Origin: Bacteroidetes bacterium HGW-Bacteroidetes-7
GTDB taxonomy: Bacteria; Bacteroidota; Bacteroidia; Bacteroidales; UBA932
Direction of reading: 5' to 3'
Assembly (NCBI GenBank): GCA_002842465.1
Contig: PHDA01000010.1
Span: forward strand, 1-64,000
DNA length: 64,000 bases
The notes under the pieces are model-generated. The model saw only the letters and a program-made list of their open reading frames with translations, did no database searches and had not been told where the DNA came from. Positions 1 to 64,000 of this stretch are shown one piece after another (within the stretch, counting starts at the first letter, position 1; every line of letters starts with the position of its first letter). Both the position numbers and the translations under genes were made by a program.

Positions 1-1332
1 AAAGATCACTATAATTACTGTCGTTCAATCTTATACAAGGGTATTGCTTTATTTAATAGCAATAAATCCGACTCAATTGCCTATTCATATTTAAAACAAT
101 CTGAAGAACTATATAATAAGTACGAGTATAGTGATAAAATTCTTCAGAGCAGTATATATCAATATTTAGGTAAGATGAATCGCATAAAGAAGAATTATAA
201 AGAGGCAGAGCAATACTTGCTTTTATCCTGTAATATAAGTACTGAACTTAATAGAAATAATGATGAATATAATACCAGATTGGAACTTTTTTGGACATAT
301 CTTGCACAGAAACGTTACAAGGAAGCACTTAGCAATATTATTCATTTTGAAGAATCAGACATGTCTTCTCCTGAAATTCAGTACAGCTTATACAACGCTC
401 TCTCGGGATACTATTCAGCAAAAAATGAGTTAAATATTTCTATTGAATATGTTAAAAAAATGGTTAAATTAATGGGAAATAAGTCTCTAATAATTGACAA
501 ACCAAAATTGTATTATACACTTTCGTCATATTATAAAAGGATTGAAGTACAAGACAGTGCTATTTACTACAGTAAACTCGCTGTTTTATCAATTGTAGAT
601 TCATTATCAACTGAAAATTCCTTCTATTACAAATATCTTGCAGACATATATGCGTCTAAAGGTGATTATATCAATGCTTACAATAACTATAAAAATGCAT
701 ATAATTCATATATATATACATATTCCAAGATAACAAAGAACAGAGTGCTAGAAATTGAAAAAAAGTACGATACTAAACGGTTAGAGATTTCATTATTAGC
801 TAATAGACATGATAAAAATTTTTTTATGATTTGTTGTCTATCCCTTTTTTGTTTCTCAGCACTAATGATATCAATGCTAATAATTAAACTTAGAATTATC
901 AAAAAGCAAAATTCTGCTTTAAGTATGCAAAATGTTAATTTTAAACAAGAGTGTAAAAAAAGTAGGCTTATAAATGAATTATTACAAATCTCTGCAGAAT
1001 TATTGATTATGTATACTGACGCATTAAATATTCAAGCTTACAAACATAGAAAATCATCAAACACAATATTTGATGACCTTAATAAATTGATTGATAACAT
1101 TAAATCAGAAACAAGGAGAAAAATTACGATTGTCGCAAATAGCGAGATGATTTTAACAGACAATCCTAATCTTATGAGTCTTCCAGAATTATCTGATTTG
1201 GAAAAAATTGTATTTGTGCTTAAACATTACGGCTACTCCTCACATGATATTGCAAAGATTTTAAGTACTACTTCTCCTCGTATTACAGCAGTTAATGCAA
1301 AAGTAAAAGAAAAAATATCTAAGAGAACATAA
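1..1332 (+). CDS. TPR-containing membrane regulator with C-terminal HTH (5' end outside window)
   Basis: The frame is open from the first base, so the gene is cut by the window edge; the first internal Met is at 175. Visible residues 1-245 are helical, Tyr/Asn/Lys-rich TPR-like repeats. One strong transmembrane segment (FFMICCLSLFCFSALMISML) lies around visible residue 275-295. A charged coiled-coil stretch follows. The last 45 residues (LSDLEKIVFVLKHYGYSSHD and onward) look like a LuxR/sigma-4-like helix-turn-helix. This layout is common in Bacteroidota TPR regulators that sense at the membrane and bind DNA in the cytoplasm. It lies just upstream of the two peptide units on the same strand, so it is a candidate local regulator; that link is inference from position only. 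Confidence 0.75.
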   Translation, partial: KDHYNYCRSILYKGIALFNSNKSDSIAYSYLKQSEELYNKYEYSDKILQSSIYQYLGKMNRIKKNYKEAEQYLLLSCNISTELNRNNDEYNTRLELFWTYLAQKRYKEALSNIIHFEESDMSSPEIQYSLYNALSGYYSAKNELNISIEYVKKMVKLMGNKSLIIDKPKLYYTLSSYYKRIEVQDSAIYYSKLAVLSIVDSLSTENSFYYKYLADIYASKGDYINAYNNYKNAYNSYIYTYSKITKNRVLEIEKKYDTKRLEISLLANRHDKNFFMICCLSLFCFSALMISMLIIKLRIIKKQNSALSMQNVNFKQECKKSRLINELLQISAELLIMYTDALNIQAYKHRKSSNTIFDDLNKLIDNIKSETRRKITIVANSEMILTDNPNLMSLPELSDLEKIVFVLKHYGYSSHDIAKILSTTSPRITAVNAKVKEKISKRT

Positions 1333-1355
1333 ACTGACAAAACAACAAATAACTT

Positions 1356-1432
1356 TGTCGGACCCCCTAAATGGAGGACAGCGTCTCTTTAGAAAATTTA
1401 ATAAATGTGACTTACTCCCATTTTTCGGACAG
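1356..1432 (+). repeat. IS3-type left terminus remnant
   Basis: TGTCGGACCCCCTAAATGG starts at 1356. The following ~45 bp, through GGACAGCGTCTCTTTAGA, closely match the left end of the IS3-family element at 5707, then the sequences diverge. No orfA follows here. It is a decayed or chimeric IS end at the left border of the peptide island. Confidence 0.7.
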
Positions 1433-1555
1433 CTAAAAAGTAGAAAATTCGGGGTTTCTGATATATTCAATTTCGGCTTCTTCTGGCGTCATTCCTTGTA
1501 AAGAACTATGTGGGCGGTATGAGTTATAATCTCTACGAAAGGACTCTATTTTAGT
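1433..1555 (-). pseudogene. IS3-family transposase orfB, C-terminal remnant
   Basis: Read on the minus strand, about 40 codons end at a stop (1433-1435) and contain DYNSYRPHSSLQGMTPEEAE, the typical C-terminal tail of IS3-family DDE transposases. There is no upstream catalytic domain. It is in the opposite orientation to the terminus at 1356, so at least two IS remnants are joined here. Confidence 0.75.
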
Positions 1556-1639
1556 TATAAATAACTTAATAAATCATTTTATTGATCTATACATATTTGC
1601 AAAAACATAACTTTTGCATAGCCAGATATTTATATGCTA

Positions 1640-1990
1640 TAGATTATCAGTCTATTATAAGGTTTCTAAGCATAACTTTTACAAAACTATATTTATGATG
1701 TACGGATAATAATTATAATAATCTAATTTTGAACTATTGATGATGGCGTAATTACAACTTATAATTATTTGTTAGTGTATCATTAAATAATTTGCCCCAA
1801 AAAGTTCATATGAGACACTTCTTAGCCTAGCCAGCTAAAAACCGTCTTGTAAATAATTAATTGCTCAGTTACCCTCTAAAAGTAAACGGTTGAATAAATC
1901 AAATACAAAACGGCATGCAAATATAATGATAACCTGAGAAAAATATAATATTATTTTTGAGTAAGGCGTAAGCAGTTGAGAAAGGCTAAA
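1640..1990 (+). promoter_or_regulatory. Upstream control module of precursor gene A
   Basis: This AT-rich gene-free stretch aligns with the stretch upstream of precursor B (6415-6615). The shared blocks, in order, are CTAAAAACCGTCTTG (1835-1849), CAGTTACCCT (1866-1875), CAAAACGGCATGCAAA (1906-1921) and the -7-like TATTTTTG (1952-1959), then a common AGGCGTA. The 16-bp block is identical in both copies and sits exactly 30 bp before TATTTTTG in both. The distance from that box to the ATG is 72-73 nt in both. CCGTCTTG and CAAAACGG form a near-inverted pair about 60 bp apart, as expected for a looped or paired activator site. Binding is inference. Confidence 0.65.
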
Positions 1991-2031
1991 TTGTTTATGT
2001 GAAAATTAAACCATTTTTAAAAATCATTATT

Positions 2032-2268
2032 ATGAATTTTATCGACTATAAAAAAAGTACTTCCACTCTTTCTCATGATCAAATGAAAACTATAAAAGGT
2101 GGAACAGGAACATGTGGATACATGGGACCAATTATTGACGGTCAGCGAGATATTATATGCAATATTTCCAAGTCAGAAGCAATGTTTTATATGTCAGCAT
2201 ACTTAGAAGACGACAATGACGCATATTGGTGTTGCGATAGCTGCGCTAGCACTTCGTACTGTGGTTGA
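2032..2268 (+). CDS. Cys-rich double-glycine precursor peptide A
   Basis: This is a 78-aa peptide. ATG at 2032 is preferred over the GTG at 1999 because it gives a normal GG leader: LSHDQMKTIKGG ends at residues 23-24, the type of site cut by C39 peptidase exporters. The 54-residue core has six cysteines (28, 43, 67, 68, 71, 77), clustered at the C-terminus, with acidic and Tyr residues. The next genes encode a TlpA-like thioredoxin and a VKOR/DsbA-like fusion, so three disulfides are a reasonable prediction. No modification enzyme follows directly in this unit. It may be a bacteriocin-like or signalling peptide; the activity is unknown. The core resembles no named family that I recognise. 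Confidence 0.75.
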   Translation: MNFIDYKKSTSTLSHDQMKTIKGGTGTCGYMGPIIDGQRDIICNISKSEAMFYMSAYLEDDNDAYWCCDSCASTSYCG

Positions 2269-2289
2269 CAGTTACTCTATTTCTCCTTT

Positions 2290-2319
2290 TAGGTCATTGG
2301 AAAAATTTCCAATGACCTA
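2290..2319 (+). terminator. Hairpin after precursor A
   Basis: TAGGTCATTGGAAA (2290-2303) and its exact complement TTTCCAATGACCTA (2306-2319) form a perfect stem 21 nt after the precursor stop. There is no long T-run, only TTCATCCTTTT nearby. It could be a leaky terminator or an mRNA-stabilising element that raises precursor expression over the downstream genes. Confidence 0.6.
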
Positions 2320-2362
2320 ATTCATCCTTTTAAACATATTTTTTTATCAATAAATTTCAATT

Positions 2363-3934
2363 ATGACATTGAAAAACACATTTCTCATATTTACTATCTG
2401 GTTATTATTCCCTCAATATTATTGTTGGGGTTTTGAAAAAGAAAATGAGAACAATTCTAATAAAGGAATTGTTCTAATTATAAAAAATGCGCCAATTCAA
2501 AAATCATTTCAAACTCCTGGTGGCCTTACAAGGCTGAGAAGCAATCTGGCACTTTTCTCATATATAGATGATTCAGGAAATTCAGTGTTACTTTATACTC
2601 AAAAAGAACAGGATACATTAAGAATAGACATTAAGTTAGATTTTTTAGAGTTAAAGTTTCTCTATCAGGGATGTGAATCCACATATTTCCTATTAAAAAA
2701 TAAGGATACTGTTTCTTTTGACTTTGATTCAACAGGCTATCCTTCTCTAAAAAGTTCTTTGTCCCCAGAGTTGACATCCATGTATAATTTTCCGTCATCA
2801 ATTAAATCTCGCAAATTACTCTGGGACCTGGAGCCATTGACACTTTTGTTCGATTTTGGGCACAATGTAAGAACAGTAGCAGCAGCAAAACAAAGAGCTC
2901 CTGAATTATTTGAGAAATGGAAAGCAGATTATGTTTGCATTGATATTTTAAAAGACGCGTATTACGATTACATCAAAAATTATAAATCCACACTGGATTC
3001 TTTGTACTCATTAGGCGAGATGCCGGTAAATTATAAAGAATACTATGATTATCAATTATATAGGAAGCAGTGGACCTTCTACATTTCCGAGTTTTATTAT
3101 GATAGAAAAAAAATATCTGAGTTATCTTTACCAAGAACAAATAGTACTATTTATGATTTTCTTAACGACAAACTTCTCTATTACTCGTCGTATTGCTCTT
3201 TCTTGAGTTGTTTTTCATATCCTTACTTGCATAAAGCCAATAAAATTCCCTCGGTAAAATTAGATAATAAAAGCTATATAGATTACAGAACAGCATTTGA
3301 TTCAATATCAGTCAATAAAAAGATTCCACCAAAGAGCAGAAACCTATTGTTATATTATAAATTGGTAGATATTAATCAATATTTTGCGCAGAGTGATATT
3401 ATTAAATATTCTAAAAAATATTTAGATATATCAGGAGATAGTATTGGATTAAAAAAAATACTTTCTACTAACGAAACAAAGTTGACTATTAACCCAACTG
3501 TCGCAGATCTGCAATTAATTGATAATAACGGAAAAACATTAACAATTAAAGATGTTTTTGACAAACATAAAGGGAAGGTTATTTATATTGATTTCTGGGC
3601 AAGTTGGTGCACTCCATGCATACAAGGAATGCCCGATTCTAAGAAGCTCAGGCAAGAATATTCAGGAAAAAATATAGTATTCATCTTCTTGGCAAAGAGT
3701 GATAAATTAGATATTTGGAAAACAAAAAATAAAGAACTTATTGGCAATGACTTAAATAGTGAAAGCTATTTTATTACCAATTCAAAAACATCTAAGATGT
3801 TAAAAATGCTGACTATAGAAGCAATTCCAAGGTTTCTTCTTTACGACCGAAATGGTGTTATTGTGCATAAAAATGCACCAAGGCCTCATAGTAAAGAGAT
3901 TAGAGAGCTATTTGAAAAATACTTAAATAAATAA
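2363..3934 (+). CDS. TlpA-like thioredoxin-fold lipid- or periplasm-facing protein
   Basis: This is a 523-aa protein with an N-terminal export signal (residues 1-23, hydrophobic LIFTIWLLF). Residues ~30-370 form a large domain of unknown fold, of the type placed before thioredoxin modules in Bacteroidota TlpA/AhpC-TSA proteins. Residues ~375-523 are a thioredoxin domain with FWASWCTPC; the CxxC cysteines are about 416 and 419. AIPRFLLYD supplies the cis-Pro loop. Enzymes of this type exchange disulfides outside the cytoplasm. It lies 94 bp after the six-cysteine peptide and 19 bp before the VKOR fusion, so it probably reduces or isomerises peptide A disulfides. That substrate is inferred from context. 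Confidence 0.8.
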   Translation: MTLKNTFLIFTIWLLFPQYYCWGFEKENENNSNKGIVLIIKNAPIQKSFQTPGGLTRLRSNLALFSYIDDSGNSVLLYTQKEQDTLRIDIKLDFLELKFLYQGCESTYFLLKNKDTVSFDFDSTGYPSLKSSLSPELTSMYNFPSSIKSRKLLWDLEPLTLLFDFGHNVRTVAAAKQRAPELFEKWKADYVCIDILKDAYYDYIKNYKSTLDSLYSLGEMPVNYKEYYDYQLYRKQWTFYISEFYYDRKKISELSLPRTNSTIYDFLNDKLLYYSSYCSFLSCFSYPYLHKANKIPSVKLDNKSYIDYRTAFDSISVNKKIPPKSRNLLLYYKLVDINQYFAQSDIIKYSKKYLDISGDSIGLKKILSTNETKLTINPTVADLQLIDNNGKTLTIKDVFDKHKGKVIYIDFWASWCTPCIQGMPDSKKLRQEYSGKNIVFIFLAKSDKLDIWKTKNKELIGNDLNSESYFITNSKTSKMLKMLTIEAIPRFLLYDRNGVIVHKNAPRPHSKEIRELFEKYLNK

Positions 3935-3953
3935 CATTGTAGGTTGATTTTTT

Positions 3954-5555
3954 ATGAAAAAACGAAAGATTATTCGTGATAATCAAAAAGAGATATTAAA
4001 AATATTCTTAAAAAGAATTAATTATCCATACACAGATAGTTTATATTCACAATTAGAAATGCATCCGGATTTTCCAAGCTTTATGTCTTTCCAATACATT
4101 TTCAAAAAAATTGGAATTGATAGTATTGCTGTTAGTACAAATTATGAGCAATTACAAGATAACCTCCCAAAACCAATCTTAGTCCATATAACTTCAAATA
4201 CTGATTTTTTTTTACTTGTTGAAAAGGCAGATGATAAGTTTGTCTACGTTTTCAATAGTAGACTTAAACTAGAGCCAATAAAAAAAGATGTTTTCCTTAA
4301 GATGTGGAAAGGGAATGCTATGCTAGTAAACATTACTGAAGTACCATCGGCTAAATTACTCGTTACTGATAAAATACAGAATGTATTGGATAAATTAAAA
4401 GTGCCCTTTACAATTAGCACGTTTTTAGTGCTTCTCTCGTACTTAATATATTTTCGAATAGGTGAGCGAAATGTATTAAACTGGGCATATATCTTTTTAT
4501 TCTTTATTGGTTTGGCATTTTCAGTGTGTTTGCTTATAGAAAATGTAAACAAACACAACATTTTTATTAAAAAAATATGTTCATCAAAATCATTAAAGAA
4601 AAACGTAAATTGTTCATCAATTTTAAATTCAAAAGATGCGTATTTTTTGGGAATATTTTCATGGGCTGATATTGGGCTGATTTTTTTTTTATTTTTAATA
4701 TTTGTCTCTTTAATTTTTCCTGTTAATACTGCTAACACATTATCATGTTTTGCTTCAATTGTGTCTTTTCCATATGTCTTTTACTCAATATATTATCAAC
4801 GGTTTATTGCAAAATCTTGGTGTACATTATGTTTGGGTGTTCAAACTGTCTTTCTGTTAATGTTTGCGTTGTGCATACTATTTATCAAGCAGATAACCTT
4901 TGCTCCGCTTCAAAATGGTAATAGTATTTTTTATCTGATTTTTGTTATATCTTTTTTAATAAGTGTCTATTCATGGTTAAAACCATATTTGATTATAAAG
5001 GAGAGATACAAATATGTCGAAAAGGAACTTGCTATCATTAAGCATTATACGGCAATTAAAGAAGTGCTTTTTTTAAAAGAGCCCTCTTTCCCTACTAATA
5101 AAATTAGAAAAATTGTCTTGGGCAATCAGCACACACAAGATAAAATATCAGTAGTTTTTAATACTATATGTGATGTCTGTGTAAACGACATGAAGGTATT
5201 ACTATCATTTTTTAAAACTAAAGAAAATACCAATCTAGAACTTATATTTTTTTTACAAAAAAAGGATAATCCAATATCATATACGATTGCTATAAATTTA
5301 TTGCATTGCTATATGAATAATCCATCATATTTCGTCAATGTGCTAGAAGACTATATAAATGGTTATCCTGCAAGCAAATCCAAATTTCAAAATATTCCTT
5401 CAAATACAAATCCAGAGGAATTAAATGAAATAATTTCTGAGCAGGCGAAATGGTGTATCGCTAATAAATTCTCTGGAACTCCAATAATCTTATTTAATAG
5501 TAAAATTTTACCAAGAATATACTCTATTAATGACCTCGATTACATGTGCTTTTAG
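3954..5555 (+). CDS. C39-like/VKOR/DsbA-like fusion, disulfide-forming membrane protein
   Basis: This is a 533-aa protein. Residues 1-130 resemble a C39-peptidase-like domain but lack a clear catalytic Cys-His pair. Residues ~150-345 hold about five or six membrane helices with the VKOR cysteines: a loop pair C209/C220 and the redox motif WCTLC (C290/C293). Residues ~365-533 are a thioredoxin/DsbA-like domain with ICDVC (C406/C409) and a cis-Pro in FSGTP (P510). VKOR proteins oxidise a DsbA-like partner and pass electrons to quinone. Here both are fused, so the protein should make disulfides outside the membrane. It lies downstream of a six-Cys precursor and a TlpA-like gene, a layout known from Bacteroidota bacteriocin-type clusters. 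The C39-like part may bind the GG leader; that is inference. Confidence 0.85.
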   Translation: MKKRKIIRDNQKEILKIFLKRINYPYTDSLYSQLEMHPDFPSFMSFQYIFKKIGIDSIAVSTNYEQLQDNLPKPILVHITSNTDFFLLVEKADDKFVYVFNSRLKLEPIKKDVFLKMWKGNAMLVNITEVPSAKLLVTDKIQNVLDKLKVPFTISTFLVLLSYLIYFRIGERNVLNWAYIFLFFIGLAFSVCLLIENVNKHNIFIKKICSSKSLKKNVNCSSILNSKDAYFLGIFSWADIGLIFFLFLIFVSLIFPVNTANTLSCFASIVSFPYVFYSIYYQRFIAKSWCTLCLGVQTVFLLMFALCILFIKQITFAPLQNGNSIFYLIFVISFLISVYSWLKPYLIIKERYKYVEKELAIIKHYTAIKEVLFLKEPSFPTNKIRKIVLGNQHTQDKISVVFNTICDVCVNDMKVLLSFFKTKENTNLELIFFLQKKDNPISYTIAINLLHCYMNNPSYFVNVLEDYINGYPASKSKFQNIPSNTNPEELNEIISEQAKWCIANKFSGTPIILFNSKILPRIYSINDLDYMCF

Positions 5556-5576
5556 TTATTTCCAAACTGTTAATAT

Positions 5577-5753
5577 ATGCCAATTGAATTTTATCTACAA
5601 TTAGATTCCATGGATTGCGGTCCCACCTGCCTAAGAATGATTGCCAAACACTATGGCAAAACATTTAGTCTCGATACTTTGCGTCAAATGTCGAAACCCC
5701 TAAATGTGTCGGAACCCCTAAATGGAGGACAGCGTCTCTTTAGACAAATTTAA
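5577..5753 (+). pseudogene. Truncated C39 peptidase-ABC exporter (N-terminus only)
   Basis: ATG at 5577, 21 bp after the VKOR gene, opens a frame whose first ~37 codons match the N-terminus of the intact exporter at 11950, including LDSMDCGPTCLRMIAKHYGK and FSLDTLRQ. The catalytic-Cys motif DCGPTC is kept. At about 5689 the frame runs into tandem IS3 termini and stops at 5751-5753. The membrane and ATPase domains are missing. Unit A therefore once had its own exporter and now probably relies on the one at 11950. Confidence 0.85.
5689..5706 (+). repeat. Tandem extra copy of the IS3 left terminus
   Basis: TGTCGAAACCCCTAAATG lies directly before the element's own left end, TGTCGGAACCCCTAAATG, at 5707. 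The two 18-bp units differ at one position. It could record an earlier insertion, or insertion of one IS next to the end of another. Confidence 0.75.
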
Positions 5754-5778
5754 TAAATTTGTAAGGAGAAACGACATT

Positions 5779-6045
5779 ATGAAAAAGACAAAATTTAGTG
5801 AAACACAAATCATCAAAGCCATCAAAGAGTATGAATCTGGTGCAACTGCAGAGGTGATTTGCAGAGAGTACGGTATCTCAAGAGCCACATTATACCTGTG
5901 GAAAAAGAAATACTCCGGGATGGAATCAAGCCAGTTAAAACGATTAAAGGAACTTGAAGAAGAGAATCGTAGGCTAAAACACATGTATGCAGAACTTTCC
6001 ATTGATCATAAGATATTAAAGGAAGTAATCGAAAAAAAGCTCTAA
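5779..6045 (+). CDS. IS3-family transposase orfA
   Basis: This is an 88-aa protein starting at ATG 5779; an upstream in-frame extension to 5722 is only IS terminus. [16 protein letters not shown] and [16 protein letters not shown] form the N-terminal helix-turn-helix. [17 protein letters not shown] is the leucine-zipper region, and the protein ends EVIEKKL, as in the orfA of IS407-like members. An A-rich slippery run near 6031-6038 precedes the orfA stop, where -1 frameshifting to orfB would occur in an intact element. OrfA alone cannot transpose the element. Confidence 0.85.
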
Positions 6046-6055
6046 AGCCCGAAGC

Positions 6056-6250
6056 CAGAACAGCTTTATTGAACGATTTAATGGGAGTTATAGAAGAGGA
6101 GTACTAGATGCATATTTATTTGATAACTTAAACCAGGTAAGAGAACTGCCAGAGAATTGGATGAATGATTACAACGAATCAAGACCACACGAGTCGTTGG
6201 GAGATATATCTCCAAAAGCATACTTAGAAAAAATGAAAACAGTAACCTAA
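6056..6250 (+). pseudogene. IS3-family transposase orfB, C-terminal remnant
   Basis: Sixty-four codons contain [20 protein letters not shown] and NESRPHESL, the end of an IS3 DDE transposase around and after the catalytic Glu. The N-terminal orfB start (KKALKPEAR, -1 frame near 6033) is joined in another frame directly to this tail. About 200 residues with the first catalytic Asp residues are deleted. Confidence 0.85.
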
Positions 6251-6414
6251 ATAAAAGAAGTAATTTAACCAAAATGTCTAAAAGGGACATGACCTAAAAA
6301 GGGGATTTTGACAGTCAGCGTTTTGTATGCAAATCATTGGGGTCTATTTTATATCATTGCTCTTGAGCACTAAATACCAGCGAATAAGCAAAATAATAAA
6401 TATTTACAATATCG

Positions 6415-6615
6415 TTACTAATTAGATTTATCAGTATATAATGTTTCTTGCAAATCACTTTTAAGTTTTGCCCACTAAAAAAACCGTTTTGCATTAAACT
6501 ATATGAACCAGTTACCCTAGGAAAGTAAGCAGATTTATTAATTTAAAAGACAAAACGGCATGCAAAGATAAAGATTACCTAAAAAAAATAAAAGTTTATT
6601 TTTGAATTAGGCGTA
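6415..6615 (+). promoter_or_regulatory. Upstream control module of precursor gene B
   Basis: This is the second copy of the module upstream of precursor A. Its blocks are CTAAAAAAACCGTTTTG (6475-6491), CAGTTACCCT (6509-6518), CAAAACGGCATGCAAA (6551-6566) and TATTTTTG (6597-6604), followed by AGGCGTA. CCGTTTTG and CAAAACGG are perfect inverted arms 59 bp apart. The rest of 6314-6677 is AT-rich and shows no other feature to me. Confidence 0.65.
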
Positions 6616-6677
6616 TGGAATTAAGAAACCTTGATTCCTTATGTAAAAAAAATAGCCAAATTTAAATCTTAGTTAAA

Positions 6678-6893
6678 ATGAAAAAGTTAGAAGATTTCGC
6701 GAACATATTAGTAAATAACGAAAAGCAAATTCCTAATAGCAATTTATCAAAAATTTATGGTGGGGATAATGCTCAATTAACAGCTGTTTGTACTCCAAGT
6801 GGTAATAGATATGACGCTTGGGATTCAAGCACGGGCTACGAAGATGCCGATTTTTGGGATTATGTTGATCCCCAAGAATTAAGGCCAGAATAA
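6678..6893 (+). CDS. Graspetide-like double-glycine precursor peptide B
   Basis: This is a 71-aa peptide. The leader ends in NLSKIYGG (GG at 28-29). The 42-residue core has donor side chains T35, T39, S41, S50, S51 and T52, and many acidic residues (D46, D49, E55, D56, D58, D61, D64, E67). ATP-grasp ligases of graspetide systems join such side chains as ester or amide rings. Only one Cys is present (C38), so disulfide folding is not the main fate. The ATP-grasp gene follows 102 bp downstream, after a hairpin. Which residues are linked cannot be read from sequence. The product is probably exported by the C39 transporter at 11950. Confidence 0.8.
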   Translation: MKKLEDFANILVNNEKQIPNSNLSKIYGGDNAQLTAVCTPSGNRYDAWDSSTGYEDADFWDYVDPQELRPE

Positions 6894-6920
6894 CACTTTC
6901 TAGTTAAGTACCTAATTAGC

Positions 6921-6956
6921 AGTCTAATACTTTTGCTATTGCAGAAGTATTAGACT
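6921..6956 (+). terminator. Hairpin after precursor B
   Basis: AGTCTAATACTTTT (6921-6934) pairs with AGAAGTATTAGACT (6943-6956), 13 of 14 positions, with an 8-nt loop, 27 nt after the precursor stop. Position and form parallel the hairpin after precursor A. It is probably a partial terminator or stability element. Confidence 0.6.
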
Positions 6957-6995
6957 AATTTAAGTTTAAAATAATAGTTAAATAATAACTAATTT

Positions 6996-7967
6996 ATGGT
7001 TCTCATAATATCAGAAGAAAGTGATATAACTACAACTGAAGTTATCAAGTGGTTATTGTATTATAAATATCCAAAAGAGAAAATTATTCGTATTAATGAT
7101 AATAGTTTAATAAATATTGAAAAAATAATCATCGGAAATATAAAAAATGATTTGATAATCTCAGTAGATACTAACAATACAAAACTAAAGCTAAATCTAA
7201 ATAACATCAAATCTGTTTGGTATAGAAGGGGAAAATTAAATCTAATACAAACCAAATCAGGAAATGCTCAACTAGATAAATCTTTATCTTCTGAACTTTT
7301 TTCATTAGAGAGATATATTAATAATATTATTGATAATTCCGAAATCAGGATAGGACGATATCGAGAAAATTTTCTAAATAAATTAGATTGTTTAAAAGCA
7401 GCAAAGGAAGTTGGTTTAAAAATCCCAGAAACATTAATTACCTGTAAAAAAAAATTTCTAAATAAAGGTTTGCTAACAACGAAAGCAATTAAGGATGTAG
7501 TAAGGTTACCTATAAATAATAATCAGACTCTAGCACTAGGAACTATATTATTGGATAAAAACTTTATTCAGAAATCTCCAACATCTTTCTTTCCAACGCT
7601 TTTTCAAAGTTATATTGAGAAAGATTATGAGTTAAGGATTTTTTTTGTTTTTCAAAAATGTTTTCCAATGGCCATTTTCTCTCAAAGTAATGAACAAACA
7701 AAAATTGACTTTAGAAATTACGATAGAAACTTGCCCAATAGGACTGTTCCCTACGTCCTTCCCAATGTAATTAAATCTCAGATTTTGAGATTAATCACAA
7801 AGTTGGGATTAACATCTGGTTCTATAGATATGATTGTTACTCCAAAAAAAGAATACGTTTTTCTTGAAGTTAATCCAATTGGACAATTTGCTCAAGTTTC
7901 TAAACCATGTAACTACTACTTAGAAAGAGAAATAGCAAGATTATTAATTAGTTATAAAGAGAACTGA
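6996..7967 (+). CDS. gwsG: ATP-grasp peptide ligase, grasp-with-spasm type
   Basis: This is a 323-aa protein. The N-terminal part has VWYRRG (76-79), seen in the MvdD-like/graspetide ATP-grasp group. Residues ~125-323 are the ATP-grasp fold: QSYIEKDYELRIFFV in the nucleotide-binding region and FLEVNPIGQF with metal ligands E291 and N293. Such enzymes use ATP to activate acidic side chains of a precursor core and form macrocyclic esters or amides in the cytoplasm. It follows precursor B and precedes a SPASM-type protein, the defining trio of grasp-with-spasm systems. The family call is firm; the ring pattern is unknown. Confidence 0.85.
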   Translation: MVLIISEESDITTTEVIKWLLYYKYPKEKIIRINDNSLINIEKIIIGNIKNDLIISVDTNNTKLKLNLNNIKSVWYRRGKLNLIQTKSGNAQLDKSLSSELFSLERYINNIIDNSEIRIGRYRENFLNKLDCLKAAKEVGLKIPETLITCKKKFLNKGLLTTKAIKDVVRLPINNNQTLALGTILLDKNFIQKSPTSFFPTLFQSYIEKDYELRIFFVFQKCFPMAIFSQSNEQTKIDFRNYDRNLPNRTVPYVLPNVIKSQILRLITKLGLTSGSIDMIVTPKKEYVFLEVNPIGQFAQVSKPCNYYLEREIARLLISYKEN

Positions 7968-7971
7968 TTTT

Positions 7972-8148
7972 ATGAAAATTAATCCTCAAAATGTCCCACT
8001 CAATTTTAACAAGTGGAAAGTTATTGATAAATCATCATTAACCTCAAAAGATTCATATCAAATCAAATTTTATTTATGTGGTTATGCTGATTCTTTTCCA
8101 ATCTCATTTTATAAACCTATCCGCTGCTCCTATAAAAGAACACTCTAG
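7972..8148 (+). CDS. Small ORF between ATP-grasp and SPASM genes
   Basis: This is a 58-aa ORF that starts 4 bp after the ATP-grasp stop and ends 2 bp before the SPASM gene start. It begins MKINPQNVPLNFNKWKVIDK. No GG site, signal peptide or clear membrane helix is seen. Tight spacing on both sides supports translation. It could be an accessory subunit or a remnant of a larger protein; I do not recognise it. Confidence 0.5.
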   Translation: MKINPQNVPLNFNKWKVIDKSSLTSKDSYQIKFYLCGYADSFPISFYKPIRCSYKRTL

Positions 8149-8150
8149 TT

Positions 8151-9176
8151 ATGTCTAGTAATATATTTATAATTCATAGTTGCTGTATTCCGGTAAAAGG
8201 CCATAGAAGATCTATAATTTATGATCTAAATAGGAATCAATATTTTTATATCACAAACGATTTATATGATATATTAGTGAGCTTCAATGGAACATCAAAA
8301 AAGGTGGTTTATAAAAATTTTGATAGTATTAACTACTCTTTGCTTGATGATTATTTTAAATTTTTAGAGGGAAATGAAATAATTTTCTACACAAAGAAAG
8401 ATAATGAAAAATTATTTCCAAGATTAAAAGTTGAATGGGAATCTCCGTCAATTATTACTAATGCAATAATTGATATTACACAAGAAATCGAATCTGATAA
8501 TTTTATATTGGTTCTTTCTCAGCTTGAGAGCCTTCAATGTGAAGCAATTCAAATTAGAGAAGTTGGGAATGGGATTTCCAGTGTTCATTTGAAGAGACTT
8601 TTAGATATTATTAGTAAGAGTACGATAACTTATGTTGAGCTTTTTTTACATTATCGCCACCAAGATGACATTGAAGAACTAAGTAGAATCGCTAATGTAC
8701 ATAATCGCATTTTCAATATTTATATTTACAATTCTCCAAAATATTCTATTGAGTCATTTAAAAGCAGGCCATATGGGAATGTACTTTATATTAAAGATAA
8801 TTTGAAAAATAGTGGCAAAATTCATGACGAATCAATGTTTTTTGTAAATATTTTATTGTTTAATGAATCTCATTTCTTTAATAATTATTACAATAGAAAA
8901 ATATATATAGATGAAAACGGAAATATTAAAAACTCACCTGAAGTTGATGCTATTTTTGGCAATATTAAACAAACATTAATTCTTGATGTAATAAAAGATA
9001 AAAAATTTAATTACCTATGGGATATCAAAAAAGATGATATAATAATTTGTTGCAACTGTGAGTATAGATACATGTGTGTTGATAGCAGAATTCCTAAAAA
9101 AGACGAACTAAAGAATATTTGGTTTTGTGAAAACAAGTGTAAATATGATCCATATATATGTCAATGGTCTAAATAA
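8151..9176 (+). CDS. gwsS: SPASM-domain peptide maturase of a grasp-with-spasm system
   Basis: This is a 341-aa protein. The N-terminus (IFIIHSCCIPVKGHRRSIIY) and the central part have no radical-SAM CxxxCxxC motif. The C-terminus carries a dense cysteine set C300, C301, C303, C309, C326, C330 and C337, with CNCEYRYMC typical of the SPASM tail that holds auxiliary iron-sulfur clusters. In grasp-with-spasm systems this stand-alone SPASM protein partners the ATP-grasp ligase. Its exact role, whether leader binding or chemistry, is not established in what I know. Nothing here suggests true radical SAM activity. Confidence 0.85.
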   Translation: MSSNIFIIHSCCIPVKGHRRSIIYDLNRNQYFYITNDLYDILVSFNGTSKKVVYKNFDSINYSLLDDYFKFLEGNEIIFYTKKDNEKLFPRLKVEWESPSIITNAIIDITQEIESDNFILVLSQLESLQCEAIQIREVGNGISSVHLKRLLDIISKSTITYVELFLHYRHQDDIEELSRIANVHNRIFNIYIYNSPKYSIESFKSRPYGNVLYIKDNLKNSGKIHDESMFFVNILLFNESHFFNNYYNRKIYIDENGNIKNSPEVDAIFGNIKQTLILDVIKDKKFNYLWDIKKDDIIICCNCEYRYMCVDSRIPKKDELKNIWFCENKCKYDPYICQWSK

Positions 9177-9182
9177 TATTAA

Positions 9183-10796
9183 ATGAAAAAGTTATATATA
9201 ATAGTCTTAATTGCGGTAATAGTTTCCTCATGCCATATGAGCGGGGTAGATTATCCAATTTTAATCAATCTGGAAAATGAGCAAGATTCTAAAGGATTTG
9301 CAGAAATTACTGCTTTAATAGAAACATCCTCTCCAAAGCAAAGCAATGTGGAATTTTCAGAAAATAATATTGTTCTGATGGACTTTAAATCCGGTAAACT
9401 TCTGAGATTTGACCGAGAAGAAAAATTTTTGAATCTAGTTGCAAAGAGAGGCGTGGAAGAAGGCGATTTTTTCTCATATATCACTCACAAAATTGATGAA
9501 AAGAACCAAGTTATATATATTCTAGATTGGTGTAAAATTCTAAAATTCAGCATTCATGGCAATTACTTGGGATCATTAACGGTTTTAGATCCGAAGGTGC
9601 CCGAAGATGGTGTTCCCGATGATTTAATATTAACACCTGACGGGAATTTATTGATACATATTAATAATTACTTGGGATGGGCAAAATACGATTATACAAT
9701 TATTGACACTTTAGGAAACGAAATTTCTCATCATTTGGTGAAGACAAACTATGACAGAACAAAATTACCCACCAAACATCAAAAATTGGGAGTTGCTTCA
9801 TATTTTTATGATAATACACTTCATGTGAAAGATTACGGTGACACGCTATTTATGATTATTAACAACCAGTTTAAACCAAAATATATTTTCAACAGTAAAT
9901 TATCATTAGCCGGCAAAGAAGTATTGACCTATAAGGATCACGATTCAGCCCTGAGATATTCTAATGTATTTGAAAATAAAGATTTCGTTATTTTCAAGGC
10001 CATTGACCAGGAAAATTGTTACGCTGGGAAATACAATAAAAAGAAGAAAAATGCGAAGATATATAAAGAAGCTTTCGCAAATTGTAGTCGTGTTGAAGAA
10101 TTCGCTGACAAACTGCTCCAGAAGATCCCGGATACTATCCTATCCAAAATCGCAGATAACATCTCAGACAATCCGAAGCAGTTTCTCGAGAATGTAAATG
10201 GTTATATATTTAGAATGATAGAGATAGATAACGGCATTTATATTGGAGAAACAGAGGTAACTCATGCTCTATGGAAATCAGTTTACGGAGAATATTATCC
10301 AACTTATAAAAGAGATAAAAATGAACCTGTTAGTTATGTATCATGGTTCACAGCAGTTGCTTTTACACAAAAATTAAGCAAAATAACAGGTAAAAAATAT
10401 CGTTTACCAACTGAAGAAGAATGGGATAAAGCGACTGGTGCAAATTCGCGTAATCTAGGCTGGTCCGGAACAGAAAAAGAAGAGGAATTGTATTTATACG
10501 CGAACTATAACAATAAGGTTCAAAATAGAATATTACCTGTGAAAACTAAAAAGCCTAATCAGTTAGGATTTTATGACCTGAGCGGAAATGTGAGTGAATG
10601 GTGCATTGATTGGTCTAATCCTGAACCCTATAAATATAAGAATCACTATCTAGGCCCTTATATGGGAACGACTAAGATTGCAAAAGGAGGAAGCTATTCC
10701 TCCAAAGCAGAATTGATGACTATTAATATAAATAATAGCGTTCTGCCAAATATGTCTAATAAAACAATGGGAATTAGATTAGCGTTAGAATTATGA
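9183..10796 (+). CDS. Lipoprotein fusing a 6-bladed-propeller-like region to an FGE-like domain
   Basis: This is a 537-aa protein with signal and lipobox IVSSC (lipid Cys 17). Residues ~40-330 resemble the propeller of the next gene (FKSGKLLRFDREEKF and similar blades). Residues ~345-537 are a formylglycine-generating-enzyme/sulfatase-modifying-factor fold: YIGETEVTHALW, VSYVSWFTAVAF, YRLPTEEEWDKA and GNVSEWCIDW. The C-terminal GGS motif is kept (AKGGSYSS), but the two catalytic cysteines that follow it in true FGEs are absent. It is therefore more likely a binding or structural module than an aerobic formylglycine former. It overlaps the next gene by 4 bp (ATGA). Confidence 0.75.
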   Translation: MKKLYIIVLIAVIVSSCHMSGVDYPILINLENEQDSKGFAEITALIETSSPKQSNVEFSENNIVLMDFKSGKLLRFDREEKFLNLVAKRGVEEGDFFSYITHKIDEKNQVIYILDWCKILKFSIHGNYLGSLTVLDPKVPEDGVPDDLILTPDGNLLIHINNYLGWAKYDYTIIDTLGNEISHHLVKTNYDRTKLPTKHQKLGVASYFYDNTLHVKDYGDTLFMIINNQFKPKYIFNSKLSLAGKEVLTYKDHDSALRYSNVFENKDFVIFKAIDQENCYAGKYNKKKKNAKIYKEAFANCSRVEEFADKLLQKIPDTILSKIADNISDNPKQFLENVNGYIFRMIEIDNGIYIGETEVTHALWKSVYGEYYPTYKRDKNEPVSYVSWFTAVAFTQKLSKITGKKYRLPTEEEWDKATGANSRNLGWSGTEKEEELYLYANYNNKVQNRILPVKTKKPNQLGFYDLSGNVSEWCIDWSNPEPYKYKNHYLGPYMGTTKIAKGGSYSSKAELMTININNSVLPNMSNKTMGIRLALEL

Positions 10797-11923
10797 AGAA
10801 ATGTCTATTATTTATACTGGTATTGTTATCATCCTGTCGGCAGAATGAACAAGACCTTAATGTTATAAGTATAAATCCAGATTCCCAGGGGGAATTCACG
10901 TTTAATGACGTATATGAATTACAATCGGTTATTCCTCTTGAGACTATCGATTCGTCTTTATTCGGAGAAGTAGCGAATATTATTTTTATTAAAGAGAATT
11001 TATTCATTTTATCCGGAAGAAAATTCAGCAGATATTACTATACAGTATTTGATACCACCGGGAATTTTTTGTACAGACAGAATAAAACAGGAAGAGGACC
11101 GGGTGAGTATACACGAATCAGTAATTTTATGTCAAATGGCGACAGCTTAATTGTAAAATCCGATAATAAACTTACATATTACGATATTGAAGGAAAATAC
11201 ATAACAGAGAAATCGGGCCCTTCAACTGTTTTTTTAGCAATGGAATACATGCCCGATGGTTGTTACCTTATAAACTATTCAATAACATCTGCCGATACCG
11301 TTGACGGCAAATATTATTCTCTTAAGCTGTACTCTCCCACAGGTGAATATATAAAAGGGTTTCTTCCAATACCTAAAGCAGTTACCGAGCGTCCTTTTTT
11401 TTCGGAAGGAACAACTTTTATTTCTAAAAATAGCAGAACATATTTCTTCCCTTTGACACATAATTCAATCTTCGAGTTTCGCTCAGAAGATAAATCATTT
11501 AATGAGCTATATAAAATTAAAATAGAAGGAATACCGGAGTTTGACATATTCAATGTTACGCCTGCACAACTTGAGGGTTCAAATTGGATTAGGAGTAAGA
11601 GCATGATATGGCTTCTGGATATAAATGATAAGTTTCTGACATTAAGGATAAACTATGGGACAAAGAGAAACATTGCCATTGTCAACCGGGAAGACAATAA
11701 GACGATTCTGATTCCAAACGAAAAATTCAATGATGAGCTAAATGAATTACCAGTAATTCCTATAAATAATAACAAAGGTACACTGGTTTCTATCGTAAAT
11801 TCTTTATCAATAATAGAAACTCAAACTAAAAATCCAAATTCGATAGGTTCAAAACTAAAGGCGACACTCACAGATAACTCAAATTCTGTAATTATTGTGT
11901 ATAAAATGAAACAAAAGCGCTAA
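10793..11923 (+). CDS. 6-bladed beta-propeller lipoprotein
   Basis: This is a 376-aa protein with signal and lipobox LLSSC (Cys 15). Repeated blade-like segments such as VFDTTGNFLYRQ and GRGPGEYTRISNF are typical of the Bacteroidota 6-bladed propeller lipoproteins (NHL-like, often annotated BF3164 or DUF4934 type). It probably sits on the outer surface or in the periplasm and binds a ligand. It is coupled to the preceding FGE-like lipoprotein and followed after 26 bp by the exporter. Related genes occur at 18094 and 19278. Function in peptide export or immunity is possible but unproven. Confidence 0.75.
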   Translation: MKKCLLFILVLLSSCRQNEQDLNVISINPDSQGEFTFNDVYELQSVIPLETIDSSLFGEVANIIFIKENLFILSGRKFSRYYYTVFDTTGNFLYRQNKTGRGPGEYTRISNFMSNGDSLIVKSDNKLTYYDIEGKYITEKSGPSTVFLAMEYMPDGCYLINYSITSADTVDGKYYSLKLYSPTGEYIKGFLPIPKAVTERPFFSEGTTFISKNSRTYFFPLTHNSIFEFRSEDKSFNELYKIKIEGIPEFDIFNVTPAQLEGSNWIRSKSMIWLLDINDKFLTLRINYGTKRNIAIVNREDNKTILIPNEKFNDELNELPVIPINNNKGTLVSIVNSLSIIETQTKNPNSIGSKLKATLTDNSNSVIIVYKMKQKR

Positions 11924-11949
11924 TTATATAAATTATTCATATTTGACTC

Positions 11950-14145
11950 ATGAAATTTCCACATTACTCACAATTAGACTCGAGGGACTGTGGGCCGACT
12001 TGTCTTAGAATGATTTCCAAATACTATGGCAAAACATTTAGTCTTGATACTTTGCGCCAAAGGAGTGAATATACTAGGCAAGGTGTATCTATGCTTGGGA
12101 TAAGTAATGCCGCTGAAAGTATAGGATTTAAATCGTTGGGAGCAAAGCTATCCTTTCAAGAATTATGCGAAGCACCTCTGCCTTGTATCGTTCACTGGAA
12201 TCAAAATCATTTTGTTGTAGTCTATAAAATAAAACGTACCGGTAAAAGAATAAAAATATATGTAGCAGACCCTGCCGCCCGGTTGGCAGCGTTTACTCCG
12301 GAAGAATTCAATCGCTCCTGGATAAGCACAAAGTCCGGAGGAGAAGATAAGGGTATCGCTTTGCTTCTGGAACCTACCCCTGAATTTTATGTCGAACCAG
12401 GAGAGAAGGTTAATAGAAACGGCTTTGGATTTTTATACTCATATGTAAAGCCATATAAACAATTTATTCTGCAACTTATAATCGGGTTAATATTTGGTAG
12501 CCTTATTCAATTGATATTACCCTTTTTAACCCAGAATATTGTCGATATAGGCATTGGAACTAAGAATATAAATTTTATATGGCTGGTGTTGATTGCTCAA
12601 ATGGTATTGGCATTGAGTACTGCTTCAGTTAATTTTATCAGGAGTTGGATATTATTGCATTTGGGAGCCAGAATCAATATCTCTCTCATTTCGGATTTTC
12701 TTATAAAATTGATGCGTCTGCCTGTTGGTTTTTTTGATACTAAAATGACTGGCGATCTAATGCAGAGAATTGGCGACCATAAAAGAATTCAGACTTTTTT
12801 AACCGGTTCTTCACTCAATATTCTATTTTCATTTTTCAATATAGTAATATTCGGGATTGTGCTACTCTACTATAATATAGCCATTTTCTCTATTTTCTTT
12901 ATTGCCTCCAGCCTATATATTCTTTGGATATCTCTGTTTATGAAAAGACGGAGAGAGCTGGATTACAAATCGTTTACCCAAAATGCAGCCACTCAAAGTA
13001 GTGTTATCCAACTAATCACCGGTATGCAGGAAATAAAGCTTAATACTTGTGAAAAGCAGAAGAGATGGGAGTGGGAAAGAATTCAGGCAAAGTTGTTCAA
13101 AATTAGCACCAAAGGATTAGCATTGGGCCAGTATCAAGAAGCTGGAGGAACATTAATAAACCAATTTAAGAATATTATTATTACTGTTGTTGCAGCAAAC
13201 TCAGTAATTAAAGGTGATTTGACTCTTGGTATGATGTTGTCTGTGCAATATATTATTGGACAGCTTGATGCTCCAATTTCTCAAATTATTGTATTTGTAC
13301 AACAGACTCAGGATGCAAGAATTAGTCTTGAACGATTGGCCGAAATACATGGTAAAGATGATGAAGAGGCTGTAGACAGCTCCCTGATAACAGAAATTCC
13401 AAAAGACAAGGCTCTGTTAATAAATAACCTTTCATTTAAATATGCCGGAAGTGGAGAAGATTATGTGTTAAGGGACATCAATCTAACAATTCCCTCCGGA
13501 AAGACAACAGCCATCGTTGGAGTCAGCGGAAGCGGTAAGACAACAATTATTAAGCTATTGTTAGGTTTTTATCCTCCATCAAAAGGATTGCTGATGTTAG
13601 GCGAAAACAATTTAAATACCTTTAGTATGAATGCGTGGCGCAAGAAGTGTGGCGTTGTAATGCAGGATGGCTTTATTTTCTCAGACACAATTGCCAATAA
13701 TATTGCTCCGGGAGCGGAGCATATAGATAAAGAGAAATTAGGCCAAGCCGTTGAAATTGCCAACATTCTGGATTTTATTGAATCTCTTCCACTGGGGTAT
13801 AATACTAAAATCGGACAAGAGGGTGTAGGGCTGAGTCAAGGGCAGAAGCAACGGATATTAATCGCTCGGGCAGTATATAAGGATCCTCAGTTTATCTTTC
13901 TGGATGAGGCTACAAACGCGCTGGATTCAAACAATGAGAGAACAATAATGGAAAACTTGGATGATTTTTTCATTGGAAAAACCGTGATTATTGTAGCTCA
14001 CAGGCTTAGCACAGTGAAAAATGCAGATAAAATTGTTGTTCTTGATAAAGGGCTTATCATAGAGGAGGGCACTCATCAGGAACTGACTGCAGCAAAAGGG
14101 GCCTACTTTCAGTTAGTGAAAAACCAATTAGAACTTGGGAATTAA
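11950..14145 (+). CDS. C39 peptidase-containing ABC exporter
   Basis: This is a 731-aa protein. Residues 1-130 are the C39 protease: DCGPTC with catalytic C14, NHFVVVY with H87, and VADPA with D107. Residues ~160-440 are the six-helix ABC membrane domain. Residues ~480-731 are the ATPase: Walker A GVSGSGKTT, signature LSQGQKQR, Walker B FIFLDEATNALD and the H-loop VAHRLS. Such transporters cut GG leaders and export the core, so both precursors fit as substrates. The first ~37 residues closely match the truncated copy at 5577. It ends 2 bp before its HlyD partner. Confidence 0.93.
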   Translation: MKFPHYSQLDSRDCGPTCLRMISKYYGKTFSLDTLRQRSEYTRQGVSMLGISNAAESIGFKSLGAKLSFQELCEAPLPCIVHWNQNHFVVVYKIKRTGKRIKIYVADPAARLAAFTPEEFNRSWISTKSGGEDKGIALLLEPTPEFYVEPGEKVNRNGFGFLYSYVKPYKQFILQLIIGLIFGSLIQLILPFLTQNIVDIGIGTKNINFIWLVLIAQMVLALSTASVNFIRSWILLHLGARINISLISDFLIKLMRLPVGFFDTKMTGDLMQRIGDHKRIQTFLTGSSLNILFSFFNIVIFGIVLLYYNIAIFSIFFIASSLYILWISLFMKRRRELDYKSFTQNAATQSSVIQLITGMQEIKLNTCEKQKRWEWERIQAKLFKISTKGLALGQYQEAGGTLINQFKNIIITVVAANSVIKGDLTLGMMLSVQYIIGQLDAPISQIIVFVQQTQDARISLERLAEIHGKDDEEAVDSSLITEIPKDKALLINNLSFKYAGSGEDYVLRDINLTIPSGKTTAIVGVSGSGKTTIIKLLLGFYPPSKGLLMLGENNLNTFSMNAWRKKCGVVMQDGFIFSDTIANNIAPGAEHIDKEKLGQAVEIANILDFIESLPLGYNTKIGQEGVGLSQGQKQRILIARAVYKDPQFIFLDEATNALDSNNERTIMENLDDFFIGKTVIIVAHRLSTVKNADKIVVLDKGLIIEEGTHQELTAAKGAYFQLVKNQLELGN

Positions 14146-14147
14146 TT

Positions 14148-15467
14148 ATGGCAACGAAAAATGATTACAATATTGAGATTCGCTCAGAAGAGGTGAATGA
14201 TATCTTGTCCAGACCGCCACGTTGGATAATTCGTTGGGGCATAGGTGTAATTTTCCTTGTAGTCCTCATTATTCTAGTTGGGAGTTCTTTCTTCAAATAT
14301 CCGGATGTTATTACAGCACCTATAACTGTTACATCCGAGATATTGCCGGCAAATATTATCTCAAAAGTAAGTGGCCGGCTTGAGAAGCTTTTTGTAAAAG
14401 ATGAAGATTCGGTTGAAGCAAATGAAGTTGTTTCTATTATTGAAAATCCAACGGAGTATTCGAGTTATAAAATACTTAAAGATTTGTGCAACAGCTTTTC
14501 TAAATTAATCTCAAGCGGAGAAATTCTTAATAGTCCAACATTTCCAGTCAATCTTAAATTAGGTAATATTCAGTCTGCATATACTCAATTTCTGAAAAGC
14601 TATAATGACTTCAAAAATTTTATGGAAATTAATTATCACGAGAAAAAGATTGTATTTATTAAAAATCAGATTGAACAACAAAAACTAATGTTGAATTTAA
14701 GTGAACGGCAGTTGATTATCTCTTCTGAACAATATGAACTATCAAAACGATCATACATAAGAGATTCGCTACTCTTTGGGCTTGGCGTTTTATCTCAGAC
14801 AGATATAGAACAAAGTCAAACTAAGTTTCTTGCTGCTAACCAGCAATTTGAAAATACGAAATCATCAATTATTAATATGAAGCTGTCCATATTACAGGCA
14901 GATCAGTCGGTTTTTGAACTTAACCAAGATAAGGAAGATATTGTAAAAAGTTATGAAAACTCAATCATAGGTAATTTTAATATTTTGTTATCTCAAATAA
15001 CTGAATGGGAGAGAAGCTATCTACTAATTAGCCCTATAAGAGGAATTGTGGCCTTGACGAGCTTTTGGCAGGAAAACCAAAATATTAATGCAGGAGAAAT
15101 TGTGTTGACAATAATTCCCAATATGAATAAGGGGATATCCGGCAAGATTTATTTACCAATGCAAGGAGCAGGGAAAATAAGAATCGGACAAAAAGTAAAT
15201 GTGAAGTTTGATAACTATCCGTTTATGCAATATGGTATGATTCAAGTTGAAATAATGACTATTTCAAAAGTGCCGACTACTATTAATAATAAAAAAGTTC
15301 TAATTCTTAATGTAAAATTTCCAGATGGTTTAATTACAAACTACGGAATTAAATTAGAGCTGGGAGAAGAAATGTCTGGAACAAGTGAAATTATCACAGA
15401 AGATTTAAGTCTATTTCAGAGGTTTATAAATCCAATTAAGCATATAATAAAGAAAAATTCACTTTAG
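14148..15467 (+). CDS. HlyD-family secretion adaptor
   Basis: This is a 439-aa protein. It has a cytoplasmic N-terminus, one transmembrane helix at ~26-48 (WGIGVIFLVVLIILVGSSFF), and a biotinyl-lipoyl-like half (IISKVSGRLEKLFVKDEDSV). A long coiled coil of about 120 residues follows (~170-270), then the second half-motif and barrel (LLISPIRGIVALTSFW, GEIVLTIIP). It bridges the C39 exporter to an outer-membrane channel; no TolC-like gene is in the window. It is translationally coupled to the transporter. Confidence 0.9.
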   Translation: MATKNDYNIEIRSEEVNDILSRPPRWIIRWGIGVIFLVVLIILVGSSFFKYPDVITAPITVTSEILPANIISKVSGRLEKLFVKDEDSVEANEVVSIIENPTEYSSYKILKDLCNSFSKLISSGEILNSPTFPVNLKLGNIQSAYTQFLKSYNDFKNFMEINYHEKKIVFIKNQIEQQKLMLNLSERQLIISSEQYELSKRSYIRDSLLFGLGVLSQTDIEQSQTKFLAANQQFENTKSSIINMKLSILQADQSVFELNQDKEDIVKSYENSIIGNFNILLSQITEWERSYLLISPIRGIVALTSFWQENQNINAGEIVLTIIPNMNKGISGKIYLPMQGAGKIRIGQKVNVKFDNYPFMQYGMIQVEIMTISKVPTTINNKKVLILNVKFPDGLITNYGIKLELGEEMSGTSEIITEDLSLFQRFINPIKHIIKKNSL

Positions 15468-15474
15468 CTTCAAT

Positions 15475-15528
15475 TGTCAGAATCCCCTTTTAGGGGGTCC
15501 AATAGTCCGACAAAAAGGGAATTTTGAC
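15475..15528. repeat. Cluster of collapsed IS3 termini at the right island border
   Basis: On the minus strand, TGTCGGACTATTGGACCCCC runs straight into AAAAGGGGATTCTGACA (15475-15511), so a left and a right terminus are fused with no interior. Next to it, AAAAAGGGAATTTTGAC (15512-15528) is a right terminus in plus orientation, like that ending at 6313. These are scars of the same IS family that borders the island at 1356. Confidence 0.65.
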
Positions 15529-15687
15529 CCCCCACCAGGGAACGCCGACTGAAAGGAGGCAGTCCTATCCGAACCACCCTAATTTACTATCAACTGTTTT
15601 ACAGATATTTAACATTTCGATCCATAATTTTCTACTGTAAAATATGGCAACTTTTGTAAGTTATGAATCAAAAGTCTATATTTACAT

Positions 15688-15710
15688 ACCACTACGATAT
15701 ATGTAGTGGT
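15688..15710. promoter_or_regulatory. Inverted repeat upstream of the AbiE genes, likely operator
   Basis: ACCACTAC (15688-15695) and GTAGTGGT (15703-15710) form a perfect 8-bp inverted repeat with a 7-bp spacer, ending 16 bp before the antitoxin ATG. AbiEi antitoxins are known to bind inverted repeats in their own promoter. An overlapping ORF start at 15663 would bury the repeat inside the coding region and is not preferred. Confidence 0.6.
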
Positions 15711-15725
15711 TTGCAAATATACAAC

Positions 15726-16541
15726 ATGAATAATTTAATAGAAAAGAATAAGATTGCAAATTGGGACAAATTCTTTGTGGAACTGCAATCACAAGGTCGT
15801 TACACCTTTGCTTTTGATGAGTTGCGTGGTCGGTTCGATTTATCGGAAGAAACGCTTTTGCAAGGATTGTACAGGTATAAAGTTAAGAAGCAGATAGCAC
15901 AAATCCGTAAGGGTTTTTACGCTATTATTTCACCCGAATATTCCAAGCAAGGAATGTTGCCACCATATTTGTTTATCGACGATTTAATGAAATCGCTAAA
16001 TAAGCCATATTATGTGGCATTACTATCTGCGGCGGCTTTGAATGGCGCAGCACATCAGCAGCCCATGGAGTATTTTGTGATAGCACAAACCCCTGCCCCA
16101 AGAAGCATTAACAGTAAGAAGTTGAAAATTTTGTTTTTATCGAAAAACAATTGGGAACAGGATGATATTGTACAAAAGACAACCAATGTAGGTTACATCA
16201 ATGTTTCTTCTCCCGAATTGACGGCACTTGATTTATTGTCTTATAACGAAAAAATTGGACTAAACAGGGCGACAACCGTATTGCAGGAATTGGCGCAAGT
16301 TATGAAAGTATCTACGCTTTCACGAACGGCCAAGCGATTCCCAAGTACGCCGGTTATTCAGCGCTTAGGCTATATTTTTGATAAAGTTTTAGGTGAAAAA
16401 AAATTGGCCGAAGCATTGTTGAAAATATTAAATAGTAGAACCGTTGTCCCGGTCTTGCTATCTGTTCAAAAAGAGAAACAAGGCGAGGTAGATGAAATAT
16501 GGAAAGTAATTAAAAATATGGAAATAGAAAGCGATTTATGA
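15726..16541 (+). CDS. AbiEi-family type IV antitoxin
   Basis: This is a 271-aa protein starting MNNLIEKNKIANW at ATG 15726. It has an N-terminal winged-helix region (FAFDELRGRFDLSEETLLQG) with KGFYAIISPEYS, then the AbiEi C-terminal domain (YVALLSAAALNGAAHQQP, SSPELTALDLL). AbiEi represses its own operon and counters the AbiEii toxin without direct binding (type IV). Its stop overlaps the toxin start by 4 bp (ATGA). The genes sit right beside the IS scars, consistent with a mobile defence insertion. Confidence 0.88.
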   Translation: MNNLIEKNKIANWDKFFVELQSQGRYTFAFDELRGRFDLSEETLLQGLYRYKVKKQIAQIRKGFYAIISPEYSKQGMLPPYLFIDDLMKSLNKPYYVALLSAAALNGAAHQQPMEYFVIAQTPAPRSINSKKLKILFLSKNNWEQDDIVQKTTNVGYINVSSPELTALDLLSYNEKIGLNRATTVLQELAQVMKVSTLSRTAKRFPSTPVIQRLGYIFDKVLGEKKLAEALLKILNSRTVVPVLLSVQKEKQGEVDEIWKVIKNMEIESDL

Positions 16542-17329
16542 TACCTCAACGATACTTGGTTGAATGGAAAACGCAAGCCCCTTGGCCTGCTAATGCACAA
16601 GTCGAACAAGATTTAATCATTACAAGGGCGCTGGTAGAAATATTTTCCGACGATTTATTGAAAAATGCATTGGCTTTTCGAGGAGGAACAGCCTTGCATA
16701 AGTTGTATTTACAGCCACAAGCGCGCTATTCCGAAGACATTGATTTAGTGCAAATCAATTCTGAACCAATCAACCCTATACTCAAACAAATCCGTGAGCG
16801 ACTGTCGTTTCTTGGTACAAAGAGGACAGTAAAGCAACATATTCACAACAACACCATCATTTACCGTTTTGACACAAGCACACAGCCGATAATCAATATG
16901 CGGTTGAAAATAGAAATCAATACACGCGAACATTTTCATGTGTTAGGATTAAAACAAATTCCCTACAAAGTAGAAAACGGTTGGTTTTCCGCTGAATGTA
17001 TGTTGACAGGATACGAATTAGAAGAACTCTTGGGCACAAAATTACGCGCCTTGTATCAAAGACGAAAAGGTCGCGATTTATTCGATTTATACTGGGCTTT
17101 GAGAAACCAACAAGTCGATATTGAAAAACTTATACATTGTTACAAGACCTACATGCAGTCTTCGGTTGACAAACCGCCTACACAAAAACAGTTCCTTATT
17201 AATATGGCAGAAAAAATGACTGACCACGAATTTTTAGATGATATTCATATTATCCTCAAGCCGGGAATTGAATATAACAATGAGGATGCTTGGGAAGTGG
17301 TGAGGAGAGAAATAATTGAAAAGATTTAG
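16538..17329 (+). CDS. AbiEii-family nucleotidyltransferase toxin
   Basis: This is a 263-aa protein. The polymerase-beta-like nucleotidyltransferase core is visible: FRGGTALHKLYL (G49, G50) and YSEDIDLV (S65, D67, D69). The later KLRALYQRRKGRDLFDLYW matches the conserved C-terminal helical motif. AbiEii proteins transfer nucleotides to RNA targets such as tRNA ends and cause growth arrest during phage attack. All expected motifs are present, so the toxin is probably active. It is coupled to the antitoxin upstream, and a broken defence-like gene begins 5 bp downstream. Confidence 0.9.
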   Translation: MIPQRYLVEWKTQAPWPANAQVEQDLIITRALVEIFSDDLLKNALAFRGGTALHKLYLQPQARYSEDIDLVQINSEPINPILKQIRERLSFLGTKRTVKQHIHNNTIIYRFDTSTQPIINMRLKIEINTREHFHVLGLKQIPYKVENGWFSAECMLTGYELEELLGTKLRALYQRRKGRDLFDLYWALRNQQVDIEKLIHCYKTYMQSSVDKPPTQKQFLINMAEKMTDHEFLDDIHIILKPGIEYNNEDAWEVVRREIIEKI

Positions 17330-17334
17330 AAATT

Positions 17335-17707
17335 ATGGACAAAAACAGCCGAGTAATTTCCGATGCCCCGGAATCAAACGCCGGAGACGATTTTCATGTT
17401 CTGTGGTCTATACGAAAATCACTCGAATTATTGAATACAGATGATTATGCACTCAAAGCAATTACTGTAGAAGGAGTATTTCCCAATGAAGCGAAAAAGC
17501 TTGATCCAACAGGGTTTCTATTTTGGGTGTGGATATTACAGAATATTATGGCGGTGAAAACTTTCAAGATGCAAACAATGTAATATTTTCTCAGCTTAAG
17601 TATAGCACTCGAAATGCTAAAATACAAATTGGACTATAAGCGCAATTTCAAAAGCAAATAAAAGCAAAAAGGATCCATTTTCAGGCTCAATTATTCATCG
17701 GTTATCT
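17335..17707 (+). pseudogene. Broken N-terminus of a large defence-type protein
   Basis: ATG at 17335 opens DAPESNAGDDFHVLWSIRKS and VEGVFPNE. After about 17520 the homologous sequence moves to another frame (LGVDITEYYGGENF, then VIFSQLKYSTRN) and stops at 17637. Near 17638 it moves again (AISKANKSKKDPFSGSIIHR). The order AGDDFH, Glu-rich VEG, SQLKYSTR and GSIIHRL resembles the N-terminal module of large multidomain NTPase or nuclease defence proteins; I recall the pattern but cannot name the family firmly. Two frameshifts and a truncation by an IS256 fragment make it a pseudogene. Confidence 0.65.
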
Positions 17708-18003
17708 GTCCTCAAACACAGAGCCGAGGTTTATCTATTGAAAAGCTTGTAATCTCACTTTATGCCAAAGGAATGAGTGTGTCAGATATTGAGGATGAAT
17801 TACGTAGTATATATGACATCAACCTTTCCGGATCCTCCCTATCAATTATCATCAATTAGGTTACACAAGTTGTCGGTATGTGACCTATAAGGATTAAAAA
17901 GAGTTTAAAGAGTGATCTTAAAATAATCTACGGAGCTATAAACAAAGATGCAGCACCAATGCTCTGGATTCGTTTGAGCAGAAATGGGGCGATAGACCTA
18001 AAT
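17708..18003 (+). pseudogene. IS256-family (mutator-type) transposase remnant
   Basis: SRGLSIEKLVISLYAKGMSV and DIEDELRSIYDINLS match the N-terminal half of IS256/mutator transposases, interrupted by a TAG where a Lys codon is expected. After a gap, SDLKIIYGAINKDAA and ALDSFEQKWGDRPK match the C-terminal half in other frames. Most of the DDE domain is gone. It truncates the preceding defence-like gene. Positions 18004-18093 show nothing further. Confidence 0.75.
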
Positions 18004-18093
18004 AAGATTACTAGAATATTTGATAACAGAATTATATTGTAATAATGAAACCTCAGTTATCGTTTACGCAAAATTTTGGACAGTGCCTCAGAA

Positions 18094-19248
18094 TTATAAA
18101 TTTTTAAACAATGAATCATCAATTTGTAATTTGAGGATATATGCATTTTTGTTTATTGATGAATTTATTGACTTTAATTTGCTTGAAAATGCTTGTCTAT
18201 TCTTTTCACTAATTTCGTCAAAAAATTCAGGTTCTACTATGAAAACCAATTCATTATCAGCTGTTAATAATTTTGGTGTATTAAAATAGATAGCCTCAGG
18301 CGAATTGCTTCTAAAAGAAATTAATAAGTAATTTTTATTTTTAATGTCATATAAAAAATGGTTAATCTTTTTTTCTGTACCCTCTTTCATAAAACAAGCA
18401 TACAAATAATTCTCATTTACATGAAAAGTATTAATGCTGATATTACCACTTTTCATAATTATCTCCACTATCTTCTCTTTGTCTAATTTCAGGACATCTT
18501 CGGAAATCTGATATTCTCCAAAATCGAATGAATAGCTTATTATTGCACTAGTATCCAAAAGTCGGTATATCCTTCCATCAAGCATGTTTTTATAATAAAC
18601 GCGATTCCCTGTAGATGAAAAGTTTTTTTCTACTAGAGGACCATAAAAATCAATAGCATCCCTGCTTAGACATTTTGCAACTATATTACCCTTATTATCT
18701 ATTTTGTAGACTTGTGCAAGCCCAACAGGGTTAACATCAAAGTATATTGCTCCTTTTGACAACCAATAGCCCCCATCTCTTGTTTTAGAAAAAGAATATG
18801 ATCGAACCGGAGTGGGAATTTTTTCGATGAACTTTCCAGAATTATCATATTTTGTAATGTTTTGGTCAATAATACTAAGGATTTCTAAATTTCCATCAGT
18901 ATCAATTAAAAAATCAGTAGTTTCAATAACTTCATTTGGCCCTCTACCCATTATGGGAATCTTATTTACAAATTTACCTATTTCATTATACTCGTAAATA
19001 TTACCCTTTTGTAATATAAAATACTTGCCATTAAAGAGTTCCATCATAGAGCGATTACTTATAAATATTTTTTTGGCCGTATCTAATGGTATAATGCTGA
19101 TATGATCAATTAGTGACGAGTATTTTGATGAATCTACGACTTGTAATTTTGAAAAAGAAAACTCAACAGTTTTTTCGGATGAGTTATTATTCTTACACGA
19201 AACAACAGCAAAAATTAGTATTACAACTGTTATAAGAGGATTTTTCAT
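18094..19248 (-). CDS. 6-bladed beta-propeller lipoprotein
   Basis: This is a 384-aa protein with signal and lipobox AVVSC (Cys 18). Blade-like motifs such as YEYNEIGKFVNKIPIMG and GRGPNEVIETTDF match the propeller lipoproteins at 10793 and 19278. It lies 29 bp downstream of the 19278 gene, on the same strand, likely one operon. Probably a surface or periplasmic sensor or binding protein; the ligand is unknown. The AT-rich composition is like the accessory island. Confidence 0.75.
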   Translation of the reverse strand: MKNPLITVVILIFAVVSCKNNNSSEKTVEFSFSKLQVVDSSKYSSLIDHISIIPLDTAKKIFISNRSMMELFNGKYFILQKGNIYEYNEIGKFVNKIPIMGRGPNEVIETTDFLIDTDGNLEILSIIDQNITKYDNSGKFIEKIPTPVRSYSFSKTRDGGYWLSKGAIYFDVNPVGLAQVYKIDNKGNIVAKCLSRDAIDFYGPLVEKNFSSTGNRVYYKNMLDGRIYRLLDTSAIISYSFDFGEYQISEDVLKLDKEKIVEIIMKSGNISINTFHVNENYLYACFMKEGTEKKINHFLYDIKNKNYLLISFRSNSPEAIYFNTPKLLTADNELVFIVEPEFFDEISEKNRQAFSSKLKSINSSINKNAYILKLQIDDSLFKNL

Positions 19249-19277
19249 AAATATCTAATTTAGAAGCTTCATTCTTA

Positions 19278-20582
19278 TTATTTGTTTTTCTTTAAGTGCG
19301 CAATTACAAATACCGGATTATCTCCTTCATCAAGACCGGATACAAATTTTTTGAGTTTATCTAGTCTTTCAGGATATTTGACTTTTGATTTTACATCTCC
19401 AAAATGTTCTGGAGTAAGGATATCTATCATTTTGGTTGCACTATATGATCTAAACCACATATCTTTATCATACTGCATCATATTTGAAAATCCGCCATCA
19501 ATATCGTTGTAAAGACCCATAAATAGATTATTGATTTTAAACTGATCACTAGACATTGATCCCAAAATATTTTGATTTCCGGTAGATTTATCGTAAACTG
19601 TAGATATATACCTGTTTTGAAAGGCAAATAGAAAAAAGATATAACGTGAAGATTCACATAAACGGTCCAATATGCGTAGTTTACTTGAATATACAGCAGA
19701 ATCAAATACTGACAATGTCGTTTGTACATCAAGCTTATAATTGCCGAAATCGACAATTATACGCGGAGTTGTAGTGAAATCAGAATTAACTACAAACACA
19801 GTATCATTTAAGGACTCCCAGAAATTTAGACGATTATTGCTGTCATACCAAACTATGTTAGTAATAGAAGCCAAGACAGCTGATTCTTGTATGTTAACTC
19901 CTAAATTGTCTAATCCGTAAATTCTACTTTCTTTATGTTTAGCAATATGACCAGAAGAGAGGTCTAAAGTATAAAAAGCATCGTATTTTGATTCTTGAGC
20001 TCTTTTTGTTCCAGAGGGGTTTACGAATACTTCACTATCAGATAAAGAATATATACTCGCTACATTGTTATTGTACATCGTCATTAATTTCCCGTTCAAA
20101 TCTATAATTGGCAGTTCTCCCAAGTATTTACCACTTAAGTAATCATATTTTGCAATAACTGCCCTCCAATTAAGAATTGTGTAAACAATTCCCATTTTTT
20201 CATCTATCACAAATCCCCTTAGTTGTAAATACTCACCTGGACCTCTTCCGTATGAACCGATCTTACGGACAAACTCTCCGCTCCGTCTATATTGAAGAAG
20301 ACCTGCTCCATGAGAACAGTAAATAAATATATAATCATCTGTTATATAAGGGCGCTTTGCATCTAAGATAATTCCAATCGGGAATTCATTACTATACTCC
20401 AGTTTAATATATTCGAGCGAATCAATAACATCACTCATCATTGGAGCATCTTTGTCAGACAAATTTTCGAGATCAAAAGATATCATGTAGGGTTCAGCCA
20501 GAGCCGCTTTATCCTCTTTTTTCGAAGATCCCGCGCAACTTATTAAAAAATAAGCAAATAGGAATAATATTGATTTCCTCAT
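19278..20582 (-). CDS. 6-bladed beta-propeller lipoprotein
   Basis: This is a 434-aa protein with signal and lipobox FLISC (Cys 16). Blade motifs include LLQYRRSGEFVRKIG and GRGPGEYLQLRGF. It is the first gene of a two-gene propeller operon. It shows the same GRGPGEY signature as the propeller next to the exporter at 10793, so the pair may be relatives of that gene carried on the same accessory segment. Function is unknown. Confidence 0.75.
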   Translation of the reverse strand: MRKSILFLFAYFLISCAGSSKKEDKAALAEPYMISFDLENLSDKDAPMMSDVIDSLEYIKLEYSNEFPIGIILDAKRPYITDDYIFIYCSHGAGLLQYRRSGEFVRKIGSYGRGPGEYLQLRGFVIDEKMGIVYTILNWRAVIAKYDYLSGKYLGELPIIDLNGKLMTMYNNNVASIYSLSDSEVFVNPSGTKRAQESKYDAFYTLDLSSGHIAKHKESRIYGLDNLGVNIQESAVLASITNIVWYDSNNRLNFWESLNDTVFVVNSDFTTTPRIIVDFGNYKLDVQTTLSVFDSAVYSSKLRILDRLCESSRYIFFLFAFQNRYISTVYDKSTGNQNILGSMSSDQFKINNLFMGLYNDIDGGFSNMMQYDKDMWFRSYSATKMIDILTPEHFGDVKSKVKYPERLDKLKKFVSGLDEGDNPVFVIAHLKKNK

Positions 20583-20945
20583 GAAATAAAAGTATTAGTA
20601 AATATAAGCTGCTTAAAAAGTGCAAAATAGCGAGAAGCTTAATGTTTCGGACAGTCTTTATTGATTTCTTAACTCTTTCTTTAACAAATATATAAAAATA
20701 ATGAATACATTATTCAGCTGCAGTAAATAGTTTTTTGTTTTTATAATAATTTAAAACTACATTTGCCACGTTAAAATTACTTAACACTAAGTTTGATACG
20801 TAACTTTCATACTCTCGTCCCCCCCTTTGGGGTATAATTTCCTAACAATCTCGTAGGAGATGGGGCTTCATTATGCCCAATCTCAGTCAATAATTTCTGC
20901 AAACACAATCTGCAGAACCATTTAATCACATATTAAAATTATAAC
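20583..20945. other. Intergenic stretch with a hairpin
   Basis: The stretch lies between divergent genes. GAGATGGGGC (20857-20866) and GCCCAATCTC (20875-20884) can pair at nine of ten positions with an 8-nt loop. No T-run follows, so a terminator is unlikely. CCCCCCC and TTTGGGG lie near 20818-20832. It should also hold promoters for the flanking genes, but I find no clear -7 box for proC. Confidence 0.4.
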
Positions 20946-21713
20946 ATGAGACACGGATTTATCGGGTATGGTAATGTCATAAAAGCGATTCACGCATACC
21001 TTCAAAAAATTGGAGAGAAAGAGTTCACATACATTTCAAGAACAAATTCAGAAAACAGCATAAAATGCAGCAAGTCAATCAATAAATTGGTTGAAAATTC
21101 AGATATTATATGGTTGGGAATCAAGCCACAGAATCTTGACCAAGTTCTAAATGTATTGTCAAAAACCAACATCAACGAGAAGCTTTTTGTATCCCCGGTT
21201 GCAGGCAAAAGAATAACCTACATAGAGCAAACCCTGGGTCAGGAAACATCAATTATAAGAATTATGCCAAATCTGGCCCTAGAGTTTGGCAACTCAGTCA
21301 CAGCATACACAACAAACAACATCCAACATAAACACAAAAATGAAGTAAAGCGACTCCTGCAAAGCTCCGGACAGCTCATCGAAATCGACGAAACCCATTT
21401 CGACCTCTTCACTGCAATCTTTGGCAGTGGCCCTGCCTTTTTACTAAAACTGATTGATGTTCAAAAGAACAAAATCAGACAACTGGGCTTGGAAGATAAC
21501 CAAATGAATAACATGCTGGCCGGGTTGCTCGAAGGAACTGCAGCGTATTACAGAAACAACTGCAACAGATTAAGCATAGACGAACTTATAACAAACATTG
21601 CAAGCAAAGGCGGAACCACAGAAGCGGGGCTCAATTATCTAAATGAAAACCATATTGACAAACATTTTGAAAATGTAATCAATATGGCACAAAAGAGATC
21701 AACAGAGCTTTAG
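20946..21713 (+). CDS. proC: Pyrroline-5-carboxylate reductase
   Basis: This is a 255-aa protein, near the usual ~265. The N-terminal Rossmann motif is GFIGYGNVIKAI. WLGIKPQ is the conserved VKPQ region. The C-terminal signature is seen in FGSGPAFL, GLLEGTA and ASKGGTTEAGL. It reduces 1-pyrroline-5-carboxylate to proline with NAD(P)H in the cytoplasm. The pruA gene at 48286 makes glutamate from the same intermediate. It stands alone and converges on the lipoprotein gene 12 bp away. The dimer region is somewhat divergent but key motifs are kept. Confidence 0.88.
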   Translation: MRHGFIGYGNVIKAIHAYLQKIGEKEFTYISRTNSENSIKCSKSINKLVENSDIIWLGIKPQNLDQVLNVLSKTNINEKLFVSPVAGKRITYIEQTLGQETSIIRIMPNLALEFGNSVTAYTTNNIQHKHKNEVKRLLQSSGQLIEIDETHFDLFTAIFGSGPAFLLKLIDVQKNKIRQLGLEDNQMNNMLAGLLEGTAAYYRNNCNRLSIDELITNIASKGGTTEAGLNYLNENHIDKHFENVINMAQKRSTEL

Positions 21714-21725
21714 ATAAGTACTTTG

Positions 21726-22274
21726 CTATTTAAGCACATAAGCAATTATACCTGCCTCAATACTCACTCCAACCGAAATAGACATAGGTGCATTAGCACT
21801 GCCGTATACTGTCACGGTTATCTTCTCTTCGTTAAGGAATTTGCTTGCAACGGCATCCAATAATGATTGAGGTATTGTTGGTTTAAAGGTATTATTGGTA
21901 GAGGATATGTTTGTGAGAGTTAAAATATGACCGATTCCAGCAACCTCAAGGGTTACGGAATTTATTACCTGACCCGGCTGCATTCCCAAGGCTGTAATCT
22001 CAACTTCACTAAGATCAATCTCTTTAATTTTTTTAAGATAAGGCTTAATATCAAAATTGTCCAGAAGCTCTATAACATGAGTTTCAGAGAAGTTAAGCGG
22101 TATGTGAATATTTTCTCCAAAGGCTGCAGCTGATGGGAGATTGGTTGCGATTACTATTGGTATTTCAGTCTCAATTTTTGTGTTGATTCTTAATGTTGCC
22201 AGCTCTTTGAGCTTATCGCAACCCGTTAATGTTAAAACTAATGTATAGATTAACAATAGGTATCTTTTCTTCAT
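21726..22274 (-). CDS. Predicted lipoprotein of unknown function
   Basis: This is a 182-aa protein with signal and lipobox LTLTGC (Cys 19). After a linker, the mature part is beta-rich and of even composition, with no cysteine or enzyme motif I recognise. Its start overlaps the stop of the upstream sensor kinase gene by 4 bp (ATGA), so the two are probably co-translated. It might be an accessory part of that sensor, or simply a passenger. Confidence 0.65.
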   Translation of the reverse strand: MKKRYLLLIYTLVLTLTGCDKLKELATLRINTKIETEIPIVIATNLPSAAAFGENIHIPLNFSETHVIELLDNFDIKPYLKKIKEIDLSEVEITALGMQPGQVINSVTLEVAGIGHILTLTNISSTNNTFKPTIPQSLLDAVASKFLNEEKITVTVYGSANAPMSISVGVSIEAGIIAYVLK

Positions 22275-25200
22275 TTTTTCTGTTTTTTTAGTGTGTCGTG
22301 AATTGGAATTGTAAAGCTGAAAAGCGAACCTTTGCCCTCTTCACTCTCAGCCCAAAGTGTTCCTCCGTGCTTTTCTACAAACTCTTTACATATAATCAAA
22401 CCAAGCCCGCTACTTGGCTCTCCTTCTGTTCCGGGACGGTTTGATATAGTATTAAGTTTGAAAAGGTTATCAATTACCTCCCTTGACATTCCCATTCCTG
22501 TATCTCTTACCGATAAGGTTACTTCATTGTCATTGATTTTTTGTGCAATTAATGCAACCTCTCCCCCCTGATCGGTAAATTTAATTGCATTGGAAACGAG
22601 GTTGCGGATGATTGTCTGGAACATATTAATATCAACAAATACATCAATATTTCCTGGTACGCTGTATTGTAATTTTATATTTTTAGAATCTGCAGTTTGC
22701 AAGAGAATAGCCATATTGTCCTCAACAAGAGAGTTAAGGTTTTTTACTGATGGATTGAAAGGGTAGGAGGTCTGCCTCATTCTCGACCATTGAAGAAGGT
22801 TCTCAAGAAGGTTGTATAGATTGTGTGCAGAGGAGTTTAAGTTTGTAGCGATATCGCTAATTTCTTCTTCTGTAAGATCTTTGAGGTTATGTGCCAATAT
22901 TTCAGAAAGACCCAAAAATCCATTAAACGGGCCTCTTAAATCATGTGCTATTATTGATAATAGTTTATCTTTCTCCAGATTGATAATTTGCAGCTCTTCG
23001 TTCTTATCGATAAGTTCTTGTGTCTTAATAGTTACTTTAGATTGAAGTAACTGCTTGTCTTTTTTAAATTTATGTTCTCTTCGTTTAATTAGATTATAAA
23101 TTAACACTAAAGCCAACAAACCCAATGCACTATAAAACCACCATGTTCGCCACCACGGATGCTTAATTTTAAAGCTTAAAGAAGTAACATCACTCCATAA
23201 TCCATCGCTGTTGACTGCCTGTACATTAAAGGAGTATTTTCCAGGATCCAGATTCCCGAAAGAGATCTCAGTTCTATCGGTAAGAGAGCTCCAATTGTTG
23301 TTTAGCCCCTCAAGTATATATCTGTAACGTGCTTTACGAATTTGAGAGTGGCTGATTGTATTGTAATTAAATGATATATAATTATAATTATGAGGTAGTT
23401 TAAGGTTCTGTGGTATACCATACCATCTTGAAATATCGTCGAAGCTGATGTTCTTAATTTTCACTCCATTTTGAAGTGTTAAAGCGGTATCCCTGTTTAA
23501 TGTGAGCTCTTCCCAAGGTATACTTTCATTAAAGAGTTGGATGTTTGTAAGCATAAGCGAGGGTTTGGCATCAGCCACATCTCTCCCGTTCTGGTTGAAA
23601 ATAGTAAGACGGTCATTAGTCCCAATCCAGATATTCCCGTCATTTAACTCTGCAATTGCTCCCAAATTGCAACCGATGCCAATAAAACCATCTTCAAAAT
23701 TATAGCTCTTGAAAAACGGGCTGCCTGTGTGATTGACAATCTGCTCAATGTTTTCAGTTTTAAGTTTATTGAGACCAAATCTTGTTCCACTGATTATATT
23801 GCCTCTGGAATCTTGCAATAGAGACAAAATGTGATTGTTATTTAAGCCTGACTCCTCACCAAACTGTTGAAAGGTTACTCCATCAAATCGTATGAGTCCG
23901 TTTCCACCTGTTCCAAACCATAAATCACCCCGGTTATCCTGTATAATGCTGTAAACTGTGTTGCTAAAAAAGCCTGATTCCTGATTGAAGTGAGTAAATT
24001 GTTTACCATCAAACGTTGTCAAACCGCCACCATCTGTTCCAAACCATATTTTGCCCTCTTTATCCTGCAAAATGGATAAAACATTATTGCTGCTTAGACC
24101 TTCGTTTACAGAATAGTTGGTGAAATTGTGCCCATCAAATTTTGATACACCAGAGCCATATGTTGCAATCCAAATATTGCCCACTGAATCTTCATATAAT
24201 GTTCTTATAACGTTGTCTGCTAACCCGTGAGTTGTATTATAAGTGAGTGTTCTTGTGCCATCATAAACAGCTATGCCGCTACCATCTGTTCCAAACCAGA
24301 TTCTATTTTTGGAATCCTCCATTATCTTATAGATACGACTTCCAGGCAAACCTTGTTCTCTCCCGAATTGAGAGAAATAAGCCCTCTTTATGCCATCTTT
24401 TTCTTTGAAAGTGCACTTGGTCACGTAACCTCCAAATGTACCTATCCATATAGCACCCGTGCCATCCTGAAGTAAGCTGTAAACTCTGTTGTTACTAAGC
24501 CCTTCATTTGTAGTTAAATGGGTAAAAAGGTTCCCATCGTACCTTACAAGCCCTGCTCCTCTTGTTGCAAACCAAAGAGTACCTGTTCTATCTTCTAGCA
24601 CAGCCCTGATGTAGTTTGAACTCATACCCTCTTCAGAGCCAAATCTGGTAAAGAACTTACCGTCAAATCTTAAAACTCCTCCGTCGGCAGTAGCTATCCA
24701 CATACCTCCTCTGCTGTCTTCGGTTATGTCTCTGATAGAATTATTGGTTAATCCTTCATCGGTTGTGTAAAGTAAAAATCTATTTCCGTCGAAGTTTAAA
24801 ACTCCATTATCAGTTGTCCCTATCCATAAATTACCATTATCAGCCTTTAATATTATGCTGATTGAGTTAGAAGGAAGACCCTCATTTTGTGTGTAGTTCC
24901 AAAATTCATCTCCTTTTAAGACAGAGATTCCTCCGCTATATGTTCCAATCCAAATGTTACCGTTATTATCTTCATTTATGGCTCTTACATCGTTACTTGC
25001 CAGCCCGTTATCAGTGCTGTATGTTGTAAAGCTGTCACCATCATATTTAACTACTCCTTTACCTGTTCCAAACCACAAATTTTCATAAGAATCTTCAAAA
25101 ATGGTGTTAACAACGTTATCGGGCATCCCCTCATTTACAGTGAAGGTTGTGAGATACTTTCCATCATATTTGGTTACACCTCCGCGAAATGCACCAAACC

Positions 25201-25804
25201 AAATATTATCTTTACTATCCTGGATTACTTTAAGAATAAGGTTATTATTTAACCCTTGGTTTGTAGTGTAATGGTAAAAAAACTTCCCGTCGTATTTTGC
25301 CAGCCCATCGTCGGTACCAAGCCAGATATTACCCATTTTGTCCTGAATTATCGACCTTATCTGATCATGTCTTAAGCCTTGAAGCTTACTGAAACTGCTG
25401 AAATTATGAGGATTAATATCTTTGATATATGGGTCTTTAACCGCTATTACATCAGGTGCTTTGCAAAAAATCGGATTAACCTTTGCCGGATTACTTTTAG
25501 GTTGTGTTGTACCATCTCTCCCAATAACCTTAACAACAGGGGCGCCAATTATGATTGTATTGGGTTCACCGGATGGATAAACATTTGAAGGTGCAGGGAT
25601 TTCAAGCGATTTGTCGGGAATTGTGACAATTGGAGATTTGGCAGGAATTATATCTGGCTGCCTGAGGCTATCCGGATTTTGAACTATGCCCTTGGCAGGC
25701 ATAGTTTTGGACGCCGTAATATTTGTTTCGGGAGATTTGGTGTTGTTGCACGAAAAGAGAAACAATATTATTATTAAAAAAATAAATCTGATAGTATGTT
25801 GCAT
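22271..25804 (-). CDS. Reg_prop/Y_Y_Y sensor histidine kinase
   Basis: This is a 1177-aa protein. It starts with a lipoprotein-like signal (LFLFSC, Cys 19). Residues ~130-720 hold about fourteen two-component-regulator propeller repeats (IRSIIQDKMGNIWLGTDDGL type). A Y_Y_Y domain follows (~770-870), then one membrane helix (~882-902). The kinase core has IIAHDLRGPFN with phospho-His near 954, N-box NLVSNAIKFT, and G-boxes RDTGMGM and GLGLIICK. Unlike many Bacteroidota hybrid sensors it has no receiver or AraC domain, so it needs a separate response regulator, which is not in the window. The signal sensed is unknown. It lies 45 bp after thrC. Confidence 0.9.
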   Translation of the reverse strand: MQHTIRFIFLIIILFLFSCNNTKSPETNITASKTMPAKGIVQNPDSLRQPDIIPAKSPIVTIPDKSLEIPAPSNVYPSGEPNTIIIGAPVVKVIGRDGTTQPKSNPAKVNPIFCKAPDVIAVKDPYIKDINPHNFSSFSKLQGLRHDQIRSIIQDKMGNIWLGTDDGLAKYDGKFFYHYTTNQGLNNNLILKVIQDSKDNIWFGAFRGGVTKYDGKYLTTFTVNEGMPDNVVNTIFEDSYENLWFGTGKGVVKYDGDSFTTYSTDNGLASNDVRAINEDNNGNIWIGTYSGGISVLKGDEFWNYTQNEGLPSNSISIILKADNGNLWIGTTDNGVLNFDGNRFLLYTTDEGLTNNSIRDITEDSRGGMWIATADGGVLRFDGKFFTRFGSEEGMSSNYIRAVLEDRTGTLWFATRGAGLVRYDGNLFTHLTTNEGLSNNRVYSLLQDGTGAIWIGTFGGYVTKCTFKEKDGIKRAYFSQFGREQGLPGSRIYKIMEDSKNRIWFGTDGSGIAVYDGTRTLTYNTTHGLADNVIRTLYEDSVGNIWIATYGSGVSKFDGHNFTNYSVNEGLSSNNVLSILQDKEGKIWFGTDGGGLTTFDGKQFTHFNQESGFFSNTVYSIIQDNRGDLWFGTGGNGLIRFDGVTFQQFGEESGLNNNHILSLLQDSRGNIISGTRFGLNKLKTENIEQIVNHTGSPFFKSYNFEDGFIGIGCNLGAIAELNDGNIWIGTNDRLTIFNQNGRDVADAKPSLMLTNIQLFNESIPWEELTLNRDTALTLQNGVKIKNISFDDISRWYGIPQNLKLPHNYNYISFNYNTISHSQIRKARYRYILEGLNNNWSSLTDRTEISFGNLDPGKYSFNVQAVNSDGLWSDVTSLSFKIKHPWWRTWWFYSALGLLALVLIYNLIKRREHKFKKDKQLLQSKVTIKTQELIDKNEELQIINLEKDKLLSIIAHDLRGPFNGFLGLSEILAHNLKDLTEEEISDIATNLNSSAHNLYNLLENLLQWSRMRQTSYPFNPSVKNLNSLVEDNMAILLQTADSKNIKLQYSVPGNIDVFVDINMFQTIIRNLVSNAIKFTDQGGEVALIAQKINDNEVTLSVRDTGMGMSREVIDNLFKLNTISNRPGTEGEPSSGLGLIICKEFVEKHGGTLWAESEEGKGSLFSFTIPIHDTLKKQKK

Positions 25805-25849
25805 AAATTGTCAGAACAATTATGAATTTACTGCTAAATATACAACTAT

Positions 25850-27154
25850 CTATTCAAATTTTTTTAAAAAATCCCTTAAATGATTAAAATCAGCAGCCAT
25901 TTTAATTGAATGCTTCTTCTTGTTAAGTGAGTTAGTCAGACTGCCCGGAATATCGAAATCTTTGCCGGTGGCTGAGATTACTGTATCATAAAATTTTGCA
26001 GGATGAGCAGTCTCAAGAATAACAGAGACTAAGGATTCATGCTGCTCATTTAAAAAGTCTTTCATTGCCAGATAACCCACAGCACCATGCGGATCAATTG
26101 TGTAGTCATACAAATCCAGTACCTCTTTTATCCCATTCAGAGTCTCGGAGTCGGAGTAAGATTTGCTGTAAATCAGGCTTTTAATTGCGGGGTAGTCATT
26201 TTTAAACAACTCAAAAATTCGTTGAAAGTTGCTTGGATTACCTACATCCATTGCATTGGAAAGGGTAGCCACAGAAGGCTTTGATGTAAAAACTGAGGTG
26301 CGGAGGTATTCCGGAACAATGTTATTTGCATTTACAGCCGCAATAAACTTCCTGGCCGGTAGCCCCATCTCCTTAGCAAATAGTCCTGCTGTAATGTTGC
26401 CGAGGTTTCCGCTGGGTACTGAGAATACAACAGGTAGCCCTTTATCTTCAAGCTTGCTGTATGCATAGTGATAGTAGAATGATTGGGGAATCAATCTGGC
26501 AATATTTATTGAATTTGCCGAAGAGAGAGAAAGAGTTGAATTAAGCTGACTATCTGCAAAAGCCTCTTTTACAAGCCTCTGGCAGTCATCAAATGTGCCA
26601 TCAATTTCAAGCGCTGTTACATTGCCACCGATTGTTGTCAGCTGTTGCTCCTGAATTTTACTAACCTTTCCTGAAGGGTAAAGAAGAACCACCTTTATTC
26701 CCTCTTTTCCAAGGAATCCGTTTGCCACGGCGCTCCCAGTGTCACCTGATGTTGCAACCAGTACTATTGTCTCCCTGTTACTGTTTCTGGTAAAATATGA
26801 GAGTACACCTGCCATGAATTTTGCTCCAAAATCCTTGAAAGCAAGGGTAGGGCCATGAAAAAGCTCAAGTACAAATTTATTCTTTTCCAACTCTTTAAGA
26901 GGTGCGTCAAATGTAATATTATCAAAAATTATTGACTTAAGTTGGGCCTCGGGTATTTCGTCACCAATAAGAATAGTACTTATTTCAAGTGCGATTTCTG
27001 GCAGAGATGAATTTCTGTGCGATTTATAAAAGTCACCTCTTAGTTTTGGAAGTGCTGCAGGCATATAGAGGCCACCACCCGGTGGAATTCCATTAATTAC
27101 TGCCTCTGTAAAATTAGCCTTAATATCTTTATTTAAAGTACTGTAGAGTTTCAT
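25850..27154 (-). CDS. thrC: Threonine synthase
   Basis: This is a 434-aa protein. PLP-binding Lys is in LAFKDFGAKF (K107). ATSGDTGSAVANGF binds the phosphate group, and SVPSGNLGNITAG is the glycine-rich loop. It converts O-phosphohomoserine to threonine. It lies 6 bp downstream of thrB, the preceding step, and with purF forms a minus-strand run. The length and motifs match the bacterial short form. Confidence 0.93.
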   Translation of the reverse strand: MKLYSTLNKDIKANFTEAVINGIPPGGGLYMPAALPKLRGDFYKSHRNSSLPEIALEISTILIGDEIPEAQLKSIIFDNITFDAPLKELEKNKFVLELFHGPTLAFKDFGAKFMAGVLSYFTRNSNRETIVLVATSGDTGSAVANGFLGKEGIKVVLLYPSGKVSKIQEQQLTTIGGNVTALEIDGTFDDCQRLVKEAFADSQLNSTLSLSSANSINIARLIPQSFYYHYAYSKLEDKGLPVVFSVPSGNLGNITAGLFAKEMGLPARKFIAAVNANNIVPEYLRTSVFTSKPSVATLSNAMDVGNPSNFQRIFELFKNDYPAIKSLIYSKSYSDSETLNGIKEVLDLYDYTIDPHGAVGYLAMKDFLNEQHESLVSVILETAHPAKFYDTVISATGKDFDIPGSLTNSLNKKKHSIKMAADFNHLRDFLKKFE

Positions 27155-27160
27155 TTGATC

Positions 27161-28099
27161 TTAAATAAGTTCAATAATTTTTGGACCCTTACGGTTAATT
27201 CCTGATATATAGATGTCAGAAGCAAGCTCAATTTTGTCTAGTTGACTTTTCATTGCTGCTCCAACTTTTTTTGCTGTTTCTAAATCGGAAGAGAGAGCAA
27301 AAACAGATGGCCCTGAACCGGAAATATTGCACCCCAAAGCTCCGCTTTTAAGGGCGGCCTCCTTTATTTGAGCGTACTGAGGTATGAATTTCCCCCTTAC
27401 AGGCTCTGCAAAATGATCCTCTATACTTCTGCCTATCAATTCATAATCACCCGTTAAGAGCCCTGCTACAAGGGCTGCGCAATTCCCCCATTGGGCTATT
27501 GCATCATTTACAGGAATAGATTCAGGTAAAAGCTTTCTTGACTCTTTAGTAGAGATTTCGATATGAGGGTGAATTACTGTGCAAAACAGATTCTCCGGCG
27601 ATGAAAGAGTAACAATATCAACAGGTTTGTAACCTCTTATAAGAATAAAGCCTCCGTAAAGGCAGGGTGCGACATTGTCGGCATGTTCCGATCCACTGGC
27701 TATCATCTCACCTGCCTGGGCAAACCTAAGAAGCTCTTTATTTGAGAGGTTAAGTTCAAGAAGGTGGTTTAAAGCAAAGGTAGCTCCAACTGCACTTGCA
27801 GCACTTGACCCCAACCCGCTACCGAATGGCATCTTTTTATGAATCTCCATCTCAATTCCGCACTTGATGCCAAACTCTCGGCACATCTCAATAATGGGTA
27901 CTCCTGCTGTATTTTTCTCAGGATCAAGAGTTAGCTTACCATCGTCTCCGGTAATTTTCGTAATGGTAATGCCGGATCGTTGCGTTGTACGAAGAACAAT
28001 TTCGTCACCCGGAGTATCGAGTGCAAAACCCATTACATCAAAACCGCAACCGACATTAGAGACGGTAGCCGGAGCAAAAACTCTGATCTCTTTTCTCAT
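27161..28099 (-). CDS. thrB: Homoserine kinase
   Basis: This is a 312-aa protein of the GHMP kinase family. The ATP-binding motif PFGSGLGSSAASAVGA spans ~91-106. The N-terminal ATVSNVGCGFDVMGFAL and the C-terminal SGSGPSVFAL are conserved. It phosphorylates homoserine for threonine synthesis. It is followed by thrC after 6 bp. The bifunctional aspartokinase-homoserine dehydrogenase usually next to them in Bacteroidota is not here; the purF-type gene occupies the upstream place. Confidence 0.93.
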   Translation of the reverse strand: MRKEIRVFAPATVSNVGCGFDVMGFALDTPGDEIVLRTTQRSGITITKITGDDGKLTLDPEKNTAGVPIIEMCREFGIKCGIEMEIHKKMPFGSGLGSSAASAVGATFALNHLLELNLSNKELLRFAQAGEMIASGSEHADNVAPCLYGGFILIRGYKPVDIVTLSSPENLFCTVIHPHIEISTKESRKLLPESIPVNDAIAQWGNCAALVAGLLTGDYELIGRSIEDHFAEPVRGKFIPQYAQIKEAALKSGALGCNISGSGPSVFALSSDLETAKKVGAAMKSQLDKIELASDIYISGINRKGPKIIELI

Positions 28100-28123
28100 A
28101 AGAATGTATTTAATTGGTGATTA

Positions 28124-30010
28124 TCAGTAGGACCTCTCGTTTTTCCCCTCAACCCAGTTAATAAAGGCTGTATTGACCACCTTATTGCCGCCCGGGGTGG
28201 GGTAGTTTCCTGTAAAATACCAGTCACCACTATTCTCTCTGCAGGCTTCATGCAGGTTTTCAACTGTCTGAAAAACCACCTTAACATCGGCTTTTACAGA
28301 TTTGTTTTTAACCATTGAAGCAATCTTGTCTGATACCTCATCATATGTAAAAGGATCATAAATCTCTTTTACATAATTTTTGAAAGACTCTCTTGGAAGC
28401 CCCTCCTGCTCTTTACATTTGTTATAAACATCATCTATCACGCTCTCCATCCCTCTCTCAATAAGTAGTGCAATAGCAGCATTAAATGCTATGAATTCGC
28501 CCATTCGTGTCATGTCTATTCCGTAACAGTCAGGATATCTGATCTGTGGAGCCGAAGAGACTATAACAATTCTTTTAGGGTTAAGTGTATCAAGAATTCT
28601 TAAAATGCTTCTCTTCAGGGTTGTGCCTCTTACAATTGAATCATCAATAACTACAAGATTATCACTCTTATTTATAGCCCCGTAAGTAACATCATACACA
28701 TGGCGAACCATCTCATCCCGATCATTGTCAGAGGTAATAAAGGTGCGTAATTTGGCATCTTTAATTACAATTTTTTCAACCCTGGGCTCACGTGATATTA
28801 TTTCAACCAACTGATCATCACTTAATTTTCCGCCAGCCTCCCTAATTAACCTCTTTTTATCCTTGAGCATGTGTCCCCTTATTCCCTCGACCATTCCATA
28901 AAATGAGACCTCAGCAGTATTGGGGATAAAAGAAAATACGGTATTATCAAGATCGTTGTCAACAGATTTTAAAATCTGGTTAACAAGCAACATGCCCAGC
29001 TTTTTTCTCTCTTTATAAATAGATCTGTCGTTACCCCTTGAAAAATAGATTCTTTCGAACGAGCAACTGCTCCTTTTTTCAGGCTTTCTAACCTCCAAAT
29101 GAGATACTGTTCCATCTTTCTTTATAATCAGGGCATAGCCCGGATCTATCTCTTTTATAAGTGAATCGTCTGCTCCGAATGCTGTTCTTATTACTGATGC
29201 CTCAGAAGCAACAACAACAGCCTCCTGATCGCTGTAATAGTAGGCCGGCCTTATACCCCAAGGATCTCTCATAACAAAAGAGTCGCCATGACCTGTTACA
29301 CCTGCAACGGCATATCCGCCGTCCCAGTTTTTGCTGCTAAGTGATAGGACATTTTGTAAATCGAGGTTTTGTTCAACAAGAGGAGTTATCTCCTCCTTGG
29401 AGAACCCTAAATCTCGATATTTACGGTAGAGATTTTGAATTTCGTCGTCAAGGTAGTAGCCTACTTTTTCGAGCAATGTAACAGTGTCGGAATAATCTCG
29501 CGGATGTTGCCCCTTATCTGTGAGGCTTTTAAACAGCTCATCAACATTAGTAAGATTAAAGTTGGCTGCAAGTGCAAGGTTTCGGGATCTCCAGTTACTT
29601 GCCCTCTTAAGAGGATGAACAAGATCGATGTTATTCTTGCCAAAGGTGGCGTACCTTAGGTGGCCAAGATATATTTCAGATACAAATGGGAGGTTTTGTT
29701 TAGCCCACTGAGCATCTTTACCGGCAATAACCTCAGGTGAAAAGTTATTTTGAATTGTTCTGAAAACATCCTGTATAGGCTCCGAATCACAAGACCTGAC
29801 TCTGTCAAGGTATTTATATCCTGCAGGCATATCAAGCTTAACACCAACCACACCAGCCCCCTCCTGACCTCTGTTGCGCTGCTTTTCCATTAAAATATAG
29901 AGTCGGTTGAGCCCGTACAGATATGTCCCGTATTTTTCTTTGTAAAAGCTAAGTGGTTTTTTGAGACGGATAAGTGCTATCCCGCATTCATGTTTTATCT
30001 GGTCACTCAT
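28124..30010 (-). CDS. purF: Amidophosphoribosyltransferase, long Bacteroidota form
   Basis: This is a 628-aa protein from ATG 30010. The longer reading to 30049 overlaps a -7 box and is not preferred. MSDQIKHECGIALIRL places the probable nucleophile Cys at residue 9, after a short propeptide-like stretch. GLNRLYILMEKQRNRGQEGA and GHLRYATFG belong to the glutaminase domain. VVIDDSIVRGTT is the PRPP-binding loop. It makes phosphoribosylamine, the first purine step. It is longer than the common ~500-aa PurF, as in other Bacteroidota. It lies 24 bp before thrB. Confidence 0.88.
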   Translation of the reverse strand: MSDQIKHECGIALIRLKKPLSFYKEKYGTYLYGLNRLYILMEKQRNRGQEGAGVVGVKLDMPAGYKYLDRVRSCDSEPIQDVFRTIQNNFSPEVIAGKDAQWAKQNLPFVSEIYLGHLRYATFGKNNIDLVHPLKRASNWRSRNLALAANFNLTNVDELFKSLTDKGQHPRDYSDTVTLLEKVGYYLDDEIQNLYRKYRDLGFSKEEITPLVEQNLDLQNVLSLSSKNWDGGYAVAGVTGHGDSFVMRDPWGIRPAYYYSDQEAVVVASEASVIRTAFGADDSLIKEIDPGYALIIKKDGTVSHLEVRKPEKRSSCSFERIYFSRGNDRSIYKERKKLGMLLVNQILKSVDNDLDNTVFSFIPNTAEVSFYGMVEGIRGHMLKDKKRLIREAGGKLSDDQLVEIISREPRVEKIVIKDAKLRTFITSDNDRDEMVRHVYDVTYGAINKSDNLVVIDDSIVRGTTLKRSILRILDTLNPKRIVIVSSAPQIRYPDCYGIDMTRMGEFIAFNAAIALLIERGMESVIDDVYNKCKEQEGLPRESFKNYVKEIYDPFTYDEVSDKIASMVKNKSVKADVKVVFQTVENLHEACRENSGDWYFTGNYPTPGGNKVVNTAFINWVEGKNERSY

Positions 30011-30030
30011 CGTAAAAAATGTTATGCCTG

Positions 30031-30038
30031 CAAATGTA
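30031..30038 (-). promoter_or_regulatory. -7 promoter element of the purF-thrBC run
   Basis: On the minus strand TACATTTG fits the Bacteroidota consensus TAnnTTTG exactly and lies 20 bp before the purF ATG at 30010, which supports that start. Confidence 0.6.
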
Positions 30039-30225
30039 ACAAAAAACAAAATAGATGAAAATTTTTGTGATAAATTTTATATATTTTTTGTAAATGCTAT
30101 AAGCGTCAAGTAATCAGATAGATAAAATAGGGTTAACCCTCTCAAACAGGGCTTGTTGATAAGGTCTGTCAAACTTTATAACTATCAATTTAAAACCAAT
30201 ATGTTTCATATTTCAAATTTTGATT

Positions 30226-30233
30226 TAGCTTTG
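30226..30233 (+). promoter_or_regulatory. -7 promoter element of the acetate transporter gene
   Basis: TAGCTTTG matches TAnnTTTG and lies 27 bp before ATG 30261. It falls inside the longer reading from 30153, so the shorter start is preferred. Confidence 0.6.
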
Positions 30234-30260
30234 CACGCTTTTAATAAAAATTATCAATCA

Positions 30261-30821
30261 ATGGAGAGAAAAATGGGTAACCCAGCGGCTGTTGGCCTGG
30301 CTGGTTTTGGATTAACAACTTTACTACTGCAATTTCACAATATCGGACTGCTTGGGTTAGGTCCGGTTGTGGCGATGGGATTTATTTTTGGGGGACTGGC
30401 GCAAATGATTGCAGGTTTTCAGGAGCACAAAAATGGTAACAATTTTGGCTATAGTGCATTTGTTTCATATGGAAGCTTCTGGATAGGACTGGGCATAATC
30501 TGGATGCTAAACCATTTTGAAATATATAAATCAAGCCATTCCGACGTCGGGTTCTTTATGCTTGCCTGGACTTTGTACACGGTAATTCTTTTTATTGCTG
30601 CACTCAGAGTACACAAAGCCATGGCTATAACTTTCGGACTACTGCTTATAGGTTTCATCCTGCTTGTAATAGGACACTTTGGTTATCCTGTATTCAATGT
30701 AATTGCGGGCTATGAATTGATCTTTTGTGCACTAGGAGCCTGGTACATGATGGCTGCAATAATAATAAACGATCTTGCAGGTAAAGCAGTTATTCCGGTA
30801 GGCGTACCTTTCATCAAATAG
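30261..30821 (+). CDS. satP: Acetate uptake transporter, GPR1/FUN34/YaaH (SatP) family
   Basis: This is a 186-aa membrane protein from ATG 30261, with six predicted helices. NPAAVGLAGFGLTTLLL carries the family signature NPA..G at the N-terminus. GGLAQMIAGFQEHKNGN and AFVSYGSFWIGLGI are also typical. It moves acetate or succinate across the inner membrane with protons. It is a single gene between divergent purF and the lipA-lipB pair. Confidence 0.88.
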   Translation: MERKMGNPAAVGLAGFGLTTLLLQFHNIGLLGLGPVVAMGFIFGGLAQMIAGFQEHKNGNNFGYSAFVSYGSFWIGLGIIWMLNHFEIYKSSHSDVGFFMLAWTLYTVILFIAALRVHKAMAITFGLLLIGFILLVIGHFGYPVFNVIAGYELIFCALGAWYMMAAIIINDLAGKAVIPVGVPFIK

Positions 30822-30860
30822 TGTCAATAAGTAGCATCTTTTAACTCTATCCATTTTTGA

Positions 30861-30868
30861 TATCTTTG
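30861..30868 (+). promoter_or_regulatory. -7 promoter element of lipA-lipB
   Basis: TATCTTTG matches TAnnTTTG and lies 17 bp before the lipA ATG at 30886, giving a very short leader. Confidence 0.6.
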
Positions 30869-30885
30869 CGTCAAATGTAATTCGG

Positions 30886-31767
30886 ATGCAAAAAAGAGAT
30901 ATACCAAAACCAGAATGGCTAAAGATAAAACTTAGTACAGACAAAGGCTACGGCGAAACAGGAAGGATTATCAGGGAGCACTCCCTAAATACGATTTGCA
31001 GCAGCGGAAGGTGCCCTAACCAAAATGAGTGCTGGAGTCGCGGGACTGCAACTTTTATGATACTGGGCGATATATGCACCCGCTCGTGCGGTTTTTGTGC
31101 CACCAAGACAGGCAAACCATCAGCTATTAATGATGAAGAGGCCTTTGAGGTGGCACAATCCGTTAAATTATTAGGTCTTAAACATTGTGTTATTACATCG
31201 GTAACAAGAGACGATCTTGACGACCAAGGGGCAAACCATTGGTTTAAAGTTATTAATGAATGTAAAAAAGTCAATCCCGGCACAACAGTTGAAATACTTA
31301 TACCCGATTTCAAGGCAGATGAGAAGCTGATTGATATAATAATAAGTGCAAAATCTCATATTATCGGGCACAATATCGAGACTGTTCAAAGACTTACCTC
31401 TGCTGTGCGTTCAGGGGCCAATTATCACACCTCACTTAAAACAATAAAATACCTGTCACAATCGGGAGTTTATACAAAAAGCGGTCTAATGGTTGGACTG
31501 GGTGAGACGCCTGAAGAGGTAGAGGAGGCACTAAGGGATCTCTACAATAATGGGTGCAGAATTGTAACTATAGGTCAATATCTGAGACCCGGTCAAAACC
31601 ATATTCCTGTGGTTGAATATATAACACCTCAACAGTTTGATTATTACAGAGATTATGCTTTAACAATAGGATTTGATCATGCATTTTGCGGCCCGCTTGT
31701 AAGGTCATCATATATGGCCGAAAAGGCGTTGGAAAAGATAAACATATCACATCATGAGACCCTATGA
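30886..31767 (+). CDS. lipA: Lipoyl synthase
   Basis: This is a 293-aa radical SAM enzyme. The auxiliary cluster ligands are C38, C43 and C49 (CSSGRCPNQNEC), and the SAM cluster ligands C64, C68 and C71 (CTRSCGFC). The C-terminal RSSY ligand motif is present (VRSSYMAE). It inserts two sulfurs into octanoyl groups on lipoyl domains. It overlaps lipB by 14 bp, so the pair is one operon. Confidence 0.95.
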   Translation: MQKRDIPKPEWLKIKLSTDKGYGETGRIIREHSLNTICSSGRCPNQNECWSRGTATFMILGDICTRSCGFCATKTGKPSAINDEEAFEVAQSVKLLGLKHCVITSVTRDDLDDQGANHWFKVINECKKVNPGTTVEILIPDFKADEKLIDIIISAKSHIIGHNIETVQRLTSAVRSGANYHTSLKTIKYLSQSGVYTKSGLMVGLGETPEEVEEALRDLYNNGCRIVTIGQYLRPGQNHIPVVEYITPQQFDYYRDYALTIGFDHAFCGPLVRSSYMAEKALEKINISHHETL

Positions 31768-32422
31768 AATAATTAAGCCCGGATTGGTCGATTATAAAGA
31801 GGCCTGGGATATGCAAAAACAGATTTTCAATGATTTGATTGCTTCAAAAAAAGATGGGACATCCTCACCAATGGCCTTAATTCTGCTTGAACACCCCCAT
31901 GTATATACTATGGGCATACATGGAAACCAAAATAATATTCTATTCAGCCCCGATCTGCTAAAACGTATTGATGCCTCTTTTTACAACATTGAGAGGGGAG
32001 GAGATGTAACCTATCACGGTCCGGGGCAACTTGTAGGGTATCCAATATTAGACCTTGAGTACTTCAAAATAGGAATTAAGGAGTATATTCGCCGTATAGA
32101 AGAGGCTGTTATTAAAACAATTGCACATTATGGCATCAAGGGTGATATATCTAAAAATGCAGTTGGTGTTTGGATAGATTCAGAGACTCCACAGGCAAGA
32201 AAAATTTGTGCCATAGGAGTAAAGGTCTCTCGATTTGCTACCATGCACGGTTTTGCGCTGAATGTTACTACAGATCTTGACTATTACAGATATATCAACC
32301 CTTGTGGTTTTATTGACAAAGGGGTAACATCAATTGAAAAGGAGACCGGCTTAAGGCCATCGGTTGATGAGGTCTCCAATGTGTTTCAAAAACACTTTGA
32401 AGAGCTTTTTAAAAAGTGCTAA
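31754..32422 (+). CDS. lipB: Octanoyl-ACP:protein octanoyltransferase
   Basis: This is a 222-aa protein. RGGDVTYHGPGQLVGYPI is the family core. ICAIGVKVSRFATMHGFALN holds the catalytic Lys region, and NPCGF the acyl-accepting Cys. It moves octanoyl from ACP to lipoyl domains before LipA acts. It starts within the lipA end (ATGAGACCC) and converges on the PEP-synthase-like gene 8 bp away. Confidence 0.93.
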   Translation: MRPYEIIKPGLVDYKEAWDMQKQIFNDLIASKKDGTSSPMALILLEHPHVYTMGIHGNQNNILFSPDLLKRIDASFYNIERGGDVTYHGPGQLVGYPILDLEYFKIGIKEYIRRIEEAVIKTIAHYGIKGDISKNAVGVWIDSETPQARKICAIGVKVSRFATMHGFALNVTTDLDYYRYINPCGFIDKGVTSIEKETGLRPSVDEVSNVFQKHFEELFKKC

Positions 32423-32430
32423 AGGCTTTA

Positions 32431-35367
32431 CTATTTAATGATTCCTCTGTTTTTTCTTCCATCAATATAGATGAAAAGCGGGTTATCAAATCTTACATGT
32501 CTTACGTACTTGCTCTCATAGACAGCATCATGCGAATCCAATTTCTCTGAATTAAAAAGTCCGTCATTCATATATGGATTAATTGTAAGATATCCAACTC
32601 CGAATGAAGTGAGGTTTTGGAAGAAATGCGTTCCCTGACTTGGTTCAATTCTGAAATTTTTAAGTCCGCACTCTACGATTACTTTTGCCTCAGAAATATT
32701 TGGCCATTTGATAGGTATTCCCAGCCATGGGTCACTTGAGCCCCATCTTCCGGGACCGATGAGAATGTAATGTCTTTTTTTATCTCTAAGCTTTTGATTC
32801 AGTCTGTTTATCTCCTCTGCAATCTCCAGCGTGTGAGCGCTGTCAAAGCTCTCCTCTTTGATATAAATAATATCCTCAATCCCTTCAATCGAGCCGATCC
32901 CGAGTGCATTTTCTGAGTAAATAACTGAATCTTCAGTATCAATGCTATCCCAGTCTAGCGACTTGTTGTCATTGTTGTTTGTTATTGGCCTTATCTGAAG
33001 CAGACTGAAAATCTTATCCTCTCCCTTAGGAACATCCATATTTACTGCAAATTCTATTTCAACTGCCGAATGCATCTCTTTATGGCATATCTGAAGCATG
33101 TCACTAAGTATTTCAGCCAAAGGCATGGTGTCATATTTCAGAATATGTGAGAATGTGATAATCTTTCTTCCCTCCTCAAGGTTACTATCTACCAGTCTTG
33201 AACTCTGCATATCCCAGGTAGAGGCAACAAAGTTCATATTTCTGAAGTGCTTTATCTGGTTAACATCAAACTTTCTGAGGTTTACTGAGTCGTCAACAGA
33301 TGTTTTAAACTCTTCTGGTTTGAGGTCAAGCGCATACATTTCGTTCTGAGTGTCTCTAAGTGCCAATTGAGGAGTAGAGAGCTGAAGCACATGCTTAGGG
33401 TGTTTAGGAGAAAACCTTAGAGTTTTACCACCCTCTACAACTATTTTTCCAAGCCCGAATGCCATATTTACAATTCCCTCTTCTGGCAGCTCCGATCCGA
33501 TTGGGTAGTAGTTTACGCTTCTTGCAACACCCGATATTGTTGGAAAAAAGAAACCCGAGTCTTCGGTTCCAACAATATCCTGTAAAACTACAGCCATTTT
33601 CTCTTCACTTATGAGGTTAGATGTGGCCTGAATGTAAGCTCTGCTTGAGGAGAAGTAAATTGAGGCATAAACACTCTTGATGGCTTTACCAAGAAGTCTT
33701 AACATCTGGTCTGAATTCTTGGTGTGAGGAATCATATAAGTTGAATATATGCCTGCAAATGGCTGGTAATGCGAATCTTCAAGCTTTGAGCTTGATCTTA
33801 CCGCAAGTGGCCCGTATGAGTTGGCAATATATGTCCTAAGATCTGTAACAAGAGTCTCTGGTAATCTTGAACTTACAAATTCAGAGAGTATCTCATCATC
33901 TGAAATTTCAGAGTTGATTACATACTGAAGTCCGTTAATTTTTATGAATTCGTCAAAATAGTCGGTAGCAATAACCACAGTCCTTGGGATCATTATTTTA
34001 ACCCCCTCGTACTTTTCCAGAAGGTTGTATTTTTGGAGCATGTTATTAACAAATGCAATTCCCCTTGCTTTGCCCCCCAAAGATCCCTCACCCAGACGGG
34101 CAAACCAGATATAATTGCTGTAAGAGCTCTTGTCAAACCTTGCAACAACACCGTGACCCAGTACTATTCTGTAATCTTTTATTGCCTGCACAATAAACTC
34201 TCTCAGCTCATCTATTGAGTCAAAGTGGCTTTGATGAGTAGATTTTACCTTTGACGCCAGGGAGAAAAGTCCCCTTGAATACATCCACTTTGAGAGCCTG
34301 TTTCTGGAACCATGATAAATCAGAACATCTTCGGGAATCTCCATAATAAGATCCTGAAGGTCTCTAAGATCTTTAGCCCGACCTATTATATCGCCGTTAT
34401 CCAGATCTTTAAACACAAAATCACCAAAGGCAAACTCTTCACTTATATATTCAGACAATTGAATGAGAAGTGTTTTGGAATATTTCTCGAGGAATCCTAC
34501 ACCCAGTTTCTTAGCAACATCCCTCATACTCTCCTGGGATGACTGCAAAAGGAAAGGCATATGAGGGTCGTCGCTTTTGATTAGTTTGCATAGATCAATC
34601 CCTGCATCCATTTTTTCACTGCTTGCAGGGTCGTTTTTATTAATTACAAAAGCTACATCTGAAATCACTCCAAGCAGGTTCTCTTTGTATCTTTCGTACA
34701 GATAAACTGCCTCTGAATAGTTAGTAGCCATCAAAATTTTTGGTCGGGCTCTTTTTCTTAGTTTTTGCTGCTGCTCGTTAAGGGTCTCTTTAAGAAATTC
34801 AGAACCCTGTTGGAGAACTATCTTGTAAATAGCGGGGAGGTATGTAGAGTAATACCTTACGGAATCTTCAACCAGCAATATGGACTGAACTCCTACATCC
34901 AGGATATCGTGGTCGGCATTCATTCTATCTTCCAGCAACTTTATTATTGCAAGAATTAGGTCAGCATTTCCGTGCCAGCTGAATATATAATCAATACCCG
35001 ATCTGTCAGCATCCTCAATCTTCTTGTAAAGCTCTTTTGAGAAGTGCGTTAACAGCACAAGAGGAATTTCGGGTCTCTCTCTTTTAAGCAGCTTTGAAAA
35101 CCTGAAAACATCCATGTCACCAATGTTGAACATGCTTATTATCAGGTCAAAATCCATATTGTCTTTGAGTAATAAAAAAGCTTCTGCAGATGATGTTACC
35201 CATGTGAAGGTAGGAGGGTTGCTCAGGTTAAGGTCTGTATACTCTTTGTATATCTGAACCTCTATTCTCCCATCCTCTTCAAGGGTGTAAGCATCGTAAC
35301 TGCTGCAAATCATCAGCACTTTACGGATGCGTTTCTGCATCAGGCTTTTATAGTTAATACTCGACAT
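32431..35367 (-). CDS. PEP/pyruvate-binding (PEP-synthase-like) protein with receiver-like N-terminus
   Basis: This is a 978-aa protein. Residues ~15-150 (FDLIISMFNIGDMDVFRFSK) and ~160-310 (ILLVEDSVRYYS) look like two response-regulator-like modules. Residues ~420-720 are the ATP-binding PPDK_N fold: GSLGGKARGIAFVN, YGPLAVRSSSKLEDS and QPFAGIYSTYM. I see no phosphohistidine swivel motif TGG..SH and no C-terminal PEP-synthase barrel. A conserved tail is present (IGPGRWGSSDPWLGIPI). It is thus not a normal PpsA and may be a regulatory or kinase-like protein. It lies 7 bp after the 3-hydroxyacyl-CoA dehydrogenase gene, in the same operon. Known only as a conserved Bacteroidota family. Confidence 0.75.
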   Translation of the reverse strand: MSSINYKSLMQKRIRKVLMICSSYDAYTLEEDGRIEVQIYKEYTDLNLSNPPTFTWVTSSAEAFLLLKDNMDFDLIISMFNIGDMDVFRFSKLLKRERPEIPLVLLTHFSKELYKKIEDADRSGIDYIFSWHGNADLILAIIKLLEDRMNADHDILDVGVQSILLVEDSVRYYSTYLPAIYKIVLQQGSEFLKETLNEQQQKLRKRARPKILMATNYSEAVYLYERYKENLLGVISDVAFVINKNDPASSEKMDAGIDLCKLIKSDDPHMPFLLQSSQESMRDVAKKLGVGFLEKYSKTLLIQLSEYISEEFAFGDFVFKDLDNGDIIGRAKDLRDLQDLIMEIPEDVLIYHGSRNRLSKWMYSRGLFSLASKVKSTHQSHFDSIDELREFIVQAIKDYRIVLGHGVVARFDKSSYSNYIWFARLGEGSLGGKARGIAFVNNMLQKYNLLEKYEGVKIMIPRTVVIATDYFDEFIKINGLQYVINSEISDDEILSEFVSSRLPETLVTDLRTYIANSYGPLAVRSSSKLEDSHYQPFAGIYSTYMIPHTKNSDQMLRLLGKAIKSVYASIYFSSSRAYIQATSNLISEEKMAVVLQDIVGTEDSGFFFPTISGVARSVNYYPIGSELPEEGIVNMAFGLGKIVVEGGKTLRFSPKHPKHVLQLSTPQLALRDTQNEMYALDLKPEEFKTSVDDSVNLRKFDVNQIKHFRNMNFVASTWDMQSSRLVDSNLEEGRKIITFSHILKYDTMPLAEILSDMLQICHKEMHSAVEIEFAVNMDVPKGEDKIFSLLQIRPITNNNDNKSLDWDSIDTEDSVIYSENALGIGSIEGIEDIIYIKEESFDSAHTLEIAEEINRLNQKLRDKKRHYILIGPGRWGSSDPWLGIPIKWPNISEAKVIVECGLKNFRIEPSQGTHFFQNLTSFGVGYLTINPYMNDGLFNSEKLDSHDAVYESKYVRHVRFDNPLFIYIDGRKNRGIIK

Positions 35368-35374
35368 GTTTCAA

Positions 35375-36217
35375 TTATCTGTAATCGTAAAATCCAATAC
35401 CGGTTTTTCTACCCAAATGACCTGCTCTCACCATTTTCCTCAACAGCGGGTGAGGGCGGTATTTTGTATCACCAAACTCACTGTAGAGAACCTCCATAAT
35501 TGCAAGGCATACATCTAAACCGATAAGGTCTCCAAGTGCAAGTGGTCCCATAGGGTGGTTTGCTCCCATTTTCATTGCCTCGTCAATCTCCTCTTTGGTA
35601 GCAACGCCGTCTGCAAGAATTCCTACAGCCTCGTTAACAAGTGGAATAAGTATTCTGTTTACAACAAATCCCGGAGCTTCATTAACACTTACCGGGGTTT
35701 TTCCGATTTTAACTGCAAGTTCGCAAACGGTTTTGTGTACCTCATCAGAGGTAACCTGACCTTTTATAACCTCAACAAGTTTCATTACAGGAGCAGGGTT
35801 GAAAAAATGCATTCCTATAACCCTTTCGGCCCTTTTGGTTGATGCTGCGATTTGGGTAATTGAAAGTGAAGAGGTGTTTGATGCAAAGATTGTTTCGCTT
35901 TTACACAATTTGTCAAGCACTCCGAAAACCTCTTTTTTAAGAGAGATATCTTCGAAAATTGCCTCTATTACAAGATCAGAATCGGCACAATCATCATAGG
36001 TGAGAGTCTCTTTGATGTTTGACATAATTTCTGCCTTGGTTTCGGCAGTAATTTTGCCCTTTTCCTCAAGCTTTGTGAGGTTACGGAAGATATTATTGTG
36101 TCCCCACTGAAGTTCGGCCTCTGTCAGACCCTTCATAACAACACTTAATCCTGCCTGAGCAAATGCCAGTACAATGCCACTTCCCATTGTACCTGTTCCG
36201 ATAACGCAAATTTTCAT
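35375..36217 (-). CDS. hbd: 3-hydroxyacyl-CoA (3-hydroxybutyryl-CoA) dehydrogenase
   Basis: This is a 280-aa, single-domain form. NAD site [13 protein letters not shown] at the N-terminus; catalytic His in [18 protein letters not shown]-terminal [16 protein letters not shown]. It interconverts acetoacetyl-CoA and 3-hydroxybutyryl-CoA with NAD(P)H. Upstream by 28 bp is the crotonase gene, giving the two middle steps of butyrate formation or of beta-oxidation. Thiolase and butyryl-CoA dehydrogenase are not in the window. Confidence 0.92.
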
Positions 36218-36245
36218 AACTTATTTGTTTATTGTTGATTAAATA

Positions 36246-37025
36246 CTATTTGTTTTTAAATTCAGGTTTTCTTTTAGCAAGAAATGCCTCCATACCCTCT
36301 TTTTGATCTTCGGTAGAGAAACAGAGTCCAAATAGGTTGCTTTCAACTGCCAAACCAGAATCGGTGTCTGTTTCGGAAGCTAGATTAATTGACTCTTTTG
36401 CCAACCTGACAGCCTGTGGAGCATTGGCTGCAATCTTTGCAGCAATATCATATGCTTTGTTCAACAACTCCTCTGCCGGAACAACAAAGTTTACAAGGCC
36501 AATTTTTAAAGCCTCCTCTGAATCAACTATTCTTCCGGTGAAAATCAGATCTTTAGCAATAGATATTCCAACTATTTTCTGTAATCTTACAGTGCCTGAA
36601 AAACCAGGTGTTATTCCAAGCGAAACCTCCGGTTGGCCAAACTTTGCCTTTTCAGAAGCAACTCTTATATCACATGATATTGCAAGCTCACATCCTCCGC
36701 CCAAAGCAAAACCATTAACTGCAGCAATGACCGGAATTGGCAATTTTTCAATTTTTCTAAAGAGAGATGACCCCTTTAATCCAAACTCCTTGGCTTGGGC
36801 AGGGCTCATGACAGACATCTCAGTGATATCGGCTCCTGCAACAAATGCCCTACCGGCACCTGTGATAATAACTACCCTAATGTCTTTGTCTTGTGCAATA
36901 ATGTCAAAAACATTGCCAAGTTCATAAATTATATGGGAGTTTAGAGCATTGAGTGATTCGGGATTGTTTATTGTTACAGTACAGATACCGTTTTCTGTAA
37001 CCGAAAGGATTTTGTTTTCGTTCAT
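36246..37025 (-). CDS. crt: Enoyl-CoA hydratase (crotonase)
   Basis: This is a 259-aa protein. AFVAGADITEM and GFALGGGCELAISCDIR form the oxyanion hole and include the first catalytic Glu. FGQPEVSLGITPG includes the second. It hydrates crotonyl-CoA to 3-hydroxybutyryl-CoA. It is the first gene of the operon with hbd and the PEP-synthase-like gene. Confidence 0.9.
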   Translation of the reverse strand: MNENKILSVTENGICTVTINNPESLNALNSHIIYELGNVFDIIAQDKDIRVVIITGAGRAFVAGADITEMSVMSPAQAKEFGLKGSSLFRKIEKLPIPVIAAVNGFALGGGCELAISCDIRVASEKAKFGQPEVSLGITPGFSGTVRLQKIVGISIAKDLIFTGRIVDSEEALKIGLVNFVVPAEELLNKAYDIAAKIAANAPQAVRLAKESINLASETDTDSGLAVESNLFGLCFSTEDQKEGMEAFLAKRKPEFKNK

Positions 37026-37157
37026 AGGTTTAATAATTCAGATTCAGACTTTAAATATAATTCATTTTTTTGAGGATAAATTCTTAATCATTTTTTTGAT
37101 TGACACAAGTTGACAAAATGCTGCAATATTTTTGCATTATAATTAAAATTGGAAATC

Positions 37158-37313
37158 ATGAAAAAGAAAGAAAATCAAAAAGTTGAAAAGTCAGTCGTGA
37201 TAGATTCAGAAAAAGACTACCTGGCAATTACAATTGATTTACTCTTTAGCAGGGAGACGATTGACTACAGAGGTGATGAGTTTATTGACCCTAGGTTTGT
37301 TGTCAATTTTTAG
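37158..37313 (+). CDS. Small acidic/basic hypothetical protein
   Basis: This is a 51-aa ORF from ATG 37158. It has a lysine-rich start (MKKKENQKVEKSVVIDSEKD) and an amphipathic YLAITIDLLFSRETIDYRGD. No signal, membrane segment or Cys. The codon use looks like its neighbours, and it is alone between divergent genes with ~130 bp upstream. Real expression is likely but unproven; no family recognised. Confidence 0.5.
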   Translation: MKKKENQKVEKSVVIDSEKDYLAITIDLLFSRETIDYRGDEFIDPRFVVNF

Positions 37314-37343
37314 GCCCGTATTTCGTTTAACCGGGATATTGCA

Positions 37344-37351
37344 TAACTTTG
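37344..37351 (+). promoter_or_regulatory. -7 promoter element of the SDR gene
   Basis: TAACTTTG matches TAnnTTTG and lies 28 bp before ATG 37380. Confidence 0.55.
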
Positions 37352-37379
37352 GCTTTAGAACTTCATAAAATAAAAATTT

Positions 37380-38105
37380 ATGTCCAAAAAAGCTATTGTA
37401 GTAGGTGCCACATCCGGTATAGGCAGAGGGATTGCGGAGTTACTCGCATCACAGGGATATACAGTGGGTATAACAGGCAGGAGAGAGCATCTTCTTGACG
37501 AAATTAAGGCTTCTTCTCCATCATCCTTTATTGTAAGTACATTTGATATTAACAACACCCAAAGTGTCCTGGATAAGCTGGAAGATCTTGCATTACAGCT
37601 CGGCGGGGTTGATCTCTTCATTCTTAGTTCAGGAACCGGTAAAAGAAACAAAGATCTTGATCTGGAGCCTGAAATCAATACGATAATGACTAACGTTACC
37701 GGTTTCACAACTGCAGTTAACTGGGCTTACAAGTATTTTGAGAAAGCAGGAGGAGGTAAACTTGCAGCTATTACTTCAATTGCAGGTACCAGAGGCTTCG
37801 GGCTCTCTCCCTCATATTCAGCATCAAAATCATACCAGATAAAATACCTTGAGGCCCTAAGACAGAAGGCTAAAACATCAGGTGGTAAAATAGTTGTAAC
37901 AGATATCCGCCCCGGATTTGTTGATACGGCTATGGGCCACGGTGATGGTGCGTTTTGGATTGCTCCCGTTGAAAAGGCTGCAAAACAAATAGTTAAGGCT
38001 ATAGACAAAAATTGGGGTGTTGTCTTTGTGACAAAAAGGTGGAAGATTATCTCAATTTTGTTGAGATTAATGCCGCGTCCAATTTTTGAGAGGCTTAAAT
38101 TCTAA
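37380..38105 (+). CDS. Short-chain dehydrogenase/reductase
   Basis: This is a 241-aa protein. NAD(P) motif VGATSGIGRGIAE, catalytic Ser region ITSIAGTRGFG, and YSASKSYQIK with the Tyr and Lys pair. ITGRREH with an Arg near the end of beta-2 suggests NADP use. The substrate is not clear. It is followed after 56 bp by the corrinoid protein gene but may be independent. Confidence 0.85.
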   Translation: MSKKAIVVGATSGIGRGIAELLASQGYTVGITGRREHLLDEIKASSPSSFIVSTFDINNTQSVLDKLEDLALQLGGVDLFILSSGTGKRNKDLDLEPEINTIMTNVTGFTTAVNWAYKYFEKAGGGKLAAITSIAGTRGFGLSPSYSASKSYQIKYLEALRQKAKTSGGKIVVTDIRPGFVDTAMGHGDGAFWIAPVEKAAKQIVKAIDKNWGVVFVTKRWKIISILLRLMPRPIFERLKF

Positions 38106-38161
38106 CCTCTAACTTCAATTTTATAAAATTTGTTAACTGATACCTAAAAGAGAGAAAAGGC

Positions 38162-38821
38162 ATGGATAACTACATCGAGAAAATTTCAATATGTATTCAA
38201 AGGGGAAAGGTAAACTTTGATTCTCCTTATCCACCGGACATGAAGGGGCTTCCCGGAGCAGATGAACTAACAGGAGAGGCACTTCAAAACGGGATTAAGG
38301 CCAATGAAATCTTAACAGGAGCCATGATACCCGCCATGGGTATTGTAGGTGAGCAATTTAAAGATAAGAAATTGTTTGTTCCACAGGTACTTATGTCTGC
38401 TAAGGCCATGAATAGCGCCCTTAAGCATCTAAAGCCATATTTCAGTTCGGGCGAAATTCAAAGAAGAGGAACATTCATAATAGGCACAGTTGCCGGTGAC
38501 TTGCACGATATCGGTAAAAATCTTGTATCAATGATGATTGAGGGTTCGGGATGGGATGTGATTGACCTTGGAGTTGATGTCAAATCCGAGCAGTTTTTGG
38601 AGGCAGTTGGGAGCAATCCTAATGCAGTACTGGGAATGTCGGCTCTTCTCACAACTACAATGGAGTCAATGGAAAAATCTGTAAGACAAATCAGAGAGTC
38701 ATATCCAGATTTGAAAATCCTGGTAGGAGGAGCCCCTTTAAATTCAGAATTTGCCAAGAGGATCGGAGCAAACCTTTATGCTCCAAACCCTCAGGTAGCT
38801 GTAGAATACCTAAACAGTTAA
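38162..38821 (+). CDS. Corrinoid (B12-binding) methyltransferase protein
   Basis: This is a 219-aa protein. Residues ~1-95 are the helical cap domain (GIKANEILTGAMIPAMGIVG). Residues ~100-219 are the B12-binding Rossmann domain: GDLHDIGKNLV gives the lower axial His 115, then GMSALLTTTMESM and VGGAP. Proteins of this type carry a methyl group on cobalt between two methyltransferases. The next two genes encode a reactivation-domain protein and a UroD-type methyltransferase. No substrate-specific methyltransferase gene is adjacent, so the methyl donor cannot be named. Confidence 0.9.
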   Translation: MDNYIEKISICIQRGKVNFDSPYPPDMKGLPGADELTGEALQNGIKANEILTGAMIPAMGIVGEQFKDKKLFVPQVLMSAKAMNSALKHLKPYFSSGEIQRRGTFIIGTVAGDLHDIGKNLVSMMIEGSGWDVIDLGVDVKSEQFLEAVGSNPNAVLGMSALLTTTMESMEKSVRQIRESYPDLKILVGGAPLNSEFAKRIGANLYAPNPQVAVEYLNS

Positions 38822-38826
38822 ACCTA

Positions 38827-39459
38827 ATGGAAGCGTTTACCGGATATACTTTCCCTCTTTCAGAGAATGCGCTAAAGACCGAAGAGATTGTCCGGTTGAC
38901 AGGGCCGGGTTTTGAGGACGAAATATTCAGGATAAACCAGGCTTTTTTAAAGGTTAATGCACTTGCAGGATATACTGTTATCGAAAGAGCTGTTACAACT
39001 CCTGAAATGGGTTTAAAAATCTCCAAAATATTTGAAAAATCAGAAAAGACCGCATTCTTTGTATTAACTTTAGGGAGGGGCTATGAGAAGATAGCCGAGA
39101 CTTACAGAGGGGACTCATTACTATATTATTTAACGGATGTAATTGCATCTGAATATACTGAGATGATAGCTCATGTTATAAACAATAAAATTGCAGAGCA
39201 TGCCTCTTCTCTTGGCTTAGGGAGTTCAAACCGCTACAGCCCCGGATATTGCGGATGGAAGCTTTCCGGTCAGAGGACTCTCTTCTCTTTTTTACCTCCG
39301 ATTCCTTGCGGTATTGAACTTACCGAATCATGTCTTATGAAACCGGTTAAATCGATAAGCGGAGCAGTAGCAATCGGGAGAAATATAAAATTTCAGAAAT
39401 ATGACTGTGGCATTTGTAAAGATGAAGGGTGCCTGTACAGAAATAAATTCATTCTATGA
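38827..39459 (+). CDS. Vitamin B12-dependent methionine synthase activation-domain protein
   Basis: This is a 210-aa protein. YSPGYCGWKLSGQRTLF corresponds to the MetH activation-domain motif that binds AdoMet. The C-terminus carries CGICKDEGC, a Cys set common in the stand-alone anaerobic versions. It probably helps restore cob(II)alamin in the neighbouring corrinoid protein, or binds it in a methyl-transfer cycle. It lies 5 bp after the corrinoid gene and overlaps the UroD-type gene by 4 bp. Confidence 0.82.
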   Translation: MEAFTGYTFPLSENALKTEEIVRLTGPGFEDEIFRINQAFLKVNALAGYTVIERAVTTPEMGLKISKIFEKSEKTAFFVLTLGRGYEKIAETYRGDSLLYYLTDVIASEYTEMIAHVINNKIAEHASSLGLGSSNRYSPGYCGWKLSGQRTLFSFLPPIPCGIELTESCLMKPVKSISGAVAIGRNIKFQKYDCGICKDEGCLYRNKFIL

Positions 39460-40601
39460 CAACAATGACATCAAGGGAGAGAGTGCAGCATGCTATGTCT
39501 CTCCGTAAACCCGACAGGGTTCCGCTAATGTGCCAGTTTAGCATTGGTGCAATGATGAATCTTTTACGCCCGTCTCCCGCCGAATTTTGGTATGACGGAA
39601 GGCTCTTTTCTATAGGTTTGGTTGAATTATGCGAGAGATTTTCGTTTGATGGTATTCTTGTAAGTTTACACGGTCACTCTCCTGACTGGAGAGAGAAAAT
39701 TATCTCTTTCAAGCAGATGTCAGAGGGCAAACAGGAGCTTACATTTGAAGACCGTGTGGAGATTCACTCCTGGGACGATCTCCCGTTGGTGAAATATAAC
39801 AACAAGATTCAAAGACCTTCAATTGATACCATTGATGTTGATAAGGATGTTCCTGATAACATAGAATACATTCCGGTATCACAGGATCTATATTTTATTA
39901 TTGACAAAGAGCATCCATTTGACATCTTTGACTATATAAAGGAGCTTACAGGTGACAAGTATTCAATTCATGGTGAAATCACATCTCCGTTTGATTATCT
40001 GCTTGATGTGCTTGGATATGAAGAGGCTCTAATGTCACTGATAATGAACCCTGACAAGTGCAAGGAAATTCTTGCAAAATTTGCAAAGGGTGTTGGAGAC
40101 CTCGCCGAAAAAATGTGTGATTACGATATTGATGCAATCAAAATTTCTTCACCATTTGCCGGAATGGGCTTCATTTCGCCTGAACATTACAGCGAATTTG
40201 TGCTTCCTTATGAGAGTGAGATCATCTCCAGAATCAGGGCAAAGGGTAAACATTCATACATTCACACTTGCGGTCATATTGATGACAGACTTGAACTTAT
40301 GCGCGATTCCGGCACTTCAGGTCTTGAGTGTTTAGACCCTGAACCGGTTGGCAATGTTGACCTTGGAAATGCGTTCGGGAGAGTAGGAGACCAACTTTTT
40401 ATAAAGGGTAATATTGATTCGGTGAACTCTTTGCTCTACGCTGATGATTCAAAGGCTGAGAATGACATTCTAAAGATAATTGAAACAGGTAAAGAGGGAA
40501 AAGGGTTTATCCTGAGTACAGCATGTTCAATTGCACCTAAAGTCACTGCCGAACGACTCCACATGCTTTACAATCTTGTCAAGGAGCACGGTAAATACTA
40601 G
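39456..40601 (+). CDS. UroD-domain methylcobamide methyltransferase-like protein
   Basis: This is a 381-aa protein of the uroporphyrinogen decarboxylase superfamily. It has the zinc-site pattern of MtaA/CmuA-like methyltransferases: HTCGHIDDR and a later Cys in LSTACSIAP. It lacks heme-gene neighbours. It would take or give a methyl group to the corrinoid protein at 38162. Acceptor could be a thiol or folate; not decidable here. Last gene of the three-gene unit. Confidence 0.82.
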   Translation: MTTMTSRERVQHAMSLRKPDRVPLMCQFSIGAMMNLLRPSPAEFWYDGRLFSIGLVELCERFSFDGILVSLHGHSPDWREKIISFKQMSEGKQELTFEDRVEIHSWDDLPLVKYNNKIQRPSIDTIDVDKDVPDNIEYIPVSQDLYFIIDKEHPFDIFDYIKELTGDKYSIHGEITSPFDYLLDVLGYEEALMSLIMNPDKCKEILAKFAKGVGDLAEKMCDYDIDAIKISSPFAGMGFISPEHYSEFVLPYESEIISRIRAKGKHSYIHTCGHIDDRLELMRDSGTSGLECLDPEPVGNVDLGNAFGRVGDQLFIKGNIDSVNSLLYADDSKAENDILKIIETGKEGKGFILSTACSIAPKVTAERLHMLYNLVKEHGKY

Positions 40602-40610
40602 CTAAAAATT

Positions 40611-40737
40611 TCTCCACGCCAGTTTGTGGTAACTATCACATTATAAGAAAAATAAAAATGAGCCAGATTTTCATAAGAAATCTGGCTCATTTTTAATGTG
40701 TTGGATATAAATTATATACCACAAATTGGCGCGGAGA
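40611..40737. terminator. Nested double inverted repeat, bidirectional terminator
   Basis: The inner stem is perfect: AAAAATGAGCCAGATTT (40654-40670) and AAATCTGGCTCATTTTT (40678-40694), with A/T runs on both sides, so it can end transcription in both directions between convergent genes. An outer pair (40611-40631 and 40717-40737, 21 nt each, 19 matching positions) encloses it. Confidence 0.85.
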
Positions 40738-42798
40738 TCATTTTATCAACGACTGAGTTCTTTTGATAAAGCGACTAAGCTCTTCGCCCTTAAGCATTCC
40801 GTTGGATAGAAGCGCAAGGTCGCTAACCTGCTTAACAAGTTGATTCTCTTTGCCAAATTCTGCATTAATCTCCTTCCTCTTATCTTTTATTGACTGAATC
40901 TCTTTCTCAAGAGACTCCTTTGCATCTTTGTCAACAGTGTCTACCTCTTCTGGCTTCAATTTATTGGTCTTTTCAGCTATTTCAGCCAATTTTTGATTCG
41001 ATTCAGCAACCTTTGCACCAAGTTCTTCAACTTTAGCTCCGGTTGCACCTCTCTTATCTTCGATGATTTTCTTGATAAGAAGGTTATCGTAATTTACTAC
41101 TATTGAGTAAGATTCCGGTAGTGAACCATAAAAATTCATTCCACCGCCTAGTGCAGACATATCTCGGTAACGTCTCATGAATTCATTCTGAGTAATAAGA
41201 ACTGCATTTTCGTTCTCACCAAGGCACTCAAGGCTTACGCTGTAGTGAGCTCCTTTTGGAAGCACCGATTCAAAAACCTCAGATATATCATTTTGCTCCT
41301 CTTGTGGAAGGTCTGGTTTTTTAACCTCATCTTTCTCAATCAATCTGTCAATATGAGCAGAATCTACGCGGGCAAATGTGGTCTCCTTAAGTTTTGCTTC
41401 GAGGTGGTTAATAAAGTGCGCATCAAGCTGACTATCAAAGATTAGTACATCATATCCTTTGTTTTTGGCACTCTCAATATATGAGTATTGCTCATCTTTA
41501 TCAGTTGAATAGAGATAGACAACTTTGTTGTGTTTATCAGTTTGATTTGCCTCAACCAGTTTGCGATACTCTTCGTAGCTGAAGTACTTTTCGTCGGTAT
41601 TCTTTAAAAGGGAAAATTTCTCTGCTCTCTCACTGAATTTTTCATCCGATAACATTCCGTACTCAATGAATATCTTTAGGTTATCCCATTTCTCTTCAAG
41701 CTTTTCTCTCTCGTTTTTAAAGAGGTCTTCAAGTCTGTCTGATACCTTTTTGGTAATGTGATTTGATATCTTTTTAACGTTAGAGTCTGACTGCAAGTAG
41801 CTTCTTGATACATTGAGAGGGATATCAGGTGAGTCTATAACACCATGTAAAAGAGTTAAAAAATCAGGAACTATATTTTCAACAGAATCAGTTACAAATA
41901 CCTGATTGCAATATAACTGTATCTTGTTACGTGAGATTTCAACTTTGTCCTTAATCTTTGGAAAATATAGAATACCCGTTAAAGTAAAGGGATAATCTAC
42001 ATTGAGGTGAATATAAAAGAGAGGGTCGTCCTGAGCAGGGTATAGCTGCCTGTAAAAATTCATGTAATCCTCTTCTTTAAGATCTGATGGTTTTCTTGTC
42101 CATAGTGGGGAAGTGTCATTGATTACCCTGTCTTTGTCAGTCTCTACCTCTTTGCCCTCTTTCCACTCCTTAACCTTTCCAAAAACAATCTCGACAGGAA
42201 GATATCTGCAATACTTCTTTAGCAGGTATTCAATTTTTGACTCTTCGGCAAACTCTTTTGATTCATCGTCCAAATGAAGAATAATGTCGGTTCCCCTTTC
42301 ACTCTTCTTGCCCTTTGTGATTTGGTATTCAGGATCACCCTCACAACTCCATTTAACAGGCTCTGCCCCATCTTTCCATGAAAGTGTCTGAATTTCAACC
42401 TTTTTAGAAACCATGAATGATGAGTAGAAACCCAGTCCAAAATGGCCTATTATATTGTTTAATTGATCTTTGTATTTATCGAGAAATTCACCTGCACTTG
42501 AAAATGCAATCTGGTTGATATACTTCTGAACCTCCTCTTCGGTCATGCCTAAACCGTTATCGCTAACGGTGATAGTGCCTTTTTTGGGATCGGCAGAAAT
42601 GCGGATTTTTAAATCTCCCAGTTCTCCTTTAAATTCACTATTTCCAGAAAGTGCCTTGAGTTTTTGAATTGCATCAACTCCGTTTGAAACAAGTTCCCTT
42701 AAGAAGATTTCGTGGTCTGAATAGAGAAATTTCTTGATAATCGGAAATATATTCTCCGTTGTAACTCCAATTTTACCTTTATGCATAGTTAAATTCAT
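40738..42798 (-). CDS. htpG: Molecular chaperone HtpG (Hsp90)
   Basis: This is a 686-aa protein; ATG 42786 (MHKGKIGVTTENIFP) is an equally good start and closer to relatives. GHKL ATPase motifs: LRELVSNGVDAIQKL, DNGLGMT and GHFGLGFYSSFMV. Middle-domain and C-terminal regions are full length. It folds client proteins with ATP in the cytoplasm. Single gene, ending at the bidirectional terminator. Confidence 0.95.
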   Translation of the reverse strand: MNLTMHKGKIGVTTENIFPIIKKFLYSDHEIFLRELVSNGVDAIQKLKALSGNSEFKGELGDLKIRISADPKKGTITVSDNGLGMTEEEVQKYINQIAFSSAGEFLDKYKDQLNNIIGHFGLGFYSSFMVSKKVEIQTLSWKDGAEPVKWSCEGDPEYQITKGKKSERGTDIILHLDDESKEFAEESKIEYLLKKYCRYLPVEIVFGKVKEWKEGKEVETDKDRVINDTSPLWTRKPSDLKEEDYMNFYRQLYPAQDDPLFYIHLNVDYPFTLTGILYFPKIKDKVEISRNKIQLYCNQVFVTDSVENIVPDFLTLLHGVIDSPDIPLNVSRSYLQSDSNVKKISNHITKKVSDRLEDLFKNEREKLEEKWDNLKIFIEYGMLSDEKFSERAEKFSLLKNTDEKYFSYEEYRKLVEANQTDKHNKVVYLYSTDKDEQYSYIESAKNKGYDVLIFDSQLDAHFINHLEAKLKETTFARVDSAHIDRLIEKDEVKKPDLPQEEQNDISEVFESVLPKGAHYSVSLECLGENENAVLITQNEFMRRYRDMSALGGGMNFYGSLPESYSIVVNYDNLLIKKIIEDKRGATGAKVEELGAKVAESNQKLAEIAEKTNKLKPEEVDTVDKDAKESLEKEIQSIKDKRKEINAEFGKENQLVKQVSDLALLSNGMLKGEELSRFIKRTQSLIK

Positions 42799-42862
42799 TT
42801 ATGTTATGCATAAAAGAACTCAAAAGGCATACCAAAGGCGATATGCTGACAAATAGACAGTT

Positions 42863-44170
42863 TTATTTGCAGACCATTATGTCAAGAATCATATCATCAG
42901 TTATCTGCATTCCTTTGGAACCGATTTTGCCAAGATTGCGAATTGTCTTTTCAATATCTTTTTCAATTATGCCGTCATTATCGGATATGCAAATATTGTC
43001 AAGAGCCAAAATAGCAGATTGTACTGCAGATGATACCCCGGATGCAACCTTTAGGGCACATCCCACTTTTGCACCATCGCATACCATTCCGGTAATGTTA
43101 CCTATCATATTCTTAATAGAGTAACATATTTGGTCATAATTGCCACCCTTGAGATATACTATTCCACAAGAAGCACCTGTAGAGGCAATTACACAACCAC
43201 ACAATGCAGATAGTTTACCAAGGTAACCCTTTATATGAATTGCAACTAAATGAGCTAAAACCAGTGCTCTTGCCAACTCTTCATCAGTAGAACCAAGCTT
43301 GTCCGATGCTGCAATAACCGGCATTGTTACTGTTATTCCCTGATTACCGCTTCCAGAATTGCTCATTGCCGGCAGGATACAGCCGGCCATTCTGGCATCG
43401 GAGGCTGCTGCGGTTATTGCCATGGAGTGGGTAAGGAGTCCGTCTCCGAAAACATTTTTATGAATGTTATCCTTTATTGTCTTACCTACTTTTAATCCGT
43501 AGTTATTTTCAAGCCCCTCATTTGAGAGTGCTCTGTTAAGGGTAACTGATTCTAATATAAAAGCAATATCACAAAATGGAATGGTTTTAGTAAAACTTAC
43601 AATGTTTTTAACCGACAGTTTATAATCATTAATCTCCTTATTTATACTATTAATCAATTCATTATTAATGTCTTGTGAGCCAGTCTTGAGTATTGTTAAG
43701 TTGTCTCTCTTAACCGTGGTAATATTATCATGATTGTCTTCAATAATTGCAGATGCTGAATGATTGCCTGATATACACTTTGCGAGAATATAAAGCTTCT
43801 TGTCTGTTTCGGCAAGCGAAATGGAGATAGCTTTTTCTTCAAGCATCTGTTTTGCCCTATCTATCCTGAGTTTATCAAGATCTTTTAATACCTCAAGCTT
43901 ATAATCAGAGACTCCGCATGTAACTCCCAATGCAGCAGCAATATGTAGTCCTACCATTCCTGTTCCAGGTACTCCGACACCCATTCCGTTTTTCAAAATG
44001 TTTCCGCTGACAGAAACCTCTACTTTTTCCGGCTCAATCCCAATCTCCCGGAGAACCTCTGCCGCTTTTGCAACTGCCAGAGAGACAGCAATTGGCTCAG
44101 TACATCCGAGAGCAGGTTTCACCTCTCGTTTAATAAGTTCAATTATCTCCAACTCCCTCTCTCTTGTCAT
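42863..44170 (-). CDS. L-cysteine desulfidase/UPF0597 family (serine dehydratase alpha-like)
   Basis: This is a 435-aa protein from ATG 44170. KPALGCTEPIAVSLAVAKAA is the family's N-terminal Cys motif; later Cys in CGCVIASTG and VCDGAKVGCALK complete a likely [4Fe-4S] site. Relatives split cysteine into pyruvate, ammonia and sulfide, or dehydrate serine. It lies 8 bp after the amidase-like gene. A D-cysteine desulfhydrase-like enzyme starts at 47319, so cysteine use is a local theme. Confidence 0.85.
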   Translation of the reverse strand: MTRERELEIIELIKREVKPALGCTEPIAVSLAVAKAAEVLREIGIEPEKVEVSVSGNILKNGMGVGVPGTGMVGLHIAAALGVTCGVSDYKLEVLKDLDKLRIDRAKQMLEEKAISISLAETDKKLYILAKCISGNHSASAIIEDNHDNITTVKRDNLTILKTGSQDINNELINSINKEINDYKLSVKNIVSFTKTIPFCDIAFILESVTLNRALSNEGLENNYGLKVGKTIKDNIHKNVFGDGLLTHSMAITAAASDARMAGCILPAMSNSGSGNQGITVTMPVIAASDKLGSTDEELARALVLAHLVAIHIKGYLGKLSALCGCVIASTGASCGIVYLKGGNYDQICYSIKNMIGNITGMVCDGAKVGCALKVASGVSSAVQSAILALDNICISDNDGIIEKDIEKTIRNLGKIGSKGMQITDDMILDIMVCK

Positions 44171-44178
44171 CACTTAAA

Positions 44179-47100
44179 TTATTTGGTTTCAAAAAATGCA
44201 ACTATTTGCTTAATTATATTGTTCAACTGGCTCTCTTCTTTTAAAGTTTCAAGAGGAAAACCAATCGATACTGTCTTGTAATCTCCTTTATATGCTACAC
44301 CGGCAGAAATGTTGTTGTCGGAATATCTGAAAATTGTCCAAGCTCCGGTTCCGAAAGGCTCAATACCATCCGGTGCTTCTGCACTATAGGAATAGCTGTT
44401 GGGAGTGGTATAGAAGCTGAAGTTTCCTGTGAAATCATAAAGGCTCTGTACCGCCTTTATTTCTCCGGTCTTTGATGCCCAATTTGTTCTCCACTGATAC
44501 TTAAGTGTGTTCTTGGCAAATTCCTGGCCATCTTTGTCATTTTTAACACTATCCCACAAGTCTGTAGCGATAAAGGCTCCTGATACCAAAATATTACCTC
44601 CTGTCTGAGAGTATTTTGTAATAAAATCTCTTAGGTGTTGAGGGAACACTTCGTATTTATAAGGGTTGGAAGTACGTCCTACAATAGTCTTAATCTGTTT
44701 GCCGGCTATTATGTCAACAATGTCATATTTTGAAATAGAGTCAACACCGTTTACAATAGCCTCGCTGCTTATTGATACAAATGAGTAACCATTATTGGCA
44801 AATGCCTTACCATGAACAAAAGGATAATCAAAACTATTTCCTGCGATTACTTCGGTTTCAAAGTTTGCATACGAAGAACCAAATCCGGGAGAGTCGTCAT
44901 CCATCCAAGGTATTGATCTGCGAAATTCGTATTGACTACCAATGAATGATATATCTTTCAGATATGCAACTCCATTATCTGTATTATCGAAGAATCCGGC
45001 AATTGATGTGTCAGATGAGGCAAATGAATGCGGTGGAGCAACTCTGTTAAATGCGTTTATTATCAATACATTCCCTCTTTCTTGAGGTGATTTATAAACT
45101 GAGAGTATTTCAGAAGGGAAACTTTCACCACCTTTATTAAATGCAGTAATTTTAAAGCTGTAAATTTTTCCTGTCTCAATCTGGAACTCAAATTTGTTAG
45201 ACGTTACTACTGTCCCGTTATCAAAACCGGCACCGTCAACACGAGTGTAAACTATATACCCTTCCGGTTTTGCTGTTGGTTCAAGCTTGTCTTCTGTTCC
45301 ACTCCAGTTTAGAGAGACAACCTGGCCGCTTCTAAGGGCCGAAAACTGTTTAACAGGCAGAGGTTGGACCACATATTCAAGGCCAGACTGTTGGGCTAAA
45401 TACTTGAGCATCCCCTTGTAGATTGCCCTGCTCACATCAAAACGAAATGTGGGGTCAAGGCCATATCTCATATCTGCAAAATTTTGGTGGGAAAGCAGTT
45501 CGAGAAGCATTGTAGGAACCACAGGTGATCTTGACTCTGAATAGGTTCTGTCCCAGATTCCTCTCCTTTGCCAGATTGGTTCATGAAGCTTTTTAATGTC
45601 TTCAACTATTTGAGTTTGAATTAAGTCTGTAAGGTATCTGCCATTAAATCTAGGCTCTCCTGTTGGGAATTTGTCGGAACCGTTTGAAAAACGGGTAAAA
45701 ATTCCAAGTGTTCCAATAATTGAATCATTGAGGGTGGTTCCTGCGTCTGTATGGAAGGCCATTGCCAGATCAACAGGTATATTAAGACCCCTCTCCGTTG
45801 GATTTTTAACGGATCCTCCACTTATGACATTTACCCACTTACCTCTTGACATATAATCATCATTATAGTCGTTTGTGTTTTTATTTGGGCTATAAATTGT
45901 ATCGCTGTAACCAGCCCACTGAAGCCAGTATCTTGCACCCTCGGTAAACCTTGGATAGTTGCTGATAATGGGCTCCGGATCTATTGGCAGAACAATCTTT
46001 TGAAGAGGTTCGTTTGATGAACTAGGTCTGTTTAGAACCAAGCCCTCAGTAGCCGGTTTTCTTGCAATGTTTCCCATTCCTCCGCCAAATTTAACGGCAT
46101 CAGCTGTAATAACGTCACCATTTTTAGAGGTTAGGTTTGACAATGAAACCTCATAACCGGGTTCATCACCAGGGGCAAAAAGAAATGTACCCAGGTAAAT
46201 CCATGTCCCGCCTCCCATTCTCTGGTTAACCGTAAAATGAGTCTCTCCACCGGCATGTTTAACTGTATACTTTGCCTCTTGTGTACTGTTTGGAAAGCTT
46301 TGGTAGGATACATACACAGCATACTCACCTGCCTCCGGAATATGAGGTTTCCAATAGGCATAGCTTAGAGTTCCCTTCTTTATTGAGCTGATTACTCTGG
46401 CGCTCCCCATTTGAAAAGGATTCTCTCCTGTGATATAAATACTTTGAGCATTGTGAAATCCAGGGACAGAGGAATCCTGCCATGCCTCTGATCCGTCAAG
46501 TTCGGCATAACCTGAATATTCTGAATTATTATCTACAATAACCTCATTCTTTTGAACATCCCTTTCACGAGGCATCATAACAACAGCCCCGGCATTCTCT
46601 AACATAGGAACTAAAAATGGGACAACATACGATTGAGTGTAGAGGTCCTCTACAGTTTGGAAAATTCTTGCCCTTTGCCATTCCCATCGGAGTAATTTCT
46701 GTTCATAATAATATCCGTGACTCTGCCACACAGCAATATGCCTGTTGTTTAGTCCGGCAGAAATATTATATGGCTTTGAACTGTTTTTTACAAGATTTCC
46801 TCTGTTTTCAAGCTCTTTTTGAGCATTCCTCAAAGCTCTTCTGCTCTTTACAGGTGCTTTCGAGTTATAAAAGGGCGGAATTAGCTCTTCTAAAGCCAAT
46901 CCGTTGGTTACAATTCTTAAATTGAAAGAACTAAACTCCTGAGGCAACATTGATTTTACAACAGAGTATACAAGTTTTGTATTATCCTCTCTGAATGGAT
47001 ACTCAGCCAATGAGTTTGAAAAGTATATAACAAGATCATTTTTGTATGCAATTGCCGAATCAACCCTTATTCTTCCGGTTGCAAAGGCCTGTTTTCTAAG

Positions 47101-47217
47101 TATCTTTTGTAATGAATCGGCTATTGGTGCAAATTCGTTACTTAATGCCTGCGCCGAAGTTTCTGCTGAAAAGAGAAGCAAAAAGGAGACCAATAGAAGA
47201 GAGAGTATCTTTTTCAT
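44179..47217 (-). CDS. Large secreted amidase-like protein with golvesin/FnIII-type domains
   Basis: This is a 1012-aa protein from ATG 47217 with a signal peptide (ILSLLLVSFLLLFSAETSAQA). It contains a golvesin-like beta domain at ~250-390 (YAVYVSYQSFPNSTQEAKYT), an N-acetylmuramoyl-L-alanine-amidase-like segment around ~405-620 (AFHTDAGTT, LLELLSHQNF), a fibronectin III-like part (~640-720), and a C-terminal region. Relatives are often called xanthan lyase by transfer of name; peptidoglycan or surface-glycan action is more likely. It is an exported protein but has no obvious type IX sorting tail. Confidence 0.7.
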   Translation of the reverse strand: MKKILSLLLVSFLLLFSAETSAQALSNEFAPIADSLQKILRKQAFATGRIRVDSAIAYKNDLVIYFSNSLAEYPFREDNTKLVYSVVKSMLPQEFSSFNLRIVTNGLALEELIPPFYNSKAPVKSRRALRNAQKELENRGNLVKNSSKPYNISAGLNNRHIAVWQSHGYYYEQKLLRWEWQRARIFQTVEDLYTQSYVVPFLVPMLENAGAVVMMPRERDVQKNEVIVDNNSEYSGYAELDGSEAWQDSSVPGFHNAQSIYITGENPFQMGSARVISSIKKGTLSYAYWKPHIPEAGEYAVYVSYQSFPNSTQEAKYTVKHAGGETHFTVNQRMGGGTWIYLGTFLFAPGDEPGYEVSLSNLTSKNGDVITADAVKFGGGMGNIARKPATEGLVLNRPSSSNEPLQKIVLPIDPEPIISNYPRFTEGARYWLQWAGYSDTIYSPNKNTNDYNDDYMSRGKWVNVISGGSVKNPTERGLNIPVDLAMAFHTDAGTTLNDSIIGTLGIFTRFSNGSDKFPTGEPRFNGRYLTDLIQTQIVEDIKKLHEPIWQRRGIWDRTYSESRSPVVPTMLLELLSHQNFADMRYGLDPTFRFDVSRAIYKGMLKYLAQQSGLEYVVQPLPVKQFSALRSGQVVSLNWSGTEDKLEPTAKPEGYIVYTRVDGAGFDNGTVVTSNKFEFQIETGKIYSFKITAFNKGGESFPSEILSVYKSPQERGNVLIINAFNRVAPPHSFASSDTSIAGFFDNTDNGVAYLKDISFIGSQYEFRRSIPWMDDDSPGFGSSYANFETEVIAGNSFDYPFVHGKAFANNGYSFVSISSEAIVNGVDSISKYDIVDIIAGKQIKTIVGRTSNPYKYEVFPQHLRDFITKYSQTGGNILVSGAFIATDLWDSVKNDKDGQEFAKNTLKYQWRTNWASKTGEIKAVQSLYDFTGNFSFYTTPNSYSYSAEAPDGIEPFGTGAWTIFRYSDNNISAGVAYKGDYKTVSIGFPLETLKEESQLNNIIKQIVAFFETK

Positions 47218-47289
47218 CAAAGTATCTTTTAAAGTGCACAAAAATAGTCAAAAATTAAGTAAGGTCTATTGGCAATGTCTCTAAAAGCT

Positions 47290-47297
47290 TAACTTTA
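47290..47297 (+). promoter_or_regulatory. -7-like promoter element of the desulfhydrase gene
   Basis: TAACTTTA, one mismatch from TAnnTTTG, lies 21 bp before ATG 47319. Confidence 0.4.
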
Positions 47298-47318
47298 CAC
47301 AACTTTTAACTAAACTCT

Positions 47319-48296
47319 ATGAAAAAGAGACTATCATTGGCAAATGTGCCAACCAATATTACCAAAGCAGAAAGATTGTCACAAGAACTTGGCGTTAATA
47401 TCTTTATTAAAAGAGACGATCAAACAGGGACTGAAATTTCCGGGAATAAAATTAGAAAACTAGAGTACGCTCTTAATGAGGCGATTGAAAAAGGATGCAC
47501 CAGAGTTATTACAACAGGAGGACTTCAATCCAACCACTGCCGTGCAACAACAGCAGCAGCAACTATTCTTGGTTTAAAAACTACAGTTTTACTAAGAGTG
47601 ACCGAAGGGACAAAAGTAGAAGGCAATTATTTTCTGGATAAATTGTTTGGTGCTGAGGTCGTTTTCTGTACTCCCGATGAATACCGGAACTCCAGGAATG
47701 AAATCATGCAAAAGCTTGCTCAAGAGAGAGAAAAAAATGGGGAGAGATGCTATGTAATACCAGAAGGGGCATCATTTGGAATAGGTTCACTAGGGTACTT
47801 TGAGGCAATGCAGGAGATTGCTGTACAAGAGAAAGAGATGGGAGTTAGATTTGATACGGTAGTTGTTGCAGTTGGTTCCGGCGGCACATACTCAGGCTTG
47901 TATCTTGCAAATAAGCATTTTAACTCAGGAAAGAGAGTAATTGGATTTGCAGTATGCGACGATAGTGACTATTTTGCCAAAAGAATTGATTCGATAAACA
48001 AAGAGGCAATCGAACATCTTGGTTTTGGGGTTGAGAGTAGGGTAGAGGAGATCGAGATTAATGACAAGTATGTGGGAATAGGTTATGCTTTAAGTCGTCC
48101 CGAAGAGCTTGAATTCATAAAATACATAGCTACCCTTGAAGGGTTGGTTCTTGACCCGGTTTATACAGGAAAAGCAATGTACGGACTATATAATGAGATT
48201 AAAGAGGGAAAAATAACCGGTGCGAAAAACATTTTGTTTATACACACCGGTGGTCTTTTTGGACTGTTCCCTAAACAAGATCAGTTTAACTTTTAG
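47319..48296 (+). CDS. dcyD: D-cysteine desulfhydrase/ACC deaminase-like PLP enzyme
   Basis: This is a 325-aa protein of the fold-type II PLP family. PLP Lys is K44 in SGNKIRKLEY. TTGGLQSNHCRATTA binds the substrate carboxylate, and GSGGTYSGLYL the phosphate. Sequence alone does not separate D-cysteine desulfhydrase from 1-aminocyclopropane-1-carboxylate deaminase; the nearby desulfidase-like gene favours the first. Its stop overlaps the end of pruA by 11 bp (convergent). Confidence 0.8.
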   Translation: MKKRLSLANVPTNITKAERLSQELGVNIFIKRDDQTGTEISGNKIRKLEYALNEAIEKGCTRVITTGGLQSNHCRATTAAATILGLKTTVLLRVTEGTKVEGNYFLDKLFGAEVVFCTPDEYRNSRNEIMQKLAQEREKNGERCYVIPEGASFGIGSLGYFEAMQEIAVQEKEMGVRFDTVVVAVGSGGTYSGLYLANKHFNSGKRVIGFAVCDDSDYFAKRIDSINKEAIEHLGFGVESRVEEIEINDKYVGIGYALSRPEELEFIKYIATLEGLVLDPVYTGKAMYGLYNEIKEGKITGAKNILFIHTGGLFGLFPKQDQFNF

Positions 48297-49929
48297 AAGA
48301 TCTCTTTTTCATATATCCATATCTTATATCAACAGGTGGGATAAAGGTCTCTTTTACAGTTCTTGGACTGACCCACCTTATGAGATTGAACACCCCTCCG
48401 GCTTTGTCATTGGTTCCTGAGCCTCTTGAGCCGCCAAATGGCTGTTTTCCAACAACTGCTCCTGTAGGCTTGTCATTAATGTAAAAATTTCCGGCAGCAT
48501 ACCTGAGTCTGTTACAAATACCTGCTACTGCCACTCTGTCTTGTCCGAAAACCGCTCCGGTAAGCCCGTAAGGCGATGTAGTGTCACAAAGATCAAGCGT
48601 TTGTTCAATTTGGTCATCTTCATATACATATGCTGTTAAAACCGGGCCAAATATCTCCTCCTCCATGGTTAAGAAATGGGGATTGGTGGTATGAATGAGT
48701 GTAGGTTTGACAAAGAACCCTATTGAGTCATCATACTCTCCTCCAAAGATAATTTCTGCCTCATTTGAACTTTGAGCCTTTTTAATGTATGAAGCAATAT
48801 TTTCGAATGAGGCCTTATCTATTACTGCATTTACAAAATTGTCTGAATCAGCTACATCTCCAATTTTTACACTCTCTGATATTTTAATAATCTCGTTTTT
48901 AAACTCTTCCCACAGTGATCTTGGAATATAAGCCCTGGAAGCAGCCGAACACTTTTGACCCTGATATTCGAAAGCTCCGCTGTACGCAGCAACAGCTACC
49001 TCAATTACATTAGCAGAGGGGTGTACAAAAATAAAATCTTTACCTCCTGTTTCACCTACAACTCTTGGATAAGAATGGTAACTAGTAAGTCTTTCTCCTA
49101 CTTGTCTCCACAATGAGTTAAAAGTTGCATTTGATCCGGTAAAGTGAATTCCGGCAAGATGGGGTGATTTCAGAACCTCGTTACCGATCAAAGCACCACT
49201 ACCTGGAACAAAATTCACAACTCCCGGAGGAACACCAGCCTCTAGGAATATTTTCATAAGGTAATAATTTGACAATAAAGCTGTTGTTGCAGGTTTCCAG
49301 ACAGTTGTATTGCCCATCATCACAGGCGAGAGGTTTAAGTTTGAGGCTATTGATGTAAAGTTAAAGGGACTTACAGAGAAGACGAAACCTTCAAGAGCTC
49401 TGTACTCCATCCTGTTTAGTTGATTAAATGAAGAAATCGGTTGAGTTTTATAAATCTCCGATGCAAAGTATACATTAAACCTTAAGAAATCTGCAGTTTC
49501 ACAAATGGCGTCAATTTCTGACTGGTATATATTTTTGCTCTGCCCCAGCATAGTAGCCGCATTTATCAATGCTCTATACTTAACTGTTAGAAGATCAGCA
49601 ATCTTTAGCATAATTGAAGCTCTGGTTGTCCAGTTAAGGTCAGACCAGATTTTGTGAGAATCAACAGCAGCATCAATTGCCATTTTAATCTCTTTTTCGC
49701 CCGCTTTGTGATAGTTAGCCAGCACATGATTGTGATTATGAGGCATAACTACATTTCCTTTATCATTAGTGAATATCTCCTTACCCCCAATAATCAATGG
49801 AATCTCCACAACAATCTCAGATTGCCTTTTAAGCTCCTTTTCAAGTTCTTCTCTCTCCAGGCTCCCGTCCAGATATTCAAGAATTGGCTCATTTGAAGGA
49901 ATTGGAAAATTATGTAATGAATTATTCAT
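48286..49929 (-). CDS. pruA: L-glutamate gamma-semialdehyde dehydrogenase
   Basis: This is a 547-aa aldehyde dehydrogenase. Catalytic Cys in EYQGQKCSAASRAY, general-base Glu in RVVGETGGKDF, and NAD loop HFTGSNATFNSLWR. The length and the ending KPFGG-type motif (GKQPFGGSRGSGTND) match the stand-alone P5C dehydrogenase found in Bacteroidota. It oxidises glutamate semialdehyde to glutamate for proline or arginine breakdown. The proline dehydrogenase is not in the window. Confidence 0.93.
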   Translation of the reverse strand: MNNSLHNFPIPSNEPILEYLDGSLEREELEKELKRQSEIVVEIPLIIGGKEIFTNDKGNVVMPHNHNHVLANYHKAGEKEIKMAIDAAVDSHKIWSDLNWTTRASIMLKIADLLTVKYRALINAATMLGQSKNIYQSEIDAICETADFLRFNVYFASEIYKTQPISSFNQLNRMEYRALEGFVFSVSPFNFTSIASNLNLSPVMMGNTTVWKPATTALLSNYYLMKIFLEAGVPPGVVNFVPGSGALIGNEVLKSPHLAGIHFTGSNATFNSLWRQVGERLTSYHSYPRVVGETGGKDFIFVHPSANVIEVAVAAYSGAFEYQGQKCSAASRAYIPRSLWEEFKNEIIKISESVKIGDVADSDNFVNAVIDKASFENIASYIKKAQSSNEAEIIFGGEYDDSIGFFVKPTLIHTTNPHFLTMEEEIFGPVLTAYVYEDDQIEQTLDLCDTTSPYGLTGAVFGQDRVAVAGICNRLRYAAGNFYINDKPTGAVVGKQPFGGSRGSGTNDKAGGVFNLIRWVSPRTVKETFIPPVDIRYGYMKKRSSKS

Positions 49930-49981
49930 ATTTAATTATTTAAATTGGTACTTATTTTAATATATATGCAACAATTGAAAA

Positions 49982-50569
49982 ATGAATTCGTTTAAAAAGC
50001 AGAAACGATTAACAAATATGAATCACTTCTTTAAGCAGGTAACAAGAAGAGCCCCTTCAGAAGAAGAAAAAATTTATGATGAGTGTCATAAACGGCTCTA
50101 TTTTACAAGTCTGCGAATTTTAAACAATCAGTTTGAAGCAGAGGAGGTAATGCACGATACCCTGTTGAAATATTTTGACAGAGGCGAAAAATTCAAAGAT
50201 TTAAAAGAGAGAAATGCCTGGATGACAAGAGTATGCGTAAATCTTTCTATTGACAGATTCAGAAAACGAAAATCAGAAGAGCTCAGACTTTTGTCAGAAG
50301 AACTTAAAAGAGACAACGTTGATGAGAACCTAACCCAGGATATGCCTGAATACTCATTCAAAGGAGTAACCGTTGATATGGTCAAGGAGGCGCTGGAGAG
50401 GTTGGCCGCAGGATACAGACTCGTACTTTCTCTGAATTTATTTGAAGGTTATGACTATGAAGAGATTGCGCAGATACTCAATTTAAAGGAGGTTACTGTC
50501 CGTTCACAATACATAAGAGGCAAAGCAAGGTTGGTTGAAGAGATAGAAAAATTTAAAAATTTAAGATAA
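49982..50569 (+). CDS. ECF-type RNA polymerase sigma factor
   Basis: This is a 195-aa protein; ATG 50018 is a possible later start. Region 2: LYFTSLRILNNQFEAEEVMH and RNAWMTRVCVNLSIDRFRKR. Region 4: LSLNLFEGYDYEEIAQILNL with the helix-turn-helix ending VTVRSQYIRGKARL. It directs RNA polymerase to a stress or envelope regulon. It is followed after 10 bp by a single-helix membrane protein, the probable anti-sigma partner, and then a DUF2807 protein. Confidence 0.9.
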   Translation: MNSFKKQKRLTNMNHFFKQVTRRAPSEEEKIYDECHKRLYFTSLRILNNQFEAEEVMHDTLLKYFDRGEKFKDLKERNAWMTRVCVNLSIDRFRKRKSEELRLLSEELKRDNVDENLTQDMPEYSFKGVTVDMVKEALERLAAGYRLVLSLNLFEGYDYEEIAQILNLKEVTVRSQYIRGKARLVEEIEKFKNLR

Positions 50570-50579
50570 TTATTCAGTT

Positions 50580-51038
50580 ATGGAGACTATAAATGATATG
50601 ATTAAAAATAACAGGGAGATGTTTGAAAACGATCAACTTCCCGAAGGTCACAAAGATAGATTTCTTAAGAAAGTTGCCAGAAAAAGATTGGCTTCAAAAA
50701 GAGAGTTTTTTTACAAGGTAGCAGCAGCATTTCTGATATTCGCAGCGGTTACATTGCCATGGGTCTTAAATGACACACAATCAGGTAGCTATTTGGCAAC
50801 GCTTGAAAGAGAGAGTTCGGCACTCTATATAATGGCTGAAAAGCTTGATCCATTAAATAGAGAGATGGTAATAAGTACACTAGATCAATTAACTTCAGAA
50901 GCAGTTCCTTTTGCAGACCAGTTACCTGATAACCTGGACAGGAAAACAACAATCAGGAAGAACAGAGAGTATTATGGTCCGAAAATCGATGGAGTTGGAA
51001 GACTTAGAGGTTATGTGAGCGAATTACTTGAGAATTAA
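50580..51038 (+). CDS. Small membrane protein, putative anti-sigma factor
   Basis: This is a 152-aa protein. About 45 cytoplasmic residues (LPEGHKDRFLKKVARKR) precede one membrane helix (EFFYKVAAAFLIFAAVTLPW, ~40-60), then an outside domain. No zinc motif is seen. Its place right after the sigma factor and its topology fit an anti-sigma or co-regulator; I do not recognise a named domain. Confidence 0.65.
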   Translation: METINDMIKNNREMFENDQLPEGHKDRFLKKVARKRLASKREFFYKVAAAFLIFAAVTLPWVLNDTQSGSYLATLERESSALYIMAEKLDPLNREMVISTLDQLTSEAVPFADQLPDNLDRKTTIRKNREYYGPKIDGVGRLRGYVSELLEN

Positions 51039-51089
51039 AGATATAAACTAACACAAAATATTTATTAAATAATTTAAAAAATCAATCAA

Positions 51090-51968
51090 ATGAAAAAATT
51101 TCTATCATTCGCGTTTGTGATGATGTTTGCAATGACATTATTCGCACAGACAGAAAAAAAGAGTTTTAATGTAAGCGGCTTTGAAGGAATAGACGCAGGC
51201 GGTGTATTCGAAATCGAGCTTGTAAAAGGCGATAAAGAGAGTCTTACAATTGAAACAGAGGCAGAGATAATGCCACACGTAAAGGTTAAAGTTACAGGCG
51301 GTGTCCTCAGATTGTCTATTGAGACCAATGACCTGCCATCAAAATTTAAGAGAAACATGAAGGCGGTAAAAGCCTATGTATCTGTAAAAAATCTTACAAA
51401 TATCAATTTGTCCGGTGTTACAAAAATGAATGTAACCTCAGCCTTCACTACAAACGACTTTATAGCCAGAATTAGCGGAGTTTCTAAAGTTGAAGGTTTG
51501 AACATAACTGCAAAATCAATTAAAGTAAACCTGAGCGGTGCATCATCAATGGACATCAAAGGCAAGGCAGAGACAGCCTCATTTGAGTTGTCTGGAGCGA
51601 GCAAAATCACAATCAATCAGGATTTTGGAGGTCTTAAGCTGGGTGGAAGCGGTGCAGCTAAAATTGATATTACCGGGTCCAATGAGTACGCCGAACTATC
51701 ATTCTCTGGTGCTGTTAACACCAGAATGTCAGGTGGATCGTCAACAAAAATTTTATTGGAGATGTCCGGAGCTTCAAAGTTTGAAGCACCAGATTACCCG
51801 GTAAAAGAGATGGATATTAAGGTTAGCGGAGTATCAAATGTTAATGTTAATGTAACTGAAAGCATCTCCGTTGAGGTTAGCGGAGGATCAAATATTAGAT
51901 ATAAAGGTGATCCACAAATTAAGAAGGTAGATATCAGCTCAATATCAACTTTCAAAAAGATAAATTAA
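51090..51968 (+). CDS. DUF2807 (head GIN domain) exported protein
   Basis: This is a 292-aa protein with a signal peptide (FLSFAFVMMFAMTLFAQ). The mature part repeats short beta segments: NVSGFEGIDAGGVFEIELV, INLSGVTKMNV, VNLSGASSMDI, FELSGASKITI, LEMSGASKFEA. These spaced (N/S)LSGAS units predict a right-handed beta-helix of the DUF2807 type, often called a putative auto-transporter adhesin. Third gene of the sigma-factor unit; it may be a regulon member or sensor of envelope state. Confidence 0.85.
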   Translation: MKKFLSFAFVMMFAMTLFAQTEKKSFNVSGFEGIDAGGVFEIELVKGDKESLTIETEAEIMPHVKVKVTGGVLRLSIETNDLPSKFKRNMKAVKAYVSVKNLTNINLSGVTKMNVTSAFTTNDFIARISGVSKVEGLNITAKSIKVNLSGASSMDIKGKAETASFELSGASKITINQDFGGLKLGGSGAAKIDITGSNEYAELSFSGAVNTRMSGGSSTKILLEMSGASKFEAPDYPVKEMDIKVSGVSNVNVNVTESISVEVSGGSNIRYKGDPQIKKVDISSISTFKKIN

Positions 51969-51989
51969 CTCTCTTTATGCTCATTTTAC

Positions 51990-51997
51990 TATCTTTA
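51990..51997 (+). promoter_or_regulatory. -7-like promoter element of the M19 dipeptidase gene
   Basis: TATCTTTA, one mismatch from TAnnTTTG, lies 17 bp before ATG 52015. Confidence 0.4.
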
Positions 51998-52014
51998 ACA
52001 AAAATAGAGATAAA

Positions 52015-53091
52015 ATGAGCTATAAGAAACTACACCAAAATGCCTTTGTGCTTGATTCCCATTGTGATACTCCTTTAAGATTAATTGAAGGATCTGATCT
52101 TGGAAAAAAACTGCACAAAGGCCATTTTGATTACATCAGAATGAAAGAGGGCGGCCTTGATGCCGTTTTTTTTGCAATTTATACATCCGGAAAGCTTGAA
52201 CCCGATGCTGCTACCAGAAGAGCATTGCAGCTTATAGCCGGTGTTTACGACTCTGTTGAGGCAAATTCCAGCAAAGTAGCCGTTGCACTGGATGCAGAGG
52301 AGGCACTTACAAATAGAGAGAATGGAATTTTATCAATTTTTCTTGGAATGGAAAATGGAGCCCCAATTCAGAAAGATCTGGGTCTGCTCAGACTGTTCTA
52401 TGACATGGGAATCAGATATATGACTCTCTCTCACGCGGCCAATAACGAAATTTGCGACTCATGTGCATCAAAGGAGAAGAGATGGAATGGGTTAAGCCCA
52501 TTTGGAATTGAGGTTATAAAAGAGATGAACCGTCTGGGAATGCTCATTGATGTGTCACATATATCAGATGAAGCCTTTTACGATGTACTTAAACATTCAG
52601 ATCAACCTGTTGTAGCGACACACTCATGTTGCAGGGCAATTGCCAATCACCCTAGAAATCTTACAGATCAAATGATTATAGATCTTGCTGCCAAGGGTGG
52701 GGTGATTCAAATAAATTTTTATCCTCCGTTTTTAAACAGTGAATATGCCGAGAAATTCTGGCCACTTTGCGATGAGTTTGAAAAGGCTGAGGAGCTGTAT
52801 AAACTTGATCCCATTAAACATGAGGCATTATACAACCAGGCAACTGAAATGATGTTTGCTATAAAAAGGCCATCATATACAGAGGTTGTTGACCATATTG
52901 ATCATGTGGTTAAATTGGTTGGTACAGACCATGTTGGGATAGGTTCTGATTTTGACGGAATTGAGGTGACGCCTGAAGGTCTTGAAGGGGTAGATAAGTT
53001 ACCCGTTATTACTAAAGAACTTAAGTCAAGAGGCTATTCAGACGAAGACATTGTCAAAATTTTGGGAGGAAATTTCTTAAGATTACTATAA
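52015..53091 (+). CDS. Membrane dipeptidase-type M19 peptidase
   Basis: This is a 358-aa protein. Zinc ligands are in DSHCDTP (H17, D19), the bridging Glu in GMENGAPI, and the later His in DVSHISD and THSCCRA. GIGSDFDGIE is the C-terminal family motif. It cleaves dipeptides, including D-residue forms. There is no signal peptide, so it is probably cytoplasmic. It is followed after 11 bp by an SDR gene. Confidence 0.92.
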   Translation: MSYKKLHQNAFVLDSHCDTPLRLIEGSDLGKKLHKGHFDYIRMKEGGLDAVFFAIYTSGKLEPDAATRRALQLIAGVYDSVEANSSKVAVALDAEEALTNRENGILSIFLGMENGAPIQKDLGLLRLFYDMGIRYMTLSHAANNEICDSCASKEKRWNGLSPFGIEVIKEMNRLGMLIDVSHISDEAFYDVLKHSDQPVVATHSCCRAIANHPRNLTDQMIIDLAAKGGVIQINFYPPFLNSEYAEKFWPLCDEFEKAEELYKLDPIKHEALYNQATEMMFAIKRPSYTEVVDHIDHVVKLVGTDHVGIGSDFDGIEVTPEGLEGVDKLPVITKELKSRGYSDEDIVKILGGNFLRLL

Positions 53092-53102
53092 TTCAGCATT
53101 TT

Positions 53103-53864
53103 ATGGCAAAGATAGCGTTAGTTACAGGCGCCACTTCCGGCATCGGAAGGGCAATATCCTCTATTATGGCAAAAGAGGGATATGACATTATTGCAACAGG
53201 TCGTAGAGCATCTCTTCTATCTGAACTCTCAAAAGAGCTGGAAACTAAGTATAAAGTAAGGGTTCTTCCATTAAGCTTCGATGTAAGAGATGCCTCTCAG
53301 GTTGAGCACTATCTGGGTAAAATATCCGAGAAATGGTCAGATATTTCGCTTTTGGTTAATAATGCAGGCCTGGCGGTTGGACTTAACCCTGTTAACACAG
53401 GTGTGGTTGATGATTGGGAGAGAATGGTTGATACCAATATAAAAGGCTTACTATATGTCTCCAGAATAGTATCCAGTATGATGATAAAAAGGGGAGGAGG
53501 GCATATTATAAATATTGGCTCAATAGCGGGTAAAGGTGTCTATCCAAATGGAAACGTATACTGCGCAACAAAACATGCAGTTGATGCCCTTTCAAAAGGT
53601 ATGATGATGGATCTTTATACCCACAATATCAGAGTGTCTCAGATTTGTCCCGGTGCCGCAGAAACTGAGTTTTCTCAAGTTAGATTCAAGGGTGATTTGG
53701 ATAAAGCAGCTGATGTTTATAAAGGTTTTACACCACTTTCAGCAGAAGATATTGCAGACGTAGTAAGGTATGTAGCACTTGCTCCACCTCATGTTAATAT
53801 CTCAGATGTAGTAATTATGCCAACTGCTCAGGCCTCAGTCTCCCTTATTAACAGAAAAGTGTGA
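53103..53864 (+). CDS. Short-chain dehydrogenase, YdfG-like
   Basis: This is a 253-aa protein. Cofactor motif VTGATSGIGRAIS, NNAGLAVG, catalytic Ser in INIGSIAGKG, and YCATKHAV with Tyr and Lys. ATGRRASL after beta-2 points to NADP. The length and C-terminus (VVIMPTAQAS) match the YdfG group that oxidises L-allo-threonine, serine or 3-hydroxy acids. Converges on the serine hydrolase gene 1 bp away. Confidence 0.87.
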   Translation: MAKIALVTGATSGIGRAISSIMAKEGYDIIATGRRASLLSELSKELETKYKVRVLPLSFDVRDASQVEHYLGKISEKWSDISLLVNNAGLAVGLNPVNTGVVDDWERMVDTNIKGLLYVSRIVSSMMIKRGGGHIINIGSIAGKGVYPNGNVYCATKHAVDALSKGMMMDLYTHNIRVSQICPGAAETEFSQVRFKGDLDKAADVYKGFTPLSAEDIADVVRYVALAPPHVNISDVVIMPTAQASVSLINRKV

Positions 53865-53865
53865 A

Positions 53866-54969
53866 TTAATCAAGCCAGCCTGCAGATTTCATAATATCTT
53901 CCAGTTTACTTGCTGTCTGTTCTCTGTCTCTGTCATTTCTATTTGAAAAGAAGAGATAGAGAATTTTTTTATCCGGGTATGTGCCCGCAAATATTTGAAA
54001 ACCACCGTTATCGCCAGTATGATAAGCCTTAACCGGAAAACCGGGTCTCTTTTCTATAAACCACCCGTAACCATAAGAGTTGTGTGGCATATCGGCAATT
54101 TCTATTTTAGGTGAGTGAGCCTCCAGTTTTGATTGTTCCGAAATCAGAATATTGTTCCTCAGAGCTAGTTCCCATTTGGCAAATTCAGTTACAGATGTGT
54201 ATAATCCGCCGTCTGCCTTGGTTGCAAAAAAGGACTCCTCCAAGTAATCATATTCGTTAAAAACACCGCTGGTTTTATCTTGAAGATATCCGTGAGCCAT
54301 TCTGGGAATCTCTTTATCAGCTTCAAAATATGTAGCTTCACCCATTGAGGCTTTATCAAAAATTTTCTCTCTCATAAAGTCATCAAATAACATTCCGGAG
54401 CTTCTCTCCACAATTGTGTACATTAGCTGAAATGTTGGGTTCATATACTCGTATGAAGTTCCCGGCTCAAAGTTGAGCTTTTCCAATGTTGATATATATG
54501 CATATGATTGAGTGTCAATTGCTGTAGTGACAAAAAATCTATCGCTTCTGTCTCTTGAATCTGGTATTCCTGAGGTGTGAGAGAGTAGGTGCCTTAGGGT
54601 GATTTTCTCCATTAGTGGAGACGTAAACTCAGGAAACCATTTTTTAACATTGTCATCTAAAGAGAGTTTACCCTCTTCTGCAAGCATTATAAGTGCAACA
54701 GCAGAAAACTGCTTTGATACAGAAGCAATGTTAAAAAAGGTATTATGGTCGATCATTGCGTTTGTATTCATATCAGCAATTCCGTATCCTTTTTGAAAAA
54801 CAATTTCATCTCCCTTGAGGATCAGAACTGCAGCCCCTGGTTCACCGGCAGGGTAGAGGGATTTAAAAAGAGAGTCAATTTCTGAAACTGCATTATTTTG
54901 CAGGTTGCTTGAATTTTTGCAGGATAAAACCATAATCAATGCAATTACTAAATAGGTAAAATTTCTCAT
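53866..54969 (-). CDS. Beta-lactamase-family serine hydrolase lipoprotein
   Basis: This is a 367-aa protein with lipobox MVLSC (Cys 17). Class C-type motifs: SVSKQF (Ser-x-x-Lys), YEYMN (Tyr-x-Asn) and HTGDNGG (the KTG equivalent). Relatives are peptidases, esterases or unassigned penicillin-binding-like hydrolases. True beta-lactamase activity is not implied. It overlaps cinA by 4 bp, third in a pyrD-cinA run. Confidence 0.82.
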   Translation of the reverse strand: MRNFTYLVIALIMVLSCKNSSNLQNNAVSEIDSLFKSLYPAGEPGAAVLILKGDEIVFQKGYGIADMNTNAMIDHNTFFNIASVSKQFSAVALIMLAEEGKLSLDDNVKKWFPEFTSPLMEKITLRHLLSHTSGIPDSRDRSDRFFVTTAIDTQSYAYISTLEKLNFEPGTSYEYMNPTFQLMYTIVERSSGMLFDDFMREKIFDKASMGEATYFEADKEIPRMAHGYLQDKTSGVFNEYDYLEESFFATKADGGLYTSVTEFAKWELALRNNILISEQSKLEAHSPKIEIADMPHNSYGYGWFIEKRPGFPVKAYHTGDNGGFQIFAGTYPDKKILYLFFSNRNDRDREQTASKLEDIMKSAGWLD

Positions 54970-56219
54970 AATAATTTAATTCTTAGGAAATTGAGTGCTT
55001 CAGAAGAGAACCTTATCATATTCCTTGTTCTGTCACCTGTAAAGACCTTGTAACTTGAATCAATTCCAAAATCTCCGGATACCGAAACCCATACACTTCC
55101 TACCGGTTTTAAATCAGTGCCTCCTCCCGGCCCGGCAATACCCGTTGTTGCAATGGCATAATCTGCGTTATAAAGCTCTTTCACTCCCTTTGCCATCTCT
55201 TGGGCACACTCTCTGCTGACTGCACCATATTTTTCCAGAGTCTCTTGTTTAACCTTCAGTACATTTATCTTTGATTCATTTGAATAGGTTATTACGCCGC
55301 CACTAATGATCTCTGATGAACCGGGAATTGATACCAATCTTGACATTATTGTTCCTCCGGTGCATGATTCCGCAATAGCCAATCGCTTTCCTTTGTTTTT
55401 TAATATATTGAAAATTAGTGTCTCAAGTGTATCTTCCCCCTCTCCGTAGACCAAAGAACCTAATATGCTTTTAAGTTCAGATAGATATCTCTCTACAATC
55501 TCAATTGAGTTTTCTCTATCTCTGTTATAAACTGACAGCCTCAATCTTATTCCGATTGAGGGATTAGGCAGGTAAGCCAGTTTAACATCTTTATCCAGAT
55601 TATCTTCCCATTCCTCGAGCATTTTTGCAAGTGATGCTTCAGCGATACCATAGGTTACAATAGTCTTATGATGGATATAACCGGGCGATAATCTATTTGA
55701 GATTAATTCATTAACTGCTGGCATCATTCCCTCCATTTCGTATGGAACACCTGGCAATGAGACAAGCATCTTAGTTGTGTTCTCTTCACTTGTATCAAAC
55801 ACCATTCCCGGTGCAGTGCCCATTTTGTTTGGAATTACAGTGCAGTTATCAGGAACCAGTGCCTGATCACGATTAAGGTCCGAAACCTCCAAACCTCTTT
55901 TTGCACAAATCTTTTTTATAAATTCCAATTGCTCGTCATTATAATAAAAAGATTGTGAATTAGTTAAAACTGAAAGAGCCTTTTTTGTAATATCGTCTTT
56001 TGTGGGGCCAAGCCCTCCGGTGATAACAACAAGATCGTTTTCGTTAATGCAAATCCGTAATGTTTTTAAAATCTCATCTAAACTGTCACCTATTGAAATT
56101 TTTGTAGTGACTCTTACTCCCGCTCTGTTTAATTCACGAGAGATAAAAGCTGAGTTTGTATCAACTATCTGACCTATTAGAATTTCGTCACCAATTGTGC
56201 AAATTGCTGCATTTATCAT
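54966..56219 (-). CDS. cinA: CinA, competence/damage-inducible protein (NMN deamidase)
   Basis: This is a 417-aa protein. N-terminal MoCF-like domain: IGDEILIGQIVDTNSAFISR and TGGLGPTKDDITKKAL. C-terminal CinA domain: LAIAESCTGGTIMSRLVSIP and ATTGIAGPGGGTDLKPVG. Full-length members combine ADP-ribose pyrophosphatase and nicotinamide-nucleotide amidase. It overlaps pyrD and the serine hydrolase gene by 4 bp each. Confidence 0.93.
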   Translation of the reverse strand: MINAAICTIGDEILIGQIVDTNSAFISRELNRAGVRVTTKISIGDSLDEILKTLRICINENDLVVITGGLGPTKDDITKKALSVLTNSQSFYYNDEQLEFIKKICAKRGLEVSDLNRDQALVPDNCTVIPNKMGTAPGMVFDTSEENTTKMLVSLPGVPYEMEGMMPAVNELISNRLSPGYIHHKTIVTYGIAEASLAKMLEEWEDNLDKDVKLAYLPNPSIGIRLRLSVYNRDRENSIEIVERYLSELKSILGSLVYGEGEDTLETLIFNILKNKGKRLAIAESCTGGTIMSRLVSIPGSSEIISGGVITYSNESKINVLKVKQETLEKYGAVSRECAQEMAKGVKELYNADYAIATTGIAGPGGGTDLKPVGSVWVSVSGDFGIDSSYKVFTGDRTRNMIRFSSEALNFLRIKLL

Positions 56220-57253
56220 ACATCACCCTTTTTTGACAGGTATTTCAGTATTTTTTTAACAAACGCAGGGCCGTTATAGATAAATCCTGTATATATCTGT
56301 ACCAATGACGCTCCAGCATTAAGCATTTCGTGTGCCTGTGCAGGAGTCATGATTCCCCCGACTGCTATTATTGGAAGCTGGCCCTTGGTTTTCTGAGTAA
56401 TATATCTCACCATTTCAAGACTCTTTTTGTAAAGAGGAGCACCGCTAAGCCCTCCCTCACCAATGAATTCTACCCTCTCCTTAAAAGTAACCAGGTTTTC
56501 TCGCGATCTGGTGGTATTGGTGGCAACTATACCATCCATACCGGATATTAAAATCAATTCAATAATTTCATCAAGCTGCTCATTATCAAGATCAGGAGAG
56601 ATCTTTAGCAGAATTGGGCGGTATTCGTCGTAATATTTTCTTAAAGCGGTAAGTCTGTCAACAATTTCAGAAAGAGAGTTAATATCCTGAAGTTTGGTTA
56701 TACCTTTAACATTGGGGCATGATACATTAACAACAAAATAGTCAACAAAATCGTATAACTGTGCAAAGGTCTTTTCATAGTCCTGAGGAGCAATCTCATT
56801 AGGCGAGGCAGTGCTTTTAATAATGTTTGCGCCGATTATAACTTTTGGTTTTCTCTCTTTTAGATTTGTAACCAGGTGTTTAACACCTTTATTATTAATC
56901 CCCATTCTGTTTATGATAGCTTTATCATCAACCAGTCGAAAGCACCTTGGTTTTGGGTTTCCAATCTGTTCAGAGGGAGTTACAGAGCCTACCTCTATGA
57001 ATCCGAAGCCAAAATTGGCCATTTCGTTGTAAATCTCACCATTCTTGTCAAATCCGGCAGCCATTCCTACGGGGTTGGGAAACTTAATGCCCATTACCTC
57101 CCTTTCAAGTTTTGGACTCCTGTATTTGAATAGTAATCTTATAACAAAAGAGGATAATGGAATGTATCTTAAAATTATCAGCAATCTCACAATAATGTTG
57201 TGAGCTGTCTCTGGCGAAAATGAAAAAAAGATTGGTTTGAGAATTTTATACAT
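56216..57253 (-). CDS. pyrD: Dihydroorotate dehydrogenase (quinone), class 2
   Basis: This is a 345-aa protein from ATG 57253. The N-terminal helices (YKILKPIFFSFSPETAHN) are the membrane-binding part of class 2. FMN and substrate motifs: GMAAGFDKNGE, GSVTPSEQIGNPKPRCFRL and NVSCPN with the class 2 Ser. AVGGIMTPAQAHEML binds FMN phosphate. It oxidises dihydroorotate using quinone. It has its own -7 box. Confidence 0.93.
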   Translation of the reverse strand: MYKILKPIFFSFSPETAHNIIVRLLIILRYIPLSSFVIRLLFKYRSPKLEREVMGIKFPNPVGMAAGFDKNGEIYNEMANFGFGFIEVGSVTPSEQIGNPKPRCFRLVDDKAIINRMGINNKGVKHLVTNLKERKPKVIIGANIIKSTASPNEIAPQDYEKTFAQLYDFVDYFVVNVSCPNVKGITKLQDINSLSEIVDRLTALRKYYDEYRPILLKISPDLDNEQLDEIIELILISGMDGIVATNTTRSRENLVTFKERVEFIGEGGLSGAPLYKKSLEMVRYITQKTKGQLPIIAVGGIMTPAQAHEMLNAGASLVQIYTGFIYNGPAFVKKILKYLSKKGDV

Positions 57254-57269
57254 CAATGGAAAATTTGGC

Positions 57270-57277
57270 CAAAGATA
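57270..57277 (-). promoter_or_regulatory. -7 promoter element of pyrD
   Basis: On the minus strand TATCTTTG matches TAnnTTTG and lies 16 bp before ATG 57253, so pyrD-cinA-hydrolase can be transcribed apart from the HTH gene upstream. Confidence 0.6.
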
Positions 57278-57294
57278 GTAATTATAATTATTAG

Positions 57295-57744
57295 CTATTC
57301 TTCACCAGGAGTGTATTCTGTAAAAGTACCGTCAGAATATATCATTATTATCTTTTTCAGGTTCTTTTTATCTGCATGAATGGCTTGATTGAAAGCGTTT
57401 ATTGAATTCTCAGAGGGTTCAGGATGAATTAAAACGGGCTTAACTTGTTGATTAGGTGTTGTTTCAGTTGTGTTTTCGGGGTAGGGGTTATTGACTATTT
57501 CTGCTTCATTACCAAAAAAACGTGATTCGGAACTCTCTTTGTACACCTTTCCCTTGCCCGTAAGTAACCAGTCTGCATTGACTGATGGAAACTTCACAAT
57601 TAGTTTCTGAATAAAGTCAAATCCGGGTTTGTTTCTGCCGGATAGTATGTGCGACAAACCTGATCGTTGTATGCCAAGAATGTCGGCAAAACGCGATGGA
57701 GTGAGCTGCTCAAGCTCTAAAAATCTCTGTAAACGATCTTTCAT
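57295..57744 (-). CDS. HTH (XRE-like) transcriptional regulator
   Basis: This is a 149-aa protein from ATG 57744 (MKDRLQRFLELEQLTPSRFA). The longer reading to 57948 would run across a palindromic operator and is not preferred. Residues ~5-60 are the XRE helix-turn-helix (RFADILGIQRSGLSHILSGR). The C-terminal part is polar, with no enzyme motif. TTACATATGTAA palindromes lie upstream at 57786, 58098 and 58188, so self-control is likely. Similar proteins in Bacteroidota are often phage-repressor-like. Confidence 0.8.
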   Translation of the reverse strand: MKDRLQRFLELEQLTPSRFADILGIQRSGLSHILSGRNKPGFDFIQKLIVKFPSVNADWLLTGKGKVYKESSESRFFGNEAEIVNNPYPENTTETTPNQQVKPVLIHPEPSENSINAFNQAIHADKKNLKKIIMIYSDGTFTEYTPGEE

Positions 57745-57785
57745 AACTGTAAACATTGTTTTCACAAATGTAAGCAAAAAAATAA

Positions 57786-57797
57786 TTACATATGTAA
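57786..57797. promoter_or_regulatory. Palindromic operator, copy 1
   Basis: TTACATATGTAA is a perfect 12-bp palindrome 41 bp upstream of the HTH ATG. A related CACATTTGTG lies at 57811-57820. Confidence 0.65.
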
Positions 57798-58094
57798 CAT
57801 TGTGTTTGTTCACATTTGTGGAATACTTCACTCTAATATTATAAACTAAAGTCTGTCTGTTAATGCTTATGCGAACTTTATCGTGATATAATTCAAACGG
57901 AGAACTAAAAATTGAGATAAACACTATAAAGTATTGGGTTACAAGCATAAAAGTATGAAATATTTATATAATAAGCATATTACAGCTGTTTTTTGGCAAT
58001 TATGCTTAAATATTAACTGAAACTGACTTTAACTAAATAATGTTAAAATGCTGGGTTTTAATCATATAAATAGATAATAATTTACAAAAAACAT

Positions 58095-58112
58095 ACGTTA
58101 CATATGTAACGT
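58095..58112. promoter_or_regulatory. Palindromic operator, copy 2
   Basis: ACGTTACATATGTAACGT is a perfect 18-bp palindrome in the 519-bp gap between the HTH gene and queA. It is the longest copy of the TTACATATGTAA motif. Confidence 0.7.
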
Positions 58113-58187
58113 AAACTACATACGATACAATCTATTATTCGACATCATCAGTTTACAAATAGACAACAATTTATTTATAAATGTAAA

Positions 58188-58199
58188 TTACATATGTAA
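58188..58199. promoter_or_regulatory. Palindromic operator, copy 3
   Basis: TTACATATGTAA again, 46 bp before the queA -7 box, so it may control queA too. Half-site-like TTTACAAAT and AAATGTAA words lie between copies 2 and 3. Confidence 0.65.
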
Positions 58200-58245
58200 A
58201 CAAAAAGGCAAATTTAAACGATTTTATTAGTTAGGTATATTTGTA

Positions 58246-58253
58246 TAGTTTTG
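58246..58253 (+). promoter_or_regulatory. -7 promoter element of queA
   Basis: TAGTTTTG matches TAnnTTTG and lies 10-16 bp before the possible queA starts, so the mRNA leader is nearly absent. Confidence 0.5.
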
Positions 58254-58263
58254 TAAAAAATAA

Positions 58264-59505
58264 TTGATTGTGGAGCCTGAAATTAAGATTGACCAATTCA
58301 ACTACATTCTGCCTGACGAGAAAATTGCTAAATACCCTACTGAGCAACGTGACCACTCCAGGATTTTAATATTTAAGAACAATAACATCTCTGATGGCAA
58401 ATTTTTAAATCTCCCGGGGTTGTTACCACCTTCCTCTTTGATGATTTTTAATAATACCAAGGTGGTCCCGGCACGTTTAATTTTCAAAAAGACTACCGGA
58501 GCACACATTGAAATATTTTGTCTGGAGCCAATTAGCCCGTCTGAATACAATAAATCATTTTCATCGGTAGGTACCTGCAGTTGGATTGCTGTTGTTGGCA
58601 ATATTAAACGTTGGAAAGAGGGTTTGATATTTTTTGATTCTGCAGGTGACGAAATTCTTGATAATATTGGACTTACAGCTGAATTATCAGGGAGTAAAGA
58701 AGATAAATCAATTGTAACTTTTAAATGGAATGGAGATTATACTTTTTCTCAAATAATGGATCTATGTGGCAAAATTCCAATACCTCCTTATTTAAGAAGA
58801 GATTCACAAGAGTGTGATATTGAGAGATATCAAACTACTTATGCAAAGGAAAAAGGATCGGTTGCTGCTCCAACAGCCGGTTTGCACTTCACCAAACAAA
58901 TACTTGAAAAAATTGTGGAGCGTGGAGTTGAAAAAGAGGAGGTTTGCCTTCATGTTGGGGCAGGAACATTTATTCCTGTAAAAACTACATTTATAAAGGA
59001 TCACAAAATGCACGGGGAGCCATTTTCTGTTACTCTCTCCCTTTTAAAAAAGCTAAGAGATGCTAGTGTAAACGGAAAATATATCATTTCAGTGGGAACC
59101 ACATCTGTTAGAACATTAGAGAGTTTATACTACCTTGGAGTTCAGTGTCTTGATATAGGCAGACCTGGGGATGTAACTCAGTGGGAGCCATACAATTCTA
59201 TTATCAAGCCAAGTGTAAAGGATTCACTAGATGCATTGATAAGATGGATGGAGAGCGAGAAGAGAGATACTTTAGAGAGACGTACAGAGATTATTATTGT
59301 CCCCGGATTTGAATTTAAAATATGCAACATATTGATAACCAATTTTCATCAGCCCCAAAGTACATTGCTTTTGCTCATATCTGCCTTTGTGGGTGACCAA
59401 TGGAGAAACATATACAAATATGCGCTTGAGAATAATTTCAGATTTTTGAGCTATGGCGACAGTTCGATATTATTCGGAAGAGAGCCCCAGATTAATATAG
59501 ATTAG
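58264..59505 (+). CDS. queA: S-adenosylmethionine:tRNA ribosyltransferase-isomerase
   Basis: This is a 411-413-aa protein. No ATG precedes the conserved FNYILPDEKIAKYPTEQRD; the start is TTG 58264 or GTG 58270. Conserved motifs: NNTKVVPARL, GSVAAPTAGLHFT, CLHVGAGTFIPV, KYIISVGTTSVRTLES and ITNFHQPQSTLLLL. It moves ribose from AdoMet to 7-aminomethyl-7-deazaguanine in tRNA, making epoxyqueuosine. Longer than the ~345-aa norm because of inserts in the first half, as in other Bacteroidota. Its end overlaps the next gene by 36 bp (convergent). Confidence 0.93.
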   Translation: MIVEPEIKIDQFNYILPDEKIAKYPTEQRDHSRILIFKNNNISDGKFLNLPGLLPPSSLMIFNNTKVVPARLIFKKTTGAHIEIFCLEPISPSEYNKSFSSVGTCSWIAVVGNIKRWKEGLIFFDSAGDEILDNIGLTAELSGSKEDKSIVTFKWNGDYTFSQIMDLCGKIPIPPYLRRDSQECDIERYQTTYAKEKGSVAAPTAGLHFTKQILEKIVERGVEKEEVCLHVGAGTFIPVKTTFIKDHKMHGEPFSVTLSLLKKLRDASVNGKYIISVGTTSVRTLESLYYLGVQCLDIGRPGDVTQWEPYNSIIKPSVKDSLDALIRWMESEKRDTLERRTEIIIVPGFEFKICNILITNFHQPQSTLLLLISAFVGDQWRNIYKYALENNFRFLSYGDSSILFGREPQINID

Positions 59506-61227
59506 TATCTTATGAGCCCAATTGGAAAGCATTGGGCCTGAATTCATAAGGTTGGGGGCCACATTAAAGAGTTGTTGACTGGCCATATTGAGGTATAATG
59601 CCTCAGATGTTATTCCATACATTGTAAGTAAATTTCCCGCCATCACCGAATTTGCCGATGGTCTCATGAAATCAATATTAGACTCTCTTTTAAACGGAAC
59701 TGTGTGACCGGGTGTTCCTATTTCAGATTTGGAGAACATACCGTTTTCGGGCTTAAAAAACCTCTCTGTGGTTATCTCAAGATATCTTTTAGCAACATGA
59801 TAATATTCATCATCTCCTCTTATTTGATACAGTTCAAGTGATGCTTCAATAAAATGTGCATAATCAGACAGATATCCTGGCAGATAGCTTTCCGAACGAC
59901 AAGTATATCTGAATAACCTTGAATCCTCTTTACTGATGTTATTGTATATAATAAATTCAAAATTTGCGACAGCCTTTTGATATAGTGATGTATCCGAAAG
60001 GTATCTCGAAGCAATAGCAAAAGCTTTTACAGAGGTTGAATTAGATGATGTGATGCACCTTTCGTCTGTAAAATATGACCTGTGTTCAGCTCTTCTTAAT
60101 CTTAAGCTTTTAATTTCATCAGTAGTTATAACGTTAAAGGTGTCAAGCCCTCTGACAGGTAATTGTCTCTTTTTTGAATCGGTCTCTAGATCTAATCCCA
60201 TGGCTTCAGCAATCTCGCCGTACCGTTCGGGAAATAGTATTTTAAGCTCGTTTATTGAATAGTGATAATAAACTGAGTCTTTTACATCTCCCAACAACGT
60301 GGTGCTGTTATAATAGCCTCCTTTACCATTACTCAATTCATTTTGAAGAAATTCCGAAATCAAAAAAGCTGTTTTCTTATATGAATCTTTTTTGTAATAT
60401 TCGTAAGCAAGTGAGTAAAGCGCAAGAAACTGACTGTTATCTTCAAGAGTCTTTTCAAACAGAGGCTGAAGACAGGTATAGTCAACTGTCTGCCTGAAAA
60501 AGCCTCCGCCAATAACATCAAAAAGAGGGGAGTACTGAAAGTGATCAAGCAGATTTTCAACTCTTTCTGATATTTCAGGGTCAGGGAAAGATTTCAAATA
60601 CTCGATGACTGTATATAGAGTGATAGGGCTGGGAGTGAATGGTTTAAATTTTGATATAAAATCTGTTTCGAAAATTGAATCCAACCAGGTTTTCAGATAA
60701 AAGCTGAAATATGCAGAGTCAATTTCCGACTTTTGTTCAGTTTTTTTAGCGATACCCAGGTTCATGACCCTCTTTGAGAGCTCTTCAGACATCTGAAAGA
60801 GTTTTTCACGCTTCTCTGACTTGGCAAGCAATACCCTTTTTGCAAACTCCTTAAAATTTTCAGGATCACAATCTGAAAAGGCAATCAGTGGCCTTCTGTT
60901 TGGCATTATAAACATGTTTACCGGCCCATAAGTGAAATCCTGATTTAACATAAGAAGATCCAATGCTAGAAGGAATGACTCAGGATTGTCTTCTTTATCT
61001 TCAATCAGACAAACATAATTTTCGTTCAACAATGAAATCACCTCAGGATCATTAAAGAGTTTCGAAGTACTCTCCCTTAAAGTAATGTTACTGAAGGATC
61101 CAATATGTAGAAATATCAGCTTATCCTCTTCCATTGCGTAATGCAGAAGTTCATTATTTAGTGAAAAATTCCATTTTATACCTTTTCCACTAAACATTTT
61201 AAGGTATGGAGAACAACTTTTGAACAT
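59470..61227 (-). CDS. DUF255 (YyaL/SPATA20)-like protein without thioredoxin cysteines
   Basis: This is a 585-aa protein, shorter than the usual ~680. Residues ~10-110 match the thioredoxin-like DUF255 domain, but the normal CHWCH site reads SNIT here (HIGSFSNITLREST), so it cannot do redox chemistry. Residues ~180-585 resemble the (alpha/alpha)6 barrel part (GGGFFRQTVDYTCLQP, RPSANSVMAGNLL). FNDPEVISLLNENYV matches the family after the lost site. The role of the family is unclear. Divergent from the acyl-CoA synthetase gene. Confidence 0.75.
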   Translation of the reverse strand: MFKSCSPYLKMFSGKGIKWNFSLNNELLHYAMEEDKLIFLHIGSFSNITLRESTSKLFNDPEVISLLNENYVCLIEDKEDNPESFLLALDLLMLNQDFTYGPVNMFIMPNRRPLIAFSDCDPENFKEFAKRVLLAKSEKREKLFQMSEELSKRVMNLGIAKKTEQKSEIDSAYFSFYLKTWLDSIFETDFISKFKPFTPSPITLYTVIEYLKSFPDPEISERVENLLDHFQYSPLFDVIGGGFFRQTVDYTCLQPLFEKTLEDNSQFLALYSLAYEYYKKDSYKKTAFLISEFLQNELSNGKGGYYNSTTLLGDVKDSVYYHYSINELKILFPERYGEIAEAMGLDLETDSKKRQLPVRGLDTFNVITTDEIKSLRLRRAEHRSYFTDERCITSSNSTSVKAFAIASRYLSDTSLYQKAVANFEFIIYNNISKEDSRLFRYTCRSESYLPGYLSDYAHFIEASLELYQIRGDDEYYHVAKRYLEITTERFFKPENGMFSKSEIGTPGHTVPFKRESNIDFMRPSANSVMAGNLLTMYGITSEALYLNMASQQLFNVAPNLMNSGPMLSNWAHKILIYINLGLSSE

Positions 61228-61267
61228 TTATTATATATTTTTGCTAAAATAAAGCCTAACCTATATT

Positions 61268-63124
61268 ATGAAAAAAAGAACAATAATCGATTTGTTCGAG
61301 GAATCTGTTGAGAAATACTCTAACAAAACATTGCTGCTTGAAAAAATAGCAGACAAGTATCTACCAACCACATATTCACAGACAAAGCTATTGGCAGAAC
61401 AATTTGGTGCCGGCCTTTGTTCAATGGGATTTCAAAAAAATAACCATGCTTCAATTATGTCTGAGGGTAGAAATTGGTGGATTATTGGTGAGTTGGGAAT
61501 CTTTTATGCAGGGGGTGTAAATGTTCCACTTTCAATTAAGTTGGAGGAGAGTTCCGATCTGTTATTCAGGCTTATACATGCAGAAGTTGACACTTTGCTT
61601 GTTTCAGAAAGGCAACTCAAAAAATTAAGACCAATAAAAGATCAGCTTAAAGATCTTAAAAGAGTAATTGTATTTGATAAACTGGATGTTTATGAGCCGG
61701 GAGAGATTTATGTGGGAGATTTAATGGCTGCCGGCAAGGAATACCTTGATAAAGAGAGAGACTCTTTTCTCTCAATATCCCGTTCTTTAAAAAATGATGA
61801 TTACGCTACAATAACTTATACATCAGGAACTACTGCAGACCCCAAAGGGGTTATTTTAACACATAGAAATTATACTGCAAATGTGGAGCAGTCATTATCG
61901 TGTATGTCTATTCCTCCTGAGAAAAGAATGCTTATTATTCTTCCTCTTGACCACTGTTTTGCACATGTAGTAGGTTTTTATATTATGATTGCCACCGGTT
62001 CTATTGTGGCTACTGTTCAGGCAGGAAAAACCGGTTTGGATACCTTAAAGAATATCCCAATCAACATTAATGAGGTAAAACCTAACATTCTACTCTCTGT
62101 TCCTGCGCTTGCAAAGAGCTTTAGAAAAAACATCGAGAACTCAGTCAAGTCAAAAGGAAAAGTTGCCGAAACTCTGTTTAACCTTGGACTAAAGACAGCT
62201 TATGCTTATAACAAAGAGGGGTGGAACAAAGGGAGTGGCCTCTCATTTCTGCTGTATCCATTTGTTAAACTATTCGATAAAATACTATTCTCAAAAGTTA
62301 AGGGTGCCATGGGAGGTGAACTTGATTTCTTTTCGGGAGGAGGAGCACTGCTGGACATTGAGATGCAACAGTTCTATTATGCATTGGGAATGCCTATGTT
62401 CCAGGGATATGGACTATCTGAAGCAACACCTGTTATCTCAACAAATACACCCTTGAAACACAAACTCGGTTCGTCAGGAATTCTTGTTAAGCCTATGGAA
62501 ATCAAAATTCTTGATTCAGAAGGAAGGGAGCTTCCTCTGGGAGAGTCTGGAGAAATAGTCATTAAGGGAGAGAATGTAATGGCAGGTTACTGGAAAAATC
62601 CGGCATCTACAAAAGAGACAATAAAAGATGGATGGCTTCATACAGGTGACTTGGGATATTTAGATAGAGATGGATTTCTATATGTAAAGGGCAGGTTTAA
62701 ATCATTACTTATATCCAGTGACGGAGAAAAATTTTCACCTGAAGGAATTGAGGAGACTCTGATGGGAAATTCCAAACTTATTCAGCAGATAATGTTACAT
62801 AATAACCAGTGCCCCTATACAATTGCAGTAATTGTTGCCGACAGGAGTAAGCTTAGTGGAAGAGAGCTGGTAGAAGCAATTGGAAAAGAGCTTGATAAAT
62901 ACAAGGGCAGGGGAGAGTATGCAGGCCAATTCCCTGAAAGATGGCTCCCATCTACATTTGTTTTGGCTGACGAACCATTTACAGAGCAGAATAGGATGAT
63001 AAACTCCACAATGAAGATGGTAAGAGCCAAGGTAGAAGAGGTTTACAAAGATAGAATTGCTTATGCATATACACCTGAAGGGAAAAACATATTCAATAAA
63101 TATAATATCGGACAGGATGAATAA
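61268..63124 (+). CDS. Long-chain acyl-CoA synthetase (AMP-binding)
   Basis: This is a 618-aa protein of the ANL superfamily. P-loop TYTSGTTADPKGV, GYGLSEATPV and GWLHTGDLGYLDRDG are present, plus the C-terminal GRFKSLLISSDGEKFSPEG. It activates long-chain fatty acids with ATP and CoA at the inner membrane. Promoter word TATTTTTG lies ~28 bp upstream in the divergent gap. It overlaps the M28 peptidase gene by 8 bp. Confidence 0.9.
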   Translation: MKKRTIIDLFEESVEKYSNKTLLLEKIADKYLPTTYSQTKLLAEQFGAGLCSMGFQKNNHASIMSEGRNWWIIGELGIFYAGGVNVPLSIKLEESSDLLFRLIHAEVDTLLVSERQLKKLRPIKDQLKDLKRVIVFDKLDVYEPGEIYVGDLMAAGKEYLDKERDSFLSISRSLKNDDYATITYTSGTTADPKGVILTHRNYTANVEQSLSCMSIPPEKRMLIILPLDHCFAHVVGFYIMIATGSIVATVQAGKTGLDTLKNIPININEVKPNILLSVPALAKSFRKNIENSVKSKGKVAETLFNLGLKTAYAYNKEGWNKGSGLSFLLYPFVKLFDKILFSKVKGAMGGELDFFSGGGALLDIEMQQFYYALGMPMFQGYGLSEATPVISTNTPLKHKLGSSGILVKPMEIKILDSEGRELPLGESGEIVIKGENVMAGYWKNPASTKETIKDGWLHTGDLGYLDRDGFLYVKGRFKSLLISSDGEKFSPEGIEETLMGNSKLIQQIMLHNNQCPYTIAVIVADRSKLSGRELVEAIGKELDKYKGRGEYAGQFPERWLPSTFVLADEPFTEQNRMINSTMKMVRAKVEEVYKDRIAYAYTPEGKNIFNKYNIGQDE

Positions 63125-64000
63125 AGCCAGACTGCTTATTACTATCATTCTTGCTGCTGCCGGTATTTTTGTAACAATCGGTGACACACATTTGCCTGCA
63201 GCAAAGGGTATTGATCATGCAGGATTTTCGGCAACAAGGGCATCAAAAGACATTGAAATAATCTCATCGGAACCTCACTCAATCTATCATCCTAGGGAGA
63301 GGGCAAAGGTAAAGGAGTACCTTGCCTCCCGATTTGAGGATTTGGGTGTAAATTATGAAATATTCGATTATGACTCTCTTGTGGACAGAAAGGGCTATGT
63401 GTTTAATATTTCAAATATTTATTCTGTAACAGAACCGATAAATGAAAAAGCAAATTCATACATTTTGCTGATTGCGCACTACGACTCAAGTCCTGTAAAA
63501 GAGATTAAAGGAGAGAAAGTGGTCTCCTATGGTGCTGCTGATGACGGATATGGCTTGGCAACAATATTGGAACTGCTCAGAAATGTGCTAAATACAAGAT
63601 CCGAATGGAAACAGGGAATTAAGGTTCTTTTTACTGATTCTGAAGAGTACGGCCTTAATGGAATTAAAAAAGCGCTAAAATATGAGCGCGATATTTTTGA
63701 AAATGTAGGACTTGTCATAAACATTGAGGCAAGAGGAGTCAGAGGCCCGGCTATTCTATTTGAAACCACTTCTGGTAACAGCAGATTAATTGAGCTTTAC
63801 AAGAATTCTTACAGGCCCTATGCATATTCTTTTACCAGTGCTGTTTACAACACTCTTCCTAACTACACCGATTTTACACTTTTAAAGGATACTTTACCGG
63901 GTCTCAATTTCTCCGTAATTGATAATCTCAACTTCTACCATACAGATCTTGACAACTTTAATAATATATCTCTAAAATCAATTCAGCATTACGGTGATCA
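63117..64000 (+). CDS. M28-family zinc peptidase (3' end outside window)
   Basis: About 294 codons are visible from ATG 63117. It has an N-terminal signal or membrane helix (LLITIILAAAGIFVTIG). Zinc and catalytic motifs: LLIAHYDSSPV (His, Asp), GAADDGYGLATILELL (Asp), TDSEEYGLNG (Glu pair) and INIEARG. The catalytic domain resembles the large Bacteroidota M28 proteins that carry further membrane helices after it; the rest is beyond the window. Translation is coupled to the acyl-CoA synthetase by an 8-bp overlap. Confidence 0.85.
   Translation, partial: MNKARLLITIILAAAGIFVTIGDTHLPAAKGIDHAGFSATRASKDIEIISSEPHSIYHPRERAKVKEYLASRFEDLGVNYEIFDYDSLVDRKGYVFNISNIYSVTEPINEKANSYILLIAHYDSSPVKEIKGEKVVSYGAADDGYGLATILELLRNVLNTRSEWKQGIKVLFTDSEEYGLNGIKKALKYERDIFENVGLVINIEARGVRGPAILFETTSGNSRLIELYKNSYRPYAYSFTSAVYNTLPNYTDFTLLKDTLPGLNFSVIDNLNFYHTDLDNFNNISLKSIQHYGD

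Follow-up and report, generated by a model that had tools for sequence, protein, structure and literature searches.

Why should a peptide biosynthesis cluster encode, between its maturation and export genes, a lipoprotein that joins a propeller to an FGE-like domain? The window considered here (the whole 64,000-nucleotide stretch analysed) belongs to the metagenome-assembled genome (MAG) of a groundwater bacterium, which comprises 2.39 Mb in 42 contigs and is 92% complete. A first-pass annotation, made from the sequence alone, had read one of its proteins as a propeller fused to an FGE-like fold without the catalytic cysteines, and had proposed that it acts as a ligand- or peptide-binding surface protein, perhaps in immunity or uptake, and not in sulfatase maturation.

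Architecture of the fusion lipoprotein

The protein (537 amino acids; 9183..10796, + strand) starts with MKKLYIIVLIAVIVSSC, a lipoprotein signal peptide ending in the lipobox VSSC with Cys17 as the lipid-bearing residue, followed by a DUF5128 propeller, a helical linker and a Cys-less FGE-like domain. The propeller portion (residues 54-298; 9342..10076, + strand) matches the Pfam family DUF5128 (PF17170), a six-bladed propeller, across positions 47-298 of the 321-position profile, at 42.8 bits against a gathering score of 22.9 (E 5e-11). The FGE-like domain, which has a C-type-lectin fold, occupies residues 345-537 (10215..10793, + strand) by Pfam, structure model and structural alignment; the FGE-sulfatase profile matches residues 372-534 above its gathering score (104 bits, E 1e-29), and the motifs RLPTEEEW, GNVSEWC and KGGSY are all found. 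In human FGE, the reference spacing is GGSY followed by C336 at +2 and C341 at +7, a numbering that matches the mutant entries C336S and C341S; at these fixed distances after GGSY the fusion carries S507 (10701-10703) and M512 (10716-10718). The domain order, lipid anchor and missing cysteines are thus as first described, and no known set of catalytic residues is present in either module.

The whole fusion was modelled with AlphaFold2 and aligned to solved structures with VIA-align. Most of the C-terminal domain is modelled confidently, and the propeller weakly. For the FGE part, Z scores were highest with TvpA (25.1), followed by CarF (21.2; 176 residues at 2.7 Å), PvdO (21.1), CalU17 (20.7), PorK (19.9) and human FGE (19.3; 187 residues). 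All of these matches begin near residue 340, where the fold starts in the model, so the FGE-like domain is complete although the Pfam profile misses its short N-terminal part. The closest solved structure, TvpA (Treponema denticola variable protein 1, PDB 2Y3C), shares 36% identity with the fusion over 198 aligned residues and has the same non-catalytic, FGE-type C-type-lectin fold. When the propeller was modelled alone, together with three paralogues from the window, mean pLDDT was 51, and both propeller models are of low confidence. In a Foldseek search with such a low-confidence model, the best match, covering part of the fold, was the exported Bacteroides propeller BF0058 (4raa), with NHL propellers next and, further down, BtuG and XusB, two ligand-binding lipoproteins of Bacteroides. 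These last two are also lipoprotein propellers, and the solved ones bind cobalamin or ferrichrome, but the structural match to them is weak.

The fusion is predicted to have its anchor in the outer membrane. An acidic lipoprotein signal at positions +2 to +6 marks surface export in Bacteroidetes (PMC5080379); the residues that follow the lipid cysteine here at these positions are HMSGV, none of them acidic, though the consensus of this lineage may differ. A periplasm-facing position is therefore a better guess than the surface location originally proposed. The junction between the two modules lies in an open frame inside a 118-kb contig, and an error of MAG assembly is still a conceivable source of the fusion.

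Lack of the Cys pair, which had been taken as a special sign, is the norm in this region of the superfamily. Among 72 distinct FGE-like relatives from related genomes and viral contigs, 54 retain only the second cysteine and 15 have neither, so its loss in the fusion is nothing special; homologues with the pair, which the first-pass annotation had regarded as evidence against its reading, do exist (three of the 72), but the other 69 lack it. This agrees with the report that most bacterial FGE-domain proteins with N-terminal extensions are devoid of the catalytic cysteines (PMC5915273). The fusion is the only FGE-domain protein in the genome, and the single sulfatase-family protein (PF00884) of this 92%-complete assembly has the Ser-type active site SGPSR; no Cys-type sulfatase that could be a client of FGE was found there. 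Maturation of Ser-type sulfatases depends on anaerobic radical-SAM enzymes instead of FGE, and an FGE would therefore have no client in this genome. Because the Cys pair is absent and the only sulfatase is of the Ser type, sulfatase maturation is a very unlikely role for the fusion and was ruled out, in line with the initial proposal.

The surrounding graspetide operon

The peptide cluster noted around the gene is of a known kind, a branch-5 or grasp-with-spasm (gws) graspetide cluster of Bacteroidetes, with ATP-grasp and SPASM maturases scoring above their cut-offs and an LPL-type protein encoded directly upstream of the SPASM gene. All of its genes lie on the + strand. The putative precursor (71 amino acids; 6678..6893) has an MKKL leader, a GG site and a core with one Cys and several Thr, Ser, Asp and Glu residues; leader, GG and Cys are as in branch-5 precursors (PMC8939145), and profile searches gave no family match for it. 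GwsG, an ATP-grasp peptide maturase (6996..7967; TIGR04192, 281 bits, cut-off 230), and GwsS, a SPASM-domain peptide maturase (8151..9176; TIGR04193, 220 bits, cut-off 175), flank a putative LPL-type maturase helper of 58 amino acids (7972..8148). This small ORF was assigned by position and motifs: it aligns with small ORFs at the equivalent place in 20 other gws clusters and has a P-L motif and FYKPI in common with them, and the LPL family is described as a helper of branch-5 graspetide clusters (PMC8939145). The predicted product of the cluster is a cross-linked peptide.

The fusion gene starts 6 bp past gwsS and overlaps by 4 bp (ATGA) the gene of a second DUF5128 propeller lipoprotein (10793..11923; Pfam; lipobox LSSC). 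Next come a C39-peptidase ABC exporter (11950..14145; PF03412), the usual neighbour of GwsS, and a HlyD-type periplasmic adaptor (14148..15467; similar to TIGR01843 below its cut-off), a gene found in 15 of 42 gws loci. Intergenic gaps from gwsG to hlyD (4, 2, 6, -4, 26 and 2 bp) are so tight that these genes very likely form one transcript. As in the branch-5 gws clusters (TIGR04192, TIGR04193; PMC8939145), the MKKL-leader GG precursor, ATP-grasp, LPL-type protein, SPASM, C39-ABC and HlyD occur in one run; the present cluster differs from them in its two DUF5128 lipoproteins, one of them FGE-fused. A literature search under the name 'grasp-with-spasm' found no paper.

A sigma-70 promoter scan yielded no more matches than chance, and the Bacteroidetes-type promoter pattern occurred at near-chance frequency, with no instance upstream of the precursor. 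Between precursor and gwsG, a computed hairpin of 16 pairs with a 4-nt loop and a T-rich tail (6921..6956, + strand) is a possible attenuator, which could hold precursor mRNA above enzyme mRNA.

Upstream lies a second peptide module (1999-5753), with genes for a GG peptide (1999-2268; weak TIGR04149), an exported thioredoxin-like protein (2363-3934), a membrane protein containing both a C39 and a VKOR domain (3954-5555) and the first part of a C39-ABC protein (5577-) that closely resembles the start of the 11950 gene. This C39-ABC copy (5577-6290) is broken off after ~40 codons by an apparent IS3-type transposase remnant, consisting of an OrfA-like frame (5722-6045) and a short OrfB-like tail. 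Immediately past the exporter genes, a pair at 15663-17329 resembles, by reading, AbiEi/AbiEii type IV toxin-antitoxin genes, and two further DUF5128 propeller lipoproteins are encoded on the minus strand at 18094-20582.

Distribution of the fusion and its domains

GwsS was found in 23 of 393 sampled genomes of the order and in 12 of 395 sampled from the phylum, both counts including the source genome. The 42 other GwsS loci cover 566 kb, some being shortened by contig ends, and were scanned with profiles able to detect the FGE and DUF5128 control proteins. None of the 42 carried an FGE or DUF5128 gene, the window being the sole match. Graspetide clusters therefore need no such fusion, and its link to a peptide cluster is local, unlike a conserved linkage; the idea that it might recur beside other peptide genes was not borne out at these loci. 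In 12 of them the exporter gene immediately follows gwsS. The gap between the two holds extra genes in three clusters (L082, L084 and the window), and these differ each time, the other two sets being OmpA with DUF6624 and a ChaN-like lipoprotein with DUF6734, which argues that this gap takes cluster-specific cargo.

The searches turned up no full-length relative of the fusion, though each half is common. None of 60 relatives spans both domains, nor does any match in the order or phylum genomes; the propeller part, at E 1e-10, gave two weak partial matches in the 393 order genomes and none in the 395 phylum genomes; and viral contigs yielded no copy of the fusion, nor plasmids any match with 80% coverage. 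In a peptide-pattern search of 85,000 species genomes only the source MAG matched, by a method that reaches close relatives only and could therefore miss distant fusions. The first-pass annotation had held that a common fusion, unlinked to peptide clusters, would count against its proposal; with no second copy found, the fusion is not common.

DUF5128 genes themselves are abundant in the genus, occurring in 18 of 25 genomes. Of 39 C39-peptidase genes in the genus, 13 lie within 20 kb of a DUF5128 gene (three of the 13 in the window), against an expected maximum of ~6; this excess is modest and largely reflects one repeated locus with a propeller array, a TolC-like protein, an RND pump and a C39-ABC gene. 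One locus that was read gene by gene (L106; G000:C42:24000-43281) encodes an array of DUF5128 lipoproteins, a TolC-like protein, a periplasmic adaptor, two RND pumps, a histidine kinase with a response regulator, and C39-ABC. A propeller-to-C39 distance of ~12 kb recurs in eight genomes of the genus, an arrangement that points to a common function of these propellers in export or in sensing.

Candidate roles of the fusion

Of the roles considered, binding or immunity is the most plausible for the fusion. We put at about even the chance that it is a non-catalytic, periplasm-facing binding lipoprotein of the outer membrane that serves the cluster's self-protection or the export of its peptide. 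Made from the operon of the branch-5 cluster and translationally coupled to the second propeller lipoprotein, it would present two binding modules, the DUF5128 propeller and the non-catalytic FGE-type C-type-lectin fold. Co-transcribed and facing the periplasm, as we infer, it would most likely bind the exported cross-linked peptide, or the target of that peptide, in the envelope, and binding could in turn protect the producer or help release the peptide. A peptide-binding lipoprotein, in all likelihood one for self-protection, is favoured because both folds bind in relatives (TvpA and Mtd, for which ligand binding by this fold is documented [PMC5006420], PorK, and BtuG/XusB), and because CarF offers a precedent for immunity: a sensitive strain that expresses carF and carG becomes immune (PMC6813493). 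The modest excess of DUF5128 genes near C39-peptidase genes in the genus also favours this reading.

CarF is the best precedent for the fusion. Its fold is FGE-like, it belongs to an antibiotic cluster and it does not act in sulfatase maturation; an FGE-like fold inside an antibiotic or peptide cluster is likewise what we find here. The two differ in that the antibiotic of CarF is a β-lactam and the product here a predicted cross-linked peptide, and in that CarF has no known propeller fusion. The structure compared (PDB 5AOH) is, we take it from its title, that of the carbapenem protein CarF. To our knowledge, how the graspetide clusters of Bacteroidetes provide self-protection has not been worked out, and a lipoprotein encoded between maturases and exporter, with the fold of an antibiotic-immunity protein, is a concrete candidate for it. 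The survey of these clusters lists auxiliary lipoproteins without an assigned role (cluster 23), and neither a propeller nor a formylglycine protein turned up when its text was searched by word (PMC8939145). That the fusion is a dedicated two-module immunity lipoprotein, sequestering one specific cross-linked peptide, is a tentative and more specific proposal, with the odds against it; such a protein would be the first known for the class. If the general proposal is right, peptide binding joins the purposes for which the FGE fold is already known to be re-used, namely docking (PorK), ligand display (TvpA) and immunity (CarF).

An export accessory without any immunity role, in which the FGE-like domain would be a docking surface joining the second propeller lipoprotein and HlyD/C39-ABC at the outer membrane, is an unlikely alternative. 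In PorK, likewise an outer-membrane lipoprotein, a Cys-less FGE fold serves as docking surface and hub (PMC12421860); the fusion matches PorK structurally, the fusion gene adjoins the exporter genes, and in the genus propeller arrays share operons with RND genes and the gene of a TolC-like protein, close to a C39-ABC gene. However, other gws clusters have exporter genes without an FGE or propeller gene, and the insertion domains by which PorK makes its contacts have no counterpart in the ~190-residue domain of the fusion. PorK, GldK and GldJ share with it the FGE-like fold and the lack of both cysteines but have no propeller, and membership in these type 9 secretion and gliding families was rejected, with 45.6 bits against a cut-off of 350 for GldJ and 33.7 against 458 for PorK-GldK.

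The lipoprotein pair could also be a passenger, binding an unrelated nutrient or ion and moved into the operon with no function tied to the peptide. The fusion gene could have been carried along in this region, whose mosaic make-up includes an IS3 remnant and toxin-antitoxin genes of the AbiE type; both domains are absent from the 42 other gws loci, the genes in the gwsS-exporter gap vary between clusters, and a single genome of the genus may hold up to 24 DUF5128 genes. The tight spacing, common strand, ATGA overlap and a position that separates the cluster's two functional halves argue against a passenger, which we consider improbable; the fusion would then be merely one further domain combination.

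Chances are slim that the fusion modifies the exported peptide as a periplasmic tailoring enzyme of the PvdO, ToxD or EgtB class, with an FGE fold that works independently of the cysteines. FGE-fold proteins do recur in biosynthetic clusters, and PvdO, CalU17 and ToxD are close structural matches, but the Cys-Arg..Tyr-Arg segment conserved in most relatives reads MTININN in the fusion, which also lacks the DinB partner domain of EgtB. Assignment to the sulfoxide and selenoxide synthases EgtB, OvoA and SenA was rejected on scores below the family cut-offs (47.8 against 360, 39.2 against 400 and 29 against 420 bits, respectively).

It is scarcely credible that the fusion is a TvpA-like variable receptor with a C-terminal segment that a reverse transcriptase (RT) mutates, since, although TvpA is its best structural and sequence match and the genome holds a diversity-generating retroelement (DGR), the template repeat of that DGR does not match the fusion gene and the C-terminal segment has no template-repeat copy in the assembled part of the genome (92% complete), for which this reading is largely refuted.

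The DGR itself lies in a Mu-like prophage (contig G000:C3, locus L198, ~9251-11292). Its RT (10006-11292) carries the motif IGNYLSQ, and its template repeat (~9825-9904) matches variable repeats at ~9251-9330 and ~9643-9722, which within the core differ from the template only at template adenines; the two target genes stand in tandem (8922-9404 and 9425-9796). A second RT, with the motif MGSPTSP, is encoded on G000:C32 (locus L116) beside what are, by reading, a Cas1-like protein and other CRISPR-like genes.
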